Origin: Teichococcus aestuarii | GTDB taxonomy: Bacteria; Pseudomonadota; Alphaproteobacteria; Acetobacterales; Acetobacteraceae | NCBI RefSeq assembly: GCF_003116135.1 | Contig: NZ_PDOA01000002.1 | Coordinates: forward strand, 124,001-188,000 | Length of the DNA: 64,000 nucleotides | Direction of reading: 5' to 3' | Shown: in pieces, positions 1 to 64,000 of the stretch | Layout: each line of letters starts with the position of its first letter | How positions within the stretch are numbered: the first letter of the stretch is position 1 | The notes under the pieces: model-generated | The model's input: only the letters and a program-made list of their open reading frames with translations | The model's database searches: none | Told to the model about the DNA's origin: nothing | Translations under genes and position numbers: made by a program

Positions 1-539
1 GTCATGCCGAGCCGCAGCGTGCCGGGCGGCATCTCCAGGATCCGCTCATAGGCCTCGTTGAACAGCACCAGCCGGGCCTGGGCGTCGTAGAGGCCGATGC
101 CGGAGGGGTGGTAGCGCAGGGCGTGGTCCGTCAGCCGCTCCCGCAGGTGGCTGGTCTCCAGCGCCCGGCGGTGCAGGGTGACGTCGACCACCAGGCTGAT
201 CCAGCCGCCATCCGGCAGAGGCTCGGAGAGCAGGTCGAACCAGCGGCCATCGGTGGTGCGGGCGGTGCGGCGCAGCCTCTGGTTGCGGTCCGCCGCCAGG
301 GCGGTGGCCGTCTGCGCCTCCGGGTCGCCCGGCCCGTACAGACCGCTATAGGCGATGAGCCGGATGATGTCGGCCACCGCGCGGCCTTCCAGCGGCGGCT
401 CGGGGGTCATGCCCAGCACGTCGTAGGCGGCCGCGTTGGCCATGGCCAGCCGCCCGGTCCCGTCGAAGACGAAGACGGCGGCGGGCAGCGACCGCAGCAC
501 CGCCAGGGGCAGATCGCCCGGCGCCATGCCCTGGCTCAT
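1..539 (-). CDS. PAS-domain sensor protein, N-terminal part (runs off left edge)
   Basis: About 179 codons are visible, starting at the ATG at 539 and running off the window. Two PAS-like segments can be read: one starting LPAAVFVFDGTGRLAMANAAA and a second with GIGLYDAQARLVLFNEAYERIL, the style of PAS_7 domains found before histidine kinase or GGDEF/EAL output modules in alphaproteobacteria. No membrane segment is seen, so a cytosolic sensor is likely. It begins 22 bases after the ctaA stop on the same strand and may be co-transcribed with it. The output domain lies outside the window, so kinase versus diguanylate cyclase cannot be decided. Confidence 0.8.
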   Translation of the reverse strand, partial: MSQGMAPGDLPLAVLRSLPAAVFVFDGTGRLAMANAAAYDVLGMTPEPPLEGRAVADIIRLIAYSGLYGPGDPEAQTATALAADRNQRLRRTARTTDGRWFDLLSEPLPDGGWISLVVDVTLHRRALETSHLRERLTDHALRYHPSGIGLYDAQARLVLFNEAYERILEMPPGTLRLGM

Positions 540-561
540 GGTGGTCGGCTCATGGAGATGC

Positions 562-1632
562 TCATCGGGCGGCCATGCGGGGCGGCCGCAGGGCGTGCAG
601 CGCCACCAGCGCCGCGGTGAGGACGCCGACGGCCACGGTCTGGTGCAGCGTGCCGAGCCAGACCGGCACCACCATCACCAGGGTGGCGACGCCCAGCACG
701 TATTGCAGCGCCACCACCCCGCCCAGCGCCAGCACGGCGCTGCGGGCGAAGCCGGCCGGCAGGGCGCGCGCCCCCCAGGCGGCGGCGGCCAGCGCCGCCA
801 CGCCCGCCAGGGTGGCCAGCAGGCGGTGGTTGAACTGCACGGCGGCGATGTTGGTCGTCAGGTTGTGCCAGAAGGGGGAGAGCTGGGCATAGCCCTCGGG
901 GATGAGCTGGCCGTCCATCAGCGGGAAGGTGTTGTAGGTGAGGCCGGCGCGCAGCCCGGCGACGAAGCCGCCCGCCAGCATGGCCAGCACCACCAGCCCG
1001 GCCGTGGCGTGCACCAGGCGGCGCAGCCCGGCGGGCTGGCGGGGCCCGGTGCGCTCCGGCCGCAGCAGGCCGAGCGCCGTCCAGAGCACCATGCCGTAGA
1101 GCACCAGGGCGAGGCCCAGATGCAGCACCAGCCGGTAGGGGGAGACGGCGGTGCGGTCCGCCTCGAAGCCGGAGGCGACCATGAACCAGCCCACCGCCCC
1201 CTGCAGCCCGCCCAGCGCGAACAGCAGCAGCAGGCGCGGCTTCAGCCCGGCCGGGATGCGCCCGCGCACCCAGAACCAGAGCAGCGGCAGCAGGAAGGCG
1301 AGGCCGATCATCCGCCCCCAGAGGCGGTGCGCCCATTCCAGCCAGAAGATCTGCTTGAAGCCCTCGATCCCGAAGCCGCGGTTGACCAGCTCGTATTGCG
1401 GGATCGTGCGGTAGAGGTCGTAGAGGCGCTGCCACTCGGCCTCGGAGAGCGGCGGCAGGGCACCGGAGAGCGGTGCCCATTCCATGATGGACAGGCCCGA
1501 GCCGGTGAGGCGCGTGGCGCCGCCCAGCGCCACCATGGCCCAGATCAGGCCGGCGACGCCGAGCAGCCACCCGGCGATGGCGCGGCGGCTGTCCTGGCGG
1601 GCGGAATGTGGGGGGTGCGGATCGAAAGGCAT
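562..1632 (-). CDS. ctaA: Heme A synthase (COX15/CtaA family)
   Basis: A 356-residue polytopic membrane protein that converts heme O to heme A for aa3-type cytochrome oxidase. Eight hydrophobic segments are readable, with the family motifs GGATRLTGSGLSIMEW near the N-terminus, EWAHRLWGRMIG, NTFPLMDG, FNHRLLA and LHQTVAVG; the histidines in these are the expected heme ligands. Length fits the alphaproteobacterial type. The ATG at 1632 is chosen because the next upstream ATG (1650) has no better ribosome site and the family N-terminus begins shortly before the first membrane segment. Presence of ctaA implies a heme-aa3 terminal oxidase elsewhere in the genome. Confidence 0.95.
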   Translation of the reverse strand: MPFDPHPPHSARQDSRRAIAGWLLGVAGLIWAMVALGGATRLTGSGLSIMEWAPLSGALPPLSEAEWQRLYDLYRTIPQYELVNRGFGIEGFKQIFWLEWAHRLWGRMIGLAFLLPLLWFWVRGRIPAGLKPRLLLLFALGGLQGAVGWFMVASGFEADRTAVSPYRLVLHLGLALVLYGMVLWTALGLLRPERTGPRQPAGLRRLVHATAGLVVLAMLAGGFVAGLRAGLTYNTFPLMDGQLIPEGYAQLSPFWHNLTTNIAAVQFNHRLLATLAGVAALAAAAWGARALPAGFARSAVLALGGVVALQYVLGVATLVMVVPVWLGTLHQTVAVGVLTAALVALHALRPPRMAAR

Positions 1633-1753
1633 GGCGCGCCACTCTAGCATAGGGTTTCTGGCAGAGGTGGTCCGCCAGGACGCATTAGCAATGCAGCGGG
1701 GCGGACCCGCGACGGCTTGTCGGCCCCGCCCATGGCTGCTACCCCGCGCGCCC

Positions 1754-2587
1754 ATGCCGGACCATCCGCGCACCGCCGCAGCCGAAAGCACCGGCATGAG
1801 CCCTGCCGACCCCCTCCTCTCCGTCGTCGTCCCCGTGCGGAACGAGGCGCCCAACATCGCGCCGCTGGTGGCCGAGATCGGTGCCGCCCTCGCCGGCGTG
1901 CCGCACGAGATCATCTATGTGGATGATGGCTCGTCCGACGCCACGGCCGAGGCGCTGGCCGGCCTGCGGGCCACGGTGCCGGCGCTGGTGGTGCTGCGGC
2001 ATGCCGTCTCCTGCGGGCAGTCGGCCGCCATCGTCACCGGCGTGCGGGCCGCGCGCGGCGCCTGGATCGCGACGCTGGACGGCGACGGGCAGAACGACCC
2101 GGCCGACATCCCCGCCCTCTGGGACTATGCGCAGGCGCATGGCACGCCCGGCCAGCCGCCCCTGATGGTGGCGGGCTGGCGCGTCAACCGGCGCGACAAC
2201 CAGGTGAAGCGCCTCTCCAGCCGCCTCGCCAACGGCATCCGCGCCCGGCTGCTGGGCGACGCCACGCCGGACACCGGCTGCGGCCTGAAGCTGTTCCCGC
2301 GCGCGCTGTTCCTGAGCCTGCCGGCCTTCGACCACATGCACCGCTTCCTGCCCGCCCTGGTGCTGCGCCAGGGCGGCCGGGTGGTGAGCCGCCCGGTGAA
2401 CCACCGCCCCCGGCTGCGCGGCCAGTCCAACTACGGCACGCTGGACCGGCTGGCGGTGGGCGTCACCGACATCCTGGGCGTGATGTGGCTGCAGCGCCGC
2501 TGGAAGCGGCCGCAGCTCCTCGCCGCCCCGCCGGCCTCAACGATGGCCTCATCGCCAGCCTCATCGCTGGCCGCCACGCCCGAATGA
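1754..2587 (+). CDS. Glycosyltransferase family 2 (dolichyl-phosphate mannosyltransferase-like)
   Basis: A 277-residue GT-A glycosyltransferase. It opens with LLSVVVPVRNEAPNIAPL, then EIIYVDDGSSDATAEAL (nucleotide-sugar site) and ATLDGDGQNDP containing the metal-binding DGD. This is the arrangement of polyprenyl-phosphate mannosyl/glucosyl transferases, though no C-terminal membrane segments are present. An in-frame ATG at 1796 is an alternative start that would remove 14 residues. Its stop overlaps the start of the following VTT-domain membrane protein in an ATGA, so the pair is translationally coupled and may act together in lipid-linked sugar or envelope metabolism. The acceptor is unknown. 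Confidence 0.88.
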   Translation: MPDHPRTAAAESTGMSPADPLLSVVVPVRNEAPNIAPLVAEIGAALAGVPHEIIYVDDGSSDATAEALAGLRATVPALVVLRHAVSCGQSAAIVTGVRAARGAWIATLDGDGQNDPADIPALWDYAQAHGTPGQPPLMVAGWRVNRRDNQVKRLSSRLANGIRARLLGDATPDTGCGLKLFPRALFLSLPAFDHMHRFLPALVLRQGGRVVSRPVNHRPRLRGQSNYGTLDRLAVGVTDILGVMWLQRRWKRPQLLAAPPASTMASSPASSLAATPE

Positions 2588-3300
2588 GCCCGCAGGGGCC
2601 CGCCGCCCGCCGCAGCCCCTTCGCCGCGCTGGGGCGCATGCTGCTGCTGGCGGCCGGCCTCGCGCTCGGCGGCTGGCTGCTGCGCGAGCTGGGCGGCGCC
2701 CCGGGCGGCGCCCAGGCCGAGGCCTGGGTGCGCCGCTTCGGCCTGGAGCAGACGCTGTGGGGCGAGGCCGCCTTCCTGCTGGTGGGCACGCTGGCGGCGG
2801 CGGTGGGCGTGCCCCGGCAGGCCATCGCCTTCCTCGGCGGCTATGCGCTGGGGCCGTGGCCGGGGCTGGCGCTCTCGATGCTGGCGCAGGTGCTGAGCTG
2901 CGCCGCCGCCTATGGCTGGGCCCGCATGGTCGGGCGCGGCTGGGCGGAGCGGCGCCTGGCCGGCCGCTTCGGCCGCCGCCTGCGGCCGCTGCGGGACGCG
3001 CTGGCGGCCAGCCCCTTCGGCGCCACCCTGGCGCTGCGGCTGCTGCCGGTGGGCAACAACCTGGCGCTGAACCTGCTGGCCGGCCTCTCCGGCCTTCCCG
3101 CCCTGCCCTTCCTGGCCGCCTCGGCGCTGGGCTACGTGCCGCAGACCGCCATCTTCACCCTGGCGGGCGCCGGCGTGGCGGTGGAGCGCAGCTCGCAGCT
3201 GGTGCTGGCGGGGGTGCTGTTCCTCGGCTCGGCGCTGATCGGCGTGCTGCTGCTGCGGCGGCACCGCGCCGGGCGCGCCATGGAGGCGGAGGAGGGCTGA
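2584..3300 (+). CDS. TVP38/TMEM64 (VTT-domain) family membrane protein
   Basis: A 238-residue integral membrane protein. After a first membrane segment near residues 17-35, it shows the VTT core: GVPRQAIAFLGGYALGPWPG, a hydrophobic run, then a re-entrant-like stretch LLPVGNNLALNLLAGLSGL and a final helix before an RRHRAGR tail. VTT/DedA relatives are implicated in lipid scrambling and membrane homeostasis; the exact substrate here is unknown. It starts inside the stop codon of the glycosyltransferase gene (ATGA), which suggests a joint function in handling a lipid-linked glycan. It ends four bases before the convergent MFS gene. Confidence 0.85.
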   Translation: MSPQGPAARRSPFAALGRMLLLAAGLALGGWLLRELGGAPGGAQAEAWVRRFGLEQTLWGEAAFLLVGTLAAAVGVPRQAIAFLGGYALGPWPGLALSMLAQVLSCAAAYGWARMVGRGWAERRLAGRFGRRLRPLRDALAASPFGATLALRLLPVGNNLALNLLAGLSGLPALPFLAASALGYVPQTAIFTLAGAGVAVERSSQLVLAGVLFLGSALIGVLLLRRHRAGRAMEAEEG

Positions 3301-3304
3301 GCCC

Positions 3305-4513
<1,209 letters not shown>

Positions 4514-4566
4514 GGTGGGCGGGGCCTTGCGCGTTTCCTCAGGCCCTGCGGTGTGCCGCAGCCGGC

Positions 4567-4590
4567 GGCGGGCGGCAACGGCCGCCCGCC
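4567..4590. terminator. Hairpin downstream of modC
   Basis: A perfect 10-bp stem, GGCGGGCGGC / GCCGCCCGCC, with an AACG loop lies five bases after the modC stop, between modC and the MFS gene. There is no T-tract, so it may terminate weakly or protect the 3' end of the modABC message. Confidence 0.5.
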
Positions 4591-4594
4591 TCCC

Positions 4595-5698
4595 TCAGCC
4601 CTGCCCGGCCGAGACGGCGCTGACCAGCGCCAGGAGCTCCTGGCCCGGCCGCAGCCGCAGCCGCGCCACCGCCTCCCGCGTCACCCGCGCCAGCAGCAGG
4701 CTCTCGCCCACCGCCAGCCGCAGGAAGCATTCCGCCTCGCCCAGCGCCTCCACCGCCCGCAGCGTGGCGGGCAGCGCATTGCCGAGCGAGAGGGTGGAAG
4801 GCAGGGTTCCGGCCAGCGCGCCGCCGGGCAGCGCCACCGCCACGTCCCGCGCCCGCACGCGCAGCCGCAGCGCCGCGCCCACCGGCGCATCCCGCCAGGA
4901 GATGGAGAGCCGCCCGCCGGGGAAGTCCAGCAGCGTCAGCCCGGCCGCGCGGTCCTGCGCCGCCACGCGGCAGGGCAGCACCACGCCGGCGTCGCGCCGC
5001 GCGGCCAGGAGGGGCAGGTCGGTGCGCGCGGTCAGCGCCGCCAGGGGGCCATGCGCCAGCACGCGGCCGCCCTCCAGCAGCACCAGCGTGTCCGCCAGCC
5101 GGTCCGCCTCCTCGATGGCGTGGGTGACGTAGAGCATGGGCAGGCCGGCGCGGTCGCGCAAAGCCTCCAGGAAGGGCAGCACCTCCTGCCGGCGGGGCGC
5201 GTCGAGCGCCGCCAGCGGCTCGTCCAGCAGCAGCAGGCGCGGGCGGGCCAGCAGTGCGCGGCCGAGCGCCACGCGCTGCTTCTCGCCGCCCGAGAGCCGC
5301 GCCGGGCGGCGGCCCAGCAGCCCCTCCAGCCCGAGCAGCGCCACCACCTCGGCGAAGCCCGGCCCTTCGGCGCCGCGGGGCGCGCGGCGCAGCCCGTAGC
5401 GCAGGTTCGACTCGACGGAGAGGTGGGGGAACAGCCGCCCCTCCTGGAACACCGTGGCGCAGCGCCGCCGCTCGGGGGGCAGGAACAGCCCGGCCGCCAT
5501 GTCGGTCAGCGGCGCGCCCGCCAGCGCCACGCGGCCCTCGGCCGGGCGCAGCAGCCCCGCCACCGCCGCCAGGATGCTGGACTTGCCGCTGCCCGAGGGG
5601 CCGAACAGCACCGTCACCCCCGCCGGCGCCGTGAATTCGGCCTCCAGCGCGAAGGCGCCCAGCCGGTGACGCAGCGCGACCTCCAGCATCACGCTCAT
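4595..5698 (-). CDS. modC: Molybdate ABC transporter ATP-binding protein ModC
   Basis: A 367-residue ATPase subunit that powers molybdate import at the inner membrane. Walker A is GPSGSGKS (residues 33-40), the ABC signature LSGGE lies at 135-139 and Walker B LLLLDEP at 155-161, followed by the H-loop region YVTHAIEEADRLAD. The C-terminal 75 residues form a TOBE/mop-like molybdate-binding segment (GNALPATLRAVEALGEAECFL onward), which separates ModC from generic ATPases. It overlaps modB by an ATGA and is the last gene of modABC. It is the only place in this cluster where a mop-type fold is evident, because the neighbouring ModE lacks one. Confidence 0.95.
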   Translation of the reverse strand: MSVMLEVALRHRLGAFALEAEFTAPAGVTVLFGPSGSGKSSILAAVAGLLRPAEGRVALAGAPLTDMAAGLFLPPERRRCATVFQEGRLFPHLSVESNLRYGLRRAPRGAEGPGFAEVVALLGLEGLLGRRPARLSGGEKQRVALGRALLARPRLLLLDEPLAALDAPRRQEVLPFLEALRDRAGLPMLYVTHAIEEADRLADTLVLLEGGRVLAHGPLAALTARTDLPLLAARRDAGVVLPCRVAAQDRAAGLTLLDFPGGRLSISWRDAPVGAALRLRVRARDVAVALPGGALAGTLPSTLSLGNALPATLRAVEALGEAECFLRLAVGESLLLARVTREAVARLRLRPGQELLALVSAVSAGQG

Positions 5699-6384
5699 GG
5701 CCGGCCCAGCAGCCGCGCCAGCCGGCGCGAGAGCAGGTCGGCCGAGAGCAGCCCGGCGATGGCCAGCGCGAAGGCGATGCCCGCCAGCCGCGCCGCCGCC
5801 GCCTCGCCCCCCGGCACCTGGGTGGCGGTGTAGATGGCCAGCGGCAGGGTCTGCGTCTCCCCCGGCACGTTGGAGGCGAAGGTGATGATGGCGCCGAACT
5901 CGCCGAGCCCCGCCGCGAAGGCCACCACCGCGCCGGAGAGGATGCCGGGCGCCATCAGCGGCAGCGTCACCGTCAGGAAGCGGTCCAGCCGCCCGGCGCC
6001 GAGCGTCGCCGCCGCCTCCTCCAGCCCGCGGTCCAGCCCGTCCAGCGAGAGGCGGATGGCGCGGACGATCAGCGGGAAGGTCATCACCGCCGTGGCCAGG
6101 GCGGCGCCGGCGCTGGTGAAGGCCAGGCGGATGCCGAACCACTCGGCCAGCGGCGCGCCCAGCGGGCCGCGCAGGCCGAACAGCATCAGCAGCGCCCAGC
6201 CGGTGACGACGGGCGGGACCACCAGGGGCAGGTGCACCACGGCGTCGAGCAGCGTGCGGCCGGGGAAGCGGCCGCGCGCCAGGGCCAGCGCCACCAGGAT
6301 GGCGGGGGGCAGGGAGAAGGCCACGGCGCGCAACGAGACGCTCAGCGAGAGGCGCACGGCCTCCCATTCCTCCGGCGTCAGCAT
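5695..6384 (-). CDS. modB: Molybdate ABC transporter permease ModB
   Basis: A 229-residue permease with five to six membrane helices. The family pattern is clear: the N-terminus TPEEWEAVRLSLSVSLRAVAFSL, the conserved LPLVVPPVVTGWALLMLFG stretch, and the EAA loop EEAAATLGAGRLDRFLTVTLPL that docks to ModC. Length matches ModB (about 225 residues). It sits between modA, 37 bases upstream, and modC, which it overlaps. Together they form a complete molybdate uptake system that would feed the formate dehydrogenase and cofactor genes further along the window. Confidence 0.95.
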   Translation of the reverse strand: MLTPEEWEAVRLSLSVSLRAVAFSLPPAILVALALARGRFPGRTLLDAVVHLPLVVPPVVTGWALLMLFGLRGPLGAPLAEWFGIRLAFTSAGAALATAVMTFPLIVRAIRLSLDGLDRGLEEAAATLGAGRLDRFLTVTLPLMAPGILSGAVVAFAAGLGEFGAIITFASNVPGETQTLPLAIYTATQVPGGEAAAARLAGIAFALAIAGLLSADLLSRRLARLLGRP

Positions 6385-6421
6385 CGGCGGCGCGCGTCCT
6401 TCCCGGGCCTCCCCACCCCCC

Positions 6422-7195
6422 TCATTCGGGCAGGGAGAAGCCGGCGCGGCGCCAGCCGGGCGCGGCCTGCGGGCCCTTCAGGAAGGCCAGCAGCGCCCCG
6501 GCGCCGGGGGCGGCCTCCCGCGTCAGGGCGAAGGGATAGGTGATGGGCGGGTGGCTGCCGGCGGGAAAGCGGCCGACCACCGCCACCCGGTCGCTCGCCG
6601 CCGCGTCGGTGCCGTAGACGATGCCGAGCGGCGCCTCGCCCCGCTCCACCAGCAGCAGCGCCGCGCGCACATTCTCGGCCCGCGCCAGCCGGGGGCGCAG
6701 CGCATCCCACAGGCCGAGCTGCGCCAGCGCCTGCTCGGCGTAGCGGCCGGCCGGCACATGCGCGGGGTCGCCCACCGCCAGCCGCCCGCCCGCGCCCAGC
6801 CGCGCGGCGATGCCGGCCGGCGCAACCGGCGCCGGCTGGTCGGCCGGCGCCACCAGCACCAGCGTGTTGCCGAGCACCGGGGCGCGCGTCTCCGGCCGGA
6901 TCAGGCCGCGCTGCTGCAGGTAGTCCATCCAGGGCTCATCGGCCGAGGCGAAGAGATCGGCCCGCGCACCCTGCTCGATCTGCCGCGCCAGCACCGAGGA
7001 GGAAGCGAAGGACAGGCGCAGCGGCGCCCCGCCCGCCGCCCGCCAGGCCGCGTCCTGCGCCTTCAGCGCATCCTGCAGGCTGGCCGCGGCGAAGACGGTG
7101 AGGGCGGCGGGCGCCTGCGCCTGCGCCTGGGCGGCGCGGCACGGCAGGAGGGCGGGAGCAGCCAGCAGGCTGCCGAGCAGGGCGCGGCGTTGCAT
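6422..7195 (-). CDS. modA: Molybdate ABC transporter substrate-binding protein ModA
   Basis: A 257-residue periplasmic binding protein. The N-terminus MQRRALLGSLLAAPALLPCRAAQAQAQ is a signal peptide, possibly TAT-like with RR. The mature part begins LTVFAAASLQDALK, the hallmark of ModA, followed by SFASSSVLARQIEQGARADLFASAD, where the serines contact the oxyanion, and later GIVYGTDA. The start at 7195 is chosen because it gives a proper signal peptide; upstream in-frame starts extend into the shared modA/modE control region. First gene of modABC. Confidence 0.95.
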   Translation of the reverse strand: MQRRALLGSLLAAPALLPCRAAQAQAQAPAALTVFAAASLQDALKAQDAAWRAAGGAPLRLSFASSSVLARQIEQGARADLFASADEPWMDYLQQRGLIRPETRAPVLGNTLVLVAPADQPAPVAPAGIAARLGAGGRLAVGDPAHVPAGRYAEQALAQLGLWDALRPRLARAENVRAALLLVERGEAPLGIVYGTDAAASDRVAVVGRFPAGSHPPITYPFALTREAAPGAGALLAFLKGPQAAPGWRRAGFSLPE

Positions 7196-7204
7196 GGGCG
7201 GCGA

Positions 7205-7228
7205 CGTTATGTTCCGCCAGATACAACG
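7205..7228. promoter_or_regulatory. Candidate ModE operator (Mo-box) between modA and modE
   Basis: The half-sites CGTTATGT (7205-7212) and ATACAACG (7221-7228) form an imperfect inverted repeat with an 8-base spacer, resembling the CGnTATAT-type half-sites of ModE boxes. It lies 10 bases upstream of the modA start codon and 44 bases upstream of modE, where it could repress both divergent genes when molybdate is plentiful. The role is inferred from position and pattern. Confidence 0.55.
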
Positions 7229-7271
7229 GCAAGCCTGGAATGCGGCCCGCCCGCATGCTTTGCTGCCCGCC

Positions 7272-7649
7272 ATGGAACAGGGGCGGAACGGCGCGCCGCC
7301 GGCGGTGCGGCATCTGCGGGTGGCGGTGGTGGGCGCGGCGCAGCTCGGCCCCGGCAAGGCCGACCTGCTGCAGGCGGTGGCCGAGCTGGGCTCGATCAGC
7401 GCCGCCGGCCGCGCCACCGGCATGTCCTATGCCCGCGCCTGGCGGCTGCTGGAAGCGCTGGAGGCGGAGTTCGGCCAGCCCCTGGTGCAGGCCTCGCGCG
7501 GCGGCAGCAGCGGCGGGGGCGCGCGCCTCACCGCGTTGGGCGAGGCGGTGCTCGGCGCCTACCGCCGCATGCAGGCCAAGGCCGAGGCCGCCGTGGCGCC
7601 CGAGGTGGAGGCGCTGCGCGCCCTGCTGCGGGCCACGGCCGCGGGCTGA
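7272..7649 (+). CDS. modE: ModE-type winged-helix regulator lacking a molybdate-binding domain
   Basis: A 125-residue protein consisting almost entirely of the LysR-like winged helix of ModE: LLQAVAELGSISAAGRATGMSYARAWRLLEAL, then the wing with VQASRGGSSGGGARLT and a dimerisation helix ending in ALRALLRATAAG. Full-length E. coli ModE is about 260 residues with two C-terminal mop domains; these are absent here. Such one-domain ModE proteins occur in alphaproteobacteria and must sense molybdate indirectly or with a separate mop protein. It is divergent from modABC, which supports a role in controlling it. The start at 7272 was chosen because it lies just before the DNA-binding core. Confidence 0.82.
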   Translation: MEQGRNGAPPAVRHLRVAVVGAAQLGPGKADLLQAVAELGSISAAGRATGMSYARAWRLLEALEAEFGQPLVQASRGGSSGGGARLTALGEAVLGAYRRMQAKAEAAVAPEVEALRALLRATAAG

Positions 7650-7744
7650 CGCGCGGATCTGTTTCCCCGTTCCGCCGTCGGCCATATAGTCGCCCGCGCC
7701 CCGCGACGAGCCTTGCCGGCCAGGCGAAACCGACTGGAGACACC

Positions 7745-9355
7745 ATGTCCGCCCTCAGGGTCACCTACCTGACGCTCCCCGACCAGGCCGGCGGCCTGCT
7801 GCTGAATGTCGGCGACCGCGTGATCTATCGCGGCGTGCGCAACATCATGCACGCCGCCATCGGCCCGCACCACGAGACCATCCGCTACCTCTCGGACCGC
7901 GAGCCGCTGCCGGCGGACACCGACATCGCCATCATCTGCGGCACGCCGCAGATCCTCAACTCCGGCACGGTCAGCCGCAACGTCGAGCGCATCGCCGAGG
8001 TGGCGGAGAGCGACGTGCCGGTGAAGATCAACCTCGGCGCCGGCGCCTTCTACTTCGACGCCTTCGGCGAGGACCGCCCGGCCGCCGACCGCGCCTTCGC
8101 CGAGCGCGTGCAGGGCGCGGGCTCCGCCGGCTACTACCGCCGCTATGGCGGCTTCGACCTCGTCACCTGCCGCGACATGGCGGGCGACGCGGTGTTCAAC
8201 ACCCTGGGCATCGCGCACCAGCCGATGCCCTGCCCCGGCTTCTTCTCGGCGCTGTTCGAGCCGCGCCCGCTGTTCCGCCGCAAGGAGCAGCTCGTCTCCG
8301 TGCTGAACGGCACGGCCAGCTTCTGGAACCGGGTGGATGCCGACGTCCACCTCTTCCTCCGCCAGCTGCACGAGGCCGACCCCAGCCGCATCTTCATCGC
8401 GCATGACGAGCAGGACATGCAGATGCTGGACGAGCTGGACATCCCGCATGTCGAGTTCGGCGACGCCGACAGCTTCATCCGCTACCTCGCCACCGCCGAG
8501 AGCCTGATCTCGCTGCGCGTGCATGGCGCGCTGCCGGCCTGGACGCTGGGGCTGGACGTGACGCTGCTCGGCATCGACCGGCGCGCCCTGCTGGGCGAGG
8601 ATTTCGGCGCCCACTTCAACGTCGTGCCGCTGCGCAAGGATGCCGACTTCGCCTCCGTGCTGAAGCCCGGCCTGGGCCGCCCGCGGCAGACGGACGATGA
8701 GCGCCGCGCCTGGCTCGCGCGCCATCTCGGCCGCTACGTCTCGCTGATCCGCGACACGGTGCGGGGCAAGCTGGGCGCCGAGCCGCCGCCCGGCGTGCCG
8801 CTGCACGGCAGCGGCCTGCCGGAGCCGGCCGAGCCGGAGAAGCGCCCCTCGCAGGGCCGCTACTTCCGCAGCCTGTTCCACAGCCAGAAGCCGGACTTCC
8901 CGGTGGAGACGGAGCTGCTGCGCTCCGGCCAGGCGCACCAGCGGGAGAATGGCGCGCTGGTGGTGACCCTGTCCGACAAGGTCACCATCGCCTTCGGCCC
9001 CTATATCCGCATCCCGCGCGGCGCCTGGCTGCTGCGGGCGCGGCTGACCTTCGAGGCCGTTCCGCCCGCGCCCGAGCCGCCGGAGAACTCGATCCTGCCG
9101 GTACCGCCGCGCGCCAAGATGTTTGATATCAAGATCATGAAGGGCGTGCCGGGGCGGGAGCTGGCACGGGTGACGGTGCCGGTGGCCGAGCTGAAGCCCG
9201 GTGCGGAGATGACGCTGGAGCTGCCCTTCGAGAACCCGAGCGACACGGGCGAGCTGGAGACGGTGTTCCAGATCCGCGGCGGCCCGCTGGAGGGGGCCGT
9301 GGTACGCATCCAGCCGCTGCGGCTGCTGCGCCGCGAGGCCGCCCTGGCCGGCTGA
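7745..9355 (+). CDS. Polysaccharide pyruvyl transferase-like protein with C-terminal beta-domain
   Basis: A 536-residue protein. Residues 1 to about 345 read as a polysaccharide pyruvyl transferase fold (GT-B-like): LLLNVGDRVIYRGVRNIM near the start (the NxGD motif) and SLISLRVHGALPAWTLGLDVTLLGIDRR (the SxRxHG donor-site motif). After a Pro-rich linker (about 350-375), the last 145 residues look beta-rich (VTIAFGPYIRIPRGAWLLRARLTFE) like a carbohydrate-binding or jelly-roll module. A cytosolic role in modifying an exopolysaccharide or O-antigen is likely, but no other polysaccharide genes are nearby. The start is the ATG at 7745, preceded by CTGGAGACACC. Confidence 0.72.
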   Translation: MSALRVTYLTLPDQAGGLLLNVGDRVIYRGVRNIMHAAIGPHHETIRYLSDREPLPADTDIAIICGTPQILNSGTVSRNVERIAEVAESDVPVKINLGAGAFYFDAFGEDRPAADRAFAERVQGAGSAGYYRRYGGFDLVTCRDMAGDAVFNTLGIAHQPMPCPGFFSALFEPRPLFRRKEQLVSVLNGTASFWNRVDADVHLFLRQLHEADPSRIFIAHDEQDMQMLDELDIPHVEFGDADSFIRYLATAESLISLRVHGALPAWTLGLDVTLLGIDRRALLGEDFGAHFNVVPLRKDADFASVLKPGLGRPRQTDDERRAWLARHLGRYVSLIRDTVRGKLGAEPPPGVPLHGSGLPEPAEPEKRPSQGRYFRSLFHSQKPDFPVETELLRSGQAHQRENGALVVTLSDKVTIAFGPYIRIPRGAWLLRARLTFEAVPPAPEPPENSILPVPPRAKMFDIKIMKGVPGRELARVTVPVAELKPGAEMTLELPFENPSDTGELETVFQIRGGPLEGAVVRIQPLRLLRREAALAG

Positions 9356-9363
9356 GCCGGGAG

Positions 9364-9406
9364 GGAAAAGAGCGGGCGCGGGGGGGACCTCTTCCGCGCT
9401 CTTTCC
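9364..9406. terminator. Bidirectional hairpin between convergent genes
   Basis: GGAAAAGAGCG (9364-9374) and CGCTCTTTCC (9397-9406) pair over 10 bp with one bulged A. The hairpin sits exactly between the ends of the pyruvyl transferase-like gene and uvrB and ends at the base before the uvrB stop codon. Confidence 0.5.
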
Positions 9407-11626
9407 TTACTTCTTCCCCCGCCCGCGCCCGCCGCGCTTCTTCTCCGGGTCATACCCTCCGCCCCCCGGCCCGAGCGGCTTCGGCTTCCATTCCCCCTTG
9501 CCGCCGCGCCGCGGCGCCGCCTCCTGCATGGAGCGGCCGGCGCGGTTCGGCTCCAGCGCCGGCGCGCCGAGGCCCAGCTCCATATTCTCCAGCCGCTTGA
9601 TCTCGTCGCGCAGCCGCGCGGCGGTCTCGAACTCCAGGTCGGCGGCGGCGGCGCGCATCTTGCGCTCCAGCTCGGCGATGGAGGCGCGCAGGTCCTTGCC
9701 GACGAACTCGACCGGCCCGTCCTCCTCCGCCGCGGTGGGCGCGACGGTGACGTAGTCCTGCTCATAGACCGATTGCAGCACGTCGCTGATCTGCCGCCGG
9801 ATGGTCTGCGGCGTGATGCCGTGCTCGGCATTGTAGGCCTGCTGCTTGCTGCGGCGGCGGTCGGTCTCCTCCAGCGCGGCGCGCATGCTGTTGGTCATGC
9901 GGTCGGCGTAGAGCACCACGCGGCCCTCGGCGTTGCGCGCGGCGCGGCCGATGGTCTGGATCAGCGAGGTGGTGGAGCGGAGGAAGCCCTCCTTGTCAGC
10001 GTCGAGGATGGCGACGAGCGCGCATTCCGGAATGTCCAGCCCCTCGCGCAGCAGGTTGATGCCCACCAGCACGTCGAACACGCCCTTGCGCAGGTCGCGG
10101 ATGATCTCGATGCGTTCCAGCGTGTCCACATCCGAGTGCAGGTAGCGCACCTTGATGCCGGCCTCGGTCATGTACTCCGTCAGGTCCTCGGCCATGCGCT
10201 TGGTCAGGGTGGTGACGAGCACGCGCCCGCCCTTGCCCATCACCGTGCGGCACTCGGCCAGCAGGTCGTCCACCTGGCCCTCGACGGGGCGGATCTCCAC
10301 CGGCGGGTCGATCAGCCCGGTGGGGCGGATCACCTGCTCGGCGAAGGTGCCGCCCGTCCGCTCCATCTCCCAGCCGCCGGGCGTGGCGCTGACGAAGATG
10401 GTGTCGGGGCGGAAGCTCTCCCACTCCTCGAACTTCAGCGGGCGGTTGTCCATGCAGGAGGGCAGGCGGAAGCCGAACTCGGTCAGCACCGATTTGCGCG
10501 CGAAGTCGCCCCGGTACATGCCGCCGATCTGCGGCACCGTCACATGGCTCTCATCGACGACGAGCAGCGCGTTCTCGGGCAGGTACTCGAACAGCGTCGG
10601 CGGCGGCTGGCCGGGGCCGCGGCCGGAGAGGTAGCGCGAGTAGTTCTCGATGCCTTTGCAGGAGCCGGTGGTCTCCATCATCTCCAGGTCGAAGGTGGTG
10701 CGCTGCTCCAGCCGCTGCGCCTCCAGCAGCTTGCCTTCGGCGGTCAGCCGCTCCAGCGTCTGCTTCAGCTCCACGCGGATGTCGCGGATCGCCTGCAGCA
10801 GCGTCGGGCGCGGCGTCACGTAGTGGCTGTTGGCGTAGACGGCGACGCTCTCCATCTCGCCGGCGATCTCGCCGGTCAGCGGGTCGAACTCGCGCAGGGA
10901 GTCCACCTCGTCGCCGAACAGGGAAACGCGCCAGGCGCGGTCCTCGAGGTGCGAGGGCCAGATGTCCACCGTCTCGCCGCGCACGCGGAAGGTGCCGCGC
11001 TGGAAGGCGGCGTCGTTGCGGCGGTACTGCTGCTCCACCAGCGCCTTCAGCAGCTGCTCGCGCGCGATGCGCCCGCCGAGCTGCAGCTTGACCACCATGT
11101 TCGAGTACAGCTCGACCGAGCCGATGCCGTAGATGCAGGAGACGGAGGCGACGATGATGACGTCGTTGCGCTCCAGCAGCGCCTGGGTGGCGCTGTGCCG
11201 CATCCGGTCGATCTGCTCGTTGATCTGCGCGTCCTTCTCGATATAGGTGTCGGAGCGCGGCACATAGGCTTCCGGCTGGTAGTAGTCGTAGTAGCTGACG
11301 AAGTACTCGACCGCGTTCTCCGGGAAGAAGGACTTCATCTCGCCGTAGAGCTGCGCGGCCAGCGTCTTGTTCGGCGCCAGGATCAGCGTCGGGCGCTGCT
11401 GCGCCTCGATCACCTTGGCCATGCTGAAGGTCTTGCCCGAGCCGGTGACGCCGAGCAGCACCTGGTCCCGCTCCCCCTGCCTCAGCCCTTCCACCAGCTG
11501 CGCGATGGCGGTGGGCTGGTCGCCCGCCGGCTCATAGGGCGAGACCACCTGCAGCCGCCGCGTCTGCGGCGGGGCCGGGCGCTTGGGCGGCAGGAAGGGC
11601 GTGGCGGCGGGGATGATATGGTTCAT
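9407..11626 (-). CDS. uvrB: Excinuclease ABC subunit UvrB
   Basis: A 739-residue DNA-damage recognition helicase of nucleotide excision repair, acting with UvrA and UvrC. Walker A GVTGSGKT lies at 59-66, the damage-clamping beta-hairpin [12 protein letters not shown] near 112-123, the DESH box follows, and the motif [14 protein letters not shown] is in the second helicase domain. The C-terminal UVR domain ([23 protein letters not shown]) binds UvrC. It is longer than E. coli UvrB because of an N-terminal leader and a Gly/Lys/Arg-rich tail. The ATG at 11626 is chosen; a start at 11701 would lie inside the LexA box. Confidence 0.97.
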
Positions 11627-11690
11627 GCAGGAATCACCGGATGCGCGGGATGGGCATGTGGGGCGCCGAGGAGCCGGATGCCAGCATCTG

Positions 11691-11705
11691 GAACACTCCA
11701 TGAAC
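11691..11705 (-). promoter_or_regulatory. LexA (SOS) box upstream of uvrB
   Basis: On the minus strand the sequence reads GTTC, seven bases, GTTC, an exact match to the direct-repeat LexA operator of alphaproteobacteria. It lies 65 bases upstream of the chosen uvrB start, and uvrB is a classic SOS gene. It shares a 230-base intergenic region with the divergent 107-codon gene. Confidence 0.85.
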
Positions 11706-11859
11706 AGGAGTGCGTGTGCGAATTAGCCTTTCCCTGCTTTTAACATTTCCGTGATCGACTCATGATTTTTAAGGGATGTTAACCTTTCTCCGCGAAAACC
11801 CCGTGGGAAAACCGGGTGTGGGTGCGGCTGTCGTGCCCCGGACGTTAAAGGGGCACAGA

Positions 11860-12183
11860 ATGTGCGCGGTGCATGTTTTCCAGGAAGCCGACCGGCTCAG
11901 CGCCGCCGAGATCGCCGCGCTGACGGCCGGCCTGCGTGCCCTGCCCGGGCGCTGGAGCCTGTTCCCCAGCGTCGGCTGCGACGGCGAGGTGACGCTGCTC
12001 GCCGCCCCCGCCGCCTGGGCGGAAGAGGAGTGGTGCGTGATCATCCAGCGCTTCCCGCACGGCCTGCGCCTGCTGCTGAGCGTGGGCGAGGCCCTGGAGA
12101 CGCTGGGCACGGCGCCCGACGTGCCGGCGGCCATCCGGCTGATGGCCGAGGCGGCACAGCGCCATGCCCCGGTGCCTGCCTGA
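11860..12183 (+). CDS. Hypothetical protein, 107 residues
   Basis: No family is recognised. The chosen start (ATG 11860) follows an AAAGGGGCA ribosome-binding stretch; a longer frame opens at 11776, but its first 28 codons lie in leader-like sequence. The protein begins MCAVHVFQEADRLSAAEIAALTAGLRALP and ends QRHAPVPA, has no signal peptide or membrane segment, and appears to be a small mixed alpha/beta domain with conserved-looking tryptophans (RWSLFPS, EEEWCVII). It is divergent from uvrB across an AT-rich control region and could share SOS control. It is closed by a strong hairpin. Confidence 0.6.
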   Translation: MCAVHVFQEADRLSAAEIAALTAGLRALPGRWSLFPSVGCDGEVTLLAAPAAWAEEEWCVIIQRFPHGLRLLLSVGEALETLGTAPDVPAAIRLMAEAAQRHAPVPA

Positions 12184-12199
12184 GCGGAGGCTGGCAGAA

Positions 12200-12221
12200 G
12201 GCACCGCCGGCGGGCGGTGCC
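12200..12221. terminator. Hairpin between convergent genes
   Basis: A perfect 9-bp stem, GGCACCGCC / GGCGGTGCC, with a GGCG loop lies between the 107-residue ORF and gshA. It is a likely bidirectional terminator or 3'-end stabiliser; no long T-tract follows on either strand. Confidence 0.55.
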
Positions 12222-12226
12222 GCGCC

Positions 12227-13570
12227 TCAGACCGCCGCCGCCGCCAGGATGCGGGAGACGTCGCCGCCCCATTCCGACCCATAGAGGCGCAGCCAGCGGT
12301 CGGCCTGGGTCTCGCCGCTTTCCACGATGCGCTCCAGCGGCGCCAGGTGGCGCTCCTCGCCGAGGCCCCGGGCGCGCAGCCCGTCGCGCGCAATGGCCAC
12401 CGCCACATGCGCCAGCTCCCGCACCGTGGCGCCGCGGAAGGGCGTGGCCAGCCCCCCCTCCGGCACCGCCACGCGCAGCGCCTGCATCTCCGCCACGTCC
12501 CAGCCGCGCACCAAGGCGGCGGCGGCCTTCTGCGCCGCGTCGTCGTAGAGCAGGCCGGTCCAGAAGGCGGAGAGGGCCACCATCATCTCCGGGCTGCCGG
12601 CATCGGCGCCGCGCATCTCCAGGAAGCGCTTGAGGCGGACATCGGTGAAGACGGTGGTCACATGGTCCGCCCAGTCCCCCATCGTCGCCTCGATGCCGGG
12701 GTGGCCGGGCAGGCCGCGCGCCATGAAGTCGCGGAAGGTGGAGCCGGTGGCGTCGATCCACTGGCCCTCGCGCATCAGGAAGTACATCGGCACGTCGAGC
12801 ACATGCTGCGCGAAGCGCTCGAAGCCGAAGCCCGCCTCGAACACCACGGGGGGGATGCCGGTGCGGTCCGGGTCCGTCTCGGTCCAGACGCGGCCGCGCA
12901 GGGTGCGCAAGCCGTTGGGCCGCCCCTCGCGGAAGGGGGAGTTGGCGAAGAGCGCGGTGGCCAGCGGCTGCAGGGCGAGGCTGATGCGCAGCTTCTCCAC
13001 CATGTCGGCCTCGTCGCCGAAGTCGAGGTTCACCTGCACGGTGCAGGTGCGCAGCATCATGTCGAGCCCCATGGCGCCGACGCGCGGCATGTACTCCCGC
13101 ATGATGGCGTAGCGGCCCTTCGGCATCCACGGCATGTCCTCCCGCCGGGCCAGCGGGTGGAAGCCGAGCGGCGCGAAGCCGAGGCCGAGCGGCGCGGCCA
13201 CCTCCCGCACCTCGCGCAGGTGGTCCTCCAACTCCGCCGCGGTGCCGTGCAGGTCCTCGAGCGGCGCGCCGGAGAGCTCGAACTGCCCGCCCGGCTCCAG
13301 GCTGACCGAGGCATCGCCGCGCTTCAGCCCGATCGGGTTGCCGCGGTCCAGGATCGGCTCCCAGCCCATGCGCTCCAGCCCCTCCAGCATGGCGCGGATG
13401 CCGCCCGGCTCGTAGGGCGGGGGGGAGAGGTCGTCGCGGCGGAAGCCGAACTTCTCGTGCTCGGTGCCGATGCGCCAGGCTTCGCGCGGCTTGCTGCCTT
13501 GCGCGAACCATTCCGCCAGCTGCCGCACGGATGTGATCGGCGTGAGATCGGCCTCGCCGGGATTCGACAT
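12227..13570 (-). CDS. gshA: Glutamate-cysteine ligase (plant/alphaproteobacterial type)
   Basis: A 447-residue ATP-dependent ligase for the first step of glutathione synthesis. The N-terminus carries WRIGTEHEKFGFRRDDLSP (substrate and metal site), followed by ASVSLEPGGQFELSGAPL and RTCTVQVNLDFGDE, all typical of the GshA class shared by plants and alphaproteobacteria. The ATG at 13570 is preferred over the upstream GTG (13576) because the AAGG ribosome site is correctly spaced only for the ATG. It lies downstream of rsmE on the same strand. Its product would supply the glutathione used by the GST encoded near 58.5 kb. Confidence 0.95.
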   Translation of the reverse strand: MSNPGEADLTPITSVRQLAEWFAQGSKPREAWRIGTEHEKFGFRRDDLSPPPYEPGGIRAMLEGLERMGWEPILDRGNPIGLKRGDASVSLEPGGQFELSGAPLEDLHGTAAELEDHLREVREVAAPLGLGFAPLGFHPLARREDMPWMPKGRYAIMREYMPRVGAMGLDMMLRTCTVQVNLDFGDEADMVEKLRISLALQPLATALFANSPFREGRPNGLRTLRGRVWTETDPDRTGIPPVVFEAGFGFERFAQHVLDVPMYFLMREGQWIDATGSTFRDFMARGLPGHPGIEATMGDWADHVTTVFTDVRLKRFLEMRGADAGSPEMMVALSAFWTGLLYDDAAQKAAAALVRGWDVAEMQALRVAVPEGGLATPFRGATVRELAHVAVAIARDGLRARGLGEERHLAPLERIVESGETQADRWLRLYGSEWGGDVSRILAAAAV

Positions 13571-13639
13571 GGTCACCTTCCATATGCCCGGGGCCCGGGG
13601 CGCAAAGTGCCCGGCGTGGCTGGCGTGCAGGAAAAAAGC

Positions 13640-14368
13640 TCAGGAGGGAGCGGCCCAGTCCCCCGCCAGTGCCTGAAGCACGGCGAGGCCCCCGACCGCT
13701 GCCGTCTCGGCCCGCAGGATGCGGGGCCCGAGCGCGGCCGGTGAAACAAAGGGTCGCCGGCGCACCGCGTCAAGCTCCGGCTCCGTGAATCCACCTTCCG
13801 GCCCGACGAGAAGCCCGATCGGCGGCGCCTTTCCCTGCAATACCACGCTGAGCGATGGTGCTTTGCCGCGCGCATCCCCCACCAGCAGGGGGGCGCCGTC
13901 CCAGGCATCGAGCGCCGCGTGCAGGTCGAGCGGGGGCGCGATCTCCGGCAGGTCCAGCCGCTCGCACTGCTCCGCCGCCTCGCGGGCGATGGCGCCGAGC
14001 CGCTCCAGGTTCACCCGCCCCACCACGCAGCGCGCGGTGAAGACGGGCTGGATGCGCCGCACGCCGAGCTCCGTGGCCTTCTCCACGATCCAGTCCATCG
14101 CGTCGCGCTTCACCGGCGCCAGCAGCAGCCGCAGGTCGGGCGAGGCGGCCTGGGGGCGGGTCTCGGCCTCGGGGCGGAAGCTCACCTTGTCCTTGCGCAG
14201 GGCGGCGATGCTGGCGCGCCACTCGCCGTCCCGGCCGTTGAACAGCAGCACCGGGTCGCCCTCCCGCTTGCGCATCACCTGGCCCAGATAGTGGCCCTGG
14301 CCGGGCAGCCCCGGCAGCTCGGCATCCGCGCCCAGGGCGGCTTCGACATACAGGCGTGGGATGGACAT
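13640..14368 (-). CDS. rsmE: 16S rRNA (uracil-1498-N3)-methyltransferase RsmE
   Basis: A 242-residue SPOUT-class RNA methyltransferase. The C-terminal trefoil knot motifs are clear: LLVGPEGGFTEPELDAV and LGPRILRAETAAVGGLAVLQAL bind S-adenosylmethionine, and the N-terminal PUA-like part has LPGQGHYLGQVMRKREGD. RsmE methylates N3 of U1498 of 16S rRNA in the assembled 30S subunit. It lies about 70 bases upstream of gshA on the same strand, and its start region abuts that of divergent ubiA, an arrangement common in Acetobacteraceae and other alphaproteobacteria. Confidence 0.94.
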   Translation of the reverse strand: MSIPRLYVEAALGADAELPGLPGQGHYLGQVMRKREGDPVLLFNGRDGEWRASIAALRKDKVSFRPEAETRPQAASPDLRLLLAPVKRDAMDWIVEKATELGVRRIQPVFTARCVVGRVNLERLGAIAREAAEQCERLDLPEIAPPLDLHAALDAWDGAPLLVGDARGKAPSLSVVLQGKAPPIGLLVGPEGGFTEPELDAVRRRPFVSPAALGPRILRAETAAVGGLAVLQALAGDWAAPS

Positions 14369-14396
14369 GGCGCCCTCCGGCGAGGCTTATAGAGAC

Positions 14397-15296
14397 GTGA
14401 ACACGCACACCGATATCCGCGCCCGCGGCTGGGTCGCGCAACTCCCCGAGGGCTGGCAGCCCTTCGCCCTGCTGATGCGGCTGGACCGGCCCATCGGCGC
14501 CTGGCTGCTGTTCCTGCCGGCGCTCTGGGCCTTCGCCCTGGCGGCGCCGGGCTGGGGGGTGGGCGTGGCGCTCATCCTGCTGTTCGGCATCGGCTCCGTG
14601 GTGATGCGCGGCGCGGGCTGCGTCGTCAACGACCTGTGGGACCGCGACCTGGACCGGCAGGTGACGCGCACCGCCGGGCGCCCGCTCGCCTCCGGCGCCG
14701 TCTCGCCGCGGCAGGCGCTGGCCTTCCTCGGCGCGCTGCTGGCGCTCGGGCTGATCATCCTGGTGCAGCTCAACGGGCTGTCCATCCTGCTCGGGGTCGT
14801 CTCGCTGGTGCCGGTGGCGCTCTACCCGCTGGCCAAGCGCGTCACGGACTGGCCGCAGGCGGTGCTCGGCCTCACCTTCTCCTGGGGCGCGCCGATGGGC
14901 TACGCCGCCGCCACCGGCCGGCTCGATGCCCCCGGCCTGCTGCTCTACGCGGCGGCCTTCCTCTGGATCCTGGGCTACGACACCATCTACGCCCACCAGG
15001 ACCGCGAGGACGACGCGCTGGTGGGGGTGCGCAGCAGCGCGCGCCGCCTGGGCGAGCGCACGCGGCCCTTTCTCGTCGCCTGCTATGGCGGTGCCGTGGC
15101 GCTGCTGCTGGCGGCCGGCTGGCAGGCGGGGCTGGGACCGCTCTTCTACCCCGTGCTGCTGGCGCCGGCGGCGGTGCTGGGCTGGCAGGTGGCGCGGCTC
15201 GACATCCACGACCCCGCCCGCTGCCTGCGCCTGTTCCAGAACAACCGCGAGGTGGGGCTTCTGATCGCCCTCGCCTTCCTGGCGGGCCGCCTGTGA
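14397..15296 (+). CDS. ubiA: 4-hydroxybenzoate octaprenyltransferase
   Basis: A 299-residue integral membrane prenyltransferase of ubiquinone synthesis, attaching the polyprenyl tail to 4-hydroxybenzoate. The first aspartate-rich motif is NDLWDRDLDRQV and the second DTIYAHQDREDD, both required for Mg-diphosphate binding, with about eight membrane helices. A GTG at 14397 is chosen because it places the family N-terminus (RARGWVAQLPEGWQPFALLMRLDRP) shortly after the start; an ATG at 14361 would overlap the beginning of divergent rsmE. Its stop overlaps the GTG of the downstream methyltransferase. Confidence 0.94.
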   Translation: MNTHTDIRARGWVAQLPEGWQPFALLMRLDRPIGAWLLFLPALWAFALAAPGWGVGVALILLFGIGSVVMRGAGCVVNDLWDRDLDRQVTRTAGRPLASGAVSPRQALAFLGALLALGLIILVQLNGLSILLGVVSLVPVALYPLAKRVTDWPQAVLGLTFSWGAPMGYAAATGRLDAPGLLLYAAAFLWILGYDTIYAHQDREDDALVGVRSSARRLGERTRPFLVACYGGAVALLLAAGWQAGLGPLFYPVLLAPAAVLGWQVARLDIHDPARCLRLFQNNREVGLLIALAFLAGRL

Positions 15297-15949
15297 GGCG
15301 CGATGACTCCCGGGATGATGGCGCCTTCATCGCCACCCACACCGCCATTGTCCGCCCGGCGCTGGTGCCCGAGATCGAACTCCACCTCGCGACCGAGATC
15401 ACGCCGATCTGGCAGGCCAGCGAGGACTGGCTGCGGATGCAGGGCATCGAGCCGCCCTTCTGGGCCTTCGCCTGGCCCGGCAGCCAGGTGCTGGCGCGGC
15501 TGATCCTGGATGGCACCATCCCCGTCGCCGGGCGGCGGGTGCTGGACTTCGCGGCGGGCGGCGGGCTGGCCGCCATCGCCGCCGCGCGGCAGGGCGCGGA
15601 TGCCGCGGAGGCCGCCGAGATCGACCCGCTGGCCATCGCCGCCATCCACCTCAACGCCACGCTGAACGGCGTGATCGTCGCCGCCGCCGAGGCGGATGTG
15701 GTGGGCCAGCCACGGCGCTGGGACACGGTACTGGCGGGCGATGTCTGCTACGAGGCGCCGATGACCGGGCACATCATGCCCTGGCTGCGCCGCCTGGCCG
15801 CCGAGGGGGCGGAGGTGCTGCTGGCCGACCCCGGCCGGGCCTATCTGCCGAAGGCCGGGATGGAGGCCATCGCCACCATGCGCGTGCCGACGACACGGGA
15901 GCTGGAGGATCGCGACTGGCGGGACGTGACGATCTTCAGGGTGAAGTGA
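15293..15949 (+). CDS. Class I SAM-dependent protein methyltransferase (ETFB-KMT/PrmA-like)
   Basis: A 218-residue methyltransferase. The glycine motif RVLDFAAGGGLAAIAAARQGA and post-I acidic residue AAEIDPLAIAAI define the SAM pocket; LAGDVCYEAPM corresponds to the catalytic D-x-x-Y motif of the lysine methyltransferase group that includes human ETFB-KMT. The N-terminus FIATHTAIVRPALVPEIELHLA is typical of this bacterial family, often labelled nicotinamide methyltransferase-like or PrmA-like. A GTG at 15293 overlaps the ubiA stop, indicating translational coupling. The likely substrate is a lysine in electron-transfer flavoprotein, but this is inferred from the family only. Confidence 0.82.
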   Translation: MRRDDSRDDGAFIATHTAIVRPALVPEIELHLATEITPIWQASEDWLRMQGIEPPFWAFAWPGSQVLARLILDGTIPVAGRRVLDFAAGGGLAAIAAARQGADAAEAAEIDPLAIAAIHLNATLNGVIVAAAEADVVGQPRRWDTVLAGDVCYEAPMTGHIMPWLRRLAAEGAEVLLADPGRAYLPKAGMEAIATMRVPTTRELEDRDWRDVTIFRVK

Positions 15950-15955
15950 AGCATT

Positions 15956-16071
15956 CTTCTTTTTCTGAAGAAAAAGAAGTAAAAAGACCTTGTTCGTCTG
16001 GCGGTGCGCCAGCAACCCGCGCACCGCCAAACTGACAAAAGTTTTTTGGTTCTTTTTTACAAAAAAGAACC
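15956..16071. repeat. Nested palindrome: three hairpins within a larger inverted repeat
   Basis: Three perfect hairpins lie in a row. H1 is CTTCTTTTTC/GAAAAAGAAG (15956-15979, TGAA loop). H2 is an 11-bp stem from TGGCGGTGCGC (15999-16029). H3 is GGTTCTTTTTT/AAAAAAGAACC (16048-16071). The left half (H1 plus following ~30 bases up to GGCGGTGCG) is an imperfect copy of the reverse complement of the right half, so the whole element folds as one large inverted repeat with H2 at its centre. It fills the gap between convergent genes and can act as terminator in both directions; similar A/T-rich units are common between genes in Acetobacteraceae (from memory). Confidence 0.8.
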
Positions 16072-16073
16072 CT

Positions 16074-17228
16074 TCATGCCGCTTCGCTGAGTCCCCCGGC
16101 GGCGGCCACGACGCGCAGATGCGTGTCGGTCTCGCCGAACTGGTTCACCAGCATGGTCAGCCGCTTGAAGTAGTGGCCGGCCTTGTACTCCATCGTCATG
16201 GCGATGCCGCCATGCAGCTGGATCGCCTCCTTGCCGATCAACTCGGCCGAGCGGTTCACCAGCGCCTTGGCGGCGGCGATGGCCGGGCGGCGCACCGCCG
16301 GGTCCGGGTTCTCCGCCATCATCGCCGCGTACATCGACATGGAGCGCGCCTGCTCCAGCGCCACCAGCATGTCCGCCGCGCGGTGCTGTACCGCCTGGAA
16401 GCTGCCGATGGTGACGCCGAACTGCTTGCGCTGCTTCAGGTAGTCCAGCGTCAGCTCGTGCAGCGCCTCCATGGCGCCCACCGCCTCGGCGCAGAGCGCG
16501 GCCAGCGCCACGTCCACAACCCGCTCCATCAGCGCCAGCCCCTCGCCCTCGGCGCCGAGCAGTGCATCGGCGGGCAGGGCCACGCCCTCCAGCAGCACCT
16601 CGGCGGCGCGCAGCCCGTCCTGCGTCGGGTAGCCGCGGCGCGAGACGCCCTGCGCATCGGCAGGAACAACGAACAGGGAGATGCCGTCGCGGTCCCGCCG
16701 CTGCCCGGCGGTGCGGGCGGAGACGATCAGGTGCTGCGCGCTGTCGCCATGCAGCACCAGGCTCTTGGCGCCATCCAGCACCCAGCCGCCATCGGTGCGG
16801 CGGGCGGTGGTGGCGACATCGAACAGGTCGTCGCGCGACTGGCGCTCGATCTGCGCGAAGGCCAGGGTGGTGCTGCCCTCGGCGATGCCGGGGATCAGCG
16901 CCTCCTGCTGCGCCGCGCTGCCGCCGAGGCGCAGGAAGCCGCCGCCCAGCACCACGGTGGCGAGATAGGGCTCGACGGCGAGGCCACGCCCGATCGCCTC
17001 CATCACCGTCATCGTCTCGACGGCGCCGCCGCCGAAGCCGCCCTGCTCCTCGCTGAAGGGCAGGCCGAGCAGCCCCATCTCGGCATATTGCGACCACAGC
17101 TTCGGGCTGTAGCCCTGCGGGTTGTCCTGGTGGTGCTTCCGCTTCTCGAAATCGCCATAGGCGTCGGCCATCAGCCGGTCGACGCTCTCCTTCAGGAGGC
17201 GCTGTTCCTCGGTCAGATCGAAATCCAT
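16074..17228 (-). CDS. pimD: Acyl-CoA dehydrogenase, pimeloyl-CoA dehydrogenase small-subunit type
   Basis: A 384-residue flavin-dependent dehydrogenase. It has the N-terminal alpha domain ([20 protein letters not shown]), the middle beta domain with [15 protein letters not shown], and the C-terminal helical FAD domain with [21 protein letters not shown] and [22 protein letters not shown]. Paired with the 397-residue dehydrogenase just upstream, it matches the two-subunit PimCD enzyme that oxidises dicarboxyl-CoAs such as pimeloyl-CoA. It is the last gene of a five-gene operon and ends three bases from the nested palindrome. Confidence 0.82.
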
Positions 17229-17256
17229 GAAACTCTCCTGTCTCAGAGGCCCCCTG

Positions 17257-18450
<1,194 letters not shown>

Positions 18451-18464
18451 GGCGGCGTCCCCTC

Positions 18465-19643
18465 TCAGCAGATCTCGAACAGGCCGGCGGCACCCATGCC
18501 GGTGGCCACGCACATGGTGACGATGGCGCGCCTGGCACCGCGCCGCTTGCCTTCCAGCAGCGCATGGCCCACCAGCCGCGCGCCGCTCATGCCGAAGGGA
18601 TGGCCGATCGAGATGGCGCCGCCATTCACGTTCAGCTTCTCCTGCGGGATGCCGAGCTGGTCGCGGCAGTAGATGGACTGCGAGGCGAAGGCCTCGTTCA
18701 GCTCCCACAGGTCGATGTCGTCCACCGTCAGGCCCTGGCGCTTGAGCAGGCGCGGCACGGCGAAGACCGGGCCGATGCCCATCTCCTCCGGCTCGCAGGC
18801 GGCGCTGGCGAAGCCGCGGAAGATGCCGAGCGGCTTCAGGCCCCGCCGCGCCGCCTCCTCCGCCGACATCACCACGCAGGCGCTGGCGCCGTCGGAGAGC
18901 TGGCTCGCATTGCCGGCGGTGATGAACTGGCCCTCGCGTACCGGCTTCAGCTTCGCCAGCCCCTCCAGCGTGGTGTCGGCGCGGTTGCCCTCGTCGCGGT
19001 CGAAGATCTTGGTCTGCTTCGACACCTCGCCCGTGGTCTTGTCCGTCACCGCGTAGGTGACTTCCATCGGCGCGATCTCGTTGTCGAACACCCCGGCCTT
19101 CTGCGCGGCGGCGGTGCGCTGCTGGCTGAGCAGCGCGAACTCGTCCTGCGCCTCGCGCGAGATGTTGTAGCGCTCGGCCACGAGGTCGGCGGTCTCGATC
19201 ATGCTGTCGTAGAGATGCGGGCGGTGCTCGGCCAGCCAGGCGTTGCGGGCGGCGGCGCGGTCCACCTTCGGCACGGTCAGGCTGATCGATTCGAGGCCGC
19301 CGGCCACGGCGACATCCACCCCATCCACCATCACCCGCCGCGCGGCGTTGGCGATGGCATCGAGCCCCGAGGCGCAGAAGCGGCTGACCACCATGGCGGC
19401 GGTCTCCACCGGCAGGCCGGCGCGCAGCAGCCCGGCGCGGGCGATGTTGCCGCCCGTGGCGCCCTCGGGGTAGCCGCAGCCCAGGATCACCTCCTCCACC
19501 GCCGCCGGCTCCACCCCGGCGCGGGAGAGGGCATGGGTGATGGCGTGCGCCGCCATCTCGGCGCCGTGGGTGATGTTCAGGCTGCCCCGCGCCGCGCGGC
19601 CGATCGGCGTGCGGGCGGTGGAGACGATGACGGCTTCCCTCAT
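18465..19643 (-). CDS. pimB: Acetyl-CoA acyltransferase (thiolase)
   Basis: A 392-residue degradative thiolase that cleaves 3-ketoacyl-CoA with CoA. The nucleophile Cys90 is in [10 protein letters not shown]; His348 lies in [16 protein letters not shown] and the second catalytic Cys378 in [10 protein letters not shown]. The N-terminus [16 protein letters not shown] is canonical. It overlaps the upstream CoA ligase by ATGA. In the order ligase-thiolase-dehydrogenases it corresponds to PimB of the pimeloyl-CoA/dicarboxylate beta-oxidation operon, catalysing the chain-shortening step. Confidence 0.88.
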
Positions 19644-21298
19644 GCGGGCATTTCCTTGTGGGTTGTCTCTTGCGCCGCCGCTTCTTCCTCGCGGAGGCGG
19701 GCGGCCAGCAGCTTTCCGGCCGGGCTGCGCGGCAGGGCGGCGCGCAGTTCCAGCGCCGCGGGCATCTCGTGGCGGCCGATGCGGTCGGCCAGGAAGGCGC
19801 GCAGCGTCTCCAGCGTCAGCACCGGCGCCGTGTCGCGCAGCTTGACGAAGGCCTTGGCCGCCTGCCCCCGGTAGGGGTCCGGCACGCCGATGACGAGGCA
19901 TTCCTCGACATCCGGGTGCTCGTAGATGGCCTGCTCGATCGCCGCCGGATAGACGTTGAAGCCGGAGGAGATGATCATGTTCTTCCGCCGGTCCACCAGC
20001 GTGAAGTAGCCGGCCTCGTCCATCCAGCCGAGATCGCCGGTGAGGAACCAGCCATCGCGGAAGGCGGCGGCGTTCTCCTCGGCGCGGTTCCAGTAGCCGG
20101 GGAAGACATTGGGGCCGCGGATGGCGATCTCGCCATGCTCGCCGGGCGGCAGGGCGCGGGAAGGGTCGTCGAGCGCCACGACGCGCATCTCCACCCCCGG
20201 CAGCGGCAGGCCGATCATCCCGGCGCGCCTCGGGCCGTGGAAGGGCATGCGGCTGCCGGCCGGCCCCGTCTCCGTCATGCCCCAGCCGCCGCCGACGCGG
20301 AGCTTCAGCAGCGCCTCCAGCCTCTGCTGCACCTCGAAGGGCATCGGCGCCCCGCCCGAGGAGCATTGCCGCAGCGAGGAGAGGTCCCGCCCCTCGATGC
20401 CGGGCAGGTTGAGCAGGCCGATCAGCATGGTCGGCACGCCGGGGAAGATGGTGATGCGCTCGCGCTCGATGAGGTCGGCCGCCTGCGCGGCGTCGAAGCG
20501 CGGCAGCAGGATCTGCTCGTTGCCGTCGGCCAGGTGGCGCAGCAGCACGGCGGCCAGCATGTAGATGTGGAACAGCGGCAGCGCCCCCAGCACGCGCTGC
20601 GCGCCGGGCTCCAGCGTATCGGTGTCGCGCCAGGCACGGTAGATGGAGACGGCGGCGGTGAGGTTGCGGTGCGTCAGCATCGCGCCCTTGGGCCGGCCGG
20701 TGGTGCCGCCGGTGTATTGCAGCAGCGCCACCGCATCCTCGTCCAGCACCGGCCAGGGCGTGCCGTCCGGTTCCGCCAGCGGCAGCGAACAAAAATCCGG
20801 CTGCGCCGGGGCCGGCGTGCCGCCCCATTCGGCTTCGGGCGCCAGGAAGGCGCGCTCCACCGCGCCTTCCTTCAGCAGCCGCAGCGCGTTGGGCAGCAGC
20901 GTCGGGAAGTCGGTGGTGACGAGCCAGCGGGCGCCGCTGTCGTGCAGCTTGTGCAGCAGCTCGCGCGGCGCATCGAGCGGCGAGAGATGCACCACCCGCC
21001 CCCCCGCCCGCAGCACGCCGAAGAAGCAGGCGGGGTGCCACGGCGTGTTGGGCAGGTAGAGCGCCACCGCCTCGCCCGGGCGCAGCCCCCCGGCCAGCAG
21101 CCCGGCGGCCACGCGGTCGGCGAGCGCGCGCAGCCCCTCGAAGGAGAGCACGGCGTCGCGGTAGCGCAGCGCCGGGCGCGCGCCCCAGCGCGCCGCCGCC
21201 GCATCCAGCAGCGCCGGCAGGGTGGAGGTCTCGATCGGCGCGTCCCACCGCCCCTGGGGCGGGTAGGACGCCTCCCAGGGGTGGGGGGCGCGGGTCAC
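19640..21298 (-). CDS. pimA: Medium/long-chain dicarboxylate or fatty acid CoA ligase
   Basis: A 552-residue AMP-forming acyl-CoA synthetase. The P-loop [18 protein letters not shown], the [10 protein letters not shown] adenylate motif, [24 protein letters not shown] and the late lysine motif [12 protein letters not shown] are present in order. It starts at a GTG (21298) giving [22 protein letters not shown], a family-like N-terminus; no ATG lies near. Positioned between the FadB-like enzyme and the thiolase, it matches PimA, which activates dicarboxylic (C7-C14) and fatty acids. Exact chain preference is not evident from sequence. Confidence 0.85.
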
Positions 21299-21312
21299 CG
21301 GCGGCGCTTCGC

Positions 21313-23403
21313 TCAGGCGGCCTTCGCCTCGGCCTTCAGCCCGGCGAAGGAACCGCCCTCGGCGGCCAGCTTCGACAGCAGCGGGGCGGGCTTGAGGCTG
21401 TCGTCGCCGGTCTGCGCCGCATAGGCGGCGAGGCGCTCGGCAACGTGCGCGAGGCCCAGCGCATCGGCATGGTGCATCGGGCCGCCGCGCCAGGCCGGCC
21501 AGTTGTAGCCGTAGAGCCAGACCACATCGATGTCGCCCGGGCGGGCGGCGATGCCTTCCTCCAGGATGCGCGCGCCCTCGTTGATCATCGGGTAGATCAG
21601 CCGCTCGGCGATCTCCTGCTGGCTGATCTCGCGACGCTGGATGCCGAGCTTCTGCGAGACGCCCTCGATGATGCCCTGCACCTCGGCCGATTCCACGCCC
21701 GCGCGCGCACCCTCGGGGTAGTCATAGTAGCCCTTGGCGGTCTTCTGGCCGAGGCGGCCGGCCTCGCACAGCGCGTCTGCCACGGGGGCGCTGCCGCCCG
21801 TCGCCTTGCGGATGCGCCAGCCGATGTCGAGCCCGGCGAGGTCGCCCATGGCGAAGGGACCCATGCGGAAGCCGAAATCGGTCAGCGCCTTGTCCACCTG
21901 GGCGGGCGTCGCGCCTTCCTGCAGCAGGCGCTCGGCCTGCTGGGTGCGGCGCGCCAGCATCCGGTTGCCGACGAAGCCGTGGCAGACGCCCACCACCACC
22001 GGCACCTTGGCCAGCTTCTTGCCGATCTCCACCGCCGTCGCCAGCGCCTCGGGCGAGGTCTTCTCGGCGCGCACCACCTCGAGCAGCTTCATGACGTTGG
22101 CGGGGGAGAAGAAGTGCATCCCCAGCACGTCCTGCGGCCGGGAGGTGGCGGCGGCCATGGCGTTGATGTCGAGATAGGAGGTGTTGCTGGCCAGGATGGC
22201 GCCGGGGGCGATGCTGTCCAGCTTGCCGAAGATCTCCTTCTTCAGCTCCAGCTCCTCGAACACCGCCTCCACCACCAGGTCGGCGCCGGCGGCGGCCTCG
22301 AGGCCCACCTTGCCCTCGATCAGCCCCATGCGCTTCGCATGCGCCTCGGCGCTCAGGCTGCCGCGCTTGACGGAGGTGGCGTAGATGCCGTCGATCCGCT
22401 TCAGGCCGCGCTCCAGCGCCGCCGTCTCGGTCTCGATGATCGTCACCGGGATGCCGGCATTGGCGAAGGCCATGGAGATGCCACCCCCCATGGTGCCGGC
22501 GCCCAGCACCGCGACGCGCGCCACCTTGCGCGGCTGGGTGCCGCGCGGCAGGCCGGGGATGTGCGCCGCCGCGCGCTCGGCGAAGAACACATGGCGCAGC
22601 GCCAGGCTGCGCGGGTCGTCGCGCAGCTGGGTGAAGAAGGCGCGCTCGCCCGCTAGACCCTGCTCCAGCGGCATCTCGAAGGCGTTGCGCACGGACTGCA
22701 CGATGGCCGCCACCTGCGGCTCCTCCGCCGCGCGCTTGGCCAGCTTCTGCGCCGCCGCCTCGAAGGCCTCGCGGGCGCCGGGGGCGGTCAGGCGGTCATC
22801 CCGCACGTTCAGGCGCGGCGGCAGGGGCGCCGCGGCCAGCGCCCGCACCTTGGCCTTGGCGGCGGCGATCAGGTCGCCCTCCTCCAGCGCATCGGCGAGG
22901 CCCATCGCCACCGCGTCACTGGCAGAAACTTTGTCGCCCGAGGCGGCCAGCGCCACCGCCTTGTCGGCGCCGATCAGGCGCGGGGTGCGCTGCGTGCCGC
23001 CGGCGCCGGGCAGGATCCCGAGCTTCACCTCCGGCAGGCCGAGCTGCGCGCGCGGCCCGACGATGCGGGCATCGCAGCCCAGCGCCACCTCCAGCCCGCC
23101 GCCCAGCGCGGCGCCGTGGATGGCGGCCACCACCGGCTTCGGGCAGGCCTCCAGCGCCGCGATCACCTCGTTCAGGCTGGGCGGCACGGGCGGCTTGCCG
23201 AACTCGGTGATGTCGGCCCCGGCGATGAAGGTGGAGCCCCGCCCGCCCAGCACGATCCCCGCCACGGCCGGGTCGGCGCCGGCGCGCTCGGCCGCTTCCT
23301 TCAGCCCGCCGCGCACGGCGGCGGAGAGGGCGTTCACCGGCGGGTTCTCCACCATGATGACGGCGATGCCGTCTTCCACCTGATAGGTCACGGGACCGGT
23401 CAT
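21313..23403 (-). CDS. pimF: Bifunctional enoyl-CoA hydratase / 3-hydroxyacyl-CoA dehydrogenase
   Basis: A 696-residue fusion enzyme. Residues 1-190 are a crotonase domain with [12 protein letters not shown] (oxyanion hole) and the catalytic pair Glu104 (GGGLEVALG) and Glu125 (LPEVKLGI). A Rossmann domain follows from GAGTMGGG at 301-308, with [15 protein letters not shown] and [12 protein letters not shown], and a duplicated C-terminal domain ([17 protein letters not shown]). It performs hydration and NAD-dependent oxidation in beta-oxidation. It is the first gene of the operon, immediately behind the IclR operator, and corresponds to PimF in the pimFABCD order. Confidence 0.9.
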
Positions 23404-23434
23404 CGGCGTCTTCTCCCTGGGATGCGGCGCGCTT

Positions 23435-23463
23435 AATTCTGCATTGCGGAATTGAATTCCGCA
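23435..23463. promoter_or_regulatory. Three-half-site IclR-type operator between iclR and the pim-like operon
   Basis: Three 9-base half-sites start exactly 10 bases apart: AATTCTGCA (23435), TGCGGAATT (23445) and AATTCCGCA (23455). The second and third make a perfect palindrome with a G centre; the first is a direct repeat of the third with one mismatch. A palindrome plus an additional phased repeat is the arrangement described for IclR-family regulators such as PcaU. It lies between divergent genes, 32 bases upstream of the pimF-like start. Confidence 0.75.
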
Positions 23464-23535
23464 TGTTTGTGCTATTGGGTCGCGCAAAGCGCCGCGCGCG
23501 TCAAGCGTGGCGTCGCCATTCCCGACAGGATGCCC

Positions 23536-24357
23536 ATGCCCCGCCGCCGTGCCGCCCCCACAGCCCACCAGCCGGACAGCCCCGCCGGGCAGGACCGCGA
23601 TTTCGTCACCGCGCTGGCGCGCGGGCTGGAGGTGCTGGGCTGCTTCCGCCGGGGCGAGTCGCTGCTCGGCAACCAGGAGATCGCGGCGCGCTGCGGCTTG
23701 CCGCGCTCCACCGTCTCACGCCTGACCCACACCCTCACCCAGCTCGGCTACCTGCACTACGTGCCGGAACTGGGGCGCTACCGGCTGGGCACGGCGGTGC
23801 TGGCGCTGGGCAGCGCCATGCTGGGCGGGCTCGACATCCGCCGCGTGGCGCGCCCCCTGCTGCAGCAGCTCGCCACCGAGACGCACAGCGTGGTGGCGCT
23901 CGGCACGCGGGACCGGCTGGGGGTGGTCTATCTGGAACTGGCGCGGGGCGACGCGGCGATCGCGGTGAACCTCGAGGCCGGCTCGCGCATCTCGCTGGTG
24001 AACAGCGCCATGGGCCGCGCCTGGCTGGCCGCCTGCAGCCCCGCCGAGCGCGAGGCGGTGCTGCGGCAGATCCACGCGCCGGACGAGGCCCGGCTGCGCG
24101 CAACGGTGGAGCGGGCCCTGGCCGAGCAGCGCGACTATGGCTGCTGCTGCTCCTTCGGCGACTGGCAGCCGGACGTGAACGCCATCGCCCTCGGCTTCCA
24201 TCCCGGCGGCGGGCTGCCGCCGATGGTGGTGAATTGCGGCGCCCCCTCCTTCCTGGTCAGCCCGGAATACCTGCTGCAGGAAGCCCGGCCCCGGCTCGCC
24301 GCGCTGGTGGCGCGGCTGGAAGGCAGCATGGACCTGGCCGGCGCCCTGCCCCGCTAG
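23536..24357 (+). CDS. IclR family transcriptional regulator
   Basis: A 273-residue regulator. The N-terminal winged helix reads ALARGLEVLGCFRRGESLLGNQEIAARCGLPRSTVSRLTHTLTQLGYLHY; the remainder is the IclR effector domain with LLQQLATETHSVVALGTRDRLGVVYLEL and the metal/ligand region GCCCSFGDWQPDVNAIALGF, which has three consecutive cysteines. The start at 23536 has AGGA five bases upstream; an ATG six bases earlier has no ribosome site. It is divergent from the pim-like operon and is its most likely controller through the three-half-site operator. The effector is probably a dicarboxylate or its CoA ester, by inference. Confidence 0.88.
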   Translation: MPRRRAAPTAHQPDSPAGQDRDFVTALARGLEVLGCFRRGESLLGNQEIAARCGLPRSTVSRLTHTLTQLGYLHYVPELGRYRLGTAVLALGSAMLGGLDIRRVARPLLQQLATETHSVVALGTRDRLGVVYLELARGDAAIAVNLEAGSRISLVNSAMGRAWLAACSPAEREAVLRQIHAPDEARLRATVERALAEQRDYGCCCSFGDWQPDVNAIALGFHPGGGLPPMVVNCGAPSFLVSPEYLLQEARPRLAALVARLEGSMDLAGALPR

Positions 24358-24404
24358 GCCCGGCGCTTGGCATCCCCCAGAACGGAAAACACCCGGAACG
24401 GAAA

Positions 24405-24434
24405 GCCGCCCCGGCGACGATTCGCCAGGGCGGC
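24405..24434 (-). terminator. Compound hairpin in the 390-base gap after iclR
   Basis: GCCGCCC...GGGCGGC encloses a second stem GGCGA-CGAT-TCGCC. On the minus strand it is followed by TTTCCGTT, so it could terminate the short gene at 24496-24672; on the plus strand it is 48 bases after the iclR stop. The bases just below it contain two copies of AACGGAAA. Apart from the short ORF, nothing else is recognised in 24358-24748. Confidence 0.5.
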
Positions 24435-24495
24435 AGGAATCAGGATGGGCGGAGAAGCGGCCCGGTGGAGGAACCCGCCCCCGGCCGCGATGCCG

Positions 24496-24672
24496 TCAGC
24501 GGCGAACCGGCTCGCCGCCGGCCTTGGGCGGCAGCGGCTGGCCGGGCTGCTTCGGCAGGGTCTCGCGCGGCACGCGGAGCAGGGACGCCTGCCGCTCCGC
24601 CTCGAGGGTCCCGAGGCGCACGGCGGGGCTGGTATCCAGGGTCGACATACGCTTGAAGGGGGCGACAAACAT
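24496..24672 (-). CDS. Small hypothetical protein, 58 residues
   Basis: This frame lies in the otherwise empty stretch between iclR and the alpha/beta hydrolase. It reads MFVAPFKRMSTLDTSPAVRL and ends in PPKAGGEPVRR: hydrophilic, Pro/Arg-rich at the end, without a signal peptide or membrane helix. An internal ATG (24648) is an alternative start. The case for a gene is circumstantial: GC-biased third positions, a downstream hairpin with T-rich tail on its strand, and an upstream AT-rich region with a TGAAACC/GGTTTCA inverted repeat. Its ribosome site is weak (GAGG 10 bases upstream). No family is recognised. Confidence 0.4.
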   Translation of the reverse strand: MFVAPFKRMSTLDTSPAVRLGTLEAERQASLLRVPRETLPKQPGQPLPPKAGGEPVRR

Positions 24673-24711
24673 GGCGTTGAACCTCGCGGCGGCATTCCTT
24701 TGCCTTTAATT

Positions 24712-24733
24712 TGAAACCTGCGCATCGGTTTCA
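24712..24733. promoter_or_regulatory. Inverted repeat TGAAACC-N8-GGTTTCA
   Basis: A perfect 7-bp inverted repeat in an AT-rich patch, 40 bases upstream of the 58-codon ORF and 16 bases past the hydrolase stop. It could be an operator for the small gene or a weak 3' hairpin for the hydrolase; no T-tract follows. Confidence 0.35.
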
Positions 24734-24748
24734 CACGCCTCCGCCACT

Positions 24749-25612
24749 TCACGACATTGCGTGTTCCCATGTGCCGGCGAGCGCCGCCCCGAACGCCTCC
24801 GGCGCTTCCCACATCACCCAGTGGCCGGCATCGGGCACCACGGCCAGGGCCACGCCGGGCTGCAGGGCGCGCAACAGGTCCAGCCGGTCCTGCAGCCAGG
24901 GCGTGGCGGTGCTGTCCAGTTCGCCCCAGATGCCGGCCAGCGGCACGGCGAGGCCCTCCAGCGCATCGCGCAGCGCGGTGGTGCCGGCGAAGGGGCGGCT
25001 GCGCAGCCGGGCATGCCGCACATGCCAGTCCTGCAGGGCCAGGGCCGCGCCCTCGATCCGCTCCGGATGGGCCAGCATCAGCGCCGCCAGGTTGGCGCGG
25101 TTGGCCGCCTCACGCGCCGGGCCGTGCAGGCTGCGCACCGGCTGCATCGGCGTCGGGCGGCGGCGCAGCCCCATGGCGCCGGCGCCCACCAGCGTGAAGC
25201 TCGCCAGCCGCTCCGGCGCCTGCCGCGCCACATGCCCGCCGATCATGGCGCCGAAGGAGAACCCCACCAGCCGGTAGCGCACCGGGCCCAGCAGCGCCGC
25301 CACCCCGGCGGCGACAATGGCGGCGATGGCATCGGGCGAATCTGGCCGCGGCGGCATGTCGGATTCGCCGAGCCCCGGCAGGTCGGCGGCCAGGACGCGG
25401 TGGCGCGCGGCCAGGGCCGGGATGTTGCGCGCCCAGTGGCGCCAGGAGCCGGAGCCGCCATGCAGCAGCACCACAGGCGCCTCCCCCGGCGCCCCCTCCC
25501 CCCATTCGTGCCACACCATGCGGCCCTCGCCGCAGGGCGTCTCGTGCCGGCGGGCGGCGGCCTGCAAGGGCGCGAGCAGGGCCTCCAGGGGGTTGGTCAT
25601 CAGGTCCGGCAT
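24749..25612 (-). CDS. Alpha/beta hydrolase
   Basis: A 287-residue alpha/beta-fold hydrolase. The HGG oxyanion motif is in VVLLHGGSGSWRHWARN, the nucleophile serine in LVGFSFGAMIGG, the acid residue probably in GIWGELDSTATP, and the catalytic histidine in VVPDAGHWVMWEAPEAF. No signal peptide is visible. The substrate cannot be inferred; relatives range from esterases to C-C hydrolases. An ATG at 25600 is an alternative start. It stands alone, divergent from the histidine phosphatase gene across 257 bases with no recognisable features. Confidence 0.88.
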   Translation of the reverse strand: MPDLMTNPLEALLAPLQAAARRHETPCGEGRMVWHEWGEGAPGEAPVVLLHGGSGSWRHWARNIPALAARHRVLAADLPGLGESDMPPRPDSPDAIAAIVAAGVAALLGPVRYRLVGFSFGAMIGGHVARQAPERLASFTLVGAGAMGLRRRPTPMQPVRSLHGPAREAANRANLAALMLAHPERIEGAALALQDWHVRHARLRSRPFAGTTALRDALEGLAVPLAGIWGELDSTATPWLQDRLDLLRALQPGVALAVVPDAGHWVMWEAPEAFGAALAGTWEHAMS

Positions 25613-25869
25613 GGGCGGCGGGGCTCCGATCTGGTGATATCCGCGCCCGGCGGAACGGGCGGTGGCCCGATCCTGCGCCCGGCGCGGCCGCGGGAAAACC
25701 GCCCCGCGCCTGTTCCCGCCCGCACGGGGCTGTTACTGCGGCGCCCGCGCCCCGCCCTCTCCTGCCTGACGGACCCGCCCGATGCGCCGCCCCGCCCCGC
25801 CATGCCCGCCGGCCGCCCTGGCGACATGCGCCGGAACGGCGCCCGCCTTCCGGCCTGCGTAGCCCGGCC

Positions 25870-26382
25870 ATGCGCGTCGCCCTCGTGCGCCACCTGCCCA
25901 CCGACCTGCCGCGCGGCCTCTGCTACGGACGGCTGGACGTGCCGCCGGGCCGCGGGGCCGACCCGGCGCCGCTGCGCGCGGCGCTGGCCGGGTTCGGCCC
26001 GGCGCGCTGGTTCAGCAGCCCCGCCCGGCGCTGCCGCGCCCTGGCCGCGGCGCTGGCCGGTGGCGCCGCCATCGTGGAGGACACGCGGCTGCTGGAGCTG
26101 GATTTTGGCGCCTGGGAAGGCCTGGCCTGGGACGACGTGCCCCGCGCAGCGCTGGACGAATGGGTGGCCGACCCCTGGGGCTTCGCTCCGCCGGGCGGCG
26201 AGAGCGGCGCGGCCCTGGTGGCGCGGTTGCGCGGCTTCCACGCCGGGCTCCGGCAGGATTGCGTGGTGGTGGCGCATGGCGGCCCGCTGAAGGTGCTGGC
26301 CGACCTGCTGGCCGGGCGCCCGGTGGACCTGCTGGCCCCTGCCCAGCCCATGGGCAGCCTGCGCATCCTGGAGACCGGCTAA
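25870..26382 (+). CDS. Histidine phosphatase family protein (CobC/alpha-ribazole phosphatase-like)
   Basis: A 170-residue phosphatase of the phosphoglycerate mutase-like superfamily. It begins MRVALVRHLPTDLPRGLCYGRLDVPP, the RH motif plus the CYGRxDVP segment seen in alpha-ribazole phosphatases; the usual RHG glycine is Leu here. The second catalytic histidine is in VVVAHGGPLKVLADLL, and the acid is in ELDFGAWEG. Alpha-ribazole phosphatase acts late in cobalamin assembly, but no other cobalamin genes are nearby, so the specific role is tentative. It is convergent with nsrR, with 14 bases between stops. Confidence 0.8.
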   Translation: MRVALVRHLPTDLPRGLCYGRLDVPPGRGADPAPLRAALAGFGPARWFSSPARRCRALAAALAGGAAIVEDTRLLELDFGAWEGLAWDDVPRAALDEWVADPWGFAPPGGESGAALVARLRGFHAGLRQDCVVVAHGGPLKVLADLLAGRPVDLLAPAQPMGSLRILETG

Positions 26383-26396
26383 GGCCGCCGCCCCGC

Positions 26397-26879
26397 TCAG
26401 CCGGCGGGCACGGGCGCGGGCGCCGCCTCCGGCGCCCCGATCCCGAGCCGCGCCGCCATTACCGGGCGGTTCGGCCCGTCCAGCAGGTCGCGCAGCGTCT
26501 GGCCGTCCAGCACCGCGAGGAAGGCGGACAGCGCCTCGCCCAGCAGCGATTGCAGCCGGCAGGCATTGGTCAGCGGGCAGCCGGCGCCCTCGGCGCTGTC
26601 CTGGAAGCAGGCGACCAGCGCCATGTCCTCCTCGGTGAAGCGCACCACCGCGCCGATGCGGATCTCCTCGGGCGCGCGCGCCAGGCGCAGCCCGCCGCCC
26701 CTGCCGCGCGTGGTCTCGATGAACCCGCCGCGGCCCAGATGGTGCACCACCTTCACCAGGTGGTTCTCCGAGATGCGGTGCGCCACCGCGATCTCCCGGA
26801 TGGCAACGCGCCGCTCGGGCCGCAGCCCGAGATAGATCAGGGTCCGCAGGGCGTAGTCCGTGTAGAGCGTGAGCCGCAT
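26397..26879 (-). CDS. nsrR: Rrf2-family nitric-oxide-sensing repressor NsrR
   Basis: A 160-residue Rrf2 regulator. The winged helix reads MRLTLYTDYALRTLIYLGLRP and RISENHLVKVVHHLGRGGFIETTRGRGGG; three cysteines at 91, 101 and 107 (CFQD..., CPLTNAC) match the iron-sulphur ligands of NsrR, which lose repression on reaction with nitric oxide. The C-terminus is Pro/Ala-rich and variable. It is divergent from the flavohaemoprotein gene hmp, the classic NsrR target, and an NsrR-type box begins five bases upstream of its own start, suggesting autoregulation. Confidence 0.92.
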   Translation of the reverse strand: MRLTLYTDYALRTLIYLGLRPERRVAIREIAVAHRISENHLVKVVHHLGRGGFIETTRGRGGGLRLARAPEEIRIGAVVRFTEEDMALVACFQDSAEGAGCPLTNACRLQSLLGEALSAFLAVLDGQTLRDLLDGPNRPVMAARLGIGAPEAAPAPVPAG

Positions 26880-26883
26880 CCGG

Positions 26884-26906
26884 AAGATGTAGCAGCTTTA
26901 CATCTT
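26884..26906. promoter_or_regulatory. NsrR operator 1
   Basis: AAGATGTA and TACATCTT flank seven bases (GCAGCTT), giving the 11-1-11 NsrR consensus layout. It lies immediately upstream of the nsrR start and about 50 bases upstream of hmp, consistent with control of both genes. Confidence 0.85.
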
Positions 26907-26922
26907 TCTACCAGGGCCGCAT

Positions 26923-26945
26923 AAGGAGCATGTAGAATACACCTT
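26923..26945. promoter_or_regulatory. NsrR operator 2 (degenerate), overlapping the hmp leader
   Basis: AAGGAGCATGTAGAATACA followed by CCTT forms a second 23-base site with the NsrR layout but several mismatches to the consensus. It ends 12 bases upstream of the chosen hmp ATG (26958), where binding would block transcription or the message start. Confidence 0.6.
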
Positions 26946-26957
26946 ATGGAGACCGCC

Positions 26958-28166
26958 ATGCCCCGCCCGCTCAGCGCGCAGACCATCTCGGTCGTGAAGG
27001 CCACGGTTCCCGCGCTGGAGGTCCACGGCCTCGCCCTCACCCGCCGGATGTATGAGCGCCTGTTCGAGAACGCCGCCATCCGCGACCTGTTCAACCAGTC
27101 CCACCATGGCGAGACCGGATCGCAGCCCAAGGCGCTGGCGGGCGCGGTGCTGGCCTATGCGCGCAACATCGACAATCTCGGCGTGCTCGCCGGCGCGGTG
27201 GAGCGCATCGCGCAGAAGCATGTCGGGCTGAACATCCTGCCTGAGCACTACCCCTTCGTGGCGGACGCCCTGCTCGGCGCCATCCGGGACACGCTGGGCG
27301 AGGCCGCGACGCCGGAGATCCTGGCCGCCTGGGGCGAGGCCTACTGGTTCCTGGCCGACCTGCTGATTGGGCGCGAGGGGCAGATCTATGCCGAGCACGC
27401 GGCGGCGCCCGGCGGCTGGAATGGCTGGCGCGACTTCACCGTGGCGGAGAAGCTGCGGGAGAGCGAGGTCATCACCTCCTTCATCCTGGTGCCGGCCGAT
27501 GGCGGCCCGGTGCTGCGGCACAGGCCCGGCCAGTACCTCACCTTCTGGCTCGACATTCCGGGCCAGCCGCCGCTGAAGCGGAACTACAGCATCTCCTCCG
27601 CCCCGGACGGCGCGTATTACCGCATCAGCGTCAAGCGCGAGCCGCGGGGTGTCGCCTCCAATTGGCTGCACGACGCGGTGCAGCCCGGCGCCCGGCTGAA
27701 GGTCGCCGCCCCCGCCGGCGAGTTCTTCCTGCCGGAGCCGCCGGCACGGCCGGTCGTGCTGCTCAGCGGCGGCGTCGGCCAGACGCCGCTGCTGAGCATG
27801 CTGCACGCCGTGGCGGGCGGCGCCCCAGCGGCGCCGGTGCAGTTCGTCCATGGCACGCTCTCGGGCGCCACCCACGCCCTGGGCGCTGAGGCGCGGGCCC
27901 TGGCCGCCGCCGGCCGGGTGCAAGTGACCACCTTCTACGAATGCCCGCGGCCGGAGGACCGGCCGGGCCAGGATTACGACGTGGCCGGCCGCATCACCCC
28001 GGACTGGCTGCGCGCCAACACGCCGCTGGCGGAGGCGGATTACTATCTCTGCGGCCCGCGCGACTTCCTGCGCGTCTTCGTGGCGGCGCTGCTGGCGCTG
28101 GGCGTGCCGGCGGCGCGCATCCACCACGAGTTCTTCGGCCCGGCGGACGAGCTGCTGGCCGCCTGA
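26958..28166 (+). CDS. hmp: Flavohaemoprotein, nitric oxide dioxygenase
   Basis: A 402-residue cytosolic enzyme converting nitric oxide to nitrate with NAD(P)H and oxygen. The globin domain (1-140) has PLSAQTISVVKATVPAL at its N-terminus and proximal His88 in QKHVGLNILPEHYPFV. The FAD domain has RNYSISSAPDG, and the NAD domain GGVGQTPLLSMLHAV, YLCGPRDFLR and the terminal FFGPADELLA. The ATG at 26958 is preferred because GGAGA is correctly spaced and the N-terminus then aligns with E. coli Hmp; the ATG at 26946 lacks a ribosome site. Controlled by NsrR. Confidence 0.95.
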   Translation: MPRPLSAQTISVVKATVPALEVHGLALTRRMYERLFENAAIRDLFNQSHHGETGSQPKALAGAVLAYARNIDNLGVLAGAVERIAQKHVGLNILPEHYPFVADALLGAIRDTLGEAATPEILAAWGEAYWFLADLLIGREGQIYAEHAAAPGGWNGWRDFTVAEKLRESEVITSFILVPADGGPVLRHRPGQYLTFWLDIPGQPPLKRNYSISSAPDGAYYRISVKREPRGVASNWLHDAVQPGARLKVAAPAGEFFLPEPPARPVVLLSGGVGQTPLLSMLHAVAGGAPAAPVQFVHGTLSGATHALGAEARALAAAGRVQVTTFYECPRPEDRPGQDYDVAGRITPDWLRANTPLAEADYYLCGPRDFLRVFVAALLALGVPAARIHHEFFGPADELLAA

Positions 28167-28191
28167 GGCGGAAGGCCGGGGCGGCGGTGCC

Positions 28192-28908
28192 TCACCCGCC
28201 GCCCAGCCCGGCCAGCCAGCGGCGCTTGCCGGCCAGGACATGCGCCTCCCCCGCCCGGCGGGCCGCCTCCGCGTCGCCGCCGGCGATGGCGTCCAGCATC
28301 GCCGCGTGCTCGGCATTGCTGGCGCGGCGGTTCTCCGCGTCGTCCAGCATCTGCCGGCGCACCGGGTGGCTCTCCTTCAGCATGGCGCGGTAGAGGGCGG
28401 CGGTGCGGCGGTGCGCCGCCGCCTCCAGCATCGCGTCGTGGAAGGCGAGGTTCAGCGCGTAGTAGCGCGCCGCGTCGCCGGCCGAGAGCGCCGCCGCCAT
28501 GGCCGCCACCTGGGCGCGCAGCGCGGCCATCTGCGGCGCGGTGGCGCGGCGCGCCAGCAGGGCGCAGCAGAAGCCCTGCAACAGCGCGCGCGTGTCGTAC
28601 AGCTCGGCCACCTCGGCGGCATCCAGGCGGCGCACGCTCATGCCGCGCTGCGCCGGGCCGCCCTGCACCAGCCCCTCGCGCTCCAGCGCCCGCAGCGCCT
28701 CGCGCAGCGGCCCGCGCGAGACGCCGAGCCGGGCCGCCAGCGCCTGCTCGTTCAGCCGCGCCCCGGGCGCCAGCAGCCCCTCCAGGATCATCCGCTCGAT
28801 CCCGGCATGCGCCAGCTCGGCCAGCGATTCGGCGCGGCGGCGGGCAATGCGGTCCAGCGCCTCGGGGCTGGGGGCCGGGGCGGAAAGGGCGGATGCGGTG
28901 GCGGCCAT
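28192..28908 (-). CDS. GntR-family regulator, FCD (FadR/VanR) subfamily
   Basis: A 238-residue regulator. The N-terminal winged helix is typical: ARLNEQALAARLGVSRGPLREALRALEREGLV. The C-terminal all-helical FCD domain contains the metal-binding pattern with NLAFHDAMLEAAAH and SNAEHAAMLDAI. Such proteins respond to organic acids. The start at 28908 gives MAATASALSAP. It is divergent from a Bug-type binding protein and an SDR gene, which it most likely controls through two GTnnAC sites in the shared promoter region. Confidence 0.88.
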   Translation of the reverse strand: MAATASALSAPAPSPEALDRIARRRAESLAELAHAGIERMILEGLLAPGARLNEQALAARLGVSRGPLREALRALEREGLVQGGPAQRGMSVRRLDAAEVAELYDTRALLQGFCCALLARRATAPQMAALRAQVAAMAAALSAGDAARYYALNLAFHDAMLEAAAHRRTAALYRAMLKESHPVRRQMLDDAENRRASNAEHAAMLDAIAGGDAEAARRAGEAHVLAGKRRWLAGLGGG

Positions 28909-28936
28909 GCGGCCATGGAACACATCGCACGCCGCT

Positions 28937-28962
28937 TGTCGACAGCCGGCAGACTGTTGACA
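28937..28962. promoter_or_regulatory. Paired GntR (GTnnAC) operator sites with -35 element
   Basis: TGTCGACA (28937-28944) and TGTTGACA (28955-28962) both fit the T-GT-nn-AC-A core bound by FCD GntR regulators, 18 bases apart. The second contains TTGACA, a perfect -35 hexamer reading toward the binding-protein gene, so repressor and polymerase would compete. Confidence 0.6.
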
Positions 28963-29066
28963 CTTTGCGGGCCGCCCCGCAGCATGGCCGCCGGGAGCCA
29001 TTCCGCGACCGGCCCGCATCCACAAGACCAATCCGCAGGGCCGGCGCGGCGAAGGAAGGAAACGCC

Positions 29067-30059
29067 ATGCTGCAGCGCCGGACCCTGCTGGGCGCCGCGC
29101 TTGCCTTGCCCGCCCAGGCCCTGCCGGCGCCGGGCGGGGGGGCACGCGCGCAAGCCGCCTATCCGGACCGCCCGGTCCGCGTCATCGTCGGCTTCGCGCC
29201 GGGCGGCGCCACGGACATCACCACCCGCCTGCTGGCGCCGCGCCTGCAGGCGGCGCTCGGCACCACCTATCCGGTGGTGGTGGAGAACCGGCCCGGCGGC
29301 AGCGGCAACGTGGCCACCCAGGCCGTCGTCAACGCCACGCCGGACGGCCACACCCTGCTGATGGGCACCATCTCCGCCCTCGCCATCAACCCCAGCCTGT
29401 TCACCGATCTCGGCTTCAACCCGCAGGCCGACCTCACCCCCATCGGCCTCTTCGCCGACGTGCTGAACGTGCTGGTGGTGCCGGTGGACCGGCCCTGGAA
29501 GACCCTGCCCGAGCTGATCGCCGCCGCGAAGGCGAAGCCGGAGGCGCTGAACTACTCCTCCTCCGGCATCGGCGGCGCCGGGCATCTGGGCGGCGCGCTG
29601 CTCGACCACCTGGCCGGCATCCGCACCACCCATGTCGCCTATCGCGGCGGCGGGCCGGCGATGACCGACCTGGTGAGCGGCAAGATGGACTTCTCCTTCG
29701 CCACCGCCCCCACCGCCCTGCCGCTGATCGAGGCCGGCAAGCTGCGCGCCCTGGCCGTGCCCACCGCGCGCCGCAGCCCGCTGCTGCCCGACGTGCCCGC
29801 CGTGGCCGAGACGGTGCCGGGCTTCGAGGTGGCCAACTGGTACGCCATGCTGGGCCCCAGGGGGCTGCCGCAGCCGGTGGCGGCGCGGCTCAGCGCCGCG
29901 CTGCGCGAGGCGCTGGCCGACCCGCAGCTCGTCTCCGCCCTCTCCCACCACGGCGCCGAGCCGCGCCCCTCCACGCCGGAGGCGCTGGCGCGCTTCCTGA
30001 AGCAGGAGACGGAGAAGTGGCGCCCCATTCTACAGGCCTCCGGCACCCGGCCGGAATGA
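29067..30059 (+). CDS. Tripartite tricarboxylate transporter substrate-binding protein (Bug family)
   Basis: A 330-residue periplasmic binding protein. The N-terminus MLQRRTLLGAALALPAQALPA is a signal peptide with RR; the mature protein begins AYPDRPVRVIVGFAPGGATDITTRLLAP, the standard Bug/TctC opening, followed by VVVENRPGGSGNVATQAVV and NYSSSGIGGAGHLGGALL, the ligand-binding loops. A strong GGAAGG ribosome site precedes the ATG. No tctA or tctB membrane genes are in the window, so it is an orphan. It is followed 22 bases later by an SDR gene and faces a GntR regulator. Confidence 0.93.
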   Translation: MLQRRTLLGAALALPAQALPAPGGGARAQAAYPDRPVRVIVGFAPGGATDITTRLLAPRLQAALGTTYPVVVENRPGGSGNVATQAVVNATPDGHTLLMGTISALAINPSLFTDLGFNPQADLTPIGLFADVLNVLVVPVDRPWKTLPELIAAAKAKPEALNYSSSGIGGAGHLGGALLDHLAGIRTTHVAYRGGGPAMTDLVSGKMDFSFATAPTALPLIEAGKLRALAVPTARRSPLLPDVPAVAETVPGFEVANWYAMLGPRGLPQPVAARLSAALREALADPQLVSALSHHGAEPRPSTPEALARFLKQETEKWRPILQASGTRPE

Positions 30060-30081
30060 GGCCGCAGCCGAGGGAACGTGC

Positions 30082-30864
30082 ATGGACCTGCAACTGAACG
30101 GGCGGGAGGCGCTGGTGGTGGGCGGCTCCTCCGGCATCGGCCTCGCCACCGCGGCGCTGCTGCTGCGCGAGGGCGCGCGCGTCACCATCGCCGGGCGCGA
30201 CGAGGCCCGGCTGGCCGGGGCCGCCGAGGCCCTGGCGCGCGAGACCGGCACCCGGCCGGAGACCGCCCGCTGCGACCAGGCCGACCCGGCGCAGGTGGCG
30301 GCCCTCGCCGCGCGCTGGGAGGGGCGGCACCTCGACGCGCTGGTCTGCGCCGCCGGCGGCAGCCACCGCTCCAGCTTCGAGGCGCTGACCGACGAACAGT
30401 GGCTGGCCAATTACGAGTTCAACATCCTGGGCACGGTGCGGGTGGTGCGCGCCCTGCTGCCGGCGCTGCGCCGGGCCGCCTGCGGGCGGGTGGTGCTGCT
30501 TGGCGCCGTCTCGGCGCGCCAGCCCACGGCGCAGCAGGTCGTCTCCAACACCCACAAGGCCGGCGTGCTGGCGCTGGCCAAGACCCTCTCGCTGGAGCTG
30601 GCGCCGGAGGGGATCGGCGTGAACAGCGTCTCGCCCGGGCGGGCGCTGACGCCGCTCTGGCGCAACCGCGCCGCCACCATGGCGAAGGATGAGGGCATCC
30701 CGGAAGCGACGGTGCTGGAGCGCGTGGCGGCCGACATCCCGATGGGGCGGCTGGCGGAGCCGGAGGAGGTGGCGGCCATGGTCGCCTTCCTCGCCTCGCC
30801 CGTCTCGGCCTATGTCACGGGGCAGGCCATCGCGGTGGATGGAGGGTTGCAGAGGGGCGTCTGA
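30082..30864 (+). CDS. SDR-family oxidoreductase with altered catalytic tyrosine position
   Basis: A 260-residue short-chain dehydrogenase fold. The cofactor motif is GGSSGIGLATAALLL (14-28), with NAG replaced by CAAGGSH and Asn114 in EFNILGTV. The catalytic region reads GAVSARQPTAQQVVSNTHKAG: Ser144 and Lys159 are present, but position 155, four residues before the lysine, is Ser instead of the usual Tyr. The C-terminus has SVSPGRALTPLW and VTGQAIAVDGG as in active SDRs. It may be catalytically altered or use another residue. It is probably co-transcribed with the upstream binding protein. Confidence 0.85.
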   Translation: MDLQLNGREALVVGGSSGIGLATAALLLREGARVTIAGRDEARLAGAAEALARETGTRPETARCDQADPAQVAALAARWEGRHLDALVCAAGGSHRSSFEALTDEQWLANYEFNILGTVRVVRALLPALRRAACGRVVLLGAVSARQPTAQQVVSNTHKAGVLALAKTLSLELAPEGIGVNSVSPGRALTPLWRNRAATMAKDEGIPEATVLERVAADIPMGRLAEPEEVAAMVAFLASPVSAYVTGQAIAVDGGLQRGV

Positions 30865-30876
30865 CAGGAAGCCAGG

Positions 30877-30918
30877 GCGGGGGAAGGAATTCCCCCCGCG
30901 CCCCCATCCTTATTTCTG
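30877..30918. terminator. Terminator of the recurrent GGGGGAA/TTCCCCC family
   Basis: GCGGGGGAA, a GGAA loop and TTCCCCC (one bulged C) then CGC, followed by CCCCCATCCTTATTTCTG. It is almost identical to the element at 63587-63623. It separates the SDR gene from the convergent hypothetical gene. Confidence 0.7.
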
Positions 30919-30923
30919 TCGGT

Positions 30924-31442
30924 TCAGGCGTCGCGGCGGGCCTGGTTGTTCCGGGTGGCCTGGGAGACGCTGCCCACCTGGCGCGGGTCCACCTGCGTCA
31001 TCCGGCTGTCATGCTCCACCGGGTTCATGCCGCGATGCGCGGTGCGGCCGGAGGAGGGGTGGTGGCGCACGCGGCTGGCCCGCTTCATCTCCAGCGCGCG
31101 GCGGGCGATCTCGCCCTGCGCCGGGCGGCGCGCGGCGGCGTCATGCCGCCCGATCTCCTTGTTCACCCGCTTCAGCGCGGATGCGAAGACCTGCTTCTTC
31201 AGCGAGAGGCCGCTCTCGTCCCGCGCCGGGGTGGCGCCGCGCGGCTCGGCCTTGCCGCGCATCTCCCGCCGCCGCCCGCGGCCGACGTCGCGCGCCTTGT
31301 CGCGGAATTCGCGCAGGGTGCGCGCCATCTCGATCAGCTCCGGCTTCGGCAGGCCGCAGAGATCCGGGTAGTGGCTGCGGGAGACGGCCTCGAACTCGGT
31401 CGCGGTCAGCAGGCGGCGTTCGGTGGCGATCGGCAGGCTCAC
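30924..31442 (-). CDS. Hypothetical protein, 172 residues, basic
   Basis: Starts at a GTG (31442) with GGAGGAG eight bases upstream. The N-terminal half reads ATERRLLTATEFEAVSRSHYP and ELIEMARTLREFRDKARDVGRGRRRE; the C-terminal half is rich in Arg, His and Asn (KRASRVRHHPSSGRTAHRG). No signal peptide or membrane helix is present. The pattern of short helices with many arginines suggests a nucleic-acid or nucleoid-associated protein, but no family is recognised with certainty; similar short proteins occur in Rhizobiales and Acetobacteraceae. It follows terC on the same strand with a strong hairpin between them. Confidence 0.7.
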   Translation of the reverse strand: MSLPIATERRLLTATEFEAVSRSHYPDLCGLPKPELIEMARTLREFRDKARDVGRGRRREMRGKAEPRGATPARDESGLSLKKQVFASALKRVNKEIGRHDAAARRPAQGEIARRALEMKRASRVRHHPSSGRTAHRGMNPVEHDSRMTQVDPRQVGSVSQATRNNQARRDA

Positions 31443-31462
31443 GGCATTCTCCTCCAGAAGCG

Positions 31463-31495
31463 GGGCGGGCCGCCGGTTCGCCCGGCGGCCCGCCC
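31463..31495. other. Strong 14-bp hairpin in the leader of the 172-residue gene
   Basis: GGGCGGGCCGCCGG and CCGGCGGCCCGCCC pair perfectly around a TTCGC loop. It lies between terC and the next gene on the same strand, about 20 bases before the ribosome site, so it may terminate terC transcripts or stabilise/attenuate the downstream message. Confidence 0.5.
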
Positions 31496-31551
31496 TTCCG
31501 AAGATGAAAACGCTGTAATCTTCCGGGGGTTTCCCCGGCCGCGCCCCGGCT

Positions 31552-32286
31552 TCAGCCGGCGCGGCGCTTCGCCCGGCGGCTGACGATGTTCAGCGCCTCC
31601 ACCAGCGTCGAGAAAGCCATGGCGGCATAGACATAGCCCTTCGGCACATGCGCCCCGAAGCCCTCGGCGATCAGCGTCATGCCGATCATCAGCAGGAAGC
31701 CCAGCGCCAGCATCACCACCGTCGGGTTGGCCTTGATGAAGTTGGCCAGCGGGTCGGCCGCCAGCAGCATCACCGTCACCGCCGTCAGCACGGCGATGAC
31801 CATGATCGGGATGTGCGGCGTCATGCCGACCGCGGTGATGATGCTGTCGATCGAGAACACCAGGTCGAGCACCAGGATCTGCGCGATGGCGCTGGAGAAG
31901 GTGAGCGTGGCCTTCCCCGCGAACATGTCGCCCTCCGCCGGCGGGTCGACATTGTGGTGGATCTCCTTGGTCGCCTTCCACACCAGGAACAGGCCGCCGG
32001 CGATGAGGATCAGGTCGCGCCAGGAGAAGCCGTGGCCGAACAGCTCGAACACCGGGGCGGTGAGCCGCACGATGATGGCCACCGTGCCGAGCAGCGCCAG
32101 CCGCAGCACCAGCGCCAGCCCGATGCCGATGCGCCGCGCCCGCGCCTGCTGTTCCACCGGCAGCTTGTTGGTGATGATGGAGATGAAGATCAGGTTGTCG
32201 ATGCCGAGGACAACCTCCATCGCCATCAGCGTGGCGAGGGCGACCCAGGCGGCCGGGTCGGCGGCCAGGGCGAGCAGCGAATCCAT
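31552..32286 (-). CDS. TerC family integral membrane protein
   Basis: A 244-residue polytopic protein with seven to eight helices. The two repeated TerC signatures are [18 protein letters not shown] and [18 protein letters not shown], whose acidic residues in the membrane are thought to bind metal. TerC/Alx relatives export manganese or support metalation of secreted proteins; others are tied to tellurite resistance. A cytosolic loop contains [15 protein letters not shown]. It overlaps the upstream lipid kinase gene by one base (TGATG), so the two are co-translated. Confidence 0.9.
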
Positions 32287-33197
32287 CAGGCAGGCATCCC
32301 ATGGGAAGGGTTGGAGGAAGGCACATAGACCCGCACCGCCTTCGGCAGCAGCCGGAAGCGCGCGGGGGTCATGGCGTTCAGCTCGCCATCGGTGTTCACC
32401 GGCATGGGGCGGCGGGTGCGCACCTCGCAGGCGGTGGTGGGGAAGGCCCGCACGTCGTGCCATTGCCCCTGCGTGCCGCGGCGCAGATAGGGCAGCAGCG
32501 CCAGCAGCCGCCACCAATGGTCCAGCTCCAGGCTGTAGACGTCGAGCTTGCCGTCATCCGGCCGGGCGGAGCTTTCCACGGTCATGCCGCCGCCATAGTG
32601 CCGCCCATTGCCGACCGAAACCTGGATGGTCTTCACCTGCTCCGTCACCCCGTCATGGGTGATCCAGGCGGTGAAGCGGCGCACACGGCGCAGCAGGCGG
32701 AAGGCGGCCAGCGCGTAGCCCAGCTTGCCCCAGCGCTTCTTCTCCTCCCGCCCCAGCCCCTTGGCCAGGGTGGCGCTGAAGCCGATGCTGGCGACGTTGA
32801 AGAAGGGCCGGCTGTTCACCTCGCCCAGGTCGATCGGCCGCAGCACGCCGCCGGCGATGACATGGGCCGCCTCCACCGGGTCGAACGGGATGTCCAGGCT
32901 GCGCGCCAGGTCGTTGGCGGTGCCGAGCGGCAGGATGCCGAAGGGCAGGCCGGTCTCCATCAGCGCCGGCGCGGCGCCGTTCAGCGTGCCGTCGCCGCCG
33001 CCCAGGATCACCGCCGCGAAGCCCTCGGCGGCGCGGGCGCGGATCACCTCGGCGGCGGTCTGGCCGGGGCTGCAGGGGTGCTCCACCAGCGACCAGCCGG
33101 CATCGCGCAACACCGCCAGCGCCGCGTCGATGACGGCGCCGCCGTTGCGGGCGTTGCGGTTGACGATCAGCAGGGCGCGGCGGTCCGGCTCAGCCAT
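32286..33197 (-). CDS. Diacylglycerol/lipid kinase family protein (YegS-like)
   Basis: A 303-residue lipid kinase. The N-terminal nucleotide-binding domain shows [12 protein letters not shown] and [17 protein letters not shown], the GGDGT motif that binds ATP, then [18 protein letters not shown]. The C-terminal beta-sandwich contains [14 protein letters not shown] and [13 protein letters not shown]. The ATG at 33197 is chosen over a GTG 12 bases upstream. It phosphorylates a membrane lipid (diacylglycerol or phosphatidylglycerol by analogy) on the cytosolic face. It is coupled to terC and lies back to back with a PAP2 phosphatase, which could oppose it. Confidence 0.9.
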
Positions 33198-33401
33198 GCG
33201 CCACCCCACAGGCCCCGTACCCCGTCGCCGGCATCACGCTCGCTCCGCAGCTTTGCACCCTGGCTTTCTCCTGGCAGAACCGGCCGCGCCCTGGCGCTGG
33301 CACATCCGGCGGGAAACGCGCCAGGGAGCGGAGGGATGCGGAAGCGTGGCAACTCCCACCAGATGGCCGCGTCTCTGCCTTATCGGCAAGCGGAATCCCG
33401 G

Positions 33402-34145
33402 ATGCTACGCGACACCCTGACCATTCTCTCCCGCCGCTTCAGCTGGGGGCAGTTCGCCACCCTGGCGGCCCTGCTGGTCTGCGCGGGCGGCATGCTGGCC
33501 TTCGCCGCCATCATGGACGAGGCGCTGGAAGGCGGCACCCACGCCTTCGACGAGACACTGCTGCGGGCGCTGCGCAACCCGGCCGACCTCTCGGACCCGC
33601 TCGGGCCGTTCTGGCTGGAGATCATGATGCGCGACTATACGTCGCTCGGCAGCCACGCCGTGCTGCTGCTGATCGGCGCCGTGGCGCTGGGCTACATCGT
33701 CATGCTGCGCAAATGGCTCTCCGCCACGCTGCTGACGGTCTCCTTCGGCGGCGGCATGGCGCTGAACAGCCTGCTGAAGCTGGGCTTCGACCGGCCACGG
33801 CCGGACCTCGTGGCGCATCTCGTCGAGGTGCACACGGCCAGTTTCCCGAGCGGCCACGCCATGCTCTCCGCCACCTGCTACCTGACGCTCGGCACGCTGC
33901 TGGCGGGGGTGACGCACCACAGGCGGCTCAAGGCCTACATCCTCGGCATCGCCATCGGGCTGACGCTGCTGGTGGGCAGCAGCCGCGTCTATCTCGGCGT
34001 CCACTGGCCGACCGACGTGCTGGCCGGCTGGTGCCTGGGCGCCGCCTGGGCCATGGGCTGCTGGCTGGTGCTGCGCGCCTGGCTGGCCTGGCACCAGCGC
34101 CGCCGCCGCCTGCACCCACCAGGAGAGGGGCACGGGCCGGGCTGA
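33402..34145 (+). CDS. PAP2-family membrane phosphatase
   Basis: A 247-residue membrane protein with the three phosphatase motifs in order: KLGFDRPRPD, SFPSGHAM, and SRVYLGVHWPTDVLAG, which carry the catalytic histidines. Six helices are readable. Family members dephosphorylate phosphatidic acid or undecaprenyl diphosphate at the outer face of the inner membrane. The start is uncertain: ATG at 33402 gives MLRDTLTILSRRFSWG; upstream ATGs at 33336 and 33363 would add 13-22 residues. Its divergent neighbour is a lipid kinase, suggesting opposing lipid phosphorylation steps. Confidence 0.88.
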   Translation: MLRDTLTILSRRFSWGQFATLAALLVCAGGMLAFAAIMDEALEGGTHAFDETLLRALRNPADLSDPLGPFWLEIMMRDYTSLGSHAVLLLIGAVALGYIVMLRKWLSATLLTVSFGGGMALNSLLKLGFDRPRPDLVAHLVEVHTASFPSGHAMLSATCYLTLGTLLAGVTHHRRLKAYILGIAIGLTLLVGSSRVYLGVHWPTDVLAGWCLGAAWAMGCWLVLRAWLAWHQRRRRLHPPGEGHGPG

Positions 34146-34152
34146 AGGCCGC

Positions 34153-34362
34153 TCAGAGGTGGCGGCCGCGCTCCAGGATCTCGAGCGTGTATTCGCGGTA
34201 GCTCATCCCCAGCTCCTCGGCCCGGGCGAGGCGACGCAGCGCGATCTCGCGCGGCGGCGTCTTCCAGGCCTTGCGGCTGGCACGGCGCCAGTTCCAGGCA
34301 TTCCAGGAAAGGTCGGGCTCCGGCTCCAGCGGCGGGCCGCCATTGTGGCCGATCAGGGCCAT
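34153..34362 (-). CDS. Small conserved hypothetical protein, 69 residues
   Basis: Reads MALIGHNGGPPLEPEPDLSW at the start and ends REYTLEILERGRHL. The opening IGHNGGPPL and the tail with RRLARAEELGMSYREYTLEIL recur in small alphaproteobacterial proteins that I recognise by sequence but whose function is unknown. It is highly charged with two predicted helices and no export signal, compatible with a DNA- or RNA-associated role. It ends seven bases from the PAP2 gene stop (convergent). Confidence 0.75.
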   Translation of the reverse strand: MALIGHNGGPPLEPEPDLSWNAWNWRRASRKAWKTPPREIALRRLARAEELGMSYREYTLEILERGRHL

Positions 34363-34517
34363 GCGCCGCCCTCCACCGCCACTGCCCGCATCGCCCGCCT
34401 CCCGCTGTGCCGCAGGGCAGCACAGCATACGATCCGGCGCGCGGCGAGGGGAATCTGGCCGGAACGGCCCCGGGGCGGAGGCTCCGGCCCGATGAATCCC
34501 GGCGGGCCGGAAATCCC

Positions 34518-34868
34518 CTACAGCCCTTCCTTCCGCGTCCAGCCCTGGTCGCGCATGCAGGCCTCGATGACCGTGGCGCGCAGCGGCGCGGCGGCATCGC
34601 GCGTCCGGTACTGGGGCGGGCGGAAGCCGCCCGGCGAGGTCCAGCAGCGCCGGCCATCGCGGCCGCACTCGGTCACCGACGGCTCCCAGTAGCCGGGGCG
34701 TTCCACGTAATCCTGCCACTCGGGGGGGATCTGGCGGCCGGCCGCCTCGCACCGGCCCAGCGCGGCCTGCCTCTCGGCGCCGGTGGCGCCGGGCTTCTCC
34801 CAGCCGGCGCAGGCCGCCAGGGAGAGCAGGGCGGCGCCCCAGGCGGAGATCCTCATGCCGGCCCTCAT
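34518..34868 (-). CDS. Putative lipoprotein, 116 residues
   Basis: MRAGMRISAWGAALLSLAACAG is a lipoprotein signal with lipobox LAAC, so lipidated export is likely. The mature part has a repeated Gly/Trp/Arg pattern (PPEWQDYVERPGYWEP, DGRRCWTSPGGFRPP) and five further cysteines that could form disulfides, ending MRDQGWTRKEGL. The tail MRDQGW is seen in several small alphaproteobacterial lipoproteins. The ATG at 34868 has AGGGG correctly spaced; the ATG at 34856 is an alternative. Function unknown; outer-membrane or periplasmic location is inferred. Confidence 0.75.
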   Translation of the reverse strand: MRAGMRISAWGAALLSLAACAGWEKPGATGAERQAALGRCEAAGRQIPPEWQDYVERPGYWEPSVTECGRDGRRCWTSPGGFRPPQYRTRDAAAPLRATVIEACMRDQGWTRKEGL

Positions 34869-34986
34869 CGCATCCCCTTTCCACCCGCGGCACCTGACAT
34901 GGGAAGGCGGCCGCGCCGCCGGGAGCCCGCAGGGCCCGCCGATCGCGGCATCGTGGGAGGACAATGGGGAACAGGGCGGGGGCATT

Positions 34987-35058
<72 letters not shown>

Positions 35059-35137
35059 ATTCTCCTGACGATGTGGCGGACCCGCATCGTCCCGCAAGGC
35101 CACCCTCCGCGATGGCGTCCGCAGACGCTCAACGGGC

Positions 35138-35181
35138 GGATGCCAGAGCATCCGGGTTTTCGCCTTTCAGGCGGCATTTTT
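35138..35181 (+). terminator. Two short hairpins followed by T-tract in the gap after tRNA-Thr
   Basis: GGATGC-CAGA-GCATCC and CGCC-TTTCA-GGCG, then GCATTTTT. No plus-strand gene ends just upstream, so it may terminate antisense reading or mark a short unannotated transcript. Nothing else is recognised between the tRNA and the next gene. Confidence 0.3.
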
Positions 35182-35305
35182 CAAGAGCGCCGGGTTTCAG
35201 GAGCGCCGGAAGGGGCGCGACTCCCCTGGCTGGCGCGGCCGGCCTTTCCTATGCTGCCTGCGTTGCGTGCGTAAAACAAAAAAAGCCGAATGGGAGAGAA
35301 GCCCG

Positions 35306-36241
35306 ATGCGTTACGCTGCCCTCGCGGCGGCGCTTGCCTGCCTCCTGGCAAGCGCCTCATCCGCCATGGCCCAGAACGCCATCACCATGATCGTCGGCTA
35401 CCCGCCCGGTGGCGCGTCCGACCTGATGGCCCGCATCCTGCAGCCCGAGATGGCCAAGGCCCTGGGCCGTCAGGTCGTGATCAAGAACTCGCCCGGCGCC
35501 AACGGCACGGTGGGCGCCATGGAGCTCACCCGCTCCCGCCCGGATGGCGAGACCATCCTGTTCGCGCCCGGCGGCTCGCTGGTGCTGACGCCGCACACCC
35601 GCGGCGCCCCCTTCCAGCAGGCGGAGTTCATCCCCGTGTGCCAGATCTCGGCGGCGCATGTGGTGATGATGACGCAGCAGGATTCGGGCCTGCGGACGCT
35701 GCAGGACGTGGTGGCCCGCGCGCGCGAGAACCCGGGCGCCTTCGCCTATGCCAGCACCGGCCCCGGCGGCACGCCGCATATCAGCATGATCTCGCTGGAG
35801 AGGCTGGCGGGCATCGAGATGAACCACATCCCCTTCCGGGGCTCGGGCGACGTGATGCAGGCCATGGCGGGGAAGCAGCTCTCGCTGTTCACCGACCAGG
35901 GCAACCTGGTCCGGCAGTACAACCTGCACCCCATCGCCGTCTTCAGCGCGGCGCGGGCGAAGGAATTCCCGGACACGCCCACCATGCGGGAGCTGGGCTT
36001 CGACCTGAACTTCACCATCTGGTCCGGCCTCTACGCGCCCGCCGGCACGCCGGATGCCACCCTGAAGCCGATCGAGGAGGCCTGCGCCCAGGCCGTGGCG
36101 GCGCCCGCCGTGGTGGAGGGCTTCAGGCGGATGGACATGCCGATCCTGCTGCGCCGCCGCACCGACTTCACCGCCTACCACAACGCCGAGTACGAGCGCT
36201 TCGGCAGGCTGGTGAAGCAGTACGACCTGCGCGTGAACTGA
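35306..36241 (+). CDS. Tripartite tricarboxylate transporter substrate-binding protein (Bug family)
   Basis: A 311-residue periplasmic binding protein with a Sec signal MRYAALAAALACLLASASSAMAQ. The mature start NAITMIVGYPPGGASDLMARILQPE and VVIKNSPGANGTVGAMEL are Bug signatures, with FAYASTGPGGTPHISMISLE forming the ligand loop. A good ribosome site (GGGAGAGAAG) precedes the ATG. No transporter membrane subunits are present. It is convergent with an enolase-superfamily gene that is itself downstream of a third Bug gene, so these may handle related sugar acids. Confidence 0.92.
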   Translation: MRYAALAAALACLLASASSAMAQNAITMIVGYPPGGASDLMARILQPEMAKALGRQVVIKNSPGANGTVGAMELTRSRPDGETILFAPGGSLVLTPHTRGAPFQQAEFIPVCQISAAHVVMMTQQDSGLRTLQDVVARARENPGAFAYASTGPGGTPHISMISLERLAGIEMNHIPFRGSGDVMQAMAGKQLSLFTDQGNLVRQYNLHPIAVFSAARAKEFPDTPTMRELGFDLNFTIWSGLYAPAGTPDATLKPIEEACAQAVAAPAVVEGFRRMDMPILLRRRTDFTAYHNAEYERFGRLVKQYDLRVN

Positions 36242-36247
36242 GCCGCC

Positions 36248-37408
36248 TCAGCCGAGGCGCGGGTCCAGCCAGGGGCGCGGCATCGCCTGCCAGGGGGTGC
36301 CGCGCGCCTCCGCCTCCCGCAGCGCGATGCCAAGGCCGGGCCGGTCGGGCAGCCGCGCCGCGCCCTCCTGGAAGGCCAGCGCCTCGCCGCCCGAGACCAG
36401 GGTGAAGAAGCGGTCCGTCTCGCCGAACTGCACCTCCAGGCGCAGGAAGTTCGCCAGGGTCGCGCAGAGATGCAGCGAATGCGCGTGGCAGACCGGCCCG
36501 GTGGGGTTGTGCGGCGCGACCTCGATGCCGGCCGTCAGCGCCAGCGCGGCGATGCGGCGGATCTCCTCATGCCCGCCGGCGTGCTTGATGTCGGGCATCA
36601 GCACGTCGTAGCAGCCCTGCTCGATCAGCGGACGGTAGGCGGCGAGGCCGCTCAGCGTCTCCGCCCCCGCCAGGCGCATGCCGCGCTCGTTCGCCAGGCC
36701 GCGCAGGCGGCGGATCTCCGGCAGGTTGCCCTCGGCGACGGGGCATTCCAGCCAATAGAGATCGAGCGGCGCCAGGTCGCGGATCAGCGCCGCGGCGCCG
36801 CCGGCCGAGAAGCGCCAATGGGCATCGACCATGACATCGGCCCCGCCGCCCACCGCCTCGCGCACGGCGGCGATGCGGTCCAGTCCCCCCGCATAGGCGG
36901 CGCGCTGCGCGGCGGTGTCGCCACCGGCATCCTGCCAGACCATCGGCTCGAAGGGCGCCAGCTTCACGGCGGTGAAGCCCTGCGCCACGGCGCGGCGCGC
37001 GGCGGCGGCGAAGCCCTCCGGCGTGCGCGGCTGCGCGCCGCGGTTGATGTTGGCGTAGAGCGTCACCCGCGGCCGCAGCGCGCCGCCCAGCAGGTGATGG
37101 ATCGGCACGCCCGCCGCCTGCCCGGCGATGTCCCACAGCGCCGCCTCGAAGGCGCTCTGCACCGTCTGCGCCACCAGCCCGCCGGGGGCGTGCGGCAGCA
37201 CCTGGCACAGCCGGTTGCGCGCGGCGGCCTCCTCCCCCACCACCTGCGCGGCCAGCCGCGCGGCCTCGGCGGCCAGGGCGCCCTCCTGGTTTGCGAGGGT
37301 GCACTCGCCGAGGCCGGTCAGCCCGGCATCGGTGCGCACCAGCAGGAAGCACCAGTTGGTCTTGGGCGTGACCTGGGTGCCGAGGAAGTCGAGGGCGGTG
37401 ATGCGCAT
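36248..37408 (-). CDS. Mandelate racemase/muconate lactonizing enzyme family dehydratase
   Basis: A 386-residue enolase-superfamily enzyme. The N-terminal capping domain begins MRITALDFLGTQVTPKTNWCFL. The barrel shows VMVDAHWRFS and WLECPVAE (metal-binding Asp and Glu), GAETLSG (third ligand), PDIKHAGGHEEIRR and the catalytic-loop HNPTGPVCHAHSLH. This order matches sugar-acid dehydratases of the galactonate dehydratase type; the exact sugar acid is not deducible. It lies eight bases downstream of a Bug-type binding protein on the same strand, suggesting uptake and dehydration of the same compound. Confidence 0.88.
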   Translation of the reverse strand: MRITALDFLGTQVTPKTNWCFLLVRTDAGLTGLGECTLANQEGALAAEAARLAAQVVGEEAAARNRLCQVLPHAPGGLVAQTVQSAFEAALWDIAGQAAGVPIHHLLGGALRPRVTLYANINRGAQPRTPEGFAAAARRAVAQGFTAVKLAPFEPMVWQDAGGDTAAQRAAYAGGLDRIAAVREAVGGGADVMVDAHWRFSAGGAAALIRDLAPLDLYWLECPVAEGNLPEIRRLRGLANERGMRLAGAETLSGLAAYRPLIEQGCYDVLMPDIKHAGGHEEIRRIAALALTAGIEVAPHNPTGPVCHAHSLHLCATLANFLRLEVQFGETDRFFTLVSGGEALAFQEGAARLPDRPGLGIALREAEARGTPWQAMPRPWLDPRLG

Positions 37409-37416
37409 GGGGTGTG

Positions 37417-38439
37417 TCACTCCGCCTGGATGCCGGCCCGGGCGGCCAGGGCCTTCCACTGGGCGATGTCGTGGACGATCCGCTGGCCGAAGGCCTCCGG
37501 CGGGCCGGCGACCAGCTCGCCGCCGAGCAGCCGCACGCGGTCCCGCAACTCGGCCGAGTCGCGCAGCCCGGCCAGGGCGGCGTGCAGCCGCTCGCGGATG
37601 GGCGCCGGGGTGCCGCGCGGGGCGAGGATGCCGTTCCAGGCCAGCGTCTCGAAGCCGGGCAGGGTGTCGGCCACCGGCGGCACCTCGGGCAGCTCGGCGC
37701 TGCGGCCGAGGAAGGTGACCGCCAGCGCGGCGAGCTCGCCACGGCGGATATAGGGCATGACGTTGACCAGATTGGCGAACATCAGCGCCGTGTCGCCGGC
37801 GATGACGGACTGCGCCATGGCCGGCGTGCCGCGATAGGGCACGTGCACGATGTCGAGCCCGGCCTCCGCCTTGAACAGCTCCATCGACATGTGCGCGGAG
37901 GAGCCGATGCCGCCGGAGGCGTAGTTCAGCGCCCCCGGCCGCGCCCGCAGGGCGGCGATCAGCGCCGGCAGGTCGCGCGCCGCCAGCAGGCGGCGGTTCA
38001 CCACCAGCACGTTGGGGCCCTGCACCAGCAGCGAGACCGGCTCGAAGGCGGTGGCGAGGTCATAGGGCAGGTCGCGGTAGATGGCGGCGTTGATGCCGTT
38101 GGAGCCGGCATTGCCGAGCAGGAAGCTGTAGCCGTCCGGCGCCGCGTTGTGGGCGGCCTCGACGCCGATGCGCCCGCCCGCGCCGCCGCGGTTCTCGATG
38201 ACGAAGGGCTGCCCCAGCGCGGCCTCCAGGGCGGGCGCCACCAGCCGGGCCACCGTGTCGTTGCCGCTGCCCGGTGCGTCGGGGAGGATCAGCCGCACCG
38301 GGCGGGCGGGCCAGCCGGAGGCTGCGGCGGCCCTGGCGCGCGGGGCGCCGGGCGCGGCCCACGTCCCTGCCCCCGCCCCTGCCAGGGCGGCGCCCTTCAT
38401 GCACGCACGCAGCAGCCCGCGGCGGCCTGCCATGGCCAT
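37417..38439 (-). CDS. Tripartite tricarboxylate transporter substrate-binding protein (Bug family)
   Basis: A 340-residue binding protein. MAMAGRRGLLRACMKGAALAGAGAGTWAAP is a TAT-like signal peptide. The mature protein shows PARPVRLILPDAPGSGNDTVARL, FVIENRGGAGGRIGVEAAH and NYASGGIGSSAHMSMELFK, all Bug features. Two in-frame ATGs (38439, 38433) share one GGAGGAGA ribosome site. It is the first gene of a two-gene unit with the enolase-superfamily dehydratase. It is an orphan binding protein, as no tctAB genes lie in the window. Confidence 0.92.
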   Translation of the reverse strand: MAMAGRRGLLRACMKGAALAGAGAGTWAAPGAPRARAAAASGWPARPVRLILPDAPGSGNDTVARLVAPALEAALGQPFVIENRGGAGGRIGVEAAHNAAPDGYSFLLGNAGSNGINAAIYRDLPYDLATAFEPVSLLVQGPNVLVVNRRLLAARDLPALIAALRARPGALNYASGGIGSSAHMSMELFKAEAGLDIVHVPYRGTPAMAQSVIAGDTALMFANLVNVMPYIRRGELAALAVTFLGRSAELPEVPPVADTLPGFETLAWNGILAPRGTPAPIRERLHAALAGLRDSAELRDRVRLLGGELVAGPPEAFGQRIVHDIAQWKALAARAGIQAE

Positions 38440-38591
38440 TCTCCTCCATTCCTTGCGTGGAGTGTGCCGCCGCAGCGCCTTCCCCCTCAAGCCCCCCCGC
38501 CTCTGGCCCCCGCCCCTGGCCCGGGGCATCGCCGCCCCGCTCACGCAGCCTTCTCTGGCGGGGGTGCCGCCTGCTCTGCTACCGCTCCGCC

Positions 38592-39242
38592 ATGTTGGAA
38601 GACTGGACCATGGCCTTCGAGGCCTGGGTGCGTGCCAATGCCGCCTGGGCGGCGCCGGTGACGTTCCTCATCGCCTTTTTCGAATCCTTCCCCATCGTCA
38701 GCATCGTGGTGCCGTCCACGGCGCTGCTGCTGGCGGTGGGGGCGCTGATCGGCGGCGGGCTGATCGCGCCCGGGCCGGCGCTGCTGGCCTGCGTGGCGGG
38801 AGGGATCCTGGGCGATGCCGCCGGCTACTGGCTGGCACGCTGGTTCGGCCCCTATGCGGTGCGGCGGCGGCTGCCGAGATCCTGCCGCCGCGTCTATGCC
38901 TGGTCGGTGGTGGTGTTCCGGCGCTGGGGCTGGTGGGCGGTGTTCATCGGTCGCTTCCTCGGGCCGATGCGGGCGGTGACGCCGCTGGCAGCGGGCGTGG
39001 TGGGCATGCGCAACTGGCCGTTCCAGAGCGCCAACGTGCTCTCGGCCCTGGTCTGGGCGCCGCTGGTGCTGATGCCCGGCACGGTGGGCGGCTGGCTGGC
39101 GCGGCAGCTCGGCCCGGAGCCGGACCCGCTGGCGATCGGCGGCGTGCTGGCCGGCGCGGCGCTGCTGTGGCTGAGCTACCAGCGGCTGCGGCCGGTGGTG
39201 CGCGCGGCGGTGCAGGCCCGGCTGGCACGCGCCCGGGCCTGA
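38592..39242 (+). CDS. DedA family membrane protein
   Basis: A 216-residue membrane protein of the DedA/VTT superfamily: FFESFPIVSIVVPSTALLLAVGAL, then GILGDAAGYWLARWFG and IGRFLGPMRAVTPLAAGVVGM, which contain the conserved acidic and basic residues of the re-entrant loops. DedA proteins are linked to undecaprenyl-phosphate or phospholipid flipping and membrane homeostasis. The ATG at 38592 places a short helix before the core. It is divergent from the Bug gene and convergent with the small monooxygenase gene. Confidence 0.9.
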   Translation: MLEDWTMAFEAWVRANAAWAAPVTFLIAFFESFPIVSIVVPSTALLLAVGALIGGGLIAPGPALLACVAGGILGDAAGYWLARWFGPYAVRRRLPRSCRRVYAWSVVVFRRWGWWAVFIGRFLGPMRAVTPLAAGVVGMRNWPFQSANVLSALVWAPLVLMPGTVGGWLARQLGPEPDPLAIGGVLAGAALLWLSYQRLRPVVRAAVQARLARARA

Positions 39243-39261
39243 GGGCCGCGCCCCCGCCGCG

Positions 39262-39591
39262 TCAGGCGCCGGGGCCGGGGTGCCCCACCGTCTGGATCAC
39301 CTCGAACCCCTCGAACTGCGGCGGGCCGAGATAGAGCACCTTGGTCTGCCCGGCGCCCCGGTGCGCCGCGCGGAACGCGTCGGAGCGGGTCCAGCCCTCG
39401 AAGGACTCCCGGTCCTTCCAGATGGTGTGCGAGGCGTAGAGCACATGGTCCTCCCGCTGCGGGCCGCGCAGCAGGTGGAACTCGACGAAGCCGGGCACGG
39501 TGTGCAGGTGCGATTCGCGGCTCTTCCAGACCTGCTCGAACTCGGCCTCGGAGCCCGGCGCGACCTGGAAGCGGTTCATGGCGATGAACAT
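39262..39591 (-). CDS. Antibiotic biosynthesis monooxygenase (ABM) domain protein, HmoA/IsdG-like
   Basis: A 109-residue single-domain protein: MFIAMNRFQVAPGSEAEFEQ at the N-terminus, VPGFVEFHLLRGPQREDHVLYASHTIWKDRESFEGW and SDAFRAAH following. The ferredoxin-like ABM fold with Asn6, and a Trp and His in the positions seen in heme-degrading IsdG/HmoA proteins, makes heme mono-oxygenation possible; other ABM proteins oxidise quinones. No iron uptake genes are nearby. It precedes moeA on the same strand order but is separated by 67 bases and is downstream of it. Confidence 0.85.
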   Translation of the reverse strand: MFIAMNRFQVAPGSEAEFEQVWKSRESHLHTVPGFVEFHLLRGPQREDHVLYASHTIWKDRESFEGWTRSDAFRAAHRGAGQTKVLYLGPPQFEGFEVIQTVGHPGPGA

Positions 39592-39658
39592 GCGGCTCTC
39601 TTTCCCTCGCGGATGCTGCCGCAGAGATGGGGCCGCGACCCGGCTTCAGAAGAGGCCC

Positions 39659-40915
39659 CTAGAAAAGCCCCGCGAAGGGCAGCACCACCAGCCGGTCCCC
39701 CGGCGCCACGCCGAGGGACTCTTCCGGCAGCTCGGCGAAGGCATCGCTCTGCGTCAGGGAGGAGAGCAGCCCCGCCCCCTCCCGCGCGTATTTGGCGGCC
39801 ACCGGCAGCCCGCCCGGCGCGCCGGGGCAGAGCGTGACGCGCACATATTCCCGCCGCCCCGCCTTCTTGCGGTAGGGAAAGGCAGCTTCCGCCAGGAAGC
39901 GCGGCAGCGGCACCGGCGCCGCGCCGCAGAGCCGCAGCGCCAGCGGCCGCGCCAGGTGCAGGAAGGTGACGAAGGCCGCCACCGGGTTGCCCGGCAGCCC
40001 CAGCACCGGGGTTCCGCCGATGACGCCCATCGCCGCCGGCCGCCCCGGCTTCAGCGCCAGGCGCCAGAACACCAGGCTGCCCGCCGCCTCGATGGCGGCG
40101 CGCACATGGTCCTCCTCCCCCGCCGAGACGCCGCCGGAGGTGAGCAGCATGTCGTGCGCCCCGGCCGCCTCGCGCAGCGCGGCACGGGTGGCCTCGGCGC
40201 GGTCGGGCAGGATGCCGAGATCGACCGGCTCCACCGGCAGCCCGGCCAGCAGCGCCAGCAGGGAGAAGCGGTTGCTGTCGAAGGTCTGGGCCGGGCCGAG
40301 GGGGGTGCCGGGCGTGGCCAGCTCGTCGCCCGTGCTGAACACGCCGATGCGCGGCCGCGCCGTGACGGCGAGCGCCGGCAGGCCGAGCGCCGCGGCCAGG
40401 CCGATGGCCGGCGGGTCGAGCAGGCGCCCGGCCGGCAGGGCCAGCGCGCCCTGCGCCACATCCTCCCCCGCCGGGCGGCAATTGGCGCCGGGCCTCAGCC
40501 CGGCCGGCAGCAGCAGCGCGCCGCCCTCCAGCCGGGCATCCTCCTGCATCATCACCGTGTCGGCGCCCGGCGGCATGGGGGCACCGGTCAGGATGCGGCA
40601 GGCCGTGCCGGGGGCGAGCGCCGCCGCCGCCTGCTGCCCGGCGGCGAGGCGGCCAGCGAGGCGCAGCCGCGTCTCCTCCCCCGCGCGCAGATCGGCATGG
40701 CGGAAGGCATAGCCATCGACGGCGCTGTTGAAGAAGGGCGGCAGCGGGTGCGGCGCGAACAGGTCGGCCGCCAGCACGCGGCCGCGCGCCTGCGCCAACG
40801 GCACCGTCTCGGTGCCGCCGAGGGGGGGCACGCGCGCCGCGATCAGCGCCGCCGCCGCCTCCACCGAGAGCAGCGCGCCGCCGAAGGCGAAGCAGTCGTC
40901 GCTCAGCTGGGCCAT
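39659..40915 (-). CDS. moeA: Molybdopterin molybdenumtransferase MoeA
   Basis: A 418-residue enzyme inserting molybdate into adenylylated molybdopterin, giving molybdenum cofactor. Signatures: GCxF-like start FAFGGALLSVEAA, TGAPMPPGADTVMMQED, LLTSGGVSAGEEDHVRAAI (the active-site TSGGVSxG), and GLPGNPVAAFVTF. The N-terminus AQLSDDCFAFGG is typical. It overlaps mobB by 13 bases. With mobB and modABC it provides cofactor for the adjacent formate dehydrogenase. Confidence 0.94.
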   Translation of the reverse strand: MAQLSDDCFAFGGALLSVEAAAALIAARVPPLGGTETVPLAQARGRVLAADLFAPHPLPPFFNSAVDGYAFRHADLRAGEETRLRLAGRLAAGQQAAAALAPGTACRILTGAPMPPGADTVMMQEDARLEGGALLLPAGLRPGANCRPAGEDVAQGALALPAGRLLDPPAIGLAAALGLPALAVTARPRIGVFSTGDELATPGTPLGPAQTFDSNRFSLLALLAGLPVEPVDLGILPDRAEATRAALREAAGAHDMLLTSGGVSAGEEDHVRAAIEAAGSLVFWRLALKPGRPAAMGVIGGTPVLGLPGNPVAAFVTFLHLARPLALRLCGAAPVPLPRFLAEAAFPYRKKAGRREYVRVTLCPGAPGGLPVAAKYAREGAGLLSSLTQSDAFAELPEESLGVAPGDRLVVLPFAGLF

Positions 40916-41406
40916 GGCGCAGCGTAGCGCAGGACGAGGCCGGCCACCGCCTCGATATCGTCCAGCCCGGCATGGGGCAGGGCGCCGCCGGGGGGCGGCG
41001 TGTCCGTGGCGGCGGCGCGGATGGCGGAATCCTCCGGGTGCAGCCAGGGCTTGCCGTTGGCGGCGCGGAACACCTCGATCTTGGGGTGGTGGTCGCGCTT
41101 GAAGCCCTCCACCAGCACGAGGTCTACCGGGGCGAGCTGCGCCAGCAGCTCCGGCAGGGCCGGCTCGGGGGCGCCGCGAAGCTCGGTCATCAGCGCCCAG
41201 CGCTGCGCGGAGGAGACCAGCACCTGCTGCGCGCCCGCCTGCCGGTGGGTGTGGCTGTCCTTGCCCGGCTGGTCCACGTCGAAGCGGTGGTGCGCGTGCT
41301 TCACGGTGGAGACCGTCAGGCCACGGCCGGTCAGGCAGGGAATCAGCCGGGCGAGGAGGGTGGTCTTGCCGGCGCCACTCCAGCCGGCCAATCCGATCAG
41401 GCGCAT
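40903..41406 (-). CDS. mobB: Molybdopterin-guanine dinucleotide biosynthesis protein B
   Basis: A 167-residue GTP-binding accessory factor of bis-MGD cofactor synthesis. The P-loop GLAGWSGAGKTTLLARL is near the N-terminus, followed by TVKHAHHRFDVDQPGKDSHTHRQAGA, the MobB signature, and VLVEGFKRDHHPKIEVFR. The ATG at 41406 is chosen; a TTG 30 bases earlier would run into the terminator. It lies directly downstream of the formate dehydrogenase terminator and overlaps moeA, consistent with a small cofactor operon supplying an MGD enzyme. Confidence 0.94.
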   Translation of the reverse strand: MRLIGLAGWSGAGKTTLLARLIPCLTGRGLTVSTVKHAHHRFDVDQPGKDSHTHRQAGAQQVLVSSAQRWALMTELRGAPEPALPELLAQLAPVDLVLVEGFKRDHHPKIEVFRAANGKPWLHPEDSAIRAAATDTPPPGGALPHAGLDDIEAVAGLVLRYAAPWPS

Positions 41407-41434
41407 GCGGGAAGCCTTATCCGGGGCGGCGGGC

Positions 41435-41467
41435 AAAAAAAAGCCGGGGGAATGGAATTCCCCCGGC
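41435..41467 (-). terminator. Rho-independent terminator of the formate dehydrogenase operon
   Basis: A perfect 11-bp stem, GCCGGGGGAAT / ATTCCCCCGGC (loop TCC on the minus strand), is followed on the minus strand by eight T residues. It lies 22 bases after the fdhC stop and just upstream of mobB. Confidence 0.9.
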
Positions 41468-41489
41468 CCTGCGGTTCTTTCCGGCCGCC

Positions 41490-42890
41490 TCAGTCGGCGC
41501 CGGCGGGGCGCGTGGCGGGCTCGGGCCGCACGGATTCATGCGCCCGCTTCAGCTCGTCATCCACCCACATGCTGTGGTGCTCGCGGGCCCAGTTGTAGTC
41601 CACCTTGCCGCTGCCCATGGCGCTGAAGGCGCCCTCCATGCCCAGGCTGCCGATGTAGATATGCGCCAGCATGGCCGCGATCATCAGCATCGACAGCACG
41701 CTGTGCAGCATGTGGCCGATCTGCTGGCCCTCGATGTTCAGGACGAAGAAGGGGAACATCAGCAGGAAGCCGGAGGCCGCGACCGCGCCGCCGCCCAGCA
41801 CCGTGATCCAGAACACCGCCTTCTGCCCGCCGTTGAAGCGCCCGGCCTGCGGGTGCGCATCGCCGATGAAGCCGCCGCCATTCTTCAGCCAGACCCAGTC
41901 CAGCTTGTTCGGGATGTTGTCCCGCACCCAGAGCGCCAGCAGCCCGAGGACGCCCAGGGTGAAGGGGAAGGCCAGGAAGTTGTGGGCGATCTTGCCGAGC
42001 TCGGAGACGGTGGTGAAGGCCTCCGGCCCGATCACCGGCCGCAGCAGGTGCCGGCCATAGACCAGGTTGAGCCCGGAGAGCGCCAGCACGATGAAGGTGC
42101 TGGCCGTCAGCCAGTGCAGCGAGCGCTCCAGGAAGTTGAAGCGCTGCATGGTGCGGCCGGAGGGGCCGTGGCGCATGCGGATGCGCCCGCGCACCAGGAA
42201 GAACAGCGCCAGCACCGCCAGCACCCCGAGGATGGCGACGCCGCCGATCCACATCATGGTGCTGTTGCGGAAGGCCCGCCAGTCCCGCCCTTCCGGCTGC
42301 ACCAGCACGGCCAGCTTGTCGTCCGGGATGCTGACGATGCCGGTGATGCGCCGGCCGGTCAGCGCGCTCTGCAGCTCCAGCTCCTCGGCGGAGAGGTTGC
42401 GGTTGCCCAGCGGCGGCGGGGCCGGGATGGGCTGCACCGGCGTCGGCGCCACCTGCGGCTGGGGCGCGGCCGGCGTGCCGGTGGGCTGCTCCGGGTCGGC
42501 GCTGTTCGGCACCTGCCGCTGCCCGGTCTCGCCGGCGCTCTGCACCTCGGGCACCGGGGCCTGTACCTCCGAGGAGCCCTGCGGCGGGCCGGCGCCATCG
42601 TCCTGGGGCAGCTGCTGCTGCGTCTGGGAGGCGGGCGGCAGGGCCTGGCGCACCTGCGGGTCGGTGGTGGTGCGCGCGGCGGCGCCGGCATCGGCCGGGG
42701 CCTGCGGCTGCGCCCCGGTCTGTGGCTGCGCCGGCGCTGGCGCCTGCGGCTGGGCCGGGGCGGGCGGCGCTTCCGCCGCCGGAGCCGCAGCAGGCGGCGC
42801 CTCGGCCGCCGGGGCCTGGGCAAGGGCCGGCGCGCCCAGCAGGGGCGCGGCGGCGGCCAGGGCGATCAGCGTGGAACGGAGCATGCTCAT
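41490..42890 (-). CDS. fdhC: Formate dehydrogenase cytochrome b556 (gamma) subunit with Pro/Ala/Gln-rich N-terminus
   Basis: A 466-residue membrane subunit that passes electrons to quinone. After a signal-like segment (1-25), residues about 26-163 are low-complexity Pro/Ala/Gln, then a small conserved piece LSAEELELQSALTGRRITGI, then five helices. Heme-b histidines are probably in ERSLHWLTASTF, KIAHNFLAF and LMIAAMLAHIYIG. E. coli FdnI is 217 residues; the extra N-terminus would lie in the periplasm. It overlaps fdhB by one base (TGATG) and ends at a strong terminator. The start at 42890 is set by that overlap. Confidence 0.9.
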   Translation of the reverse strand: MSMLRSTLIALAAAAPLLGAPALAQAPAAEAPPAAAPAAEAPPAPAQPQAPAPAQPQTGAQPQAPADAGAAARTTTDPQVRQALPPASQTQQQLPQDDGAGPPQGSSEVQAPVPEVQSAGETGQRQVPNSADPEQPTGTPAAPQPQVAPTPVQPIPAPPPLGNRNLSAEELELQSALTGRRITGIVSIPDDKLAVLVQPEGRDWRAFRNSTMMWIGGVAILGVLAVLALFFLVRGRIRMRHGPSGRTMQRFNFLERSLHWLTASTFIVLALSGLNLVYGRHLLRPVIGPEAFTTVSELGKIAHNFLAFPFTLGVLGLLALWVRDNIPNKLDWVWLKNGGGFIGDAHPQAGRFNGGQKAVFWITVLGGGAVAASGFLLMFPFFVLNIEGQQIGHMLHSVLSMLMIAAMLAHIYIGSLGMEGAFSAMGSGKVDYNWAREHHSMWVDDELKRAHESVRPEPATRPAGAD

Positions 42891-43486
42891 CAGACGTCCA
42901 CCGTCTCGCGATAGGCGGTGCGCCAGCCCCAGGCACCGCTGCCATAGCCGCGCTTCTGCACCCGCTCCTTGTAGATGGAGGCGATGATGTCGCCATCGCC
43001 CGCCATCAGCGAGCGGGTGGAGCACATCTCGGCGCAGAGCGGCAGCTTGCCCTCGGCGATGCGGTTGGCGCCGTACTGCGCGTATTCCGCCGCCGTGTTG
43101 TCCTGCTGCGGGCCGCCGGCGCAGTAGGTGCACTTGTCCATCTTGCCGCGCCCGCCGAAATTCCCGACCTTCGGGTATTGCGGGGCGCCGAAGGGGCAGG
43201 CGTAGAAGCAGTAGCCGCAGCCGATGCACAGGTCCTTGTCGTGCAGCACGATGGCATCCGCCGTCGTGTAGAAGCACGAGACGGGGCAGACGGCGGCGCA
43301 GGGCGCGTCCGTGCAGTGCATGCAGGCCATTGAGATCGAGCGCTCGCCCGCCTTGCCGTCATTGATGGTGACGACGCGGCGGCGGTTGATGCCCCAGGGC
43401 ACCTCGTTCTCGTTCTTGCAGGCGGTGACGCAGGCGTTGCACTCGATGCAACGGTCGCTGTCACAGAGGAATTTCATGCGGGCCAT
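42890..43486 (-). CDS. fdhB: Formate dehydrogenase iron-sulphur (beta) subunit
   Basis: A 198-residue protein with four [4Fe-4S] motifs: CDSDRCIECNACVTAC, CMHCTDAPCAAVCP, CIGCGYCFYACP, and CTYC with a later Cys pair (LPLCAEMCSTRSL). It wires electrons from the catalytic subunit to cytochrome b. It lacks the C-terminal membrane helix of E. coli FdnH, which matches the shorter soluble beta subunits of this FDH type (Fdh3B). It is 17 bases downstream of fdhA and coupled to fdhC. Confidence 0.95.
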   Translation of the reverse strand: MARMKFLCDSDRCIECNACVTACKNENEVPWGINRRRVVTINDGKAGERSISMACMHCTDAPCAAVCPVSCFYTTADAIVLHDKDLCIGCGYCFYACPFGAPQYPKVGNFGGRGKMDKCTYCAGGPQQDNTAAEYAQYGANRIAEGKLPLCAEMCSTRSLMAGDGDIIASIYKERVQKRGYGSGAWGWRTAYRETVDV

Positions 43487-43503
43487 GGATCAATTCCTCC
43501 CTG

Positions 43504-46398
43504 TCACGCGCCGCGGATCTGGCAGAGCGTGACCTTGGTTTCCTGCATCGCGGTCACCGGGTCGTAGCCATAGGTTGTCACGGTATTCACGCTCTCGCCG
43601 AGCACGATGGGGTCGGTCCCCGGCGGGTAGTAGCCGCGCCGGTCCTCGCCCTGGTACCAGCCGCCGAAGTGGAAGGGCATGAAGGCCACCCCCTTGGCGA
43701 CACGGTCGGTCACCAGGGCCTTCACCCGCACCTTGGCGCTGTTCTCCACGCCGTCCACCCAGACCATCTGGCCGGGCTTGATGCCGCGCGCCTCCGCATC
43801 CGCCGGGTTGATCTCGACGAACATGTCCTGCTGCAGCTCGGCCAGCCAGCGGTTGGAGCGCGTCTCCTCGCCGCCGCCCTCGTACTCCACCAGCCGGCCG
43901 GAGGTCAGCACGATGGGGAAGGAGGTCGCCAGGCTGTAGGAGCGCGCCTGCACGCTCTTGGCCAGGTGCGGCAAGCGGAAAGTGCGCCGGTCGTCGATCG
44001 CGGGGTAGTCGGCGATCAGGTCGGTGCGCGGGGTGTAGATCGGCTCGCGGTGCACCGGCACCGGGTCGGGCAGGTTCCAGGCATTGGCGCGGGCCTTGCC
44101 GTTGCCGGAGGGCTGGCAGCCATGCTCCAGCGCCACGCGGATGATGCCGAAGGACAGGTCGGTCGACCAGGAGACGCGGTCCGGATTGTCGCCGCCCACC
44201 CGGGCGATGATCTCCTTCTCCTGCGCCGTCAGCTCGTCGTACCAGCCCAGGCGCTTCAGCACGGCCACGGTGAACTCCGGGTAGCCGTCCGTCAGCTCCG
44301 AGCCCTTGGAATAGGACCTCTCGGCCAGCAGCGTCTTGCCCTCGCGCTCCACGCCCCAGCGTGCGCGGAAGCAGCCGCCGCCTTCCTTCACGTGCAGGTT
44401 GGTGTTGTAGAGGATGTGCGTGCCGGGGTGCTTCATCTCCGGCGTGCCCCAGCAGGGCCAGGGCAGGCCATAGACCTCGCCCTCCACCGGGGAGCCGGGG
44501 CGGCCGCGCAGCGTTACCAGGTCGAAATCCTCCTGGCGCTGCATGTGCAGCTTCAGCCGCTCGGGCGACTGGCCAGAATAGCCCGTGGAGATGGCGCCGC
44601 GGTTGAACTCGCGGGTGATGCTCTCGGCGACGGGCTGCGTGCCCTTCACCTCGATCGACTTGAACATCTCCTGGGCGAAGCCGAACTTCCGCGCCAGCAG
44701 GTAGAGTAGCTCGTAGTCGTTCTTGCACTCGAAGATCGGGTCGACGATCTTGGAGCCCCACTGCAGCGAGCGGTTGGAGGCGGTGCGGCTGCCATCGCAC
44801 TCGAACTGCGTCGAGATCGGCAGCAGGTAGGTGTTGTCGCGCCGGTTCGACATGCTGGAGAGGTTGGTCGGGTGCGGATCGGCCACCACGAGCAGCTCGA
44901 GCGCATCCATGCCCTTGATCGCCTCGGGCATGCGGCTGACGGTGTTGCCGCCATGGCCGATGGCGATGAAGGCCTTCACCGTATCCGGCTGCGACAGCTG
45001 GTCCTTCGGCAGCAGCACGGCGTCGAACCAGCGCGTGGTGGGGATGCCGGGCGTCTCCATCAGCGCCTTGCTGGCGAAGCGCTGCACCATCCACTCATAG
45101 GGCACGTCCCACACCCGGCACCAGTGGCGCCAGGCCGCCTCGTCCAGCCCGTAATAGGCCGGCAGGGTGGTGACATCGAGGCCGAAATCCGTCGCGCCCT
45201 GCACGTTGGTGTGGCCGCGGTAGATGTTGGCGCCGGTGCCGGGCCGGCCCATGTTGCCGGTGGCCAGCAGCAGGATGGTGAAGGCGCGCACATTGGCGGT
45301 GCCCACGGTCTTCTGCGTGGCGCCCATGCACCAGATCAGCGTGGCCGGCTTCTGGGTGGCGAAGATCTGCGCCACCTTCTTCAGCTGGGCCTCGGGCACG
45401 CCGGTGACGCGCTCGACCTCGCGCGGGTTCCACTTGGCGACCTCCTTGCGGACGTCGTCCATGCCGAACACCCGCTGGGCGATGAACTCCTTGTCCTCCC
45501 ACCCGTTCTCGAAGATATGCCAGAGCATGCCCCAGATGATGGGGATGTCGGTGCCGGGGCGGATGCGGACATACTCGGTGGCGTGCGCCGCCGTGCGGGT
45601 GAAGCGCGGATCGATGACGATCACGTTCGCGCGGTTCTGCTCCTTGCCCGCCAGCATGTGCTGCATCGAGATCGGGTGCGCTTCCGCCGGGTTGCCGCCC
45701 ATGATGATCATGGTGCGCGCGTTGCGCGTGTCGTTGTAGCTGTTGGTCTGGGCGCCGTAGCCCATGACGTTGGAGACGCCGGCCACGGTGGTCGAGTGGC
45801 AGATGCGCGCCTGGTGGTCGATCGTGTTGCTGCCCCAGAATGCGGCGAACTTCCGCATCAGGTAGGCGCCCTCGTTGCTGAACTTGGCGCTGCCCAGCCA
45901 GTAGACCGAATCGGGGCCGGATTTCTGCCGGATCTCCAGCAGCTTGTCGCCGATCTCCTCGATCGCCTGCTCCCAGGAGACGCGCTGCCACTGCCCGTCC
46001 ACCAGCTTCATCGGGTATTTCAGCCGGCGGTCGCCATGCACCAGCTCACGCACCGAGGCGCCCTTGGCGCAATGCGTGCCGCGGTTGATCGGGCTCTCGA
46101 AGGCCGGCTCCTGCCCGACCCAGACGCCGTTCTGCACCTCCGCCACGACCGTGCAGCCCACCGAGCAATGGGTGCAGATGTTCTTGATGCGCTGGATCGG
46201 CTGGCTGAAGTTGGTCGGGCCGGCGGCGGCCGGGCGCGCGGTGGTCAGGCCGAAGCTGCCCAGCGCCGCCAGCCCGGCGCCGCCGAGGCCCGCCTGCCGC
46301 AGGAAGCTGCGCCGGTCCATCCCGCCGGCGGAGAGACCCTGATAGGTGGAGGAAAGCCGCTGACGGGCGGCCTTCCCCTCGCTGCGCTTGATCAGCAT
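43504..46398 (-). CDS. fdhA: Formate dehydrogenase catalytic (alpha) subunit, Mo/W-bis-MGD, cysteine type
   Basis: A 964-residue molybdopterin oxidoreductase oxidising formate to CO2. Twin-arginine signal RRSFLRQAGLGGAG starts at residue 29, so it is exported folded. The N-terminal [4Fe-4S] cluster uses Cys75, 78, 82 and 110. The active site ARICHSTTVAG has Cys200-His201, where E. coli FdnG has selenocysteine, so no SECIS is needed. The motif GGNPAEAHP and C-terminal FHFGGWYQGEDRRGYYPP are typical of this periplasmic FDH family. It is flanked by fdhX upstream and fdhB downstream. Confidence 0.96.
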   Translation of the reverse strand: MLIKRSEGKAARQRLSSTYQGLSAGGMDRRSFLRQAGLGGAGLAALGSFGLTTARPAAAGPTNFSQPIQRIKNICTHCSVGCTVVAEVQNGVWVGQEPAFESPINRGTHCAKGASVRELVHGDRRLKYPMKLVDGQWQRVSWEQAIEEIGDKLLEIRQKSGPDSVYWLGSAKFSNEGAYLMRKFAAFWGSNTIDHQARICHSTTVAGVSNVMGYGAQTNSYNDTRNARTMIIMGGNPAEAHPISMQHMLAGKEQNRANVIVIDPRFTRTAAHATEYVRIRPGTDIPIIWGMLWHIFENGWEDKEFIAQRVFGMDDVRKEVAKWNPREVERVTGVPEAQLKKVAQIFATQKPATLIWCMGATQKTVGTANVRAFTILLLATGNMGRPGTGANIYRGHTNVQGATDFGLDVTTLPAYYGLDEAAWRHWCRVWDVPYEWMVQRFASKALMETPGIPTTRWFDAVLLPKDQLSQPDTVKAFIAIGHGGNTVSRMPEAIKGMDALELLVVADPHPTNLSSMSNRRDNTYLLPISTQFECDGSRTASNRSLQWGSKIVDPIFECKNDYELLYLLARKFGFAQEMFKSIEVKGTQPVAESITREFNRGAISTGYSGQSPERLKLHMQRQEDFDLVTLRGRPGSPVEGEVYGLPWPCWGTPEMKHPGTHILYNTNLHVKEGGGCFRARWGVEREGKTLLAERSYSKGSELTDGYPEFTVAVLKRLGWYDELTAQEKEIIARVGGDNPDRVSWSTDLSFGIIRVALEHGCQPSGNGKARANAWNLPDPVPVHREPIYTPRTDLIADYPAIDDRRTFRLPHLAKSVQARSYSLATSFPIVLTSGRLVEYEGGGEETRSNRWLAELQQDMFVEINPADAEARGIKPGQMVWVDGVENSAKVRVKALVTDRVAKGVAFMPFHFGGWYQGEDRRGYYPPGTDPIVLGESVNTVTTYGYDPVTAMQETKVTLCQIRGA

Positions 46399-46422
46399 GG
46401 GGCGTCCCTTCCCTGTCCCGTC

Positions 46423-46635
46423 TCAGTAGCGGTTGGTGCGGTAGAAGGCCTTGACGTGGTCGGTCTCGCGATAGCGCGCCGCCACCTTCTCGACCTCCGT
46501 CTCCTTGCGCGGGCGCGGCGCCTGCGCCTGCGCGGCGGCGGGAGCGGCGGCCGCCGCGGCGGCGCCCCCGGCCAGGCCCAGCGTCTTCAGGAAGCCGCGC
46601 CGCTCCGCCACCTTGTTCTCGTTCCCGTCGTGCAT
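46423..46635 (-). CDS. fdhX: Formate dehydrogenase region TAT-target peptide (FdhX)
   Basis: A 70-residue protein beginning MHDGNENKVAERRGFLKTLG with ERRGFLK, a twin-arginine motif, followed by an Ala-rich hydrophobic stretch and the conserved tail EKVAARYRETDHVKAFYRTNRY. This family is found next to periplasmic formate dehydrogenases and is thought to help export or assemble the enzyme. Here it lies between the TorD-type chaperone (23 bases) and fdhA (24 bases). Its tail, rather than the signal, is the conserved part, so it is unlikely to be a mere leader. Confidence 0.9.
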   Translation of the reverse strand: MHDGNENKVAERRGFLKTLGLAGGAAAAAAAPAAAQAQAPRPRKETEVEKVAARYRETDHVKAFYRTNRY

Positions 46636-46658
46636 CGCCGCGCTCCTTGGTCTTGTCT

Positions 46659-47264
46659 TTATGCCGGCAGCCCGGCCGCCGTCGCCTCGATCTCCATCGC
46701 CGCGCGTCCCAGCGCGCCGACGGCCCGGTAGAACTGCGCCGCCTCGGCCGCCTGCAGGTCGGCGAAGCAGCGCGTGGCCCAGGGCTGCACGTGGCGGGTG
46801 AAGAAGCCGGCGGCTTCCTCCGGCCCGGCGGGGAACACCCCCGCGATCAGCCCGGCCATGGTCTCGCAGAGAAACCCCAGATGGTCCTCCGGTTCCGCCA
46901 CGCCGGGCGCGCGCTCGACGCCAAGCTGGCCCAGCGTGGCGCGCAGCTCGGCCAGCGGGCGCTCATGCAGGAAGCCGGTGAGGTAGTAGGAGGCGAAGGG
47001 CAGCAGCTCCCCGCGCCCGACGCCGATGAACAACGCATGGTACTCGCGCTCCGCCTGCGCCGGGTCGGTCTGCCGCGCCGCCTCGGCCAGCTGGCCGTAG
47101 GCATCGCCCAGCACGCTGCCCGCCTCGCCGCGCAGCGCGCGCAGATTGGCCAGCAGCGCGCCATCCGGCGGCGCCACCAGCAGCCGCCCCAGCAGGGCGA
47201 ACAGCCGGGCGCGCTCCAGCTCCAGCAGATCGAGGGCGGCGGTCGGCGAGACCGGGGTGGTCAT
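46659..47264 (-). CDS. TorD-family molecular chaperone for formate dehydrogenase
   Basis: A 201-residue all-helical chaperone: LELERARLFALLGRLLVAPPDGALL, then EYHALFIGVGRGELLPFASYYLTGFLHERPLAELR, the TorD/DmsD signature (YxxLF-GxG-ELLPYxSxY), and EPEDHLGFLCETMAGLIAG. Such proteins bind TAT signal peptides and hold the apoenzyme until cofactor is loaded. The start at 47264 gives MTTPVSPTAALDLLELERA. It is the first gene of the fdh operon and lies directly downstream of a 147-base AT-rich control region. Confidence 0.9.
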   Translation of the reverse strand: MTTPVSPTAALDLLELERARLFALLGRLLVAPPDGALLANLRALRGEAGSVLGDAYGQLAEAARQTDPAQAEREYHALFIGVGRGELLPFASYYLTGFLHERPLAELRATLGQLGVERAPGVAEPEDHLGFLCETMAGLIAGVFPAGPEEAAGFFTRHVQPWATRCFADLQAAEAAQFYRAVGALGRAAMEIEATAAGLPA

Positions 47265-47384
47265 GCGTCGGGCGGTCCGATGGTCAGAGGTTTTGAACGG
47301 CAGCCGGCCGCTCCGCGAAGAGAGGCCATATACCATTCTGACTCATCCGGTCGGTTATGAGCAAGTATCCGGCTCAGACACCAT

Positions 47385-47401
47385 TTGAGAACTATTCTCA
47401 A
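47385..47401. promoter_or_regulatory. Palindrome TTGAGAA-CTA-TTCTCAA upstream of the fdh operon
   Basis: A perfect 7-3-7 inverted repeat in the only AT-rich stretch between DUF3306 and torD, 120 bases upstream of torD. Its core partly fits the Fur 7-1-7 layout (TGAGAAC-T-ATTCTCA), and could link expression of this iron-sulphur enzyme to iron; the regulator is not known. It does not match the FNR spacing. Confidence 0.45.
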
Positions 47402-47411
47402 TTACTGCTTT

Positions 47412-48176
47412 CTATTGTGGAACGGCCCCGCCATGCCGGCGGCGGGCCGGCAGCGCAGCCTCGGCCGGTGCAGTCTCGCCCGGCCCAGCCTCGCCCGCTG
47501 CGGTCTCGCCCGCTGCCGTCACGGCCGGCGCGGCCTCCGGCAGCGGGCTGAGCCGCAGCGGCGTCAGCGGCGCGGAAGCCAGAGACGGGAGCGGCGGCGC
47601 GCCTTCCAGGGGGCCGTCCAAGGAGCCGTCCACGGGACCCTCCATGGGGCCTTCCGCCACAGCCGCCTCGCCGGCTGGGCTTCCCTGCGGCGCGCCCGCC
47701 TCCGCATCCTCGGCGGCGGCCTCGTCCTCCTCCGGCTCGGGCGGGGCGCCGATCGCCTGCGCCAGCAGCTTGCGCAGGTTGCCGCCCAGCTCCGGCGAGA
47801 AGCCGGGCACCCCGTCGGCGGCATTGAAATCCCACGCATAGTCGGCGGGGCCGACGAAGTCGCGTATGCCGGGGTCGAGCGACCACATCCGCCGCAGCGC
47901 CGCCTGCCGCAGCAATGCCGGCACGTTGGGTTTGAGGAAGGCGGTGAAGTCGCTCTCCGGCCCCAGGCTTTCCAGCGGCGGCAGGCTGGCGGGGTCGAAC
48001 GCGTCCGCCGCCGCGGCCGGATCAGGCCCAACGGCGGGAAAAGCGGCAGGCGGAACGGCGGACGGGGCGGCGGGCATGGGCGCCGCCCTGCCCGGCGCCG
48101 GCGGTTCCGGCGCGGCCTCCGGCTCCACGCCGCGCTTGCGGCGGGACCAGCGGCTGAGGAAGCCCTCGCCGCTCAC
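47412..48176 (-). CDS. DUF3306 domain protein, FDH-associated
   Basis: A 254-residue protein starting at a GTG inside the stop of the DUF3305 gene (GTGA). MSGEGFLSRWSRRKRGVEPE opens a basic N-terminus; the conserved core FTAFLKPNVPALLRQAALRRMWSLD and PADYAWDFNAADG (about residues 65-120) identifies DUF3306. The last 110 residues are acidic, then Gly/Ala/Glu repeats (GETAAGEAGPGE). It is soluble, with no signal peptide. DUF3306 is nearly always beside DUF3305 and formate dehydrogenase genes, but its function is unknown. Confidence 0.85.
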   Translation of the reverse strand: MSGEGFLSRWSRRKRGVEPEAAPEPPAPGRAAPMPAAPSAVPPAAFPAVGPDPAAAADAFDPASLPPLESLGPESDFTAFLKPNVPALLRQAALRRMWSLDPGIRDFVGPADYAWDFNAADGVPGFSPELGGNLRKLLAQAIGAPPEPEEDEAAAEDAEAGAPQGSPAGEAAVAEGPMEGPVDGSLDGPLEGAPPLPSLASAPLTPLRLSPLPEAAPAVTAAGETAAGEAGPGETAPAEAALPARRRHGGAVPQ

Positions 48177-48700
48177 CGCTCCCCTCCCCCCGTCCGGCCG
48201 CCCGGCGCGCGGCGGGCCAGTGCCTCCGGGTCGGCCCGGTCGCGCTGCCGCTTCGAGAAGCCGCGCTCGCGGTGGTGGCGGGCCACATACGCCTCCAGCG
48301 GCCCGTGCAGGAAGGCCGGCAGCCTCAGGCTCTCCAGCGTGTCGTTGCCGACATCGGCGTAGAGATGCGCCTCGCCCGGGTCGATCGTCACCAGGTGCAG
48401 CGCCATGCCCGGCTCGCCGGCAGCGGGGCGCAGCACCACCCACAGCCGGGGGTCCTCGCTCTCCAGGTTGCTCAGGTAGTTGCTGGTGTCGGTCGGGTGC
48501 AGCGCCACCGCGGCATGGCCGGCCAGGAACAGGGCGCGCCCCTCCTCCTGCCGCAGCAGCGTCCAGGGCGGCACATCGGGCGCCTCCGCCAGCACCTCCA
48601 CGACGCGCCAGGACCAGTCCGCCCAGGGGCTGGACGAGGGCCGCCGCTCGGCGATGACGGCGACGCGGATGTGCAGGCTGTCGGGCGTGTCGGTCAGCAT
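48173..48700 (-). CDS. DUF3305 domain protein, FDH-associated
   Basis: A 175-residue cytosolic protein: SLHIRVAVIAERRPSSSPWADWSWRVVEVL, then HPTDTSNYLSNLESEDPRLWVVLRPAA and AYVARHHRERGFSKRQRDRADPEALA. The W-x-W-x-V opening and the NYLSNLES segment are the DUF3305 signature. The basic C-terminal tail may touch nucleic acid or a partner protein. It is coupled to DUF3306 by GTGA overlap and lies seven bases after DUF6352. The two DUFs probably form a complex acting in formate dehydrogenase maturation or electron transfer; this is inference from context. Confidence 0.85.
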   Translation of the reverse strand: MLTDTPDSLHIRVAVIAERRPSSSPWADWSWRVVEVLAEAPDVPPWTLLRQEEGRALFLAGHAAVALHPTDTSNYLSNLESEDPRLWVVLRPAAGEPGMALHLVTIDPGEAHLYADVGNDTLESLRLPAFLHGPLEAYVARHHRERGFSKRQRDRADPEALARRAPGGRTGGGER

Positions 48701-48707
48701 CGGGGCC

Positions 48708-49733
48708 TCACAGCGCCGCCTCGGCGGCGATCAGCGGCAGGCCGGTGGCCAGGTTCTGCGGCTTCATGCGCACCAGCTTGGCCGGGTTCATCGCCAGCGC
48801 CAGGTAGACGGGGCGGCCGGCCAGGCGCGGCAGCACGCGCGTCGTCTCGCGGAACTCCAGCACGCCGAGCCAGAGGATGCGCGCCAGCCGCTCCTGCGCC
48901 ACCGCCTGCCCGTTCCAGAGGTCGTTGGCGATGCCGGTGGCCTCGCTGTCCAGCCCCACATGCCAGGACCAGTCTGCATCCTCGATCAGCCGGGTGGGGC
49001 GGATCGTCACCTCCTCGCCCAGCACGTGCCGGATGAAGCGCTCCAGCGCGCGGGCCAGGCCCTGCTGGCCGGGGCGGCCCTCGGCGATGTCGAGCGCGTA
49101 GTCATGCGCGTCGGAGCGGGCGGCATAGGCGGCCGGGTCGGCCTCGCCCAGCACGTCCAGCTCCACCTCGCGCGGGGTGGCGCCGGCCTCGGTCAGCAGC
49201 CGGCCCAGCGCGCCGAGGTCGCCATCCGCCGCGCGGGCGGCCACCACCTCCTCGTCGGCCAGCAGCAGCGCGCCCTGGTGGATGGCGGCGCGCTGCGGGC
49301 GAAAGAGGCATTCGGCGGCGCGCAGCGCATAGGCATCCGCCTCCCCCTCCATCGCCGCGCGGGCGATGAGCTGGGTCAGCATCTGCAGGAACAGCGGCGG
49401 CACGCCCGCCACGCCCTCGCGATAGAGCGCCAGCCAGGCGGCCTCCAGCGTGGGGTGGGCCATCACCCGGTCGCGGAACGTGAGAAAGACCTGCCAGTTC
49501 TCGGCCGCGTCCGGGTCGGCCAGCGCCGCCAGGGTGGCGGGCGCCACCGGGTGCAGCGGCTCCGCCAGCAGCGCCGCGTGCAGGGCGCGCTCGGCGCCGC
49601 AGGCCTCCTCCGGCGGCACCAGCTCGGGGCGGGCGAGGAAGGCGCGCCAGAGGTCCGGCGTCGGGACCAGGCGCCCCGCCTCGTCGCGGTCGCAGAGCTG
49701 GTGGCCGGAGGCGATCCAGAAATCAGGGGTCAT
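48708..49733 (-). CDS. DUF6352 family protein, FDH-associated
   Basis: A 341-residue soluble protein. It opens MTPDFWIASGHQLCDRDEAG and contains LVPTPDLWRAFLARPELVPPEEACGAER, a mostly helical middle and a C-terminal MNPAKLVRMKPQNLATGLPLI. I recognise it as DUF6352, known to me only from clusters with DUF3305/DUF3306 and formate dehydrogenase. No catalytic motif is evident. One or two cysteines (QLCDRD, EEACGAE) could matter. It is tightly packed between DUF6505 (34 bases) and DUF3305 (7 bases). Confidence 0.8.
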   Translation of the reverse strand: MTPDFWIASGHQLCDRDEAGRLVPTPDLWRAFLARPELVPPEEACGAERALHAALLAEPLHPVAPATLAALADPDAAENWQVFLTFRDRVMAHPTLEAAWLALYREGVAGVPPLFLQMLTQLIARAAMEGEADAYALRAAECLFRPQRAAIHQGALLLADEEVVAARAADGDLGALGRLLTEAGATPREVELDVLGEADPAAYAARSDAHDYALDIAEGRPGQQGLARALERFIRHVLGEEVTIRPTRLIEDADWSWHVGLDSEATGIANDLWNGQAVAQERLARILWLGVLEFRETTRVLPRLAGRPVYLALAMNPAKLVRMKPQNLATGLPLIAAEAAL

Positions 49734-49767
49734 GCGCCATTACCAGAACGGGAAAGGGAAGCGCGGG

Positions 49768-50319
49768 TCATCCGCGCCGGGGAAGGGCGGCGAGGTCCAC
49801 CGCCTCGGGCTCCTCCCCCTCCACCTCGACGATGCCGAACACCGGCAGGCTGCCGAAATCGCTGTGCGGCGTCTCGCGCCGGTGCAGGGTGCGGAAGCGC
49901 TCGCGCACCTCTCCGCCCTCCACCGCGCGGGCGAGCGCCAGCACCGTGCCGGGCGGGTGGCCGCAGAGCGATTCGGCGAAGGCCAGCTCCTCCTCGGCGG
50001 CGGCGCGGGCGGCGGCCTCGTCCGGCGCGCCATAGGCGGCGCGGATCCGCGCGGCCAGGGTCGCCACCGCCGCGGCGCGCTCGGCCGGCGTGGCCTCGGC
50101 CACCTCCACCAGGGTGGAGAAGCCGAAGCTGCCGAGGCCGAGGAAGCCGGCGCGGAATTCCTGCCGCCGCTTGCCGGCGAGCGCGGCCGGGTCCTCGTCC
50201 CAGAAGTCGAAGCCACCGGGCACGGCCCACTCCCCCGGCGCGGCGGCGCGGGAGAACACCACCGTGTCGGACGGGTCGAGCCGCAGCGTGCGCGGCAGGA
50301 AGGTGCGGCGCGGGGTCAT
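49768..50319 (-). CDS. DUF6505 family protein, FDH-associated
   Basis: A 183-residue cytosolic protein: FLPRTLRLDPSDTVVFSRAAAPGEWAVPGGFDFWDEDPAAL and RQEFRAGFLGLGSFGFSTLVEVAEA, with a C-terminal TPHSDFGSLPVFGIVEVEGEE. The Gly/Phe-rich LGLGSFGFST is its most distinctive motif. I recognise it as DUF6505, found beside DUF6352 and the ligase-fold protein. Its stop overlaps the end-of-gene of the ligase-fold gene start region by 4 bases (ATGA), indicating translational coupling. Function is unknown. Confidence 0.8.
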   Translation of the reverse strand: MTPRRTFLPRTLRLDPSDTVVFSRAAAPGEWAVPGGFDFWDEDPAALAGKRRQEFRAGFLGLGSFGFSTLVEVAEATPAERAAAVATLAARIRAAYGAPDEAAARAAAEEELAFAESLCGHPPGTVLALARAVEGGEVRERFRTLHRRETPHSDFGSLPVFGIVEVEGEEPEAVDLAALPRRG

Positions 50320-51005
50320 GCGGCCTCCAGCGGGCGGCGCTCATCGGCCGCGCCCTCGCGGCGCAGCAGCAGCGCACCGGTGGCGGGGTCGAGGCCGCGC
50401 CGCGCGCCCTCCATCCACTCCTCCACCTCCAGCCGCGCCAGCACCCGCTCGGCCATGGCGCGGAAGCCGCGCGACTGCCATTCGGAGAGGCCCGCCATCA
50501 GGTGCCGCGCCCAGGCGGCCACCAGCTCCCCGGGTGGAATCTCCAGGAAGCCCTCCTCGGCCAGCGCGGTGCGGCCGGGGTCGCGGCCGGGCTCATACCC
50601 CTCCGGGTGGCGCCAGGCCAGGCGGATACCCACCACCAGCCAGTCCGGCACCGCCTCCTCCGGCAGGCCGGGCGGCGCGCCGAGGAAGGCCTCGCCCACC
50701 TGCGCGCCGTTCAGCACGATGCCGGCGGGCCAGCGCAGCGTCACCGGGATCTCGGGCGGGCCGAGCACCACCAGCGCATCGGCGGCGGCGCTGGCGGCCG
50801 CCAGCAGGCCCGCGCGGGCGGCGGCGAGGCTCTCCTCCGGCTCCAGCACCAGCGCGGCCTCGATGCGGTCCGGCGCCGCCAGCCAGGGCAGCAGCCCGCC
50901 ACCCCGCTCCGGCGCCAACGCCATGGCCCGGGCGCGCGCATCCTCGTCCGGCGCCAGCTTCAGCGGGGCGAACAGGCTGGGCAGGGGCGGCAATCCTTCG
51001 TGCAT
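50316..51005 (-). CDS. Biotin/lipoate-protein ligase-fold protein (BPL_LplA_LipB_2 type), FDH-associated
   Basis: A 229-residue protein with the BirA/LplA-like fold. Readable parts are PAFAPLKLAPDEDARARAMALAPERGGGLL-like N-terminus, ALVLEPEESLAAARAG, then ALVVLGPPEIPVTLRWPAGIVLNGAQVGEAFLG and VPDWLVVGIRLAW, and the tail ATGALLLRREGAADERRPLEAA. In BirA the segment after the beta-strand has KWPND...KxxG; here the lysines are replaced (RWPAGIVLNGAQVG), so ligation of biotin or lipoate is doubtful. It could be a non-catalytic or novel-substrate member. The ATG at 51005 is used; 51035 is an alternative. It is the first gene of the accessory set. Confidence 0.78.
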   Translation of the reverse strand: MHEGLPPLPSLFAPLKLAPDEDARARAMALAPERGGGLLPWLAAPDRIEAALVLEPEESLAAARAGLLAAASAAADALVVLGPPEIPVTLRWPAGIVLNGAQVGEAFLGAPPGLPEEAVPDWLVVGIRLAWRHPEGYEPGRDPGRTALAEEGFLEIPPGELVAAWARHLMAGLSEWQSRGFRAMAERVLARLEVEEWMEGARRGLDPATGALLLRREGAADERRPLEAA

Positions 51006-51106
51006 TCTGGGTGCTCTTCCCTCGTCATCCGGCATCCGCGTGGATATATGCGCTTCGGCCCGCGCCGGGACAGCCGACGGGAAAATTACTGCGGGCAGGA
51101 GAATTC

Positions 51107-53152
51107 ATGACACATCCGGCCAACACCCCCGCCTCTCCCCGCGGCCGCACCGTCTTCGCCTGCAGCTGCGAGGACACCATGGTGCTGGACGAGGGCGCGC
51201 TGGCGCGGGGCTGCGGCGGGCGGCTGCGCACCGCCGAGCAGCTCTGCCGCGCCCAGCTGGACCGCTTCATGGCGGCGCTGGGCGAAGGCGACGTGACGGT
51301 GGGCTGCACCCAGGAGGCGCCGCTGTTCCGCCAGGAGGCGGAGGCCGCCGGCCATGCCGGCGCGCTGGACTTCGCCAATGTGCGCGAGCAGGCCGGCTGG
51401 TCGCGGGAGGGTGCGCAGGCCGGGCCGAAGATGGCCGCCCTGCTGGCCGCCGCCGCCGTGCCGATGCCCGCCACCCCCCTGGTGCCGCTGGAGAGCCAGG
51501 GCGTGACGCTGATCCTGGGCCGCGACGAGGCGGCCCTCGACTTGGCCGAGCGGCTGAAGGACCGGCTCGACATCACCGTGCTGCTGACCGGCGAGGCCGA
51601 GGTGGCGCCCCGCCCGCAGGCCGAATACCCCGTGCTGCGCGGCCGCGCCCGCAGCGCCACCGGCTGGCTCGGGCATTTCGCCGTCGCCATCGACGGCTAC
51701 GCGGCGGCCGCCCCCTCCTCCCGCGCCGCCTATCGCTGGGGCGCGCCGCGCGACGGCGCCGCCAGCGAATGCGACATCCTGATCGACCTCACCGGCCGTG
51801 CGCCGCTCTTCCCGACGCACGAGGTGCGGCAGGGCTACCTGCGCGCCGCGCCGGGCGACGCGGTGGCGCTGGAACGCATCACCCGCGAGGCGGGCGAGCT
51901 GGTCGGGCAGTTCGACAAGCCGCGCTTCATCCGCTTCGACGCCGGGCTCTGCGCGCATTCGCGCAACAAGCGCACCGGCTGCACCCGCTGCCTCGACCTC
52001 TGCCCCACCGGCGCCATCACCCCCTCCGCCAAGGGGCACTGGGACAGCGTGGCGATCAGCGCCGAGATCTGCGCCGGCTGCGGCGCCTGCGCCGCCATCT
52101 GCCCGACCGGCGCCGCGCAGTACGACCTGCCGCCGACGGATGCGGTGCTGCGCCGCATCCGCGCCCTGCTGCTGGCCTACCGCGCGGCGGGCGGCCAGGC
52201 CCCCACCCTGCTGCTGCACGAGGCGGCGGGCGAGGCGATGATCGACGCCCTCTCCCGCCACGGCCCCGGCCTGCCGGCGCATGTGCTGCCACTGCGGCTG
52301 CACGCCGTGACGGCGGCCGACCTCGCCCTGCTGGTGGCGCCCTTCGCCTGGGGCGCGTCGGACGTGCAGCTGCTGCTGCCGGCCCGCCGGCCGCACGGCG
52401 CCGAGGGCGTGCTGCGCAATGTGGACTATGCCGAGGCGGCGCTCGCGGGCCTCGGCCTGCCGCATGCCCCCGGCGTGATCGAGACGGACGACCCGTTCAC
52501 CCTCGCGGAGATGCTGGCCGCCGCGCCGCGCCCGGCGCCTGCCGCGCGGGCGGAGTTCCTGCCGCTCGGCGCCCCGCGCGAGATCCTGAGGACGGCGCTC
52601 TCCGCGCTGCGCGCGGCGGCGGAGGCGGCGCCGGCGGTGATCCCGATGCCGGAGGCGGCGCCCTTCGGCGCGGCGCATGTGGCGGTGGAGGGCTGCACCC
52701 TCTGCCTCGCCTGCACCATGGTCTGCCCCACCGGCGCCTTCGCCGCCAATCCGGAGCGGCCGGAGCTGTCCTTCCTGGAGGATGCCTGCGTGCAGTGCGG
52801 CCTCTGCGCCAACACCTGCCCGGAGAAGGTCATCAGCCTGGAGCCGCGGCTGGACCTGCGGCCGGAGGCGGCGCAGCGCCAGGTGGTGAAGCAGGAGGCG
52901 CCGGCCATCTGCCCGTCCTGCGCCAAGGCCTTCGGCACCCGCGCCTCGATCGACCGGGTGAAGGAGCGGCTGCGCGCCGGCGGCCACTGGATGTTCACCG
53001 ACCCGGCGCGGCTGGCGATGCTCGACCTGTGCGAGGATTGCCGCGTCTCGGCCGCCACCAACAGCCAGATCGACCCCTATGCCAGCACCGCCCGCCCGCG
53101 CCCGATGACCACCGAGGACTATCTGCGGGAGGGTGGCCCGGAGGAGGGCTGA
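51107..53152 (+). CDS. Multi-[4Fe-4S] cluster protein divergent from the FDH accessory genes
   Basis: A 681-residue soluble iron-sulphur protein. Two ferredoxin-type clusters lie at Cys282/292/295/299 and Cys322/325/328/332 (ICAGCGACAAICP), and two more near the C-terminus (EGCTLCLACTMVCP and DACVQCGLCANTCP). A terminal CPSC/CEDC pair may bind zinc or iron. The N-terminus has FACSCEDTM and VGCTQEAPLF, reminiscent of heterodisulfide-reductase or electron-transfer modules. A good AGGAGA ribosome site precedes the ATG. It is divergent from the ligase-fold gene and probably an electron carrier or maturation factor for formate dehydrogenase. Confidence 0.85.
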   Translation: MTHPANTPASPRGRTVFACSCEDTMVLDEGALARGCGGRLRTAEQLCRAQLDRFMAALGEGDVTVGCTQEAPLFRQEAEAAGHAGALDFANVREQAGWSREGAQAGPKMAALLAAAAVPMPATPLVPLESQGVTLILGRDEAALDLAERLKDRLDITVLLTGEAEVAPRPQAEYPVLRGRARSATGWLGHFAVAIDGYAAAAPSSRAAYRWGAPRDGAASECDILIDLTGRAPLFPTHEVRQGYLRAAPGDAVALERITREAGELVGQFDKPRFIRFDAGLCAHSRNKRTGCTRCLDLCPTGAITPSAKGHWDSVAISAEICAGCGACAAICPTGAAQYDLPPTDAVLRRIRALLLAYRAAGGQAPTLLLHEAAGEAMIDALSRHGPGLPAHVLPLRLHAVTAADLALLVAPFAWGASDVQLLLPARRPHGAEGVLRNVDYAEAALAGLGLPHAPGVIETDDPFTLAEMLAAAPRPAPAARAEFLPLGAPREILRTALSALRAAAEAAPAVIPMPEAAPFGAAHVAVEGCTLCLACTMVCPTGAFAANPERPELSFLEDACVQCGLCANTCPEKVISLEPRLDLRPEAAQRQVVKQEAPAICPSCAKAFGTRASIDRVKERLRAGGHWMFTDPARLAMLDLCEDCRVSAATNSQIDPYASTARPRPMTTEDYLREGGPEEG

Positions 53153-53159
53153 GGCCGCC

Positions 53160-53690
53160 TCAGCCCAGGACGATGCGGGTGGCGCCGTCCTGGCTGCTGG
53201 CCTGCAGCCCGAGCTCGGCCAGTGCCTCCAGCGCTCCCTCCGGCGCCGGCCAGTTCACCTCGATGGCGCTGCCATCCAGCCGCAGCAGGGGCGGCTGGCC
53301 GGGCGGCAGGCCGCGCGCGCCGGCGGTCAGGTCCAGCAGGGCGAGGTCCACCTCCGGCCGGGGCGGCGCGATGGTGGCGGTGGCCAGCACCTCCACCTTC
53401 AGCGGCTTGCCGACGGCCAGGGCCAGCACCGGCCGCACCGCCTCCAGGAACTTGCCGGAATCCACCTGCCCTTCCTCATGCGGGCGGCCGAGGCGCAGAT
53501 AGGCGCGGATCAGCGCCTCCATCTCCCGCGCCCCCTGCAGTGCGCGGCCGAGGCGCACCGCGTTGCGCTCCTCCGGTGGCAGCGTGGCCTGCACGGCCTC
53601 CAGATTGGCCTGCAACACCATGTAGAGGTTGTTCATGGCGTGCTGCATCGGGCGAGCCAGGCCAGCCAGGCGGGCGGGGGCGTCGGTCAT
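53160..53690 (-). CDS. Histidine kinase-like fragment (DHp-type), PBP-coupled
   Basis: A 176-residue soluble protein. LARPMQHAMNNLYMVLQANLEAVQATLP resembles the H-box helix of histidine kinases or ChpT-type phosphotransferases, with His17 as candidate; a second helix RAYLRLGRPHEEG completes a dimerisation-like hairpin. The C-terminal 90 residues resemble a degenerate ATPase domain without visible N, G1 or G2 boxes. Its start overlaps the penicillin-binding protein stop (ATGA), so they are coupled. Its function is unknown; it may be a phosphotransfer or regulatory partner. It ends seven bases from the convergent Fe-S gene. Confidence 0.6.
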   Translation of the reverse strand: MTDAPARLAGLARPMQHAMNNLYMVLQANLEAVQATLPPEERNAVRLGRALQGAREMEALIRAYLRLGRPHEEGQVDSGKFLEAVRPVLALAVGKPLKVEVLATATIAPPRPEVDLALLDLTAGARGLPPGQPPLLRLDGSAIEVNWPAPEGALEALAELGLQASSQDGATRIVLG

Positions 53691-55507
53691 GGAAGTCCTT
53701 CCTCCACGATATCGCGGAACAGTTGTGCCGGCAGGGTGCCGCCGCGGACGTCGTCCATCGGCCGGGCGTCGTCATTGCCCAGCCAGACGCCGATGACCAG
53801 GGGGGGCGCAAGCCCAATGAACCAGGCATCGCGGAATTCCTGCGTTGTACCGGTCTTGCCTCCCACAACCTTACCCGGCACGAGGGCGGCGCGGCCGGTG
53901 CCGCGCGCCACCACGGCGCCGAGCATGCGCCGCATCATCGCCGCGTGCTCGGCCGAGAGCACGCGCTGCGGCGCGGTGCGCGGCACGGCCAGGAGGCGGT
54001 GGGCCGATTCGGCGCGCGCCACGCCATAGGGCTCCACCCGCAGGCCGCCATTGCCGAAGGCGGCATAGGCGGCGACGAGGTCGATCAGCGTGGCCTCCGC
54101 CGTGCCCAGCGCCAGCGAGGCATTGTCCGGGAACGGTCCGCGCAGCCCGAGTCGGCGCGCCACCCCGGCCACATCGCGGGCGCCGCCGGCGCGCAGCAGC
54201 ACCCGCACGGCGGCGGTGTTGACGCTGTGCGCCAGTGCCTCCTCCAGCGAGATCTCGCCGCGGCCACGCCAGGCGCCGTTGCGCGGCGACCAGCCGGCCA
54301 GCGTCAGCGGCGCGTCGGAGACCTCCTCCTCCGGCGTGGCGCCCGCCTCCAGCGCCGCCAGCCAGACGATGGGCTTGAACACCGAGCCCGGCTGCCGCCG
54401 CGCGGTGACGGCGCGGTTGAAGGGGCTGGCGCGGTAGCTGCGGCCGCCGGCCATGGCACGCACCGCGCCATCGCGCAGGTCGAGCGCCAGCACGGCGCCC
54501 TGCCCCACCCCCGCCGCCGCGCCGGGGCCGGCCAGCAGCGCCTCCAGCCGCGCCTCCACCGCCGCCTGCAGCCGCAGGTCCAGCGTGGTGCGCAACACCA
54601 GGTCGCCGGCGCCGGGGTAGTGCTCGGCCAGGTCGTCCTGCACCCAGTCGGAGAACCAGCCGGAATCGCCGGAGGGGCGGCGCGGCAGGGCCATGCGCTC
54701 GGCCTCCTGCGCGGCGCGGCGGGCGGTGATGAGGCCCACCTCGGCCATGGCCTCCAGCACCTCGGCGCCGCGGCGGATGGCGGCGTCCGGCGCGCTGCGC
54801 GGGTTGAGGCGGGAGGGCGCCTTGGGCAGCCCGGCCAGGATCGCCGCCTGCCAGAGCGAGACGCGCCGCGCCGGCACGCCGAAATAGAGCCGCGCCGCCG
54901 CATCCACCCCATAGGCGCCGCCGCCGAGATAGACGCGGTTGAGGTAGATCTCCAGCAGCTGGTCCTTGCTGAAGCGCCGCTCCAGCCACAGCGCCAGAAT
55001 CGCCTCCTGCACCTTGCGGCGCAGGCTGCGCTCGGGCGTCAGGAACAGGTTCTTGGCCAGTTGCTGCGTCAGGGTGGAGCCGCCCTGCACCACCCGGCCA
55101 GCGCGCAGGTTGGCGACGAGCGCGCGCGCCAGCCCGACCGGGTCCAGGCCGAAATGCTCGCGGAAGCGCCGGTCCTCCACCGCCATCAGCGCGCCGGGCA
55201 GGTAGGCGGGCAGGTCGTCCAGCCGCACCACCTCGCCATACAGGTCGCCGGCGGTGGAGAGCAGGCGGCCATCGGCGGCCTCCAGCGTCACGGAGGGGCG
55301 GCGCGTGGTGGCCAGCGCCTCCTCCGGCCGCGGCAGGTCCCAGGCGAAGTAGAGCAGCAGGGCGGCGCCGGCGAAGCCCAGCCAGACCAGCAGCACCAGC
55401 AGCCGGCCGAGCCAACGCCCCAGGCCGCCGCGCTGGCGCGGCCGGGCGGCGGCGGAGGGGGAAGGCGGCGGCGCGGCGCGGCCACCACGCGCCGGAGAGC
55501 GGGCCAT
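53687..55507 (-). CDS. Class A penicillin-binding protein (transglycosylase/transpeptidase)
   Basis: A 606-residue bifunctional peptidoglycan synthase. A basic N-terminus precedes a membrane anchor (about 34-56). The GT51 transglycosylase domain has the catalytic Glu111 in VEDRRFREHFG, then GGSTLTQQLAKNLFL and RKVQEAILALWLERRFSKD. The transpeptidase has SVFK (375-378), SVN (428-430) and KTGTT (551-555). It is shorter than E. coli PBP1a, without the OB insertion, in line with the compact alphaproteobacterial class. Coupled with the downstream kinase-like gene by ATGA. The transporter-free neighbourhood gives no further hint. Confidence 0.93.
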   Translation of the reverse strand: MARSPARGGRAAPPPSPSAAARPRQRGGLGRWLGRLLVLLVWLGFAGAALLLYFAWDLPRPEEALATTRRPSVTLEAADGRLLSTAGDLYGEVVRLDDLPAYLPGALMAVEDRRFREHFGLDPVGLARALVANLRAGRVVQGGSTLTQQLAKNLFLTPERSLRRKVQEAILALWLERRFSKDQLLEIYLNRVYLGGGAYGVDAAARLYFGVPARRVSLWQAAILAGLPKAPSRLNPRSAPDAAIRRGAEVLEAMAEVGLITARRAAQEAERMALPRRPSGDSGWFSDWVQDDLAEHYPGAGDLVLRTTLDLRLQAAVEARLEALLAGPGAAAGVGQGAVLALDLRDGAVRAMAGGRSYRASPFNRAVTARRQPGSVFKPIVWLAALEAGATPEEEVSDAPLTLAGWSPRNGAWRGRGEISLEEALAHSVNTAAVRVLLRAGGARDVAGVARRLGLRGPFPDNASLALGTAEATLIDLVAAYAAFGNGGLRVEPYGVARAESAHRLLAVPRTAPQRVLSAEHAAMMRRMLGAVVARGTGRAALVPGKVVGGKTGTTQEFRDAWFIGLAPPLVIGVWLGNDDARPMDDVRGGTLPAQLFRDIVEEGLP

Positions 55508-55584
55508 GCGGCGCTCTCTAGACCGGATCGCGCCATGGCTCCAACCGAAAGGCAGCCACGGTCACGCTTTGGAAAACAGCGCCT

Positions 55585-55613
55585 TGGCCGGGGGAAAGCC
55601 ATGCCCCCGGCCA
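55585..55613 (-). terminator. Hairpin downstream of the GDPD-RTX gene
   Basis: TGGCCGGGGG and CCCCCGGCCA pair perfectly (10 bp) around a 9-base loop, 14 bases after the GDPD stop. On the minus strand a weak T-stretch (GCGCTGTTTTCC) follows. Confidence 0.55.
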
Positions 55614-55626
55614 CTCCTCCGCGCCC

Positions 55627-57702
55627 TCAGTCGAGCAGGCCGGGCTCCGGCAGGCGGCCCTCGGCGGCGCCGAACTGCAGGAAGTGCAGCAGCGGGTTCA
55701 CGCCCGCCTCGGCCACATCCGGGTTCGCCGCCAGATAGGCCGCGGCGTCGAAGCCGCCGAAGCTCTCGCGCCCCTCGGCGAAGCCATGCAGCAGGTAGTG
55801 CATCATCGGGTCCATGCCGGCCCCGGCGACGTCGGCATGGGCCTCGAGATAGGCGCCGGCATCGAAGAAGCCGTTCGGGTCGCGGCCCTCGGCCCGGCCA
55901 TGCTGCTCGTAATGCGCGCGGGCGGAGAGGCCGGAGCGCGCCACATCGGCGTTGGCCAGCATGTAGAAGGCGGCGTCGAACCCATCCGCCGCCACCGTGC
56001 CGATGGCGGCGGTGGCGGCGCGGCCCTCGGCCTGGCCATGCGCCAGGTAGTGCTCCAGCGGGTTCAGCCCGGCTTCCGCCACATCGGCGTTGCGCGCCAG
56101 GTAGGCCTCGCCGTCGAAGCCGGCGGAGGGGTCGCGGCCCTCCTTCCAGCCGAACTCGCGGTAGTGTTGCAGCGGGCTCGCCCCCGCCGCCGCCACGTCC
56201 GGGTTGGCGGCCAGATAGGCCCCGGTGTCGAACAGCGCGTTCGGGTCGCGCCCCTCGCGCCAGCCGGTGTTCTCGTAATGCGCCTTCAGGTCCACCCCGG
56301 CCGCCCAGACATCGGGGTTGGCCATGGCGTAGGCGAGGCTGTCGAACAGCGCGTCGCCATCGTCGAGGCGCAGCAGGCCGTCGGCGAAGAGCAGGCGCTC
56401 GACGGAGAGCAGCGTGGTGGCGCCGGCCGGGCCGGTCAGCACCAGAGCCTCGCCCTCGCGCGCCACGGCGTGGTCGGCCAGGCGGCCGGAGAGGATGGCG
56501 GTGTCGGTGCCCTCGCCGCCTTCCAGCCGGTTGCCGCCGGGGCCGCCGATCAGCGTGTCGTTGCCATCTCCGCCCGTCAGCGCATCGTCGCCGGCACCGC
56601 CGAAGAGGATGTCGTCCCCCGCGCCGCCATCGAGGAAGTCGATGCCGTCCGTGCCCTGCAGGATGTCGTTGCCCTCGGTGCCGTCGCTGGCCAGGTGGTC
56701 GGCCACCGCCTCCAGGCCGAGATCGGGCTGGTCGGTGAAGAAGCCGTCCACGCCGAGCTCAATCAGCAGCCGCATCTCGTCCTGGGCCGAGAGCGGGGTG
56801 CCGTCCACGCCCAGCACCAGGAAGGGCTCCTCGGCGCGCACGGTGTAGGGAATGACCTTCAGCCCCAGCGAATGCGCGTTCTCCACCAGCGGCCGCACCT
56901 CGCCGGTGAGCTGGCGGGCGATCAGCGCCACGCCGTCGCCATCGCCATCCACGGGCGTGATGGCGCGGCGCAGCAGGATGGCGTCCTTGCTGGGCCCGAC
57001 GATGTCGGCATAGCGGGCGATCTCGGTCAGCGCCTCGACCGTGTAGGAATTGCCGAGCTGGACGATCTGGAAGTCCACCCCGGCGCCGGGCATGATCTCG
57101 TCGTTCAGGCGGATCAGGTTGGCGGTCTCGAAGGACTGGACGAACACCCGCTCGCGGTCGGTGAAGCCGAGCGCCACGAGCTGCTCGACCAGCATGGCGC
57201 TGGTGTCGAGGCCGATCGACTCGAAGAAGGACGGGCTCTTGGTCTCCGGCGCGATGGCGATCTTGCGGCCGGTCTCCGCCTCCACCTGGCGGACCAGGGC
57301 GATGATCTCCGCCAGCGTCGGGATCTCGAACCGGCCGTCATAGCTGGCGCTCTCGGGCCGCACCTCGCCGAGCCGCTCCTTGGCGCGCAGCGTCTTCAGC
57401 TCGGCCAGGGTGAAGTCCTCGGTGAACCAGTTGGTCACCGCGCGGCCGCCGATCGTCTTGGTGACGAGGCGGTCGGCGAATTCCGGCAGATCGGCGACGT
57501 TGGTGGTGTCGGACAGGGTGTGCTCGTGGCGGGCCACCAGCACGCCGTCCTTGGTGGAGACGAGATCGGGCTCGATGACGCTGACGCCCATCTCGATCGC
57601 CAGCCTGTAGGCTTCCAGCGTGTGCTCGGGGCGGTACCCGCTGGCGCCGCGATGGGCGATGACGACCGGCGGCTGGCCGTCCAGCGTGGCGAAACTGACC
57701 AT
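55627..57702 (-). CDS. Secreted glycerophosphodiester phosphodiesterase fused to RTX and six tandem repeats
   Basis: A 691-residue protein. Residues 14-335 form a GDPD barrel: [16 protein letters not shown] carries His17/Arg18, IEPDL gives Glu44 and Asp46, and ARHEHTLSD has His59, so the catalytic set is complete. Residues 343-400 contain GGxGxDxLxGG-type RTX calcium repeats. From 452 to the end, six copies of a 31-34 residue unit ([20 protein letters not shown], ...HY...G..EGR) occur. There is no N-terminal signal, consistent with type I secretion via the C-terminus. The start at 57702 follows GAGAGGAAG. Confidence 0.88.
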
Positions 57703-57920
57703 GGTTCCCGGCTTCCTCTCGATGCGGACTCTTGGCATGGAAGGCCGGGGCGGCGATGGCGGCACGCTCTTCCGGGCGGAGCCAGCGCCGCCCGGCACAT
57801 CTCATGCCCGGCCATAGAAGCCAGCAATGACAGGCGGATGAGTATCAGATTACGCGAAGGTTAAACGAGGCCGGGGCGGGGGCCGTCCTCCGGCCTCCCG
57901 CGGTCTGCAGAAAGCCGGCC

Positions 57921-58343
57921 TCAGGGGGCGCGGAAGGTGATCGGCTTGTTGCCGTCCCACAGCACGGAGCGGCAGACATCGGCCAGCCGGTCCAGCCCGT
58001 CCTGGATGGTCAGGAAGTGGTTGCCGGCGAGCTGGCCGGCCTTGCTGGCGAAGCAGCAGGGGCCGTAGGCCACCAGGATCTCGGTCTCGGACACGCCGCT
58101 GATCTGGCCGGGGTGGACGATGACCTGGCCGGGGGCGGGGTAGGAGGTGGCGTTCTCGTAGCCGATCGAGAGGTCGCGCTCGCCCATCGGGATCCAGCAC
58201 GCCTCGCCGGACCAGCGGACATGGATGATGCGGTCCTGGTAGGGCAGGAGCTGGCGGAAGCGGGCCACGGTCCTGGGCGCCGCGGCTTCCTCGAAGCGGG
58301 CCTGGAAGATCTCTCCCCCGATGTCGATGACGATGTCGGCCAC
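57921..58343 (-). CDS. DUF3830 family protein (cyclophilin-like fold)
   Basis: A 140-residue protein starting at a GTG (58343) with AGGAGGAG upstream: ADIVIDIGGEIFQARFEEAAAPRTVARFRQLLPYQDRIIHVRWSGEACWIP, then GYENATSYPAPGQVIVHPG and TEILVAYGPCCFASKAGQLAGNHF. This matches DUF3830, a cyclophilin-like domain related to the TM1367 family. Two adjacent cysteines (GPCCFA) are notable. Function is unknown; relatives often sit near amino-acid or tricarboxylate transport genes. A longer frame from 58421 lacks a ribosome site. Divergent from the GST gene. Confidence 0.8.
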   Translation of the reverse strand: MADIVIDIGGEIFQARFEEAAAPRTVARFRQLLPYQDRIIHVRWSGEACWIPMGERDLSIGYENATSYPAPGQVIVHPGQISGVSETEILVAYGPCCFASKAGQLAGNHFLTIQDGLDRLADVCRSVLWDGNKPITFRAP

Positions 58344-58486
58344 TCTGCTCTCCTCCTGCGCGGGCGGCCGGTCTGGCCACCTGGGGCAGCCTGTGTGGCC
58401 CAGCCCTCCGCCCCGGAACAAGGGGGGAGATTGCGGCCCGGGCGCGGCTGGCGCAGGCTGCGCGGCCTTTTCGGGAGAGAACGAGC

Positions 58487-59146
58487 ATGGCGTTGAAGAT
58501 CTATGGCGTGTCCCGCTCGCGGGCGACGCGCCCGCTCTGGCTGGCGCGCGAGCTGGGGCTGGAATACGAGCAGGTGCCGGTCATCCAGTCCTACCGCCTG
58601 CCGGACCCGGCGGCGCCGGACGCGCCGCTGAACACCGCCTCCCCCGCCTTTCTGGCCATCAACCCGAACGGGCAGGTGCCGTCGATCGACGATGGCGGCT
58701 TCGTCCTGCACGAGTCGCTGGCCATCACCCTCTATCTGGCGCGCAAGCATGGCGGCCCGCTGGCGCCGCGCGACGCGCGGGAGGAGGCGCTGATGACCAT
58801 GTGGTCGCTCTGGGCCGCGACCAATGTGGAGGACAACGCGCTGCAGGTGATGATGCACCTGCCCGCCGCCGCGCCGAAGCACGACGCCGCCCGCGCCCAG
58901 GCCGCCGTGGCGGCGCTGCGCCGCCCCTTCGCCGCGCTGGAGCGGGGCCTGCAGGCGGGCGGCGGCCACCTGGTCGGCGGCCGCTTCACCGTGGCGGACC
59001 TGAACGTGGCCGAGGTGGTGCGCTATGCCCAGCCGGCGAAGGAACTGTTCGCGGAATTCCCCGCCGTGCAGTCCTGGATCGCCGCCTGCCAGTCCCGCCC
59101 CGCCTTCCAGGCGATGATGGCCGAGCGGGAGAAGGAGCCCGCCTGA
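58487..59146 (+). CDS. Glutathione S-transferase family protein
   Basis: A 219-residue cytosolic GST. The thioredoxin-like N-terminal domain reads LKIYGVSRSRATRPLWLARELGLEYEQVPV, with Ser/Arg as possible catalytic residues, and NPNGQVPSIDDGGFVLHESLAITLYLARKHG (cis-Pro loop and the ES glutathione-binding pair). The C-terminal helical domain has GGHLVGGRFTVADLNVAEVVRYA. The subclass is uncertain, close to the beta/zeta-like bacterial GSTs. The glutathione would come from gshA in this window. It converges on pheA, with a 15-bp perfect hairpin between. Confidence 0.88.
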   Translation: MALKIYGVSRSRATRPLWLARELGLEYEQVPVIQSYRLPDPAAPDAPLNTASPAFLAINPNGQVPSIDDGGFVLHESLAITLYLARKHGGPLAPRDAREEALMTMWSLWAATNVEDNALQVMMHLPAAAPKHDAARAQAAVAALRRPFAALERGLQAGGGHLVGGRFTVADLNVAEVVRYAQPAKELFAEFPAVQSWIAACQSRPAFQAMMAEREKEPA

Positions 59147-59158
59147 GCGGCCGGCGGC

Positions 59159-59193
59159 GGAAAGGCCGGGGGGAGGCGCCCCCCGGCCTTTCC
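59159..59193. terminator. Perfect 15-bp hairpin between GST and pheA
   Basis: GGAAAGGCCGGGGGG (59159-59173) and CCCCCCGGCCTTTCC (59179-59193) pair perfectly around AGGCG. It lies between the two convergent stops and is a likely bidirectional terminator. Confidence 0.75.
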
Positions 59194-59194
59194 C

Positions 59195-60049
59195 TCAATC
59201 CGCCTGCGCCATCTGGCCGAGCCGGTAGGGATGCGCCGGGTAGGAGCCCAGCACGCGCAGCTCGCGCGAGAAGAAGGCCAGCTCCTCCAGCGCGCGCTTC
59301 AGCCCGGGGTGCTCCGGGTGGCCATCGACGTCGCAGAGGAACTGGGTGGCGGTGAAGTGGCCGTCGAGCATGTAGCTCTCCAGCTTGGTCATGTTCACGC
59401 CGTTGGTGGCGAAGCCGCCCAGCGCCTTGTAGAGCGCCGCCGGAATGTTGCGCACCCGGAAGACGAAGGTGGTGACGGTGTTCACCGCATCCACCGCCGG
59501 CGGCGCCGGCTGGCGGGACATGACGTAGAAGCGGGTGGTGTTGTGTGCCGCGTCCTCGACGTTGCGCAGCAGGATCTCCAGCCCGTAGATCTCGCCGGCC
59601 AGCGAGGAGGCGATGGCGGCGTCCTCCAGGCTCGGCTTCTCGGCCAGCAGCTTGGCGGCGCCGGCGGTGTCGGCCTCGATCACCGGCTCCAGCCCGCGGT
59701 CGCGCAGCAGGTTCAGCACCTGCCCGAGCGCCACCGGGTGGCTGTGGGCGCGCTTCAGCCCTTCCAGCGTGGCGCCCTTGTGCGCCAGCAGGCAGTGCTC
59801 CACGCGCTGGTAGTGCTCGCCCACCACGAACAGGCCGGAATCGGGCAGCATGCGGTGGATGTCCGGCACCCGCCCGGCCAGCGAGTTCTCGCAGGGCAGC
59901 ATGGCCAGCGCCGCACGCCCCTCGCGCACCGCCGCCATGGCCGCCTCGAAGCTCGGGCAGGGTAGGGTCGTCCAGCCGGGATAGGCGCTGCGGCAGGCGA
60001 GGTCCGAATAGGCGCCGGGCATGCCCTGGAAGGCGATCACACCACTCAT
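59195..60049 (-). CDS. pheA: Prephenate dehydratase
   Basis: A 284-residue monofunctional prephenate dehydratase of phenylalanine synthesis. The N-terminal catalytic domain opens IAFQGMPGAYSDLACRSAYP and contains LPCENSLAGRVPDIHRML and the catalytic TTRF motif (NTTRFYVMSR). The C-terminal ACT domain (TTFVFRVRNIPAALYKALGGFATNGVNMTKLESYMLDG) has the ESxx feedback-binding motif for phenylalanine. Chorismate mutase is absent, as usual outside enterics. Divergent from cycM across 214 bases, a common alphaproteobacterial arrangement. Confidence 0.95.
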   Translation of the reverse strand: MSGVIAFQGMPGAYSDLACRSAYPGWTTLPCPSFEAAMAAVREGRAALAMLPCENSLAGRVPDIHRMLPDSGLFVVGEHYQRVEHCLLAHKGATLEGLKRAHSHPVALGQVLNLLRDRGLEPVIEADTAGAAKLLAEKPSLEDAAIASSLAGEIYGLEILLRNVEDAAHNTTRFYVMSRQPAPPAVDAVNTVTTFVFRVRNIPAALYKALGGFATNGVNMTKLESYMLDGHFTATQFLCDVDGHPEHPGLKRALEELAFFSRELRVLGSYPAHPYRLGQMAQAD

Positions 60050-60139
60050 CTCGTTCTTCTCGATCCGTCCTCGGTGTGGCGGCCGCGCCGGCGGAGGCCG
60101 GCGGCGGTGTTTGCCGTCGCATCGGCGTGGGGCTACGGG

Positions 60140-60168
60140 TTGAAGCGCCCGCTCTCTGCCACTATGGT
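60140..60168 (+). promoter_or_regulatory. Candidate sigma-70 promoter for cycM
   Basis: TTGAAG (60140-60145) and TATGGT (60163-60168) are separated by 17 bases, about 95 bases upstream of the cycM ATG. Good spacing and four to five matches in each hexamer; not verified by mapping. Confidence 0.45.
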
Positions 60169-60263
60169 CCGGGCGCTTCTAGTCGAGCCCTGGTTCCTGC
60201 GCAAACCAGCCGGGGCTTATCGGAGCGAGTCGCTTCGCATTTCTCGATGGATGGATCGGCAGC

Positions 60264-60800
60264 ATGAGCTTGGAGGTCAACAAGGCGTTCGCGGCCGTCC
60301 TTACCGCCGGGATCGCCTTCATGGTGGCCGGCGTGGTGGGTGATGTGGTCGTGCACCCGAAGCGCCTCGACAAGGTGGCCATCGCCATCGAGGGCGCCCC
60401 GGAGCCGGGCGCCGAGTCCGCTCCCGCCGCCCCGCAGGTCGAGGACGTGACGCCGCTGCTGGCCGCCGCCAACCCCGAGGCCGGGCAGCAGCTGGCCGGC
60501 CGGCTCTGCGCCGCCTGCCACAGCTTCGACCAGGGCGGCGCCAACAAGGTGGGTCCGAACCTCTACGGCGTGGTCGGCAACCACCACGCCCACCTGGACA
60601 ACTTCAACTATTCCCCGGCGCTGAAGGGCCTCGCCGAGAAGCCGTGGGACTACGCGGCGCTGAACGAGTTCCTGGCCGGCCCGGCGCGCGCCATCCGCGG
60701 CACGCGCATGGCCTTCGCCGGCATCCGCGACGTGAAGCAGCGCGCCGACGTCATCGCCTATCTCCGCACGCTGTCGCCGAACCCGCAGCCCCTCCCCTGA
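60264..60800 (+). CDS. cycM: Membrane-anchored cytochrome c (CycM type)
   Basis: A 178-residue cytochrome c. An uncleaved N-terminal helix (AFAAVLTAGIAFMVAGVVGDVVV) anchors it; the periplasmic domain has the heme site CAACH, KVGPNLYGVVG and the Met ligand in RGTRMAFAGI. CycM carries electrons from the bc1 complex to aa3 oxidase in rhizobia and relatives, consistent with ctaA in this window. An acidic Pro/Ala linker (EGAPEPGAESAPAAPQVEDV) separates anchor and heme domain. It is followed by hisN with a TGATG overlap. Confidence 0.93.
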   Translation: MSLEVNKAFAAVLTAGIAFMVAGVVGDVVVHPKRLDKVAIAIEGAPEPGAESAPAAPQVEDVTPLLAAANPEAGQQLAGRLCAACHSFDQGGANKVGPNLYGVVGNHHAHLDNFNYSPALKGLAEKPWDYAALNEFLAGPARAIRGTRMAFAGIRDVKQRADVIAYLRTLSPNPQPLP

Positions 60801-61570
60801 TGCGGGACATGATCGCGGCGGCCGAAGCGGCCGCCGAGGCGGCGGGGGCGGTCATCCGCCCCCTTTTCCGTTCAGCCCTGCTGGTCGAGGCGAAGGGCGA
60901 CGCCAGCCCCGTCACCGAGGCCGACAAGGCCGCCGAGCGCCAGATCCGCGCCCTGCTGGCCGAACGCTTCCCCGACCATGGCCTGATCGGCGAGGAATAT
61001 GGCGCCGAGCGGGCGGATGCCGAATGGGTCTGGGTGATCGACCCGATCGACGGCACCCGCGCCTTCGTCACCGGCCGGCCCGTCTTCGGCAGCCTGATCG
61101 GGCTGATGCACCGCGGCCGCCCCGTGCTGGGGCTGATCGACCAGCCCGCCACCGGCGAGCGCTGGATCGGCGCCGCCGGCCAGCCGCTGATGTTCCGCGG
61201 CCCGATGGGCGGCAACCCGCGCACCCGGAGCTGCGCCCGCCTGGCCGAGGCGGAGCTCTCCTGCACCAGCCCGGACATGTTCACCGAGAGCGAGGCGCCG
61301 CGCTTCGCCCGGCTGCGCGCCGCCGCCCGCCGCGTCACCTGGGGCGGCGACTGCTACGCCTATGGCCTGCTGGCGCTGGGGCTGATCGACGTCATCGTCG
61401 AATCGGACCTCAAGCCGTGGGACTGGGTGGCGCTGCAGCCCGTCATCGAGGCCGCCGGCGGCAGCATGACCGACTGGTCCGGCCAGCCCCTGCGGCTGGA
61501 TGGCCCCGGCCAGGCCCTGGCGCTGGGCGACCGCGCATTGCTGGACGAGGCGGTGCGGCTGCTGGGGTGA
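60800..61570 (+). CDS. hisN: Histidinol-phosphatase, inositol monophosphatase type
   Basis: A 256-residue metal-dependent phosphatase of histidine synthesis. The IMPase motifs are GLIGEEYGAERA, WVIDPIDGTRAFVTGRP (metal ligands Asp-Pro-Ile-Asp-Gly-Thr) and DLKPWDWVALQPVIEAAGGSMTDWSG. The Arg after DGT and the length fit the HisN subgroup rather than SuhB. The start ATG overlaps the cycM stop (TGATG). No other histidine genes lie nearby, which is usual for hisN-type phosphatases. Confidence 0.88.
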   Translation: MRDMIAAAEAAAEAAGAVIRPLFRSALLVEAKGDASPVTEADKAAERQIRALLAERFPDHGLIGEEYGAERADAEWVWVIDPIDGTRAFVTGRPVFGSLIGLMHRGRPVLGLIDQPATGERWIGAAGQPLMFRGPMGGNPRTRSCARLAEAELSCTSPDMFTESEAPRFARLRAAARRVTWGGDCYAYGLLALGLIDVIVESDLKPWDWVALQPVIEAAGGSMTDWSGQPLRLDGPGQALALGDRALLDEAVRLLG

Positions 61571-61679
61571 GGCACCGGGGAAGCCGGCGCCTCCCGTCCG
61601 GGGCGCGGGAAACCGTCATGTTGCAAATCGCAAGCCCGGCGACACGGCAGTTGTCCTGGCGCGGCCGAACGCTCATCCT

Positions 61680-63578
61680 ATGCCCATGCGCCGCCGCCAT
61701 CTGATCGCTTCCGGCCTCGCCCTCGCCACGGGCCCTGTCCTCTCCCGCGCCTGGGCCCAGCAGGGCGCGGGGGCCGCCGCGGTGCCGGCGCCGCCAGGAA
61801 CAGCCGAGGCACCGCAGCCGCCACGCCGCACCCATGCCCTCTCCCTGCTGGGGGAGCCGGCCCTGCCGGCGGAGTTCACCCACTGGCCCTGGGTGAACCC
61901 CGAGGCGCCGAAGGGCGGCCGCATGGCGCTGACCGCCATTGGCAGCTTCGACTCCTTCAACCCCTACATCCTGCGCGGCGCCCCGGCCGCCGGCACCAGC
62001 CTGATCTACGACACGCTGATGATGCCGAGCCCGGACGAGGCCAGCACCGAATACGCCCATCTCGCGCAATGGGTGGAGCTGCCGCGCGACGGCCGCGGCA
62101 TCACCTTCGTGCTGAACGAGGCGGCGCGCTGGCATGACGGCCAGCCCGTCACCGCGCAGGACGTGGTCTGGACCTTCAACACGCTGCGGCAGAGCGGCCG
62201 CCCCTTCTACCGCGCCTACTGGGGCGACGTGACGGAGGTGGCGGCGGAGGATGCGCGCCGCATCGTCTTCCGCTTCGGCAACGCCGACAACCGCGAGCTG
62301 GGGCAGATCCTCGGCCAGATGCCGGTGCTGCCGCGCCACTGGTGGGAGGGCAAGGACTTCGCCCAACCCGGCCTGACCGTGCCGCTCGGCTCCGGCCCCT
62401 ACCGGATCGAGGGCTTCGAGCCGGGGCGCAGCGTCACCTACCGCCGCGTGGCCGACTACTGGGGGCGCGACCTGCCCACCCGCCGCGGCACGCAGAACTT
62501 CGATGTCATGCGCTACGACTACTTCCGCGACGCCACCGTGGCGCTGGAGGCCTTCAAGGCCGGGCAGATCGACCTGCGGGTGGAGAACGTGGCGAAGGAA
62601 TGGGCCACGGGCTACGACTTCCCCGCCGCCCGGCGCGGCCTGGTGAAGCGCGAGGAGATCCGCCACGAGTTGCCCACCGGCATGCAGGGCTTCGCCATGA
62701 ACCTGCGCCGGCCGCTCTTCCAGGACCGACGGGTGCGCGAGGCGCTGGGGCTGGTGTTCGACTTCGAGTGGATGAACGCCAACCTGTTCTACGGCAGCTA
62801 CACGCGCACCACCTCCTACTTCTCCAATTCCGAGCTGGCGGCCACCGGCCTGCCCTCCGAGGGGGAGCTGATGGTGCTCTCCGCCTTCCGTGGCCGGCTG
62901 CCGGAGGCGGTGTTCACCACCGAGTTCCGCGTCCCCGCCTCGGATGGCAGCAACAACAACCGCGAGAATGCCCGCCGCGCCCTCGCCCTGCTGCGCGAGG
63001 CCGGCTGGACGGTGAAGGAGCGCCGCCTCGTCAACGAGAAGGGCGAGCCCTTCAGCTTCGAGATCCTGCTCAACAGCGCCACCTTCGAGCGCGTGGCCCT
63101 GCCCTACATCCAGGCGCTGCAGCGCCTCGGCATCGAGGCGCGGGTCCGCACCGTCGATCCCGCCCAGTACCAGGTGCGGATGGACGCCTTCGACTACGAC
63201 ATGACGGTGGAGCTGTTCCCGCAGAGCCTCTCCCCCGGCAACGAGCAGCGCGATTTCTGGGGCTCGGAGAAGGCGAAGGAGAATGGCAGCCGCAACACCA
63301 TCGGCATCGCCGACCCGATCGTCGACGCGCTGGTGGAGCTGATCGTCGCGGCGCCCGACCGGCAGGCGCTGATCGACCGCACCCGCGCGCTCGACCGCGT
63401 GCTGCTCTGGGGGCACTACGTCATTCCGCACTGGCACAGCCGCAGCTTCCGCGTGGCCTGGTGGGACAAGTTCGGGCGGCCGGAGCGCAACCCGCGCTAC
63501 GCCCTCGACCTTCAGGCCTGGTGGGTGGAGGCGGCCAAGGACCGCGCGCTGCCGGCGGACCGGAACGTGGCGAACTGA
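61680..63578 (+). CDS. yejA: Peptide ABC transporter substrate-binding protein, YejA-like (family 5)
   Basis: A 632-residue periplasmic binding protein. MRRRHLIASGLALATGPVLSRAWAQ is a twin-arginine or Sec signal; two ATGs (61680, 61686) are possible. The mature protein reads HALSLLGEPALPAEFTHWPWVNPEAPKGG and SFDSFNPYILRG, then ARWHDGQPVTAQDVVWTFN, the SBP_bac_5 hallmark. The size and GxFDSFNPY opening are those of YejA, which binds oligopeptides and microcin C-type compounds. It is followed by a terminator-like hairpin and then yejB, so the binding protein may be made in excess. Confidence 0.9.
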   Translation: MPMRRRHLIASGLALATGPVLSRAWAQQGAGAAAVPAPPGTAEAPQPPRRTHALSLLGEPALPAEFTHWPWVNPEAPKGGRMALTAIGSFDSFNPYILRGAPAAGTSLIYDTLMMPSPDEASTEYAHLAQWVELPRDGRGITFVLNEAARWHDGQPVTAQDVVWTFNTLRQSGRPFYRAYWGDVTEVAAEDARRIVFRFGNADNRELGQILGQMPVLPRHWWEGKDFAQPGLTVPLGSGPYRIEGFEPGRSVTYRRVADYWGRDLPTRRGTQNFDVMRYDYFRDATVALEAFKAGQIDLRVENVAKEWATGYDFPAARRGLVKREEIRHELPTGMQGFAMNLRRPLFQDRRVREALGLVFDFEWMNANLFYGSYTRTTSYFSNSELAATGLPSEGELMVLSAFRGRLPEAVFTTEFRVPASDGSNNNRENARRALALLREAGWTVKERRLVNEKGEPFSFEILLNSATFERVALPYIQALQRLGIEARVRTVDPAQYQVRMDAFDYDMTVELFPQSLSPGNEQRDFWGSEKAKENGSRNTIGIADPIVDALVELIVAAPDRQALIDRTRALDRVLLWGHYVIPHWHSRSFRVAWWDKFGRPERNPRYALDLQAWWVEAAKDRALPADRNVAN

Positions 63579-63586
63579 GGTCAGAG

Positions 63587-63623
63587 GCGGGGGAAGGAAT
63601 TCCCCCGCACCCCCATCTTTTTT
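63587..63623 (+). terminator. Terminator of the recurrent GGGGGAA/TTCCCCC family
   Basis: GCGGGGGAA-GGAA-TTCCCCCGC (9-bp perfect stem) is followed by ACCCCCATCTTTTTTC. Nearly identical to the element at 30877-30918 and related to 41435-41467. It lies 8 bases past yejA and could attenuate transcription into yejB. Confidence 0.75.
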
Positions 63624-63756
63624 CTGCTAGCTGCCGGTCACGGCTCAAACGGGGTCACGGGGAACATCATGCGCGCGCAGCACCACGCATCCGCCAGGGC
63701 GCCCCATCCATGCGGCGCCCCCCCTCCCCGCCAGACCGCGGCAGCCTGACAAAAAA

Positions 63757-64000
63757 ATGGGCGCGTATCTGCTGCGGCGGCTGGCGCTGCTGGTGCCGAC
63801 TCTGTTCGGCATCATCCTGATCAACTTCATCGTGGTGCAGTTCGCCCCCGGCGGGCCGGTGGAGCAGATGCTGGCCGAGCTGCGCGGCAGCAATGTCAGC
63901 ACCATCGGCCGCCTCGGCGAATCCCAGGGCGAGTTGCGCGGGCCGCCGCAAGGCCAGGCGGGCGAAGGCCCCGCCGGCACCTATCGCGGCGCGCGCGGCA
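63757..64000 (+). CDS. yejB: Peptide ABC transporter permease YejB, N-terminal part (runs off right edge)
   Basis: The first 81 codons are visible: MGAYLLRRLALLVPTLFGII, LINFIVVQFAPGGPVEQML and AELRGSNVSTIGRL. The RRLxxxxPTLFGI start and the QFAPGGPVEQ motif are the DppB/YejB permease opening. The following insertion rich in Gly and Glu (GESQGELRGPPQGQAGEGPAG) is typical of YejB rather than DppB. The ATG at 63757 has seven A residues before it and no clear ribosome site. With yejA upstream it begins an oligopeptide importer continuing beyond the window. Confidence 0.88.
   Translation, partial: MGAYLLRRLALLVPTLFGIILINFIVVQFAPGGPVEQMLAELRGSNVSTIGRLGESQGELRGPPQGQAGEGPAGTYRGARG

Follow-up and report, generated by a model that had tools for sequence, protein, structure and literature searches.

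Why should four protein families designated only as domains of unknown function (DUF), a biotin/lipoate-ligase-fold protein, and a large iron-sulfur protein be encoded beside a formate dehydrogenase (FDH)? We addressed this question in a stretch of 64,000 nucleotides from Teichococcus aestuarii (contig NZ_PDOA01000002.1), hereafter the window, whose first letter is position 1 in Table 1. The initial annotation had placed genes for DUF3306, DUF3305, DUF6352, DUF6505, and the ligase-fold protein upstream of torD-fdhX-fdhABC, which the coordinates and Pfam confirmed, with all five families scoring far above their cut-offs. It had also called these genes tightly packed and mostly overlapping; the packing held, and the overlap was worded slightly too strongly, as two of the four junctions overlap, by 4 bp each (ligase-like/DUF6505 and DUF3305/DUF3306), and the DUF6505-DUF6352 and DUF6352-DUF3305 junctions are gaps of 34 and 7 bp. 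The 681-residue iron-sulfur protein, here termed the polyferredoxin, is indeed divergent, its gene lying on the opposite strand 71 bp from the start of the ligase-like gene. mobB and moeA lie downstream of fdhC.

Table 1. Genes of the FDH locus in the window, with the family matches on which their assignment rests.
Feature	Position	Strand	Family match or remark
Polyferredoxin, 681 aa	51107-53152	+	Pfam Fer4 families; divergent from the rest
Biotin/lipoate-ligase-fold protein, putative pseudo-ligase	50316-51035	-	PF16917 BPL_LplA_LipB_2, 160 bits
DUF6505 protein, 183 aa	49768-50319	-	PF20115, 190 bits
DUF6352 protein, 341 aa	48708-49733	-	PF19879, 235 bits
DUF3305 protein, 175 aa	48173-48700	-	PF11749, 123 bits
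DUF3306 protein, 254 aa	47412-48176	-	PF11748, 88 bits; GTG start at 48176 chosen by hand
TorD/DmsD-like chaperone	46659-47336	-	PF02613, 100 bits
FdhX, small Tat-targeted protein, 70 aa	46423-46635	-	TIGR02811, 56.3 bits (cut-off 48.45)
fdhA, catalytic subunit with Tat motif, 964 aa	43504-46398	-	PF00384, PF01568, PF04879; RRSFL
fdhB, FDH3-type beta subunit	42890-43486	-	NF038355 (FDH3_beta), 331.5 bits (cut-off 240)
fdhC, cytochrome b subunit	41490-42870	-	TIGR01583, 147.6 bits, above cut-off; frame 41490-43277; end at 41490 certain, start approximate only
mobB	40903-41436	-	PF03205, 171 bits
moeA	39659-40915	-	PF03453, PF00994, PF03454

The enzyme itself is a Tat-exported FDH of the FDH3 type. 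FdhA has the Tat motif, the cytochrome b subunit is present, and the FDH3_beta score of FdhB compares with at most 99 bits for the next-best proteins in 229 genomes. FdhA, FdhB, and FdhC were found at all 29 FDH3 loci of our sample, always with a Tat motif on FdhA. FdhX was found at 27 of the 29 and was excluded from the evidence because its profile is impure, matching also inside TorD frames; the name fdhX in PMC12421819 belongs to a plasmid series and is unrelated.

The sample comprised 229 Pseudomonadota genomes, 28 of them with FDH3, and it bore out the proposed conserved coupling to one type of FDH. The kit core, composed of the polyferredoxin, DUF3305, DUF3306, and TorD, co-occurs exactly with FDH3: the genomes with DUF3305 are the very 28 genomes with FDH3, DUF3306 and TorD are each present at 29/29 loci, and the polyferredoxin is present at 27/29 loci and in 28/28 genomes. 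These genomes are spread over 12 families, seven of which also contain genomes lacking both FDH3 and DUF3305. Frequent occurrence of the DUFs in genomes without any FDH had been named in advance as evidence against such coupling; all genomes with DUF6352 (12/12), DUF6505 (17/17), or DUF3305 (28/28) were FDH3 genomes. The FDH-type ligase-like protein is likewise confined to the FDH3 set, in 16 genomes and not 17, because one match (95.9 bits, genome G016) turned out to be a BirA, flanked by nuo and coaX-like genes, and was dropped. Of the 28 FDH3 genomes, 16 lack DUF6352 and 11 lack DUF6505, so this added layer is dispensable for FDH3 generally. Among 80 loci with DUF6352, 54 include fdhA, and for 24 of the other 26 an FDH3 beta subunit is encoded elsewhere in the genome. 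The complete order from the polyferredoxin to fdhC recurs at eight of the 29 FDH3 loci, the window counted, and DUF3305, DUF3306, TorD, and fdhABC are found at all of them in variable order, so that the arrangement cannot be ascribed to chance. The co-occurrence by itself does not separate maturation from a regulatory or structural role.

The ligase fold might suggest that the protein attaches lipoate or biotin to FDH or to an accessory subunit, particularly beside an HdrA-like protein. Its membership of PF16917 by sequence speaks for such an activity. Matches to this family occur in 124 of the 229 genomes, most of them at 27–58 bits. The adenylate loop RGRxGRxW and the KWPND motif are the catalytic motifs of biotin/lipoate ligases. 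Both were absent from all 16 FDH-linked copies in an alignment in which the BirA of locus L115 keeps them, and a pattern search, its fit to L115 read by eye, found neither in the 63 copies at DUF6352 loci. Modification of an FDH partner was discarded on the missing motifs and is highly improbable; ligase activity is not supported, and the protein is predicted from its sequence to be a catalytically dead pseudo-ligase.

The predicted models of DUF3305 and DUF6352 are confident (pLDDT 91.5 and 92.1) and have no match in the PDB at E < 0.001 by Foldseek (best E 0.33 and 0.51, respectively). A PDB sequence search returned nothing for DUF6352 and no convincing match for DUF6505 (best E 0.17) or DUF3305 (best E 0.025). 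Such folds leave room for a sensor role, in which the kit would respond to formate, metal, or oxygen and control or shield the synthesis of the enzyme rather than build it. Helix-turn-helix or sigma-54 regulators lie near the cluster on two annotated plasmids, and a regulator mutant of Shewanella shows a joint drop of SO4503-SO4506 and fdhA (PMC2535785). Nevertheless, a Pfam search of the kit proteins revealed neither a DNA-binding nor a signalling domain, and we regard a regulatory or protective role as unlikely.

The polyferredoxin consists of an HdrA-like N-terminal domain, four Fer4-type motifs, and a C-terminal CxxC...CxxC pair, with 19 cysteines invariant among 27/27 homologues. A profile of 17 sequences matched the N-terminal domain at positions 38–153 to solved HdrA (8rvv/8rvu) with an E-value of 3.4e-5, and Pfam gave nothing above cut-off for this domain alone. 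For the C-terminal CxxC domain, zinc-finger proteins made up 60/60 of the matches listed (of 199) in a PDB profile search, at the first CxxC, which we attribute to similarity between short metal motifs that are repeated. The same domain was considered as an FdhE homologue and rejected (hhalign probability 0.9%).

With its cluster motifs, its HdrA-like domain, and its presence in every FDH3 genome, the polyferredoxin could be thought to pass formate electrons to a cytoplasmic acceptor, the DUF proteins assembling this branch, much as the ferredoxin-like HydN and YsaA are thought, in the available text of PMC6004506, to provide alternative electron routes for FDH-H. The Tat motif of FdhA and the membrane cytochrome b FdhC imply that the mature enzyme should face the periplasm, and the polyferredoxin of the window shows no export or membrane signal. 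Moreover, the GxGxxG flavin motif of HdrA is not kept: by eye, GGGVAG aligns to a stretch lacking these glycines. A more plausible output is a WD40-cytochrome c gene that matches at 28/115 relatives' loci; the window yielded no such gene. The electron-output pathway offered by the initial annotation is accordingly not supported and seems improbable. The dedicated maturation that it offered alongside is, by inference, the best reading.

The localisation of the accessory proteins is consistent with maturation. Within the matched regions covered by the membrane-segment check, none of the ligase-like, DUF, or TorD proteins exceeded the hydropathy threshold of 1.9, and one of 27 polyferredoxins did so marginally; signal peptides were judged by eye for the window proteins. 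Because FdhA has a Tat motif and the kit shows no membrane segments, the kit probably meets FdhA only before export, which favours maturation over electron output. Of the features of a redox enzyme maturation protein (REMP) module, the system shows dedication to a single exported molybdo/tungsto-enzyme, genetic coupling to it, and accessory proteins with no sign of export themselves; as such a module it would also be expected to bind the apo-enzyme and to be missing from the mature complex.

Several observations tie the kit to molybdenum/tungsten cofactor genes. The NCBIfam model NF011058 joins MobA and DUF3305, and the DUF3305 protein of the window covers its positions 212–368. In two of 327 alphaproteobacterial genomes, mobA and DUF3305 share a reading frame, with mobA first and a single stop between them; a single-frame fusion above the model cut-off was found in none of the 327. 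Of the 80 DUF6352 loci, 34 have MobB and 33 have MoeA. FdhD, MobA, TupA-like, and ApbC-like genes are near the cluster at one locus (L085) and TupA-like and ApbC genes at another (L090); apbC is near it on a Salipiger plasmid, and mobA, FdhD, and an ABC transporter are near it in S. meliloti.

FdhE (PF04216, E ≤ 1e-5, whole genome) was detected in none of the 28 FDH3 genomes, including that of the window, and in 25 of the 201 others, a lack of overlap with p = 0.03 for the 229 genomes and 4e-5 for the 94 with FdhD, both values ignoring the relatedness of the genomes; an FdhE diverged below the cut-off could still be present. The FDH3 genomes without detected FdhE would qualify the generalisation, in the accessible part of a review, that fdhE is systematic for periplasmic FDHs (PMC10609526). 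In S. oneidensis, FdhE (SO0104, listed with the genes of FDH-N) and a kit-type cluster appear to be present together (PMC2535785), the identity of SO4504/4505 being deduced from position, so that the exclusion of FdhE and kit is not absolute. According to the available portion of PMC4464133, 97% of TorD-fdh species carry FdhD/E in trans. The same portion of that 2015 paper reports the DUF3305/DUF3306 pair in 60% of dmsD-fdhGHI operons, so the suggestion that the system is undescribed stands for its function and for DUF6352/DUF6505 and fails for this pair. We found no functional test of the link in the literature, nor mutant, interaction, or activity data for the DUF proteins, and what was listed on FDH3, Fdh3A/Fdh3B, and DUF6494/WD40 contained nothing on the accessory genes.

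We propose that the products of these genes probably act in the cytoplasm as a dedicated kit for maturing and proof-reading Tat-exported FDH3. TorD on the Tat signal would hold apo-FdhA(B) in the cytoplasm, DUF3305 and DUF3306 might act at the hand-over of bis-MGD from the MobA-(MobB/MoeA)-FdhD chain, and the polyferredoxin could supply electrons, or else Fe-S clusters, when the metal centre is loaded or reductively activated. In many alphaproteobacteria, and in a single gammaproteobacterium-like group (f39), an added binding or checkpoint layer would be formed by DUF6505, the catalytically dead ligase fold, and often DUF6352, before the finished enzyme is released to Tat. The kit would take the place that FdhE has for E. 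coli FDH-N/O. A bolder and distinctly more tentative version, which we consider possible rather than probable, is a new type of metalloenzyme maturase, in which FDH3 is built by an FdhE-independent route and a flavin-less HdrA-like polyferredoxin drives reductive W/Mo-bis-MGD or Fe-S loading, gated by the MobA-tied DUF3305, by DUF6352, and by a ligase fold turned sensor or binder. Formate dehydrogenases are wanted for CO2 reduction, and maturation is a limiting step when they are made in foreign hosts, as the title of PMC13396061 indicates. Should the kit prove to be the maturase of FDH3, four DUF families would gain testable functions, a periplasmic FDH group working without FdhE would be explained, and the genes to co-express would be named.

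Among known systems, the NCBIfam models FDH3_beta (fdh3B) and TIGR02811 (formate dehydrogenase region TAT target), to which FdhB and FdhX of the window belong with scores over cut-off, name the enzyme and FdhX but not the accessory set. MeFDH1 of Methylorubrum extorquens is a cytoplasmic enzyme. Its tungsten maturation, for which moeA, mobB, and fdhD are required for this one FDH, resembles the window in the moeA/mobB pair found after fdhC, whereas MeFDH1 has two subunits and the available parts of the paper make no mention of DUF3305, DUF3306, DUF6352, or DUF6505 (PMC13197769). HdrA is similar in the match to the N-terminal domain and in the ferredoxin-type motifs but differs in the flavin motif, which by eye the polyferredoxin lacks. 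HydN and YsaA of E. coli are much shorter than the polyferredoxin and have no HdrA-like domain. They resemble it as ferredoxin-like proteins linked to an FDH, being required for full dye-linked FDH-H activity, for which the authors, in the accessible text, favour electron transfer (PMC6004506). The REMPs of the TorD/DmsD type have their counterpart in the TorD-like chaperone of every FDH3 locus, where, in contrast, several partners of unknown function accompany it. Finally, FdhD/FdhE maturation likewise relies on accessory proteins that serve an FDH exported by Tat and linked to a cytochrome b, and FdhD is present in 28/28 FDH3 genomes, whereas these genomes have DUF3305, DUF3306, and the polyferredoxin in place of a detected FdhE.

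The initial annotation had described five tightly packed genes for uncharacterised families upstream of a formate dehydrogenase (FDH) operon and divergent from a 681-residue Fe-S protein, and the coordinates bear this out, with 4-bp overlaps at two of the four junctions within the five-gene cluster and gaps of 7 and 34 bp at the other two. The DUF6352 protein has its closest named relative, among the matches listed, in Pseudoroseomonas rhizosphaerae (92% identity).

Gene cluster for formate dehydrogenase and its accessory proteins in the window
Feature	Position	Strand	Remark
Biotin/lipoate-ligase-fold protein	50316-51035	-	first in transcription order
DUF6505	49768-50319	-	second, after ligase-fold protein
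DUF6352	48708-49733	-	third
DUF3305	48173-48700	-	fourth
DUF3306	47412-48176	-	fifth
TorD-like chaperone	46659-47336	-	sixth
FdhX, Tat-targeted	46423-46635	-	seventh
fdhA	43504-46398	-	eighth
fdhB	42890-43486	-	ninth
fdhC	end at 41490	-	tenth
mobB	40903-41436	-	eleventh
moeA	39659-40915	-	twelfth
Polyferredoxin, 681 aa	51107-53152	opposite to rest	71-bp divergent stretch between

Beyond the polyferredoxin, a 176-aa protein with no Pfam match (53160-53690, minus strand) is probably unrelated to FDH; its first 4 bp are shared with the end of a penicillin-binding-protein-like gene (53687-55507, by eye). A glycerophosphodiester-phosphodiesterase-like protein with RTX-like GGxGxD repeats (by eye) is encoded at 55627-57798 (minus strand).

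The FdhB of the window scored 331.5 bits against the NCBIfam FDH3_beta model, whose cut-off is 240. This model cleanly separates FDH3, a Tat-exported FDH type, from all else in 229 sampled Pseudomonadota genomes: 29 places in 28 genomes reached at least 314.7 bits, and all others at most 99. FdhA has a Tat motif in every one of the 29 FDH3 loci (the window and 28 others that were fetched), and FdhC belongs to the membrane cytochromes b, which would place the mature enzyme on the periplasmic side.

Among the 229 genomes, those with DUF3305 were exactly the 28 with FDH3, and DUF6505 (17 genomes), the FDH-type ligase-like protein (16) and DUF6352 (12) occurred only within these 28. The ligase family PF16917 as such matched in 124 of the 229, since ordinary biotin ligases score weakly; the FDH-type set comprises the 16 genomes above 160 bits, followed by BirA at 95.9 and the remainder at 58 or less. 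None of 14 named control genomes held DUF3306, DUF3305, DUF6352 or DUF6505. The 28 genomes spread over 12 families, seven of which (f1, f2, f8, f12, f27, f35, f50) also hold sampled genomes with neither FDH3 nor DUF3305; the match is therefore not down to one clade. At the level of loci, DUF3305, DUF3306, TorD, FdhA, FdhB and FdhC were each present in 29/29 and the polyferredoxin in 27/29; both exceptions carry it elsewhere in the genome, G200 in its other FDH3 locus and G016 at a distance of about 31 kb from DUF3305. The core of polyferredoxin, DUF3305, DUF3306 and TorD is thus inseparable from FDH3 in the sample. The ligase-like protein and DUF6505 were found in 16/29 loci and DUF6352 in 9/29. 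FDH3 in general can do without these additional proteins, since 16 of the 28 genomes lack DUF6352 and 11 lack DUF6505. Three FDH3 genomes (G016, G019, G202) carry DUF6352 at a site distant from FDH3, with no FDH genes apparent by eye in its surroundings (loci L113, L116, L117), and its association with FDH3 is therefore not only positional.

Frequent occurrence of these families without FDH would speak against the proposed link. We sought DUF6352 in one genome per species and kept the best 80 of at least 562 confirmed matches. fdhA is present in 54 of the 80; the remaining 26 loci lack fdhA, fdhB and fdhC, 15 of them being truncated at contig ends. A genome-wide search, limited to these 26 genomes, found FDH3_beta elsewhere in 24; it was not found in the metagenome-assembled genomes (MAGs) of L125 (contig of 3,950 bp, with TorD and FdhX matches still present) and L193 (6,977 bp). 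DUF6352 thus came with such an FDH in 78 of the best 80 matches, the other two lying on short MAG contigs. Eight Azospirillum loci (L171, L175, L180-L184, L194) hold DUF6352 without other accessory genes; their genomes have between one and three FDH3 beta genes at other sites.

DUF3305 is linked to MobA by NCBIfam NF011058, a 382-position model joining MobA (positions 11-198, matched by the MobA of L085) to DUF3305 (positions 212-368, matched by the window protein and by 10/10 others, two at only ~31 bits). No full fusion above the cut-off was found in 327 alphaproteobacterial genomes; two of them (G466, G367) have mobA, one stop codon, a same-frame DUF3305 and then DUF3306. Foldseek returned no PDB match for the AlphaFold2 model of DUF3305 (pLDDT 91.5; best E 0.33) or the predicted model of DUF6352 (pLDDT 92.1; best E 0.51). 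DUF6352 has 26 invariant columns in 62 sequences and DUF6505 has 14 in 43, the latter having no convincing solved relative by sequence search. The available text of PMC4464133 terms DUF3305/3306 putative membrane proteins; with a 19-residue hydropathy window, the matched region reached 1.9 in 0/29 DUF3305 and 0/29 DUF3306 proteins.

The polyferredoxin has 19 cysteines invariant in 27/27 homologues, four Fer4-type motifs and a C-terminal CxxC...CxxC pair. Its N-terminal domain matches solved HdrA (E 3e-5) and is missing from three short forms (L098, L099, L104) among 11 aligned rows examined. Unlike HdrA, this domain does not retain the GxGxxG flavin motif (by eye), and it may therefore serve as a flavin-less relay. 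Profile comparison showed no homology of the C-terminal domain to FdhE. One polyferredoxin match (L270, G202:C1:537919-540015) contains an in-frame TGA, which could be the gene end, an error or recoding. Neither the loop nor the lysine motif, kept as HGRGRQGRNW and KWPND by a reference BirA (L115), survives in the 16 FDH-linked ligase-like copies, and both are missing by pattern in 63/63 copies from DUF6352 loci; judged by these motifs, the protein most likely has a binding role.

Cofactor genes also occur in the wider neighbourhood. Locus L085 has an ApbC/Mrp-type Fe-S carrier beside the ligase-like gene, together with a TupA-like tungstate-binding protein, FdhD, MobA, MobB and MoeA, and L090 encodes ApbC along with a TupA-like protein; MobA and the L090 ApbC exceed NCBIfam cut-offs and the L085 FdhD its Pfam cut-off, while the L085 ApbC and the TupA-like proteins score below theirs and are named by best match. 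MobB and MoeA occur in 34 and 33 of the best 80 of at least 562 DUF6352 loci. An annotated S. meliloti plasmid keeps the order of the window from polyferredoxin through fdhC, apbC sits between polyferredoxin and ligase-like gene on a Salipiger plasmid, and both plasmids have transcriptional regulators near the cluster. A small DUF6494 protein recurs beside the accessory genes (L229:9470-9661 and L228:3929-4135, 63 and 68 aa, and 12 other loci), with no match in the window.

Since the enzyme bears export signals, none are apparent in the accessory proteins and the core is inseparable from FDH3 in the sample, we infer that they work on FdhA/FdhB ahead of Tat export, most likely as a dedicated redox-enzyme maturation module. 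TorD would guard the FdhA signal peptide, a MobA-FdhD chain would deliver sulfurated bis-MGD with DUF3305/DUF3306 as adaptor, the polyferredoxin would supply electrons or clusters needed for cofactor loading, and the pseudo-ligase, DUF6505 and DUF6352 might add a checkpoint where present; the protein-protein contacts are proposals. Electron output, also raised by the initial annotation, is disfavoured by the topology. A better candidate for it would be a WD40-cytochrome c gene matched beside FDH3 clusters in 28/115 relatives' loci, possibly encoding a periplasmic electron acceptor; three examples (L096:1605-2930, L228:4236-5531, L229:19120-20421) have, by eye, a WD40 propeller and a C-terminal class I cytochrome c. 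The window has no such match, its only cytochrome c match being an ordinary one (60183-60797).

DUF3305/DUF3306 beside fdh operons have been in print since 2015 (PMC4464133, as far as its available text goes). In the open-access literature searched, we found no mention of DUF6352 or DUF6505, DUF3305 only in that paper, and no functional study of the set. New, as far as our searches go, are the strict FDH3 link, the missing FdhE, the dead ligase, mobA as a neighbour and the folds that had no PDB match. The genes moeA1, mobB and fdhD are described as essential for MeFDH1, a tungsten enzyme of M. extorquens (PMC13197769, available portion). FdhD was present in 28/28 FDH3 genomes and 94/229 overall; in the window's own genome an FdhD match adjoins a MobA match on another contig (G000:C10:124905-126279), and a second FdhD lies on C47. 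FdhE, the maturation helper of E. coli FDH-N/O, was found in 25/229 genomes, 24 of them among the 94 with FdhD, and in 0/28 FDH3 genomes; the chance of no overlap, in calculations that ignore relatedness, is 0.03 over all 229 genomes and 4e-5 among the 94. Five families (f2, f8, f12, f27, f35) have FDH3 in some sampled genomes and FdhE in others, never both. For FdhE, our sample disagrees with the accessible passages of a 2023 review, which associates fdhE systematically with periplasmic FDH operons (PMC10609526), and of PMC4464133, in which 97% of TorD-fdh species have FdhD/E in trans. In S. oneidensis, the accessible part of PMC2535785 lists FdhE (SO0104) with the FDH-N genes SO0101 and SO0102 and, apart from these, shows for a regulator mutant a joint fall of SO4503 (FdhD), the conserved hypothetical SO4504-SO4505, the iron-sulfur SO4506 and SO4509 (fdhA); SO4507 is named the chaperone FdhT (PMC5826389, likewise in part). 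By position, SO4504/4505 would be the DUF3306/3305 proteins. On these excerpts, FdhE seems to track FDH-N rather than FDH3, and the two may coexist in one genome.
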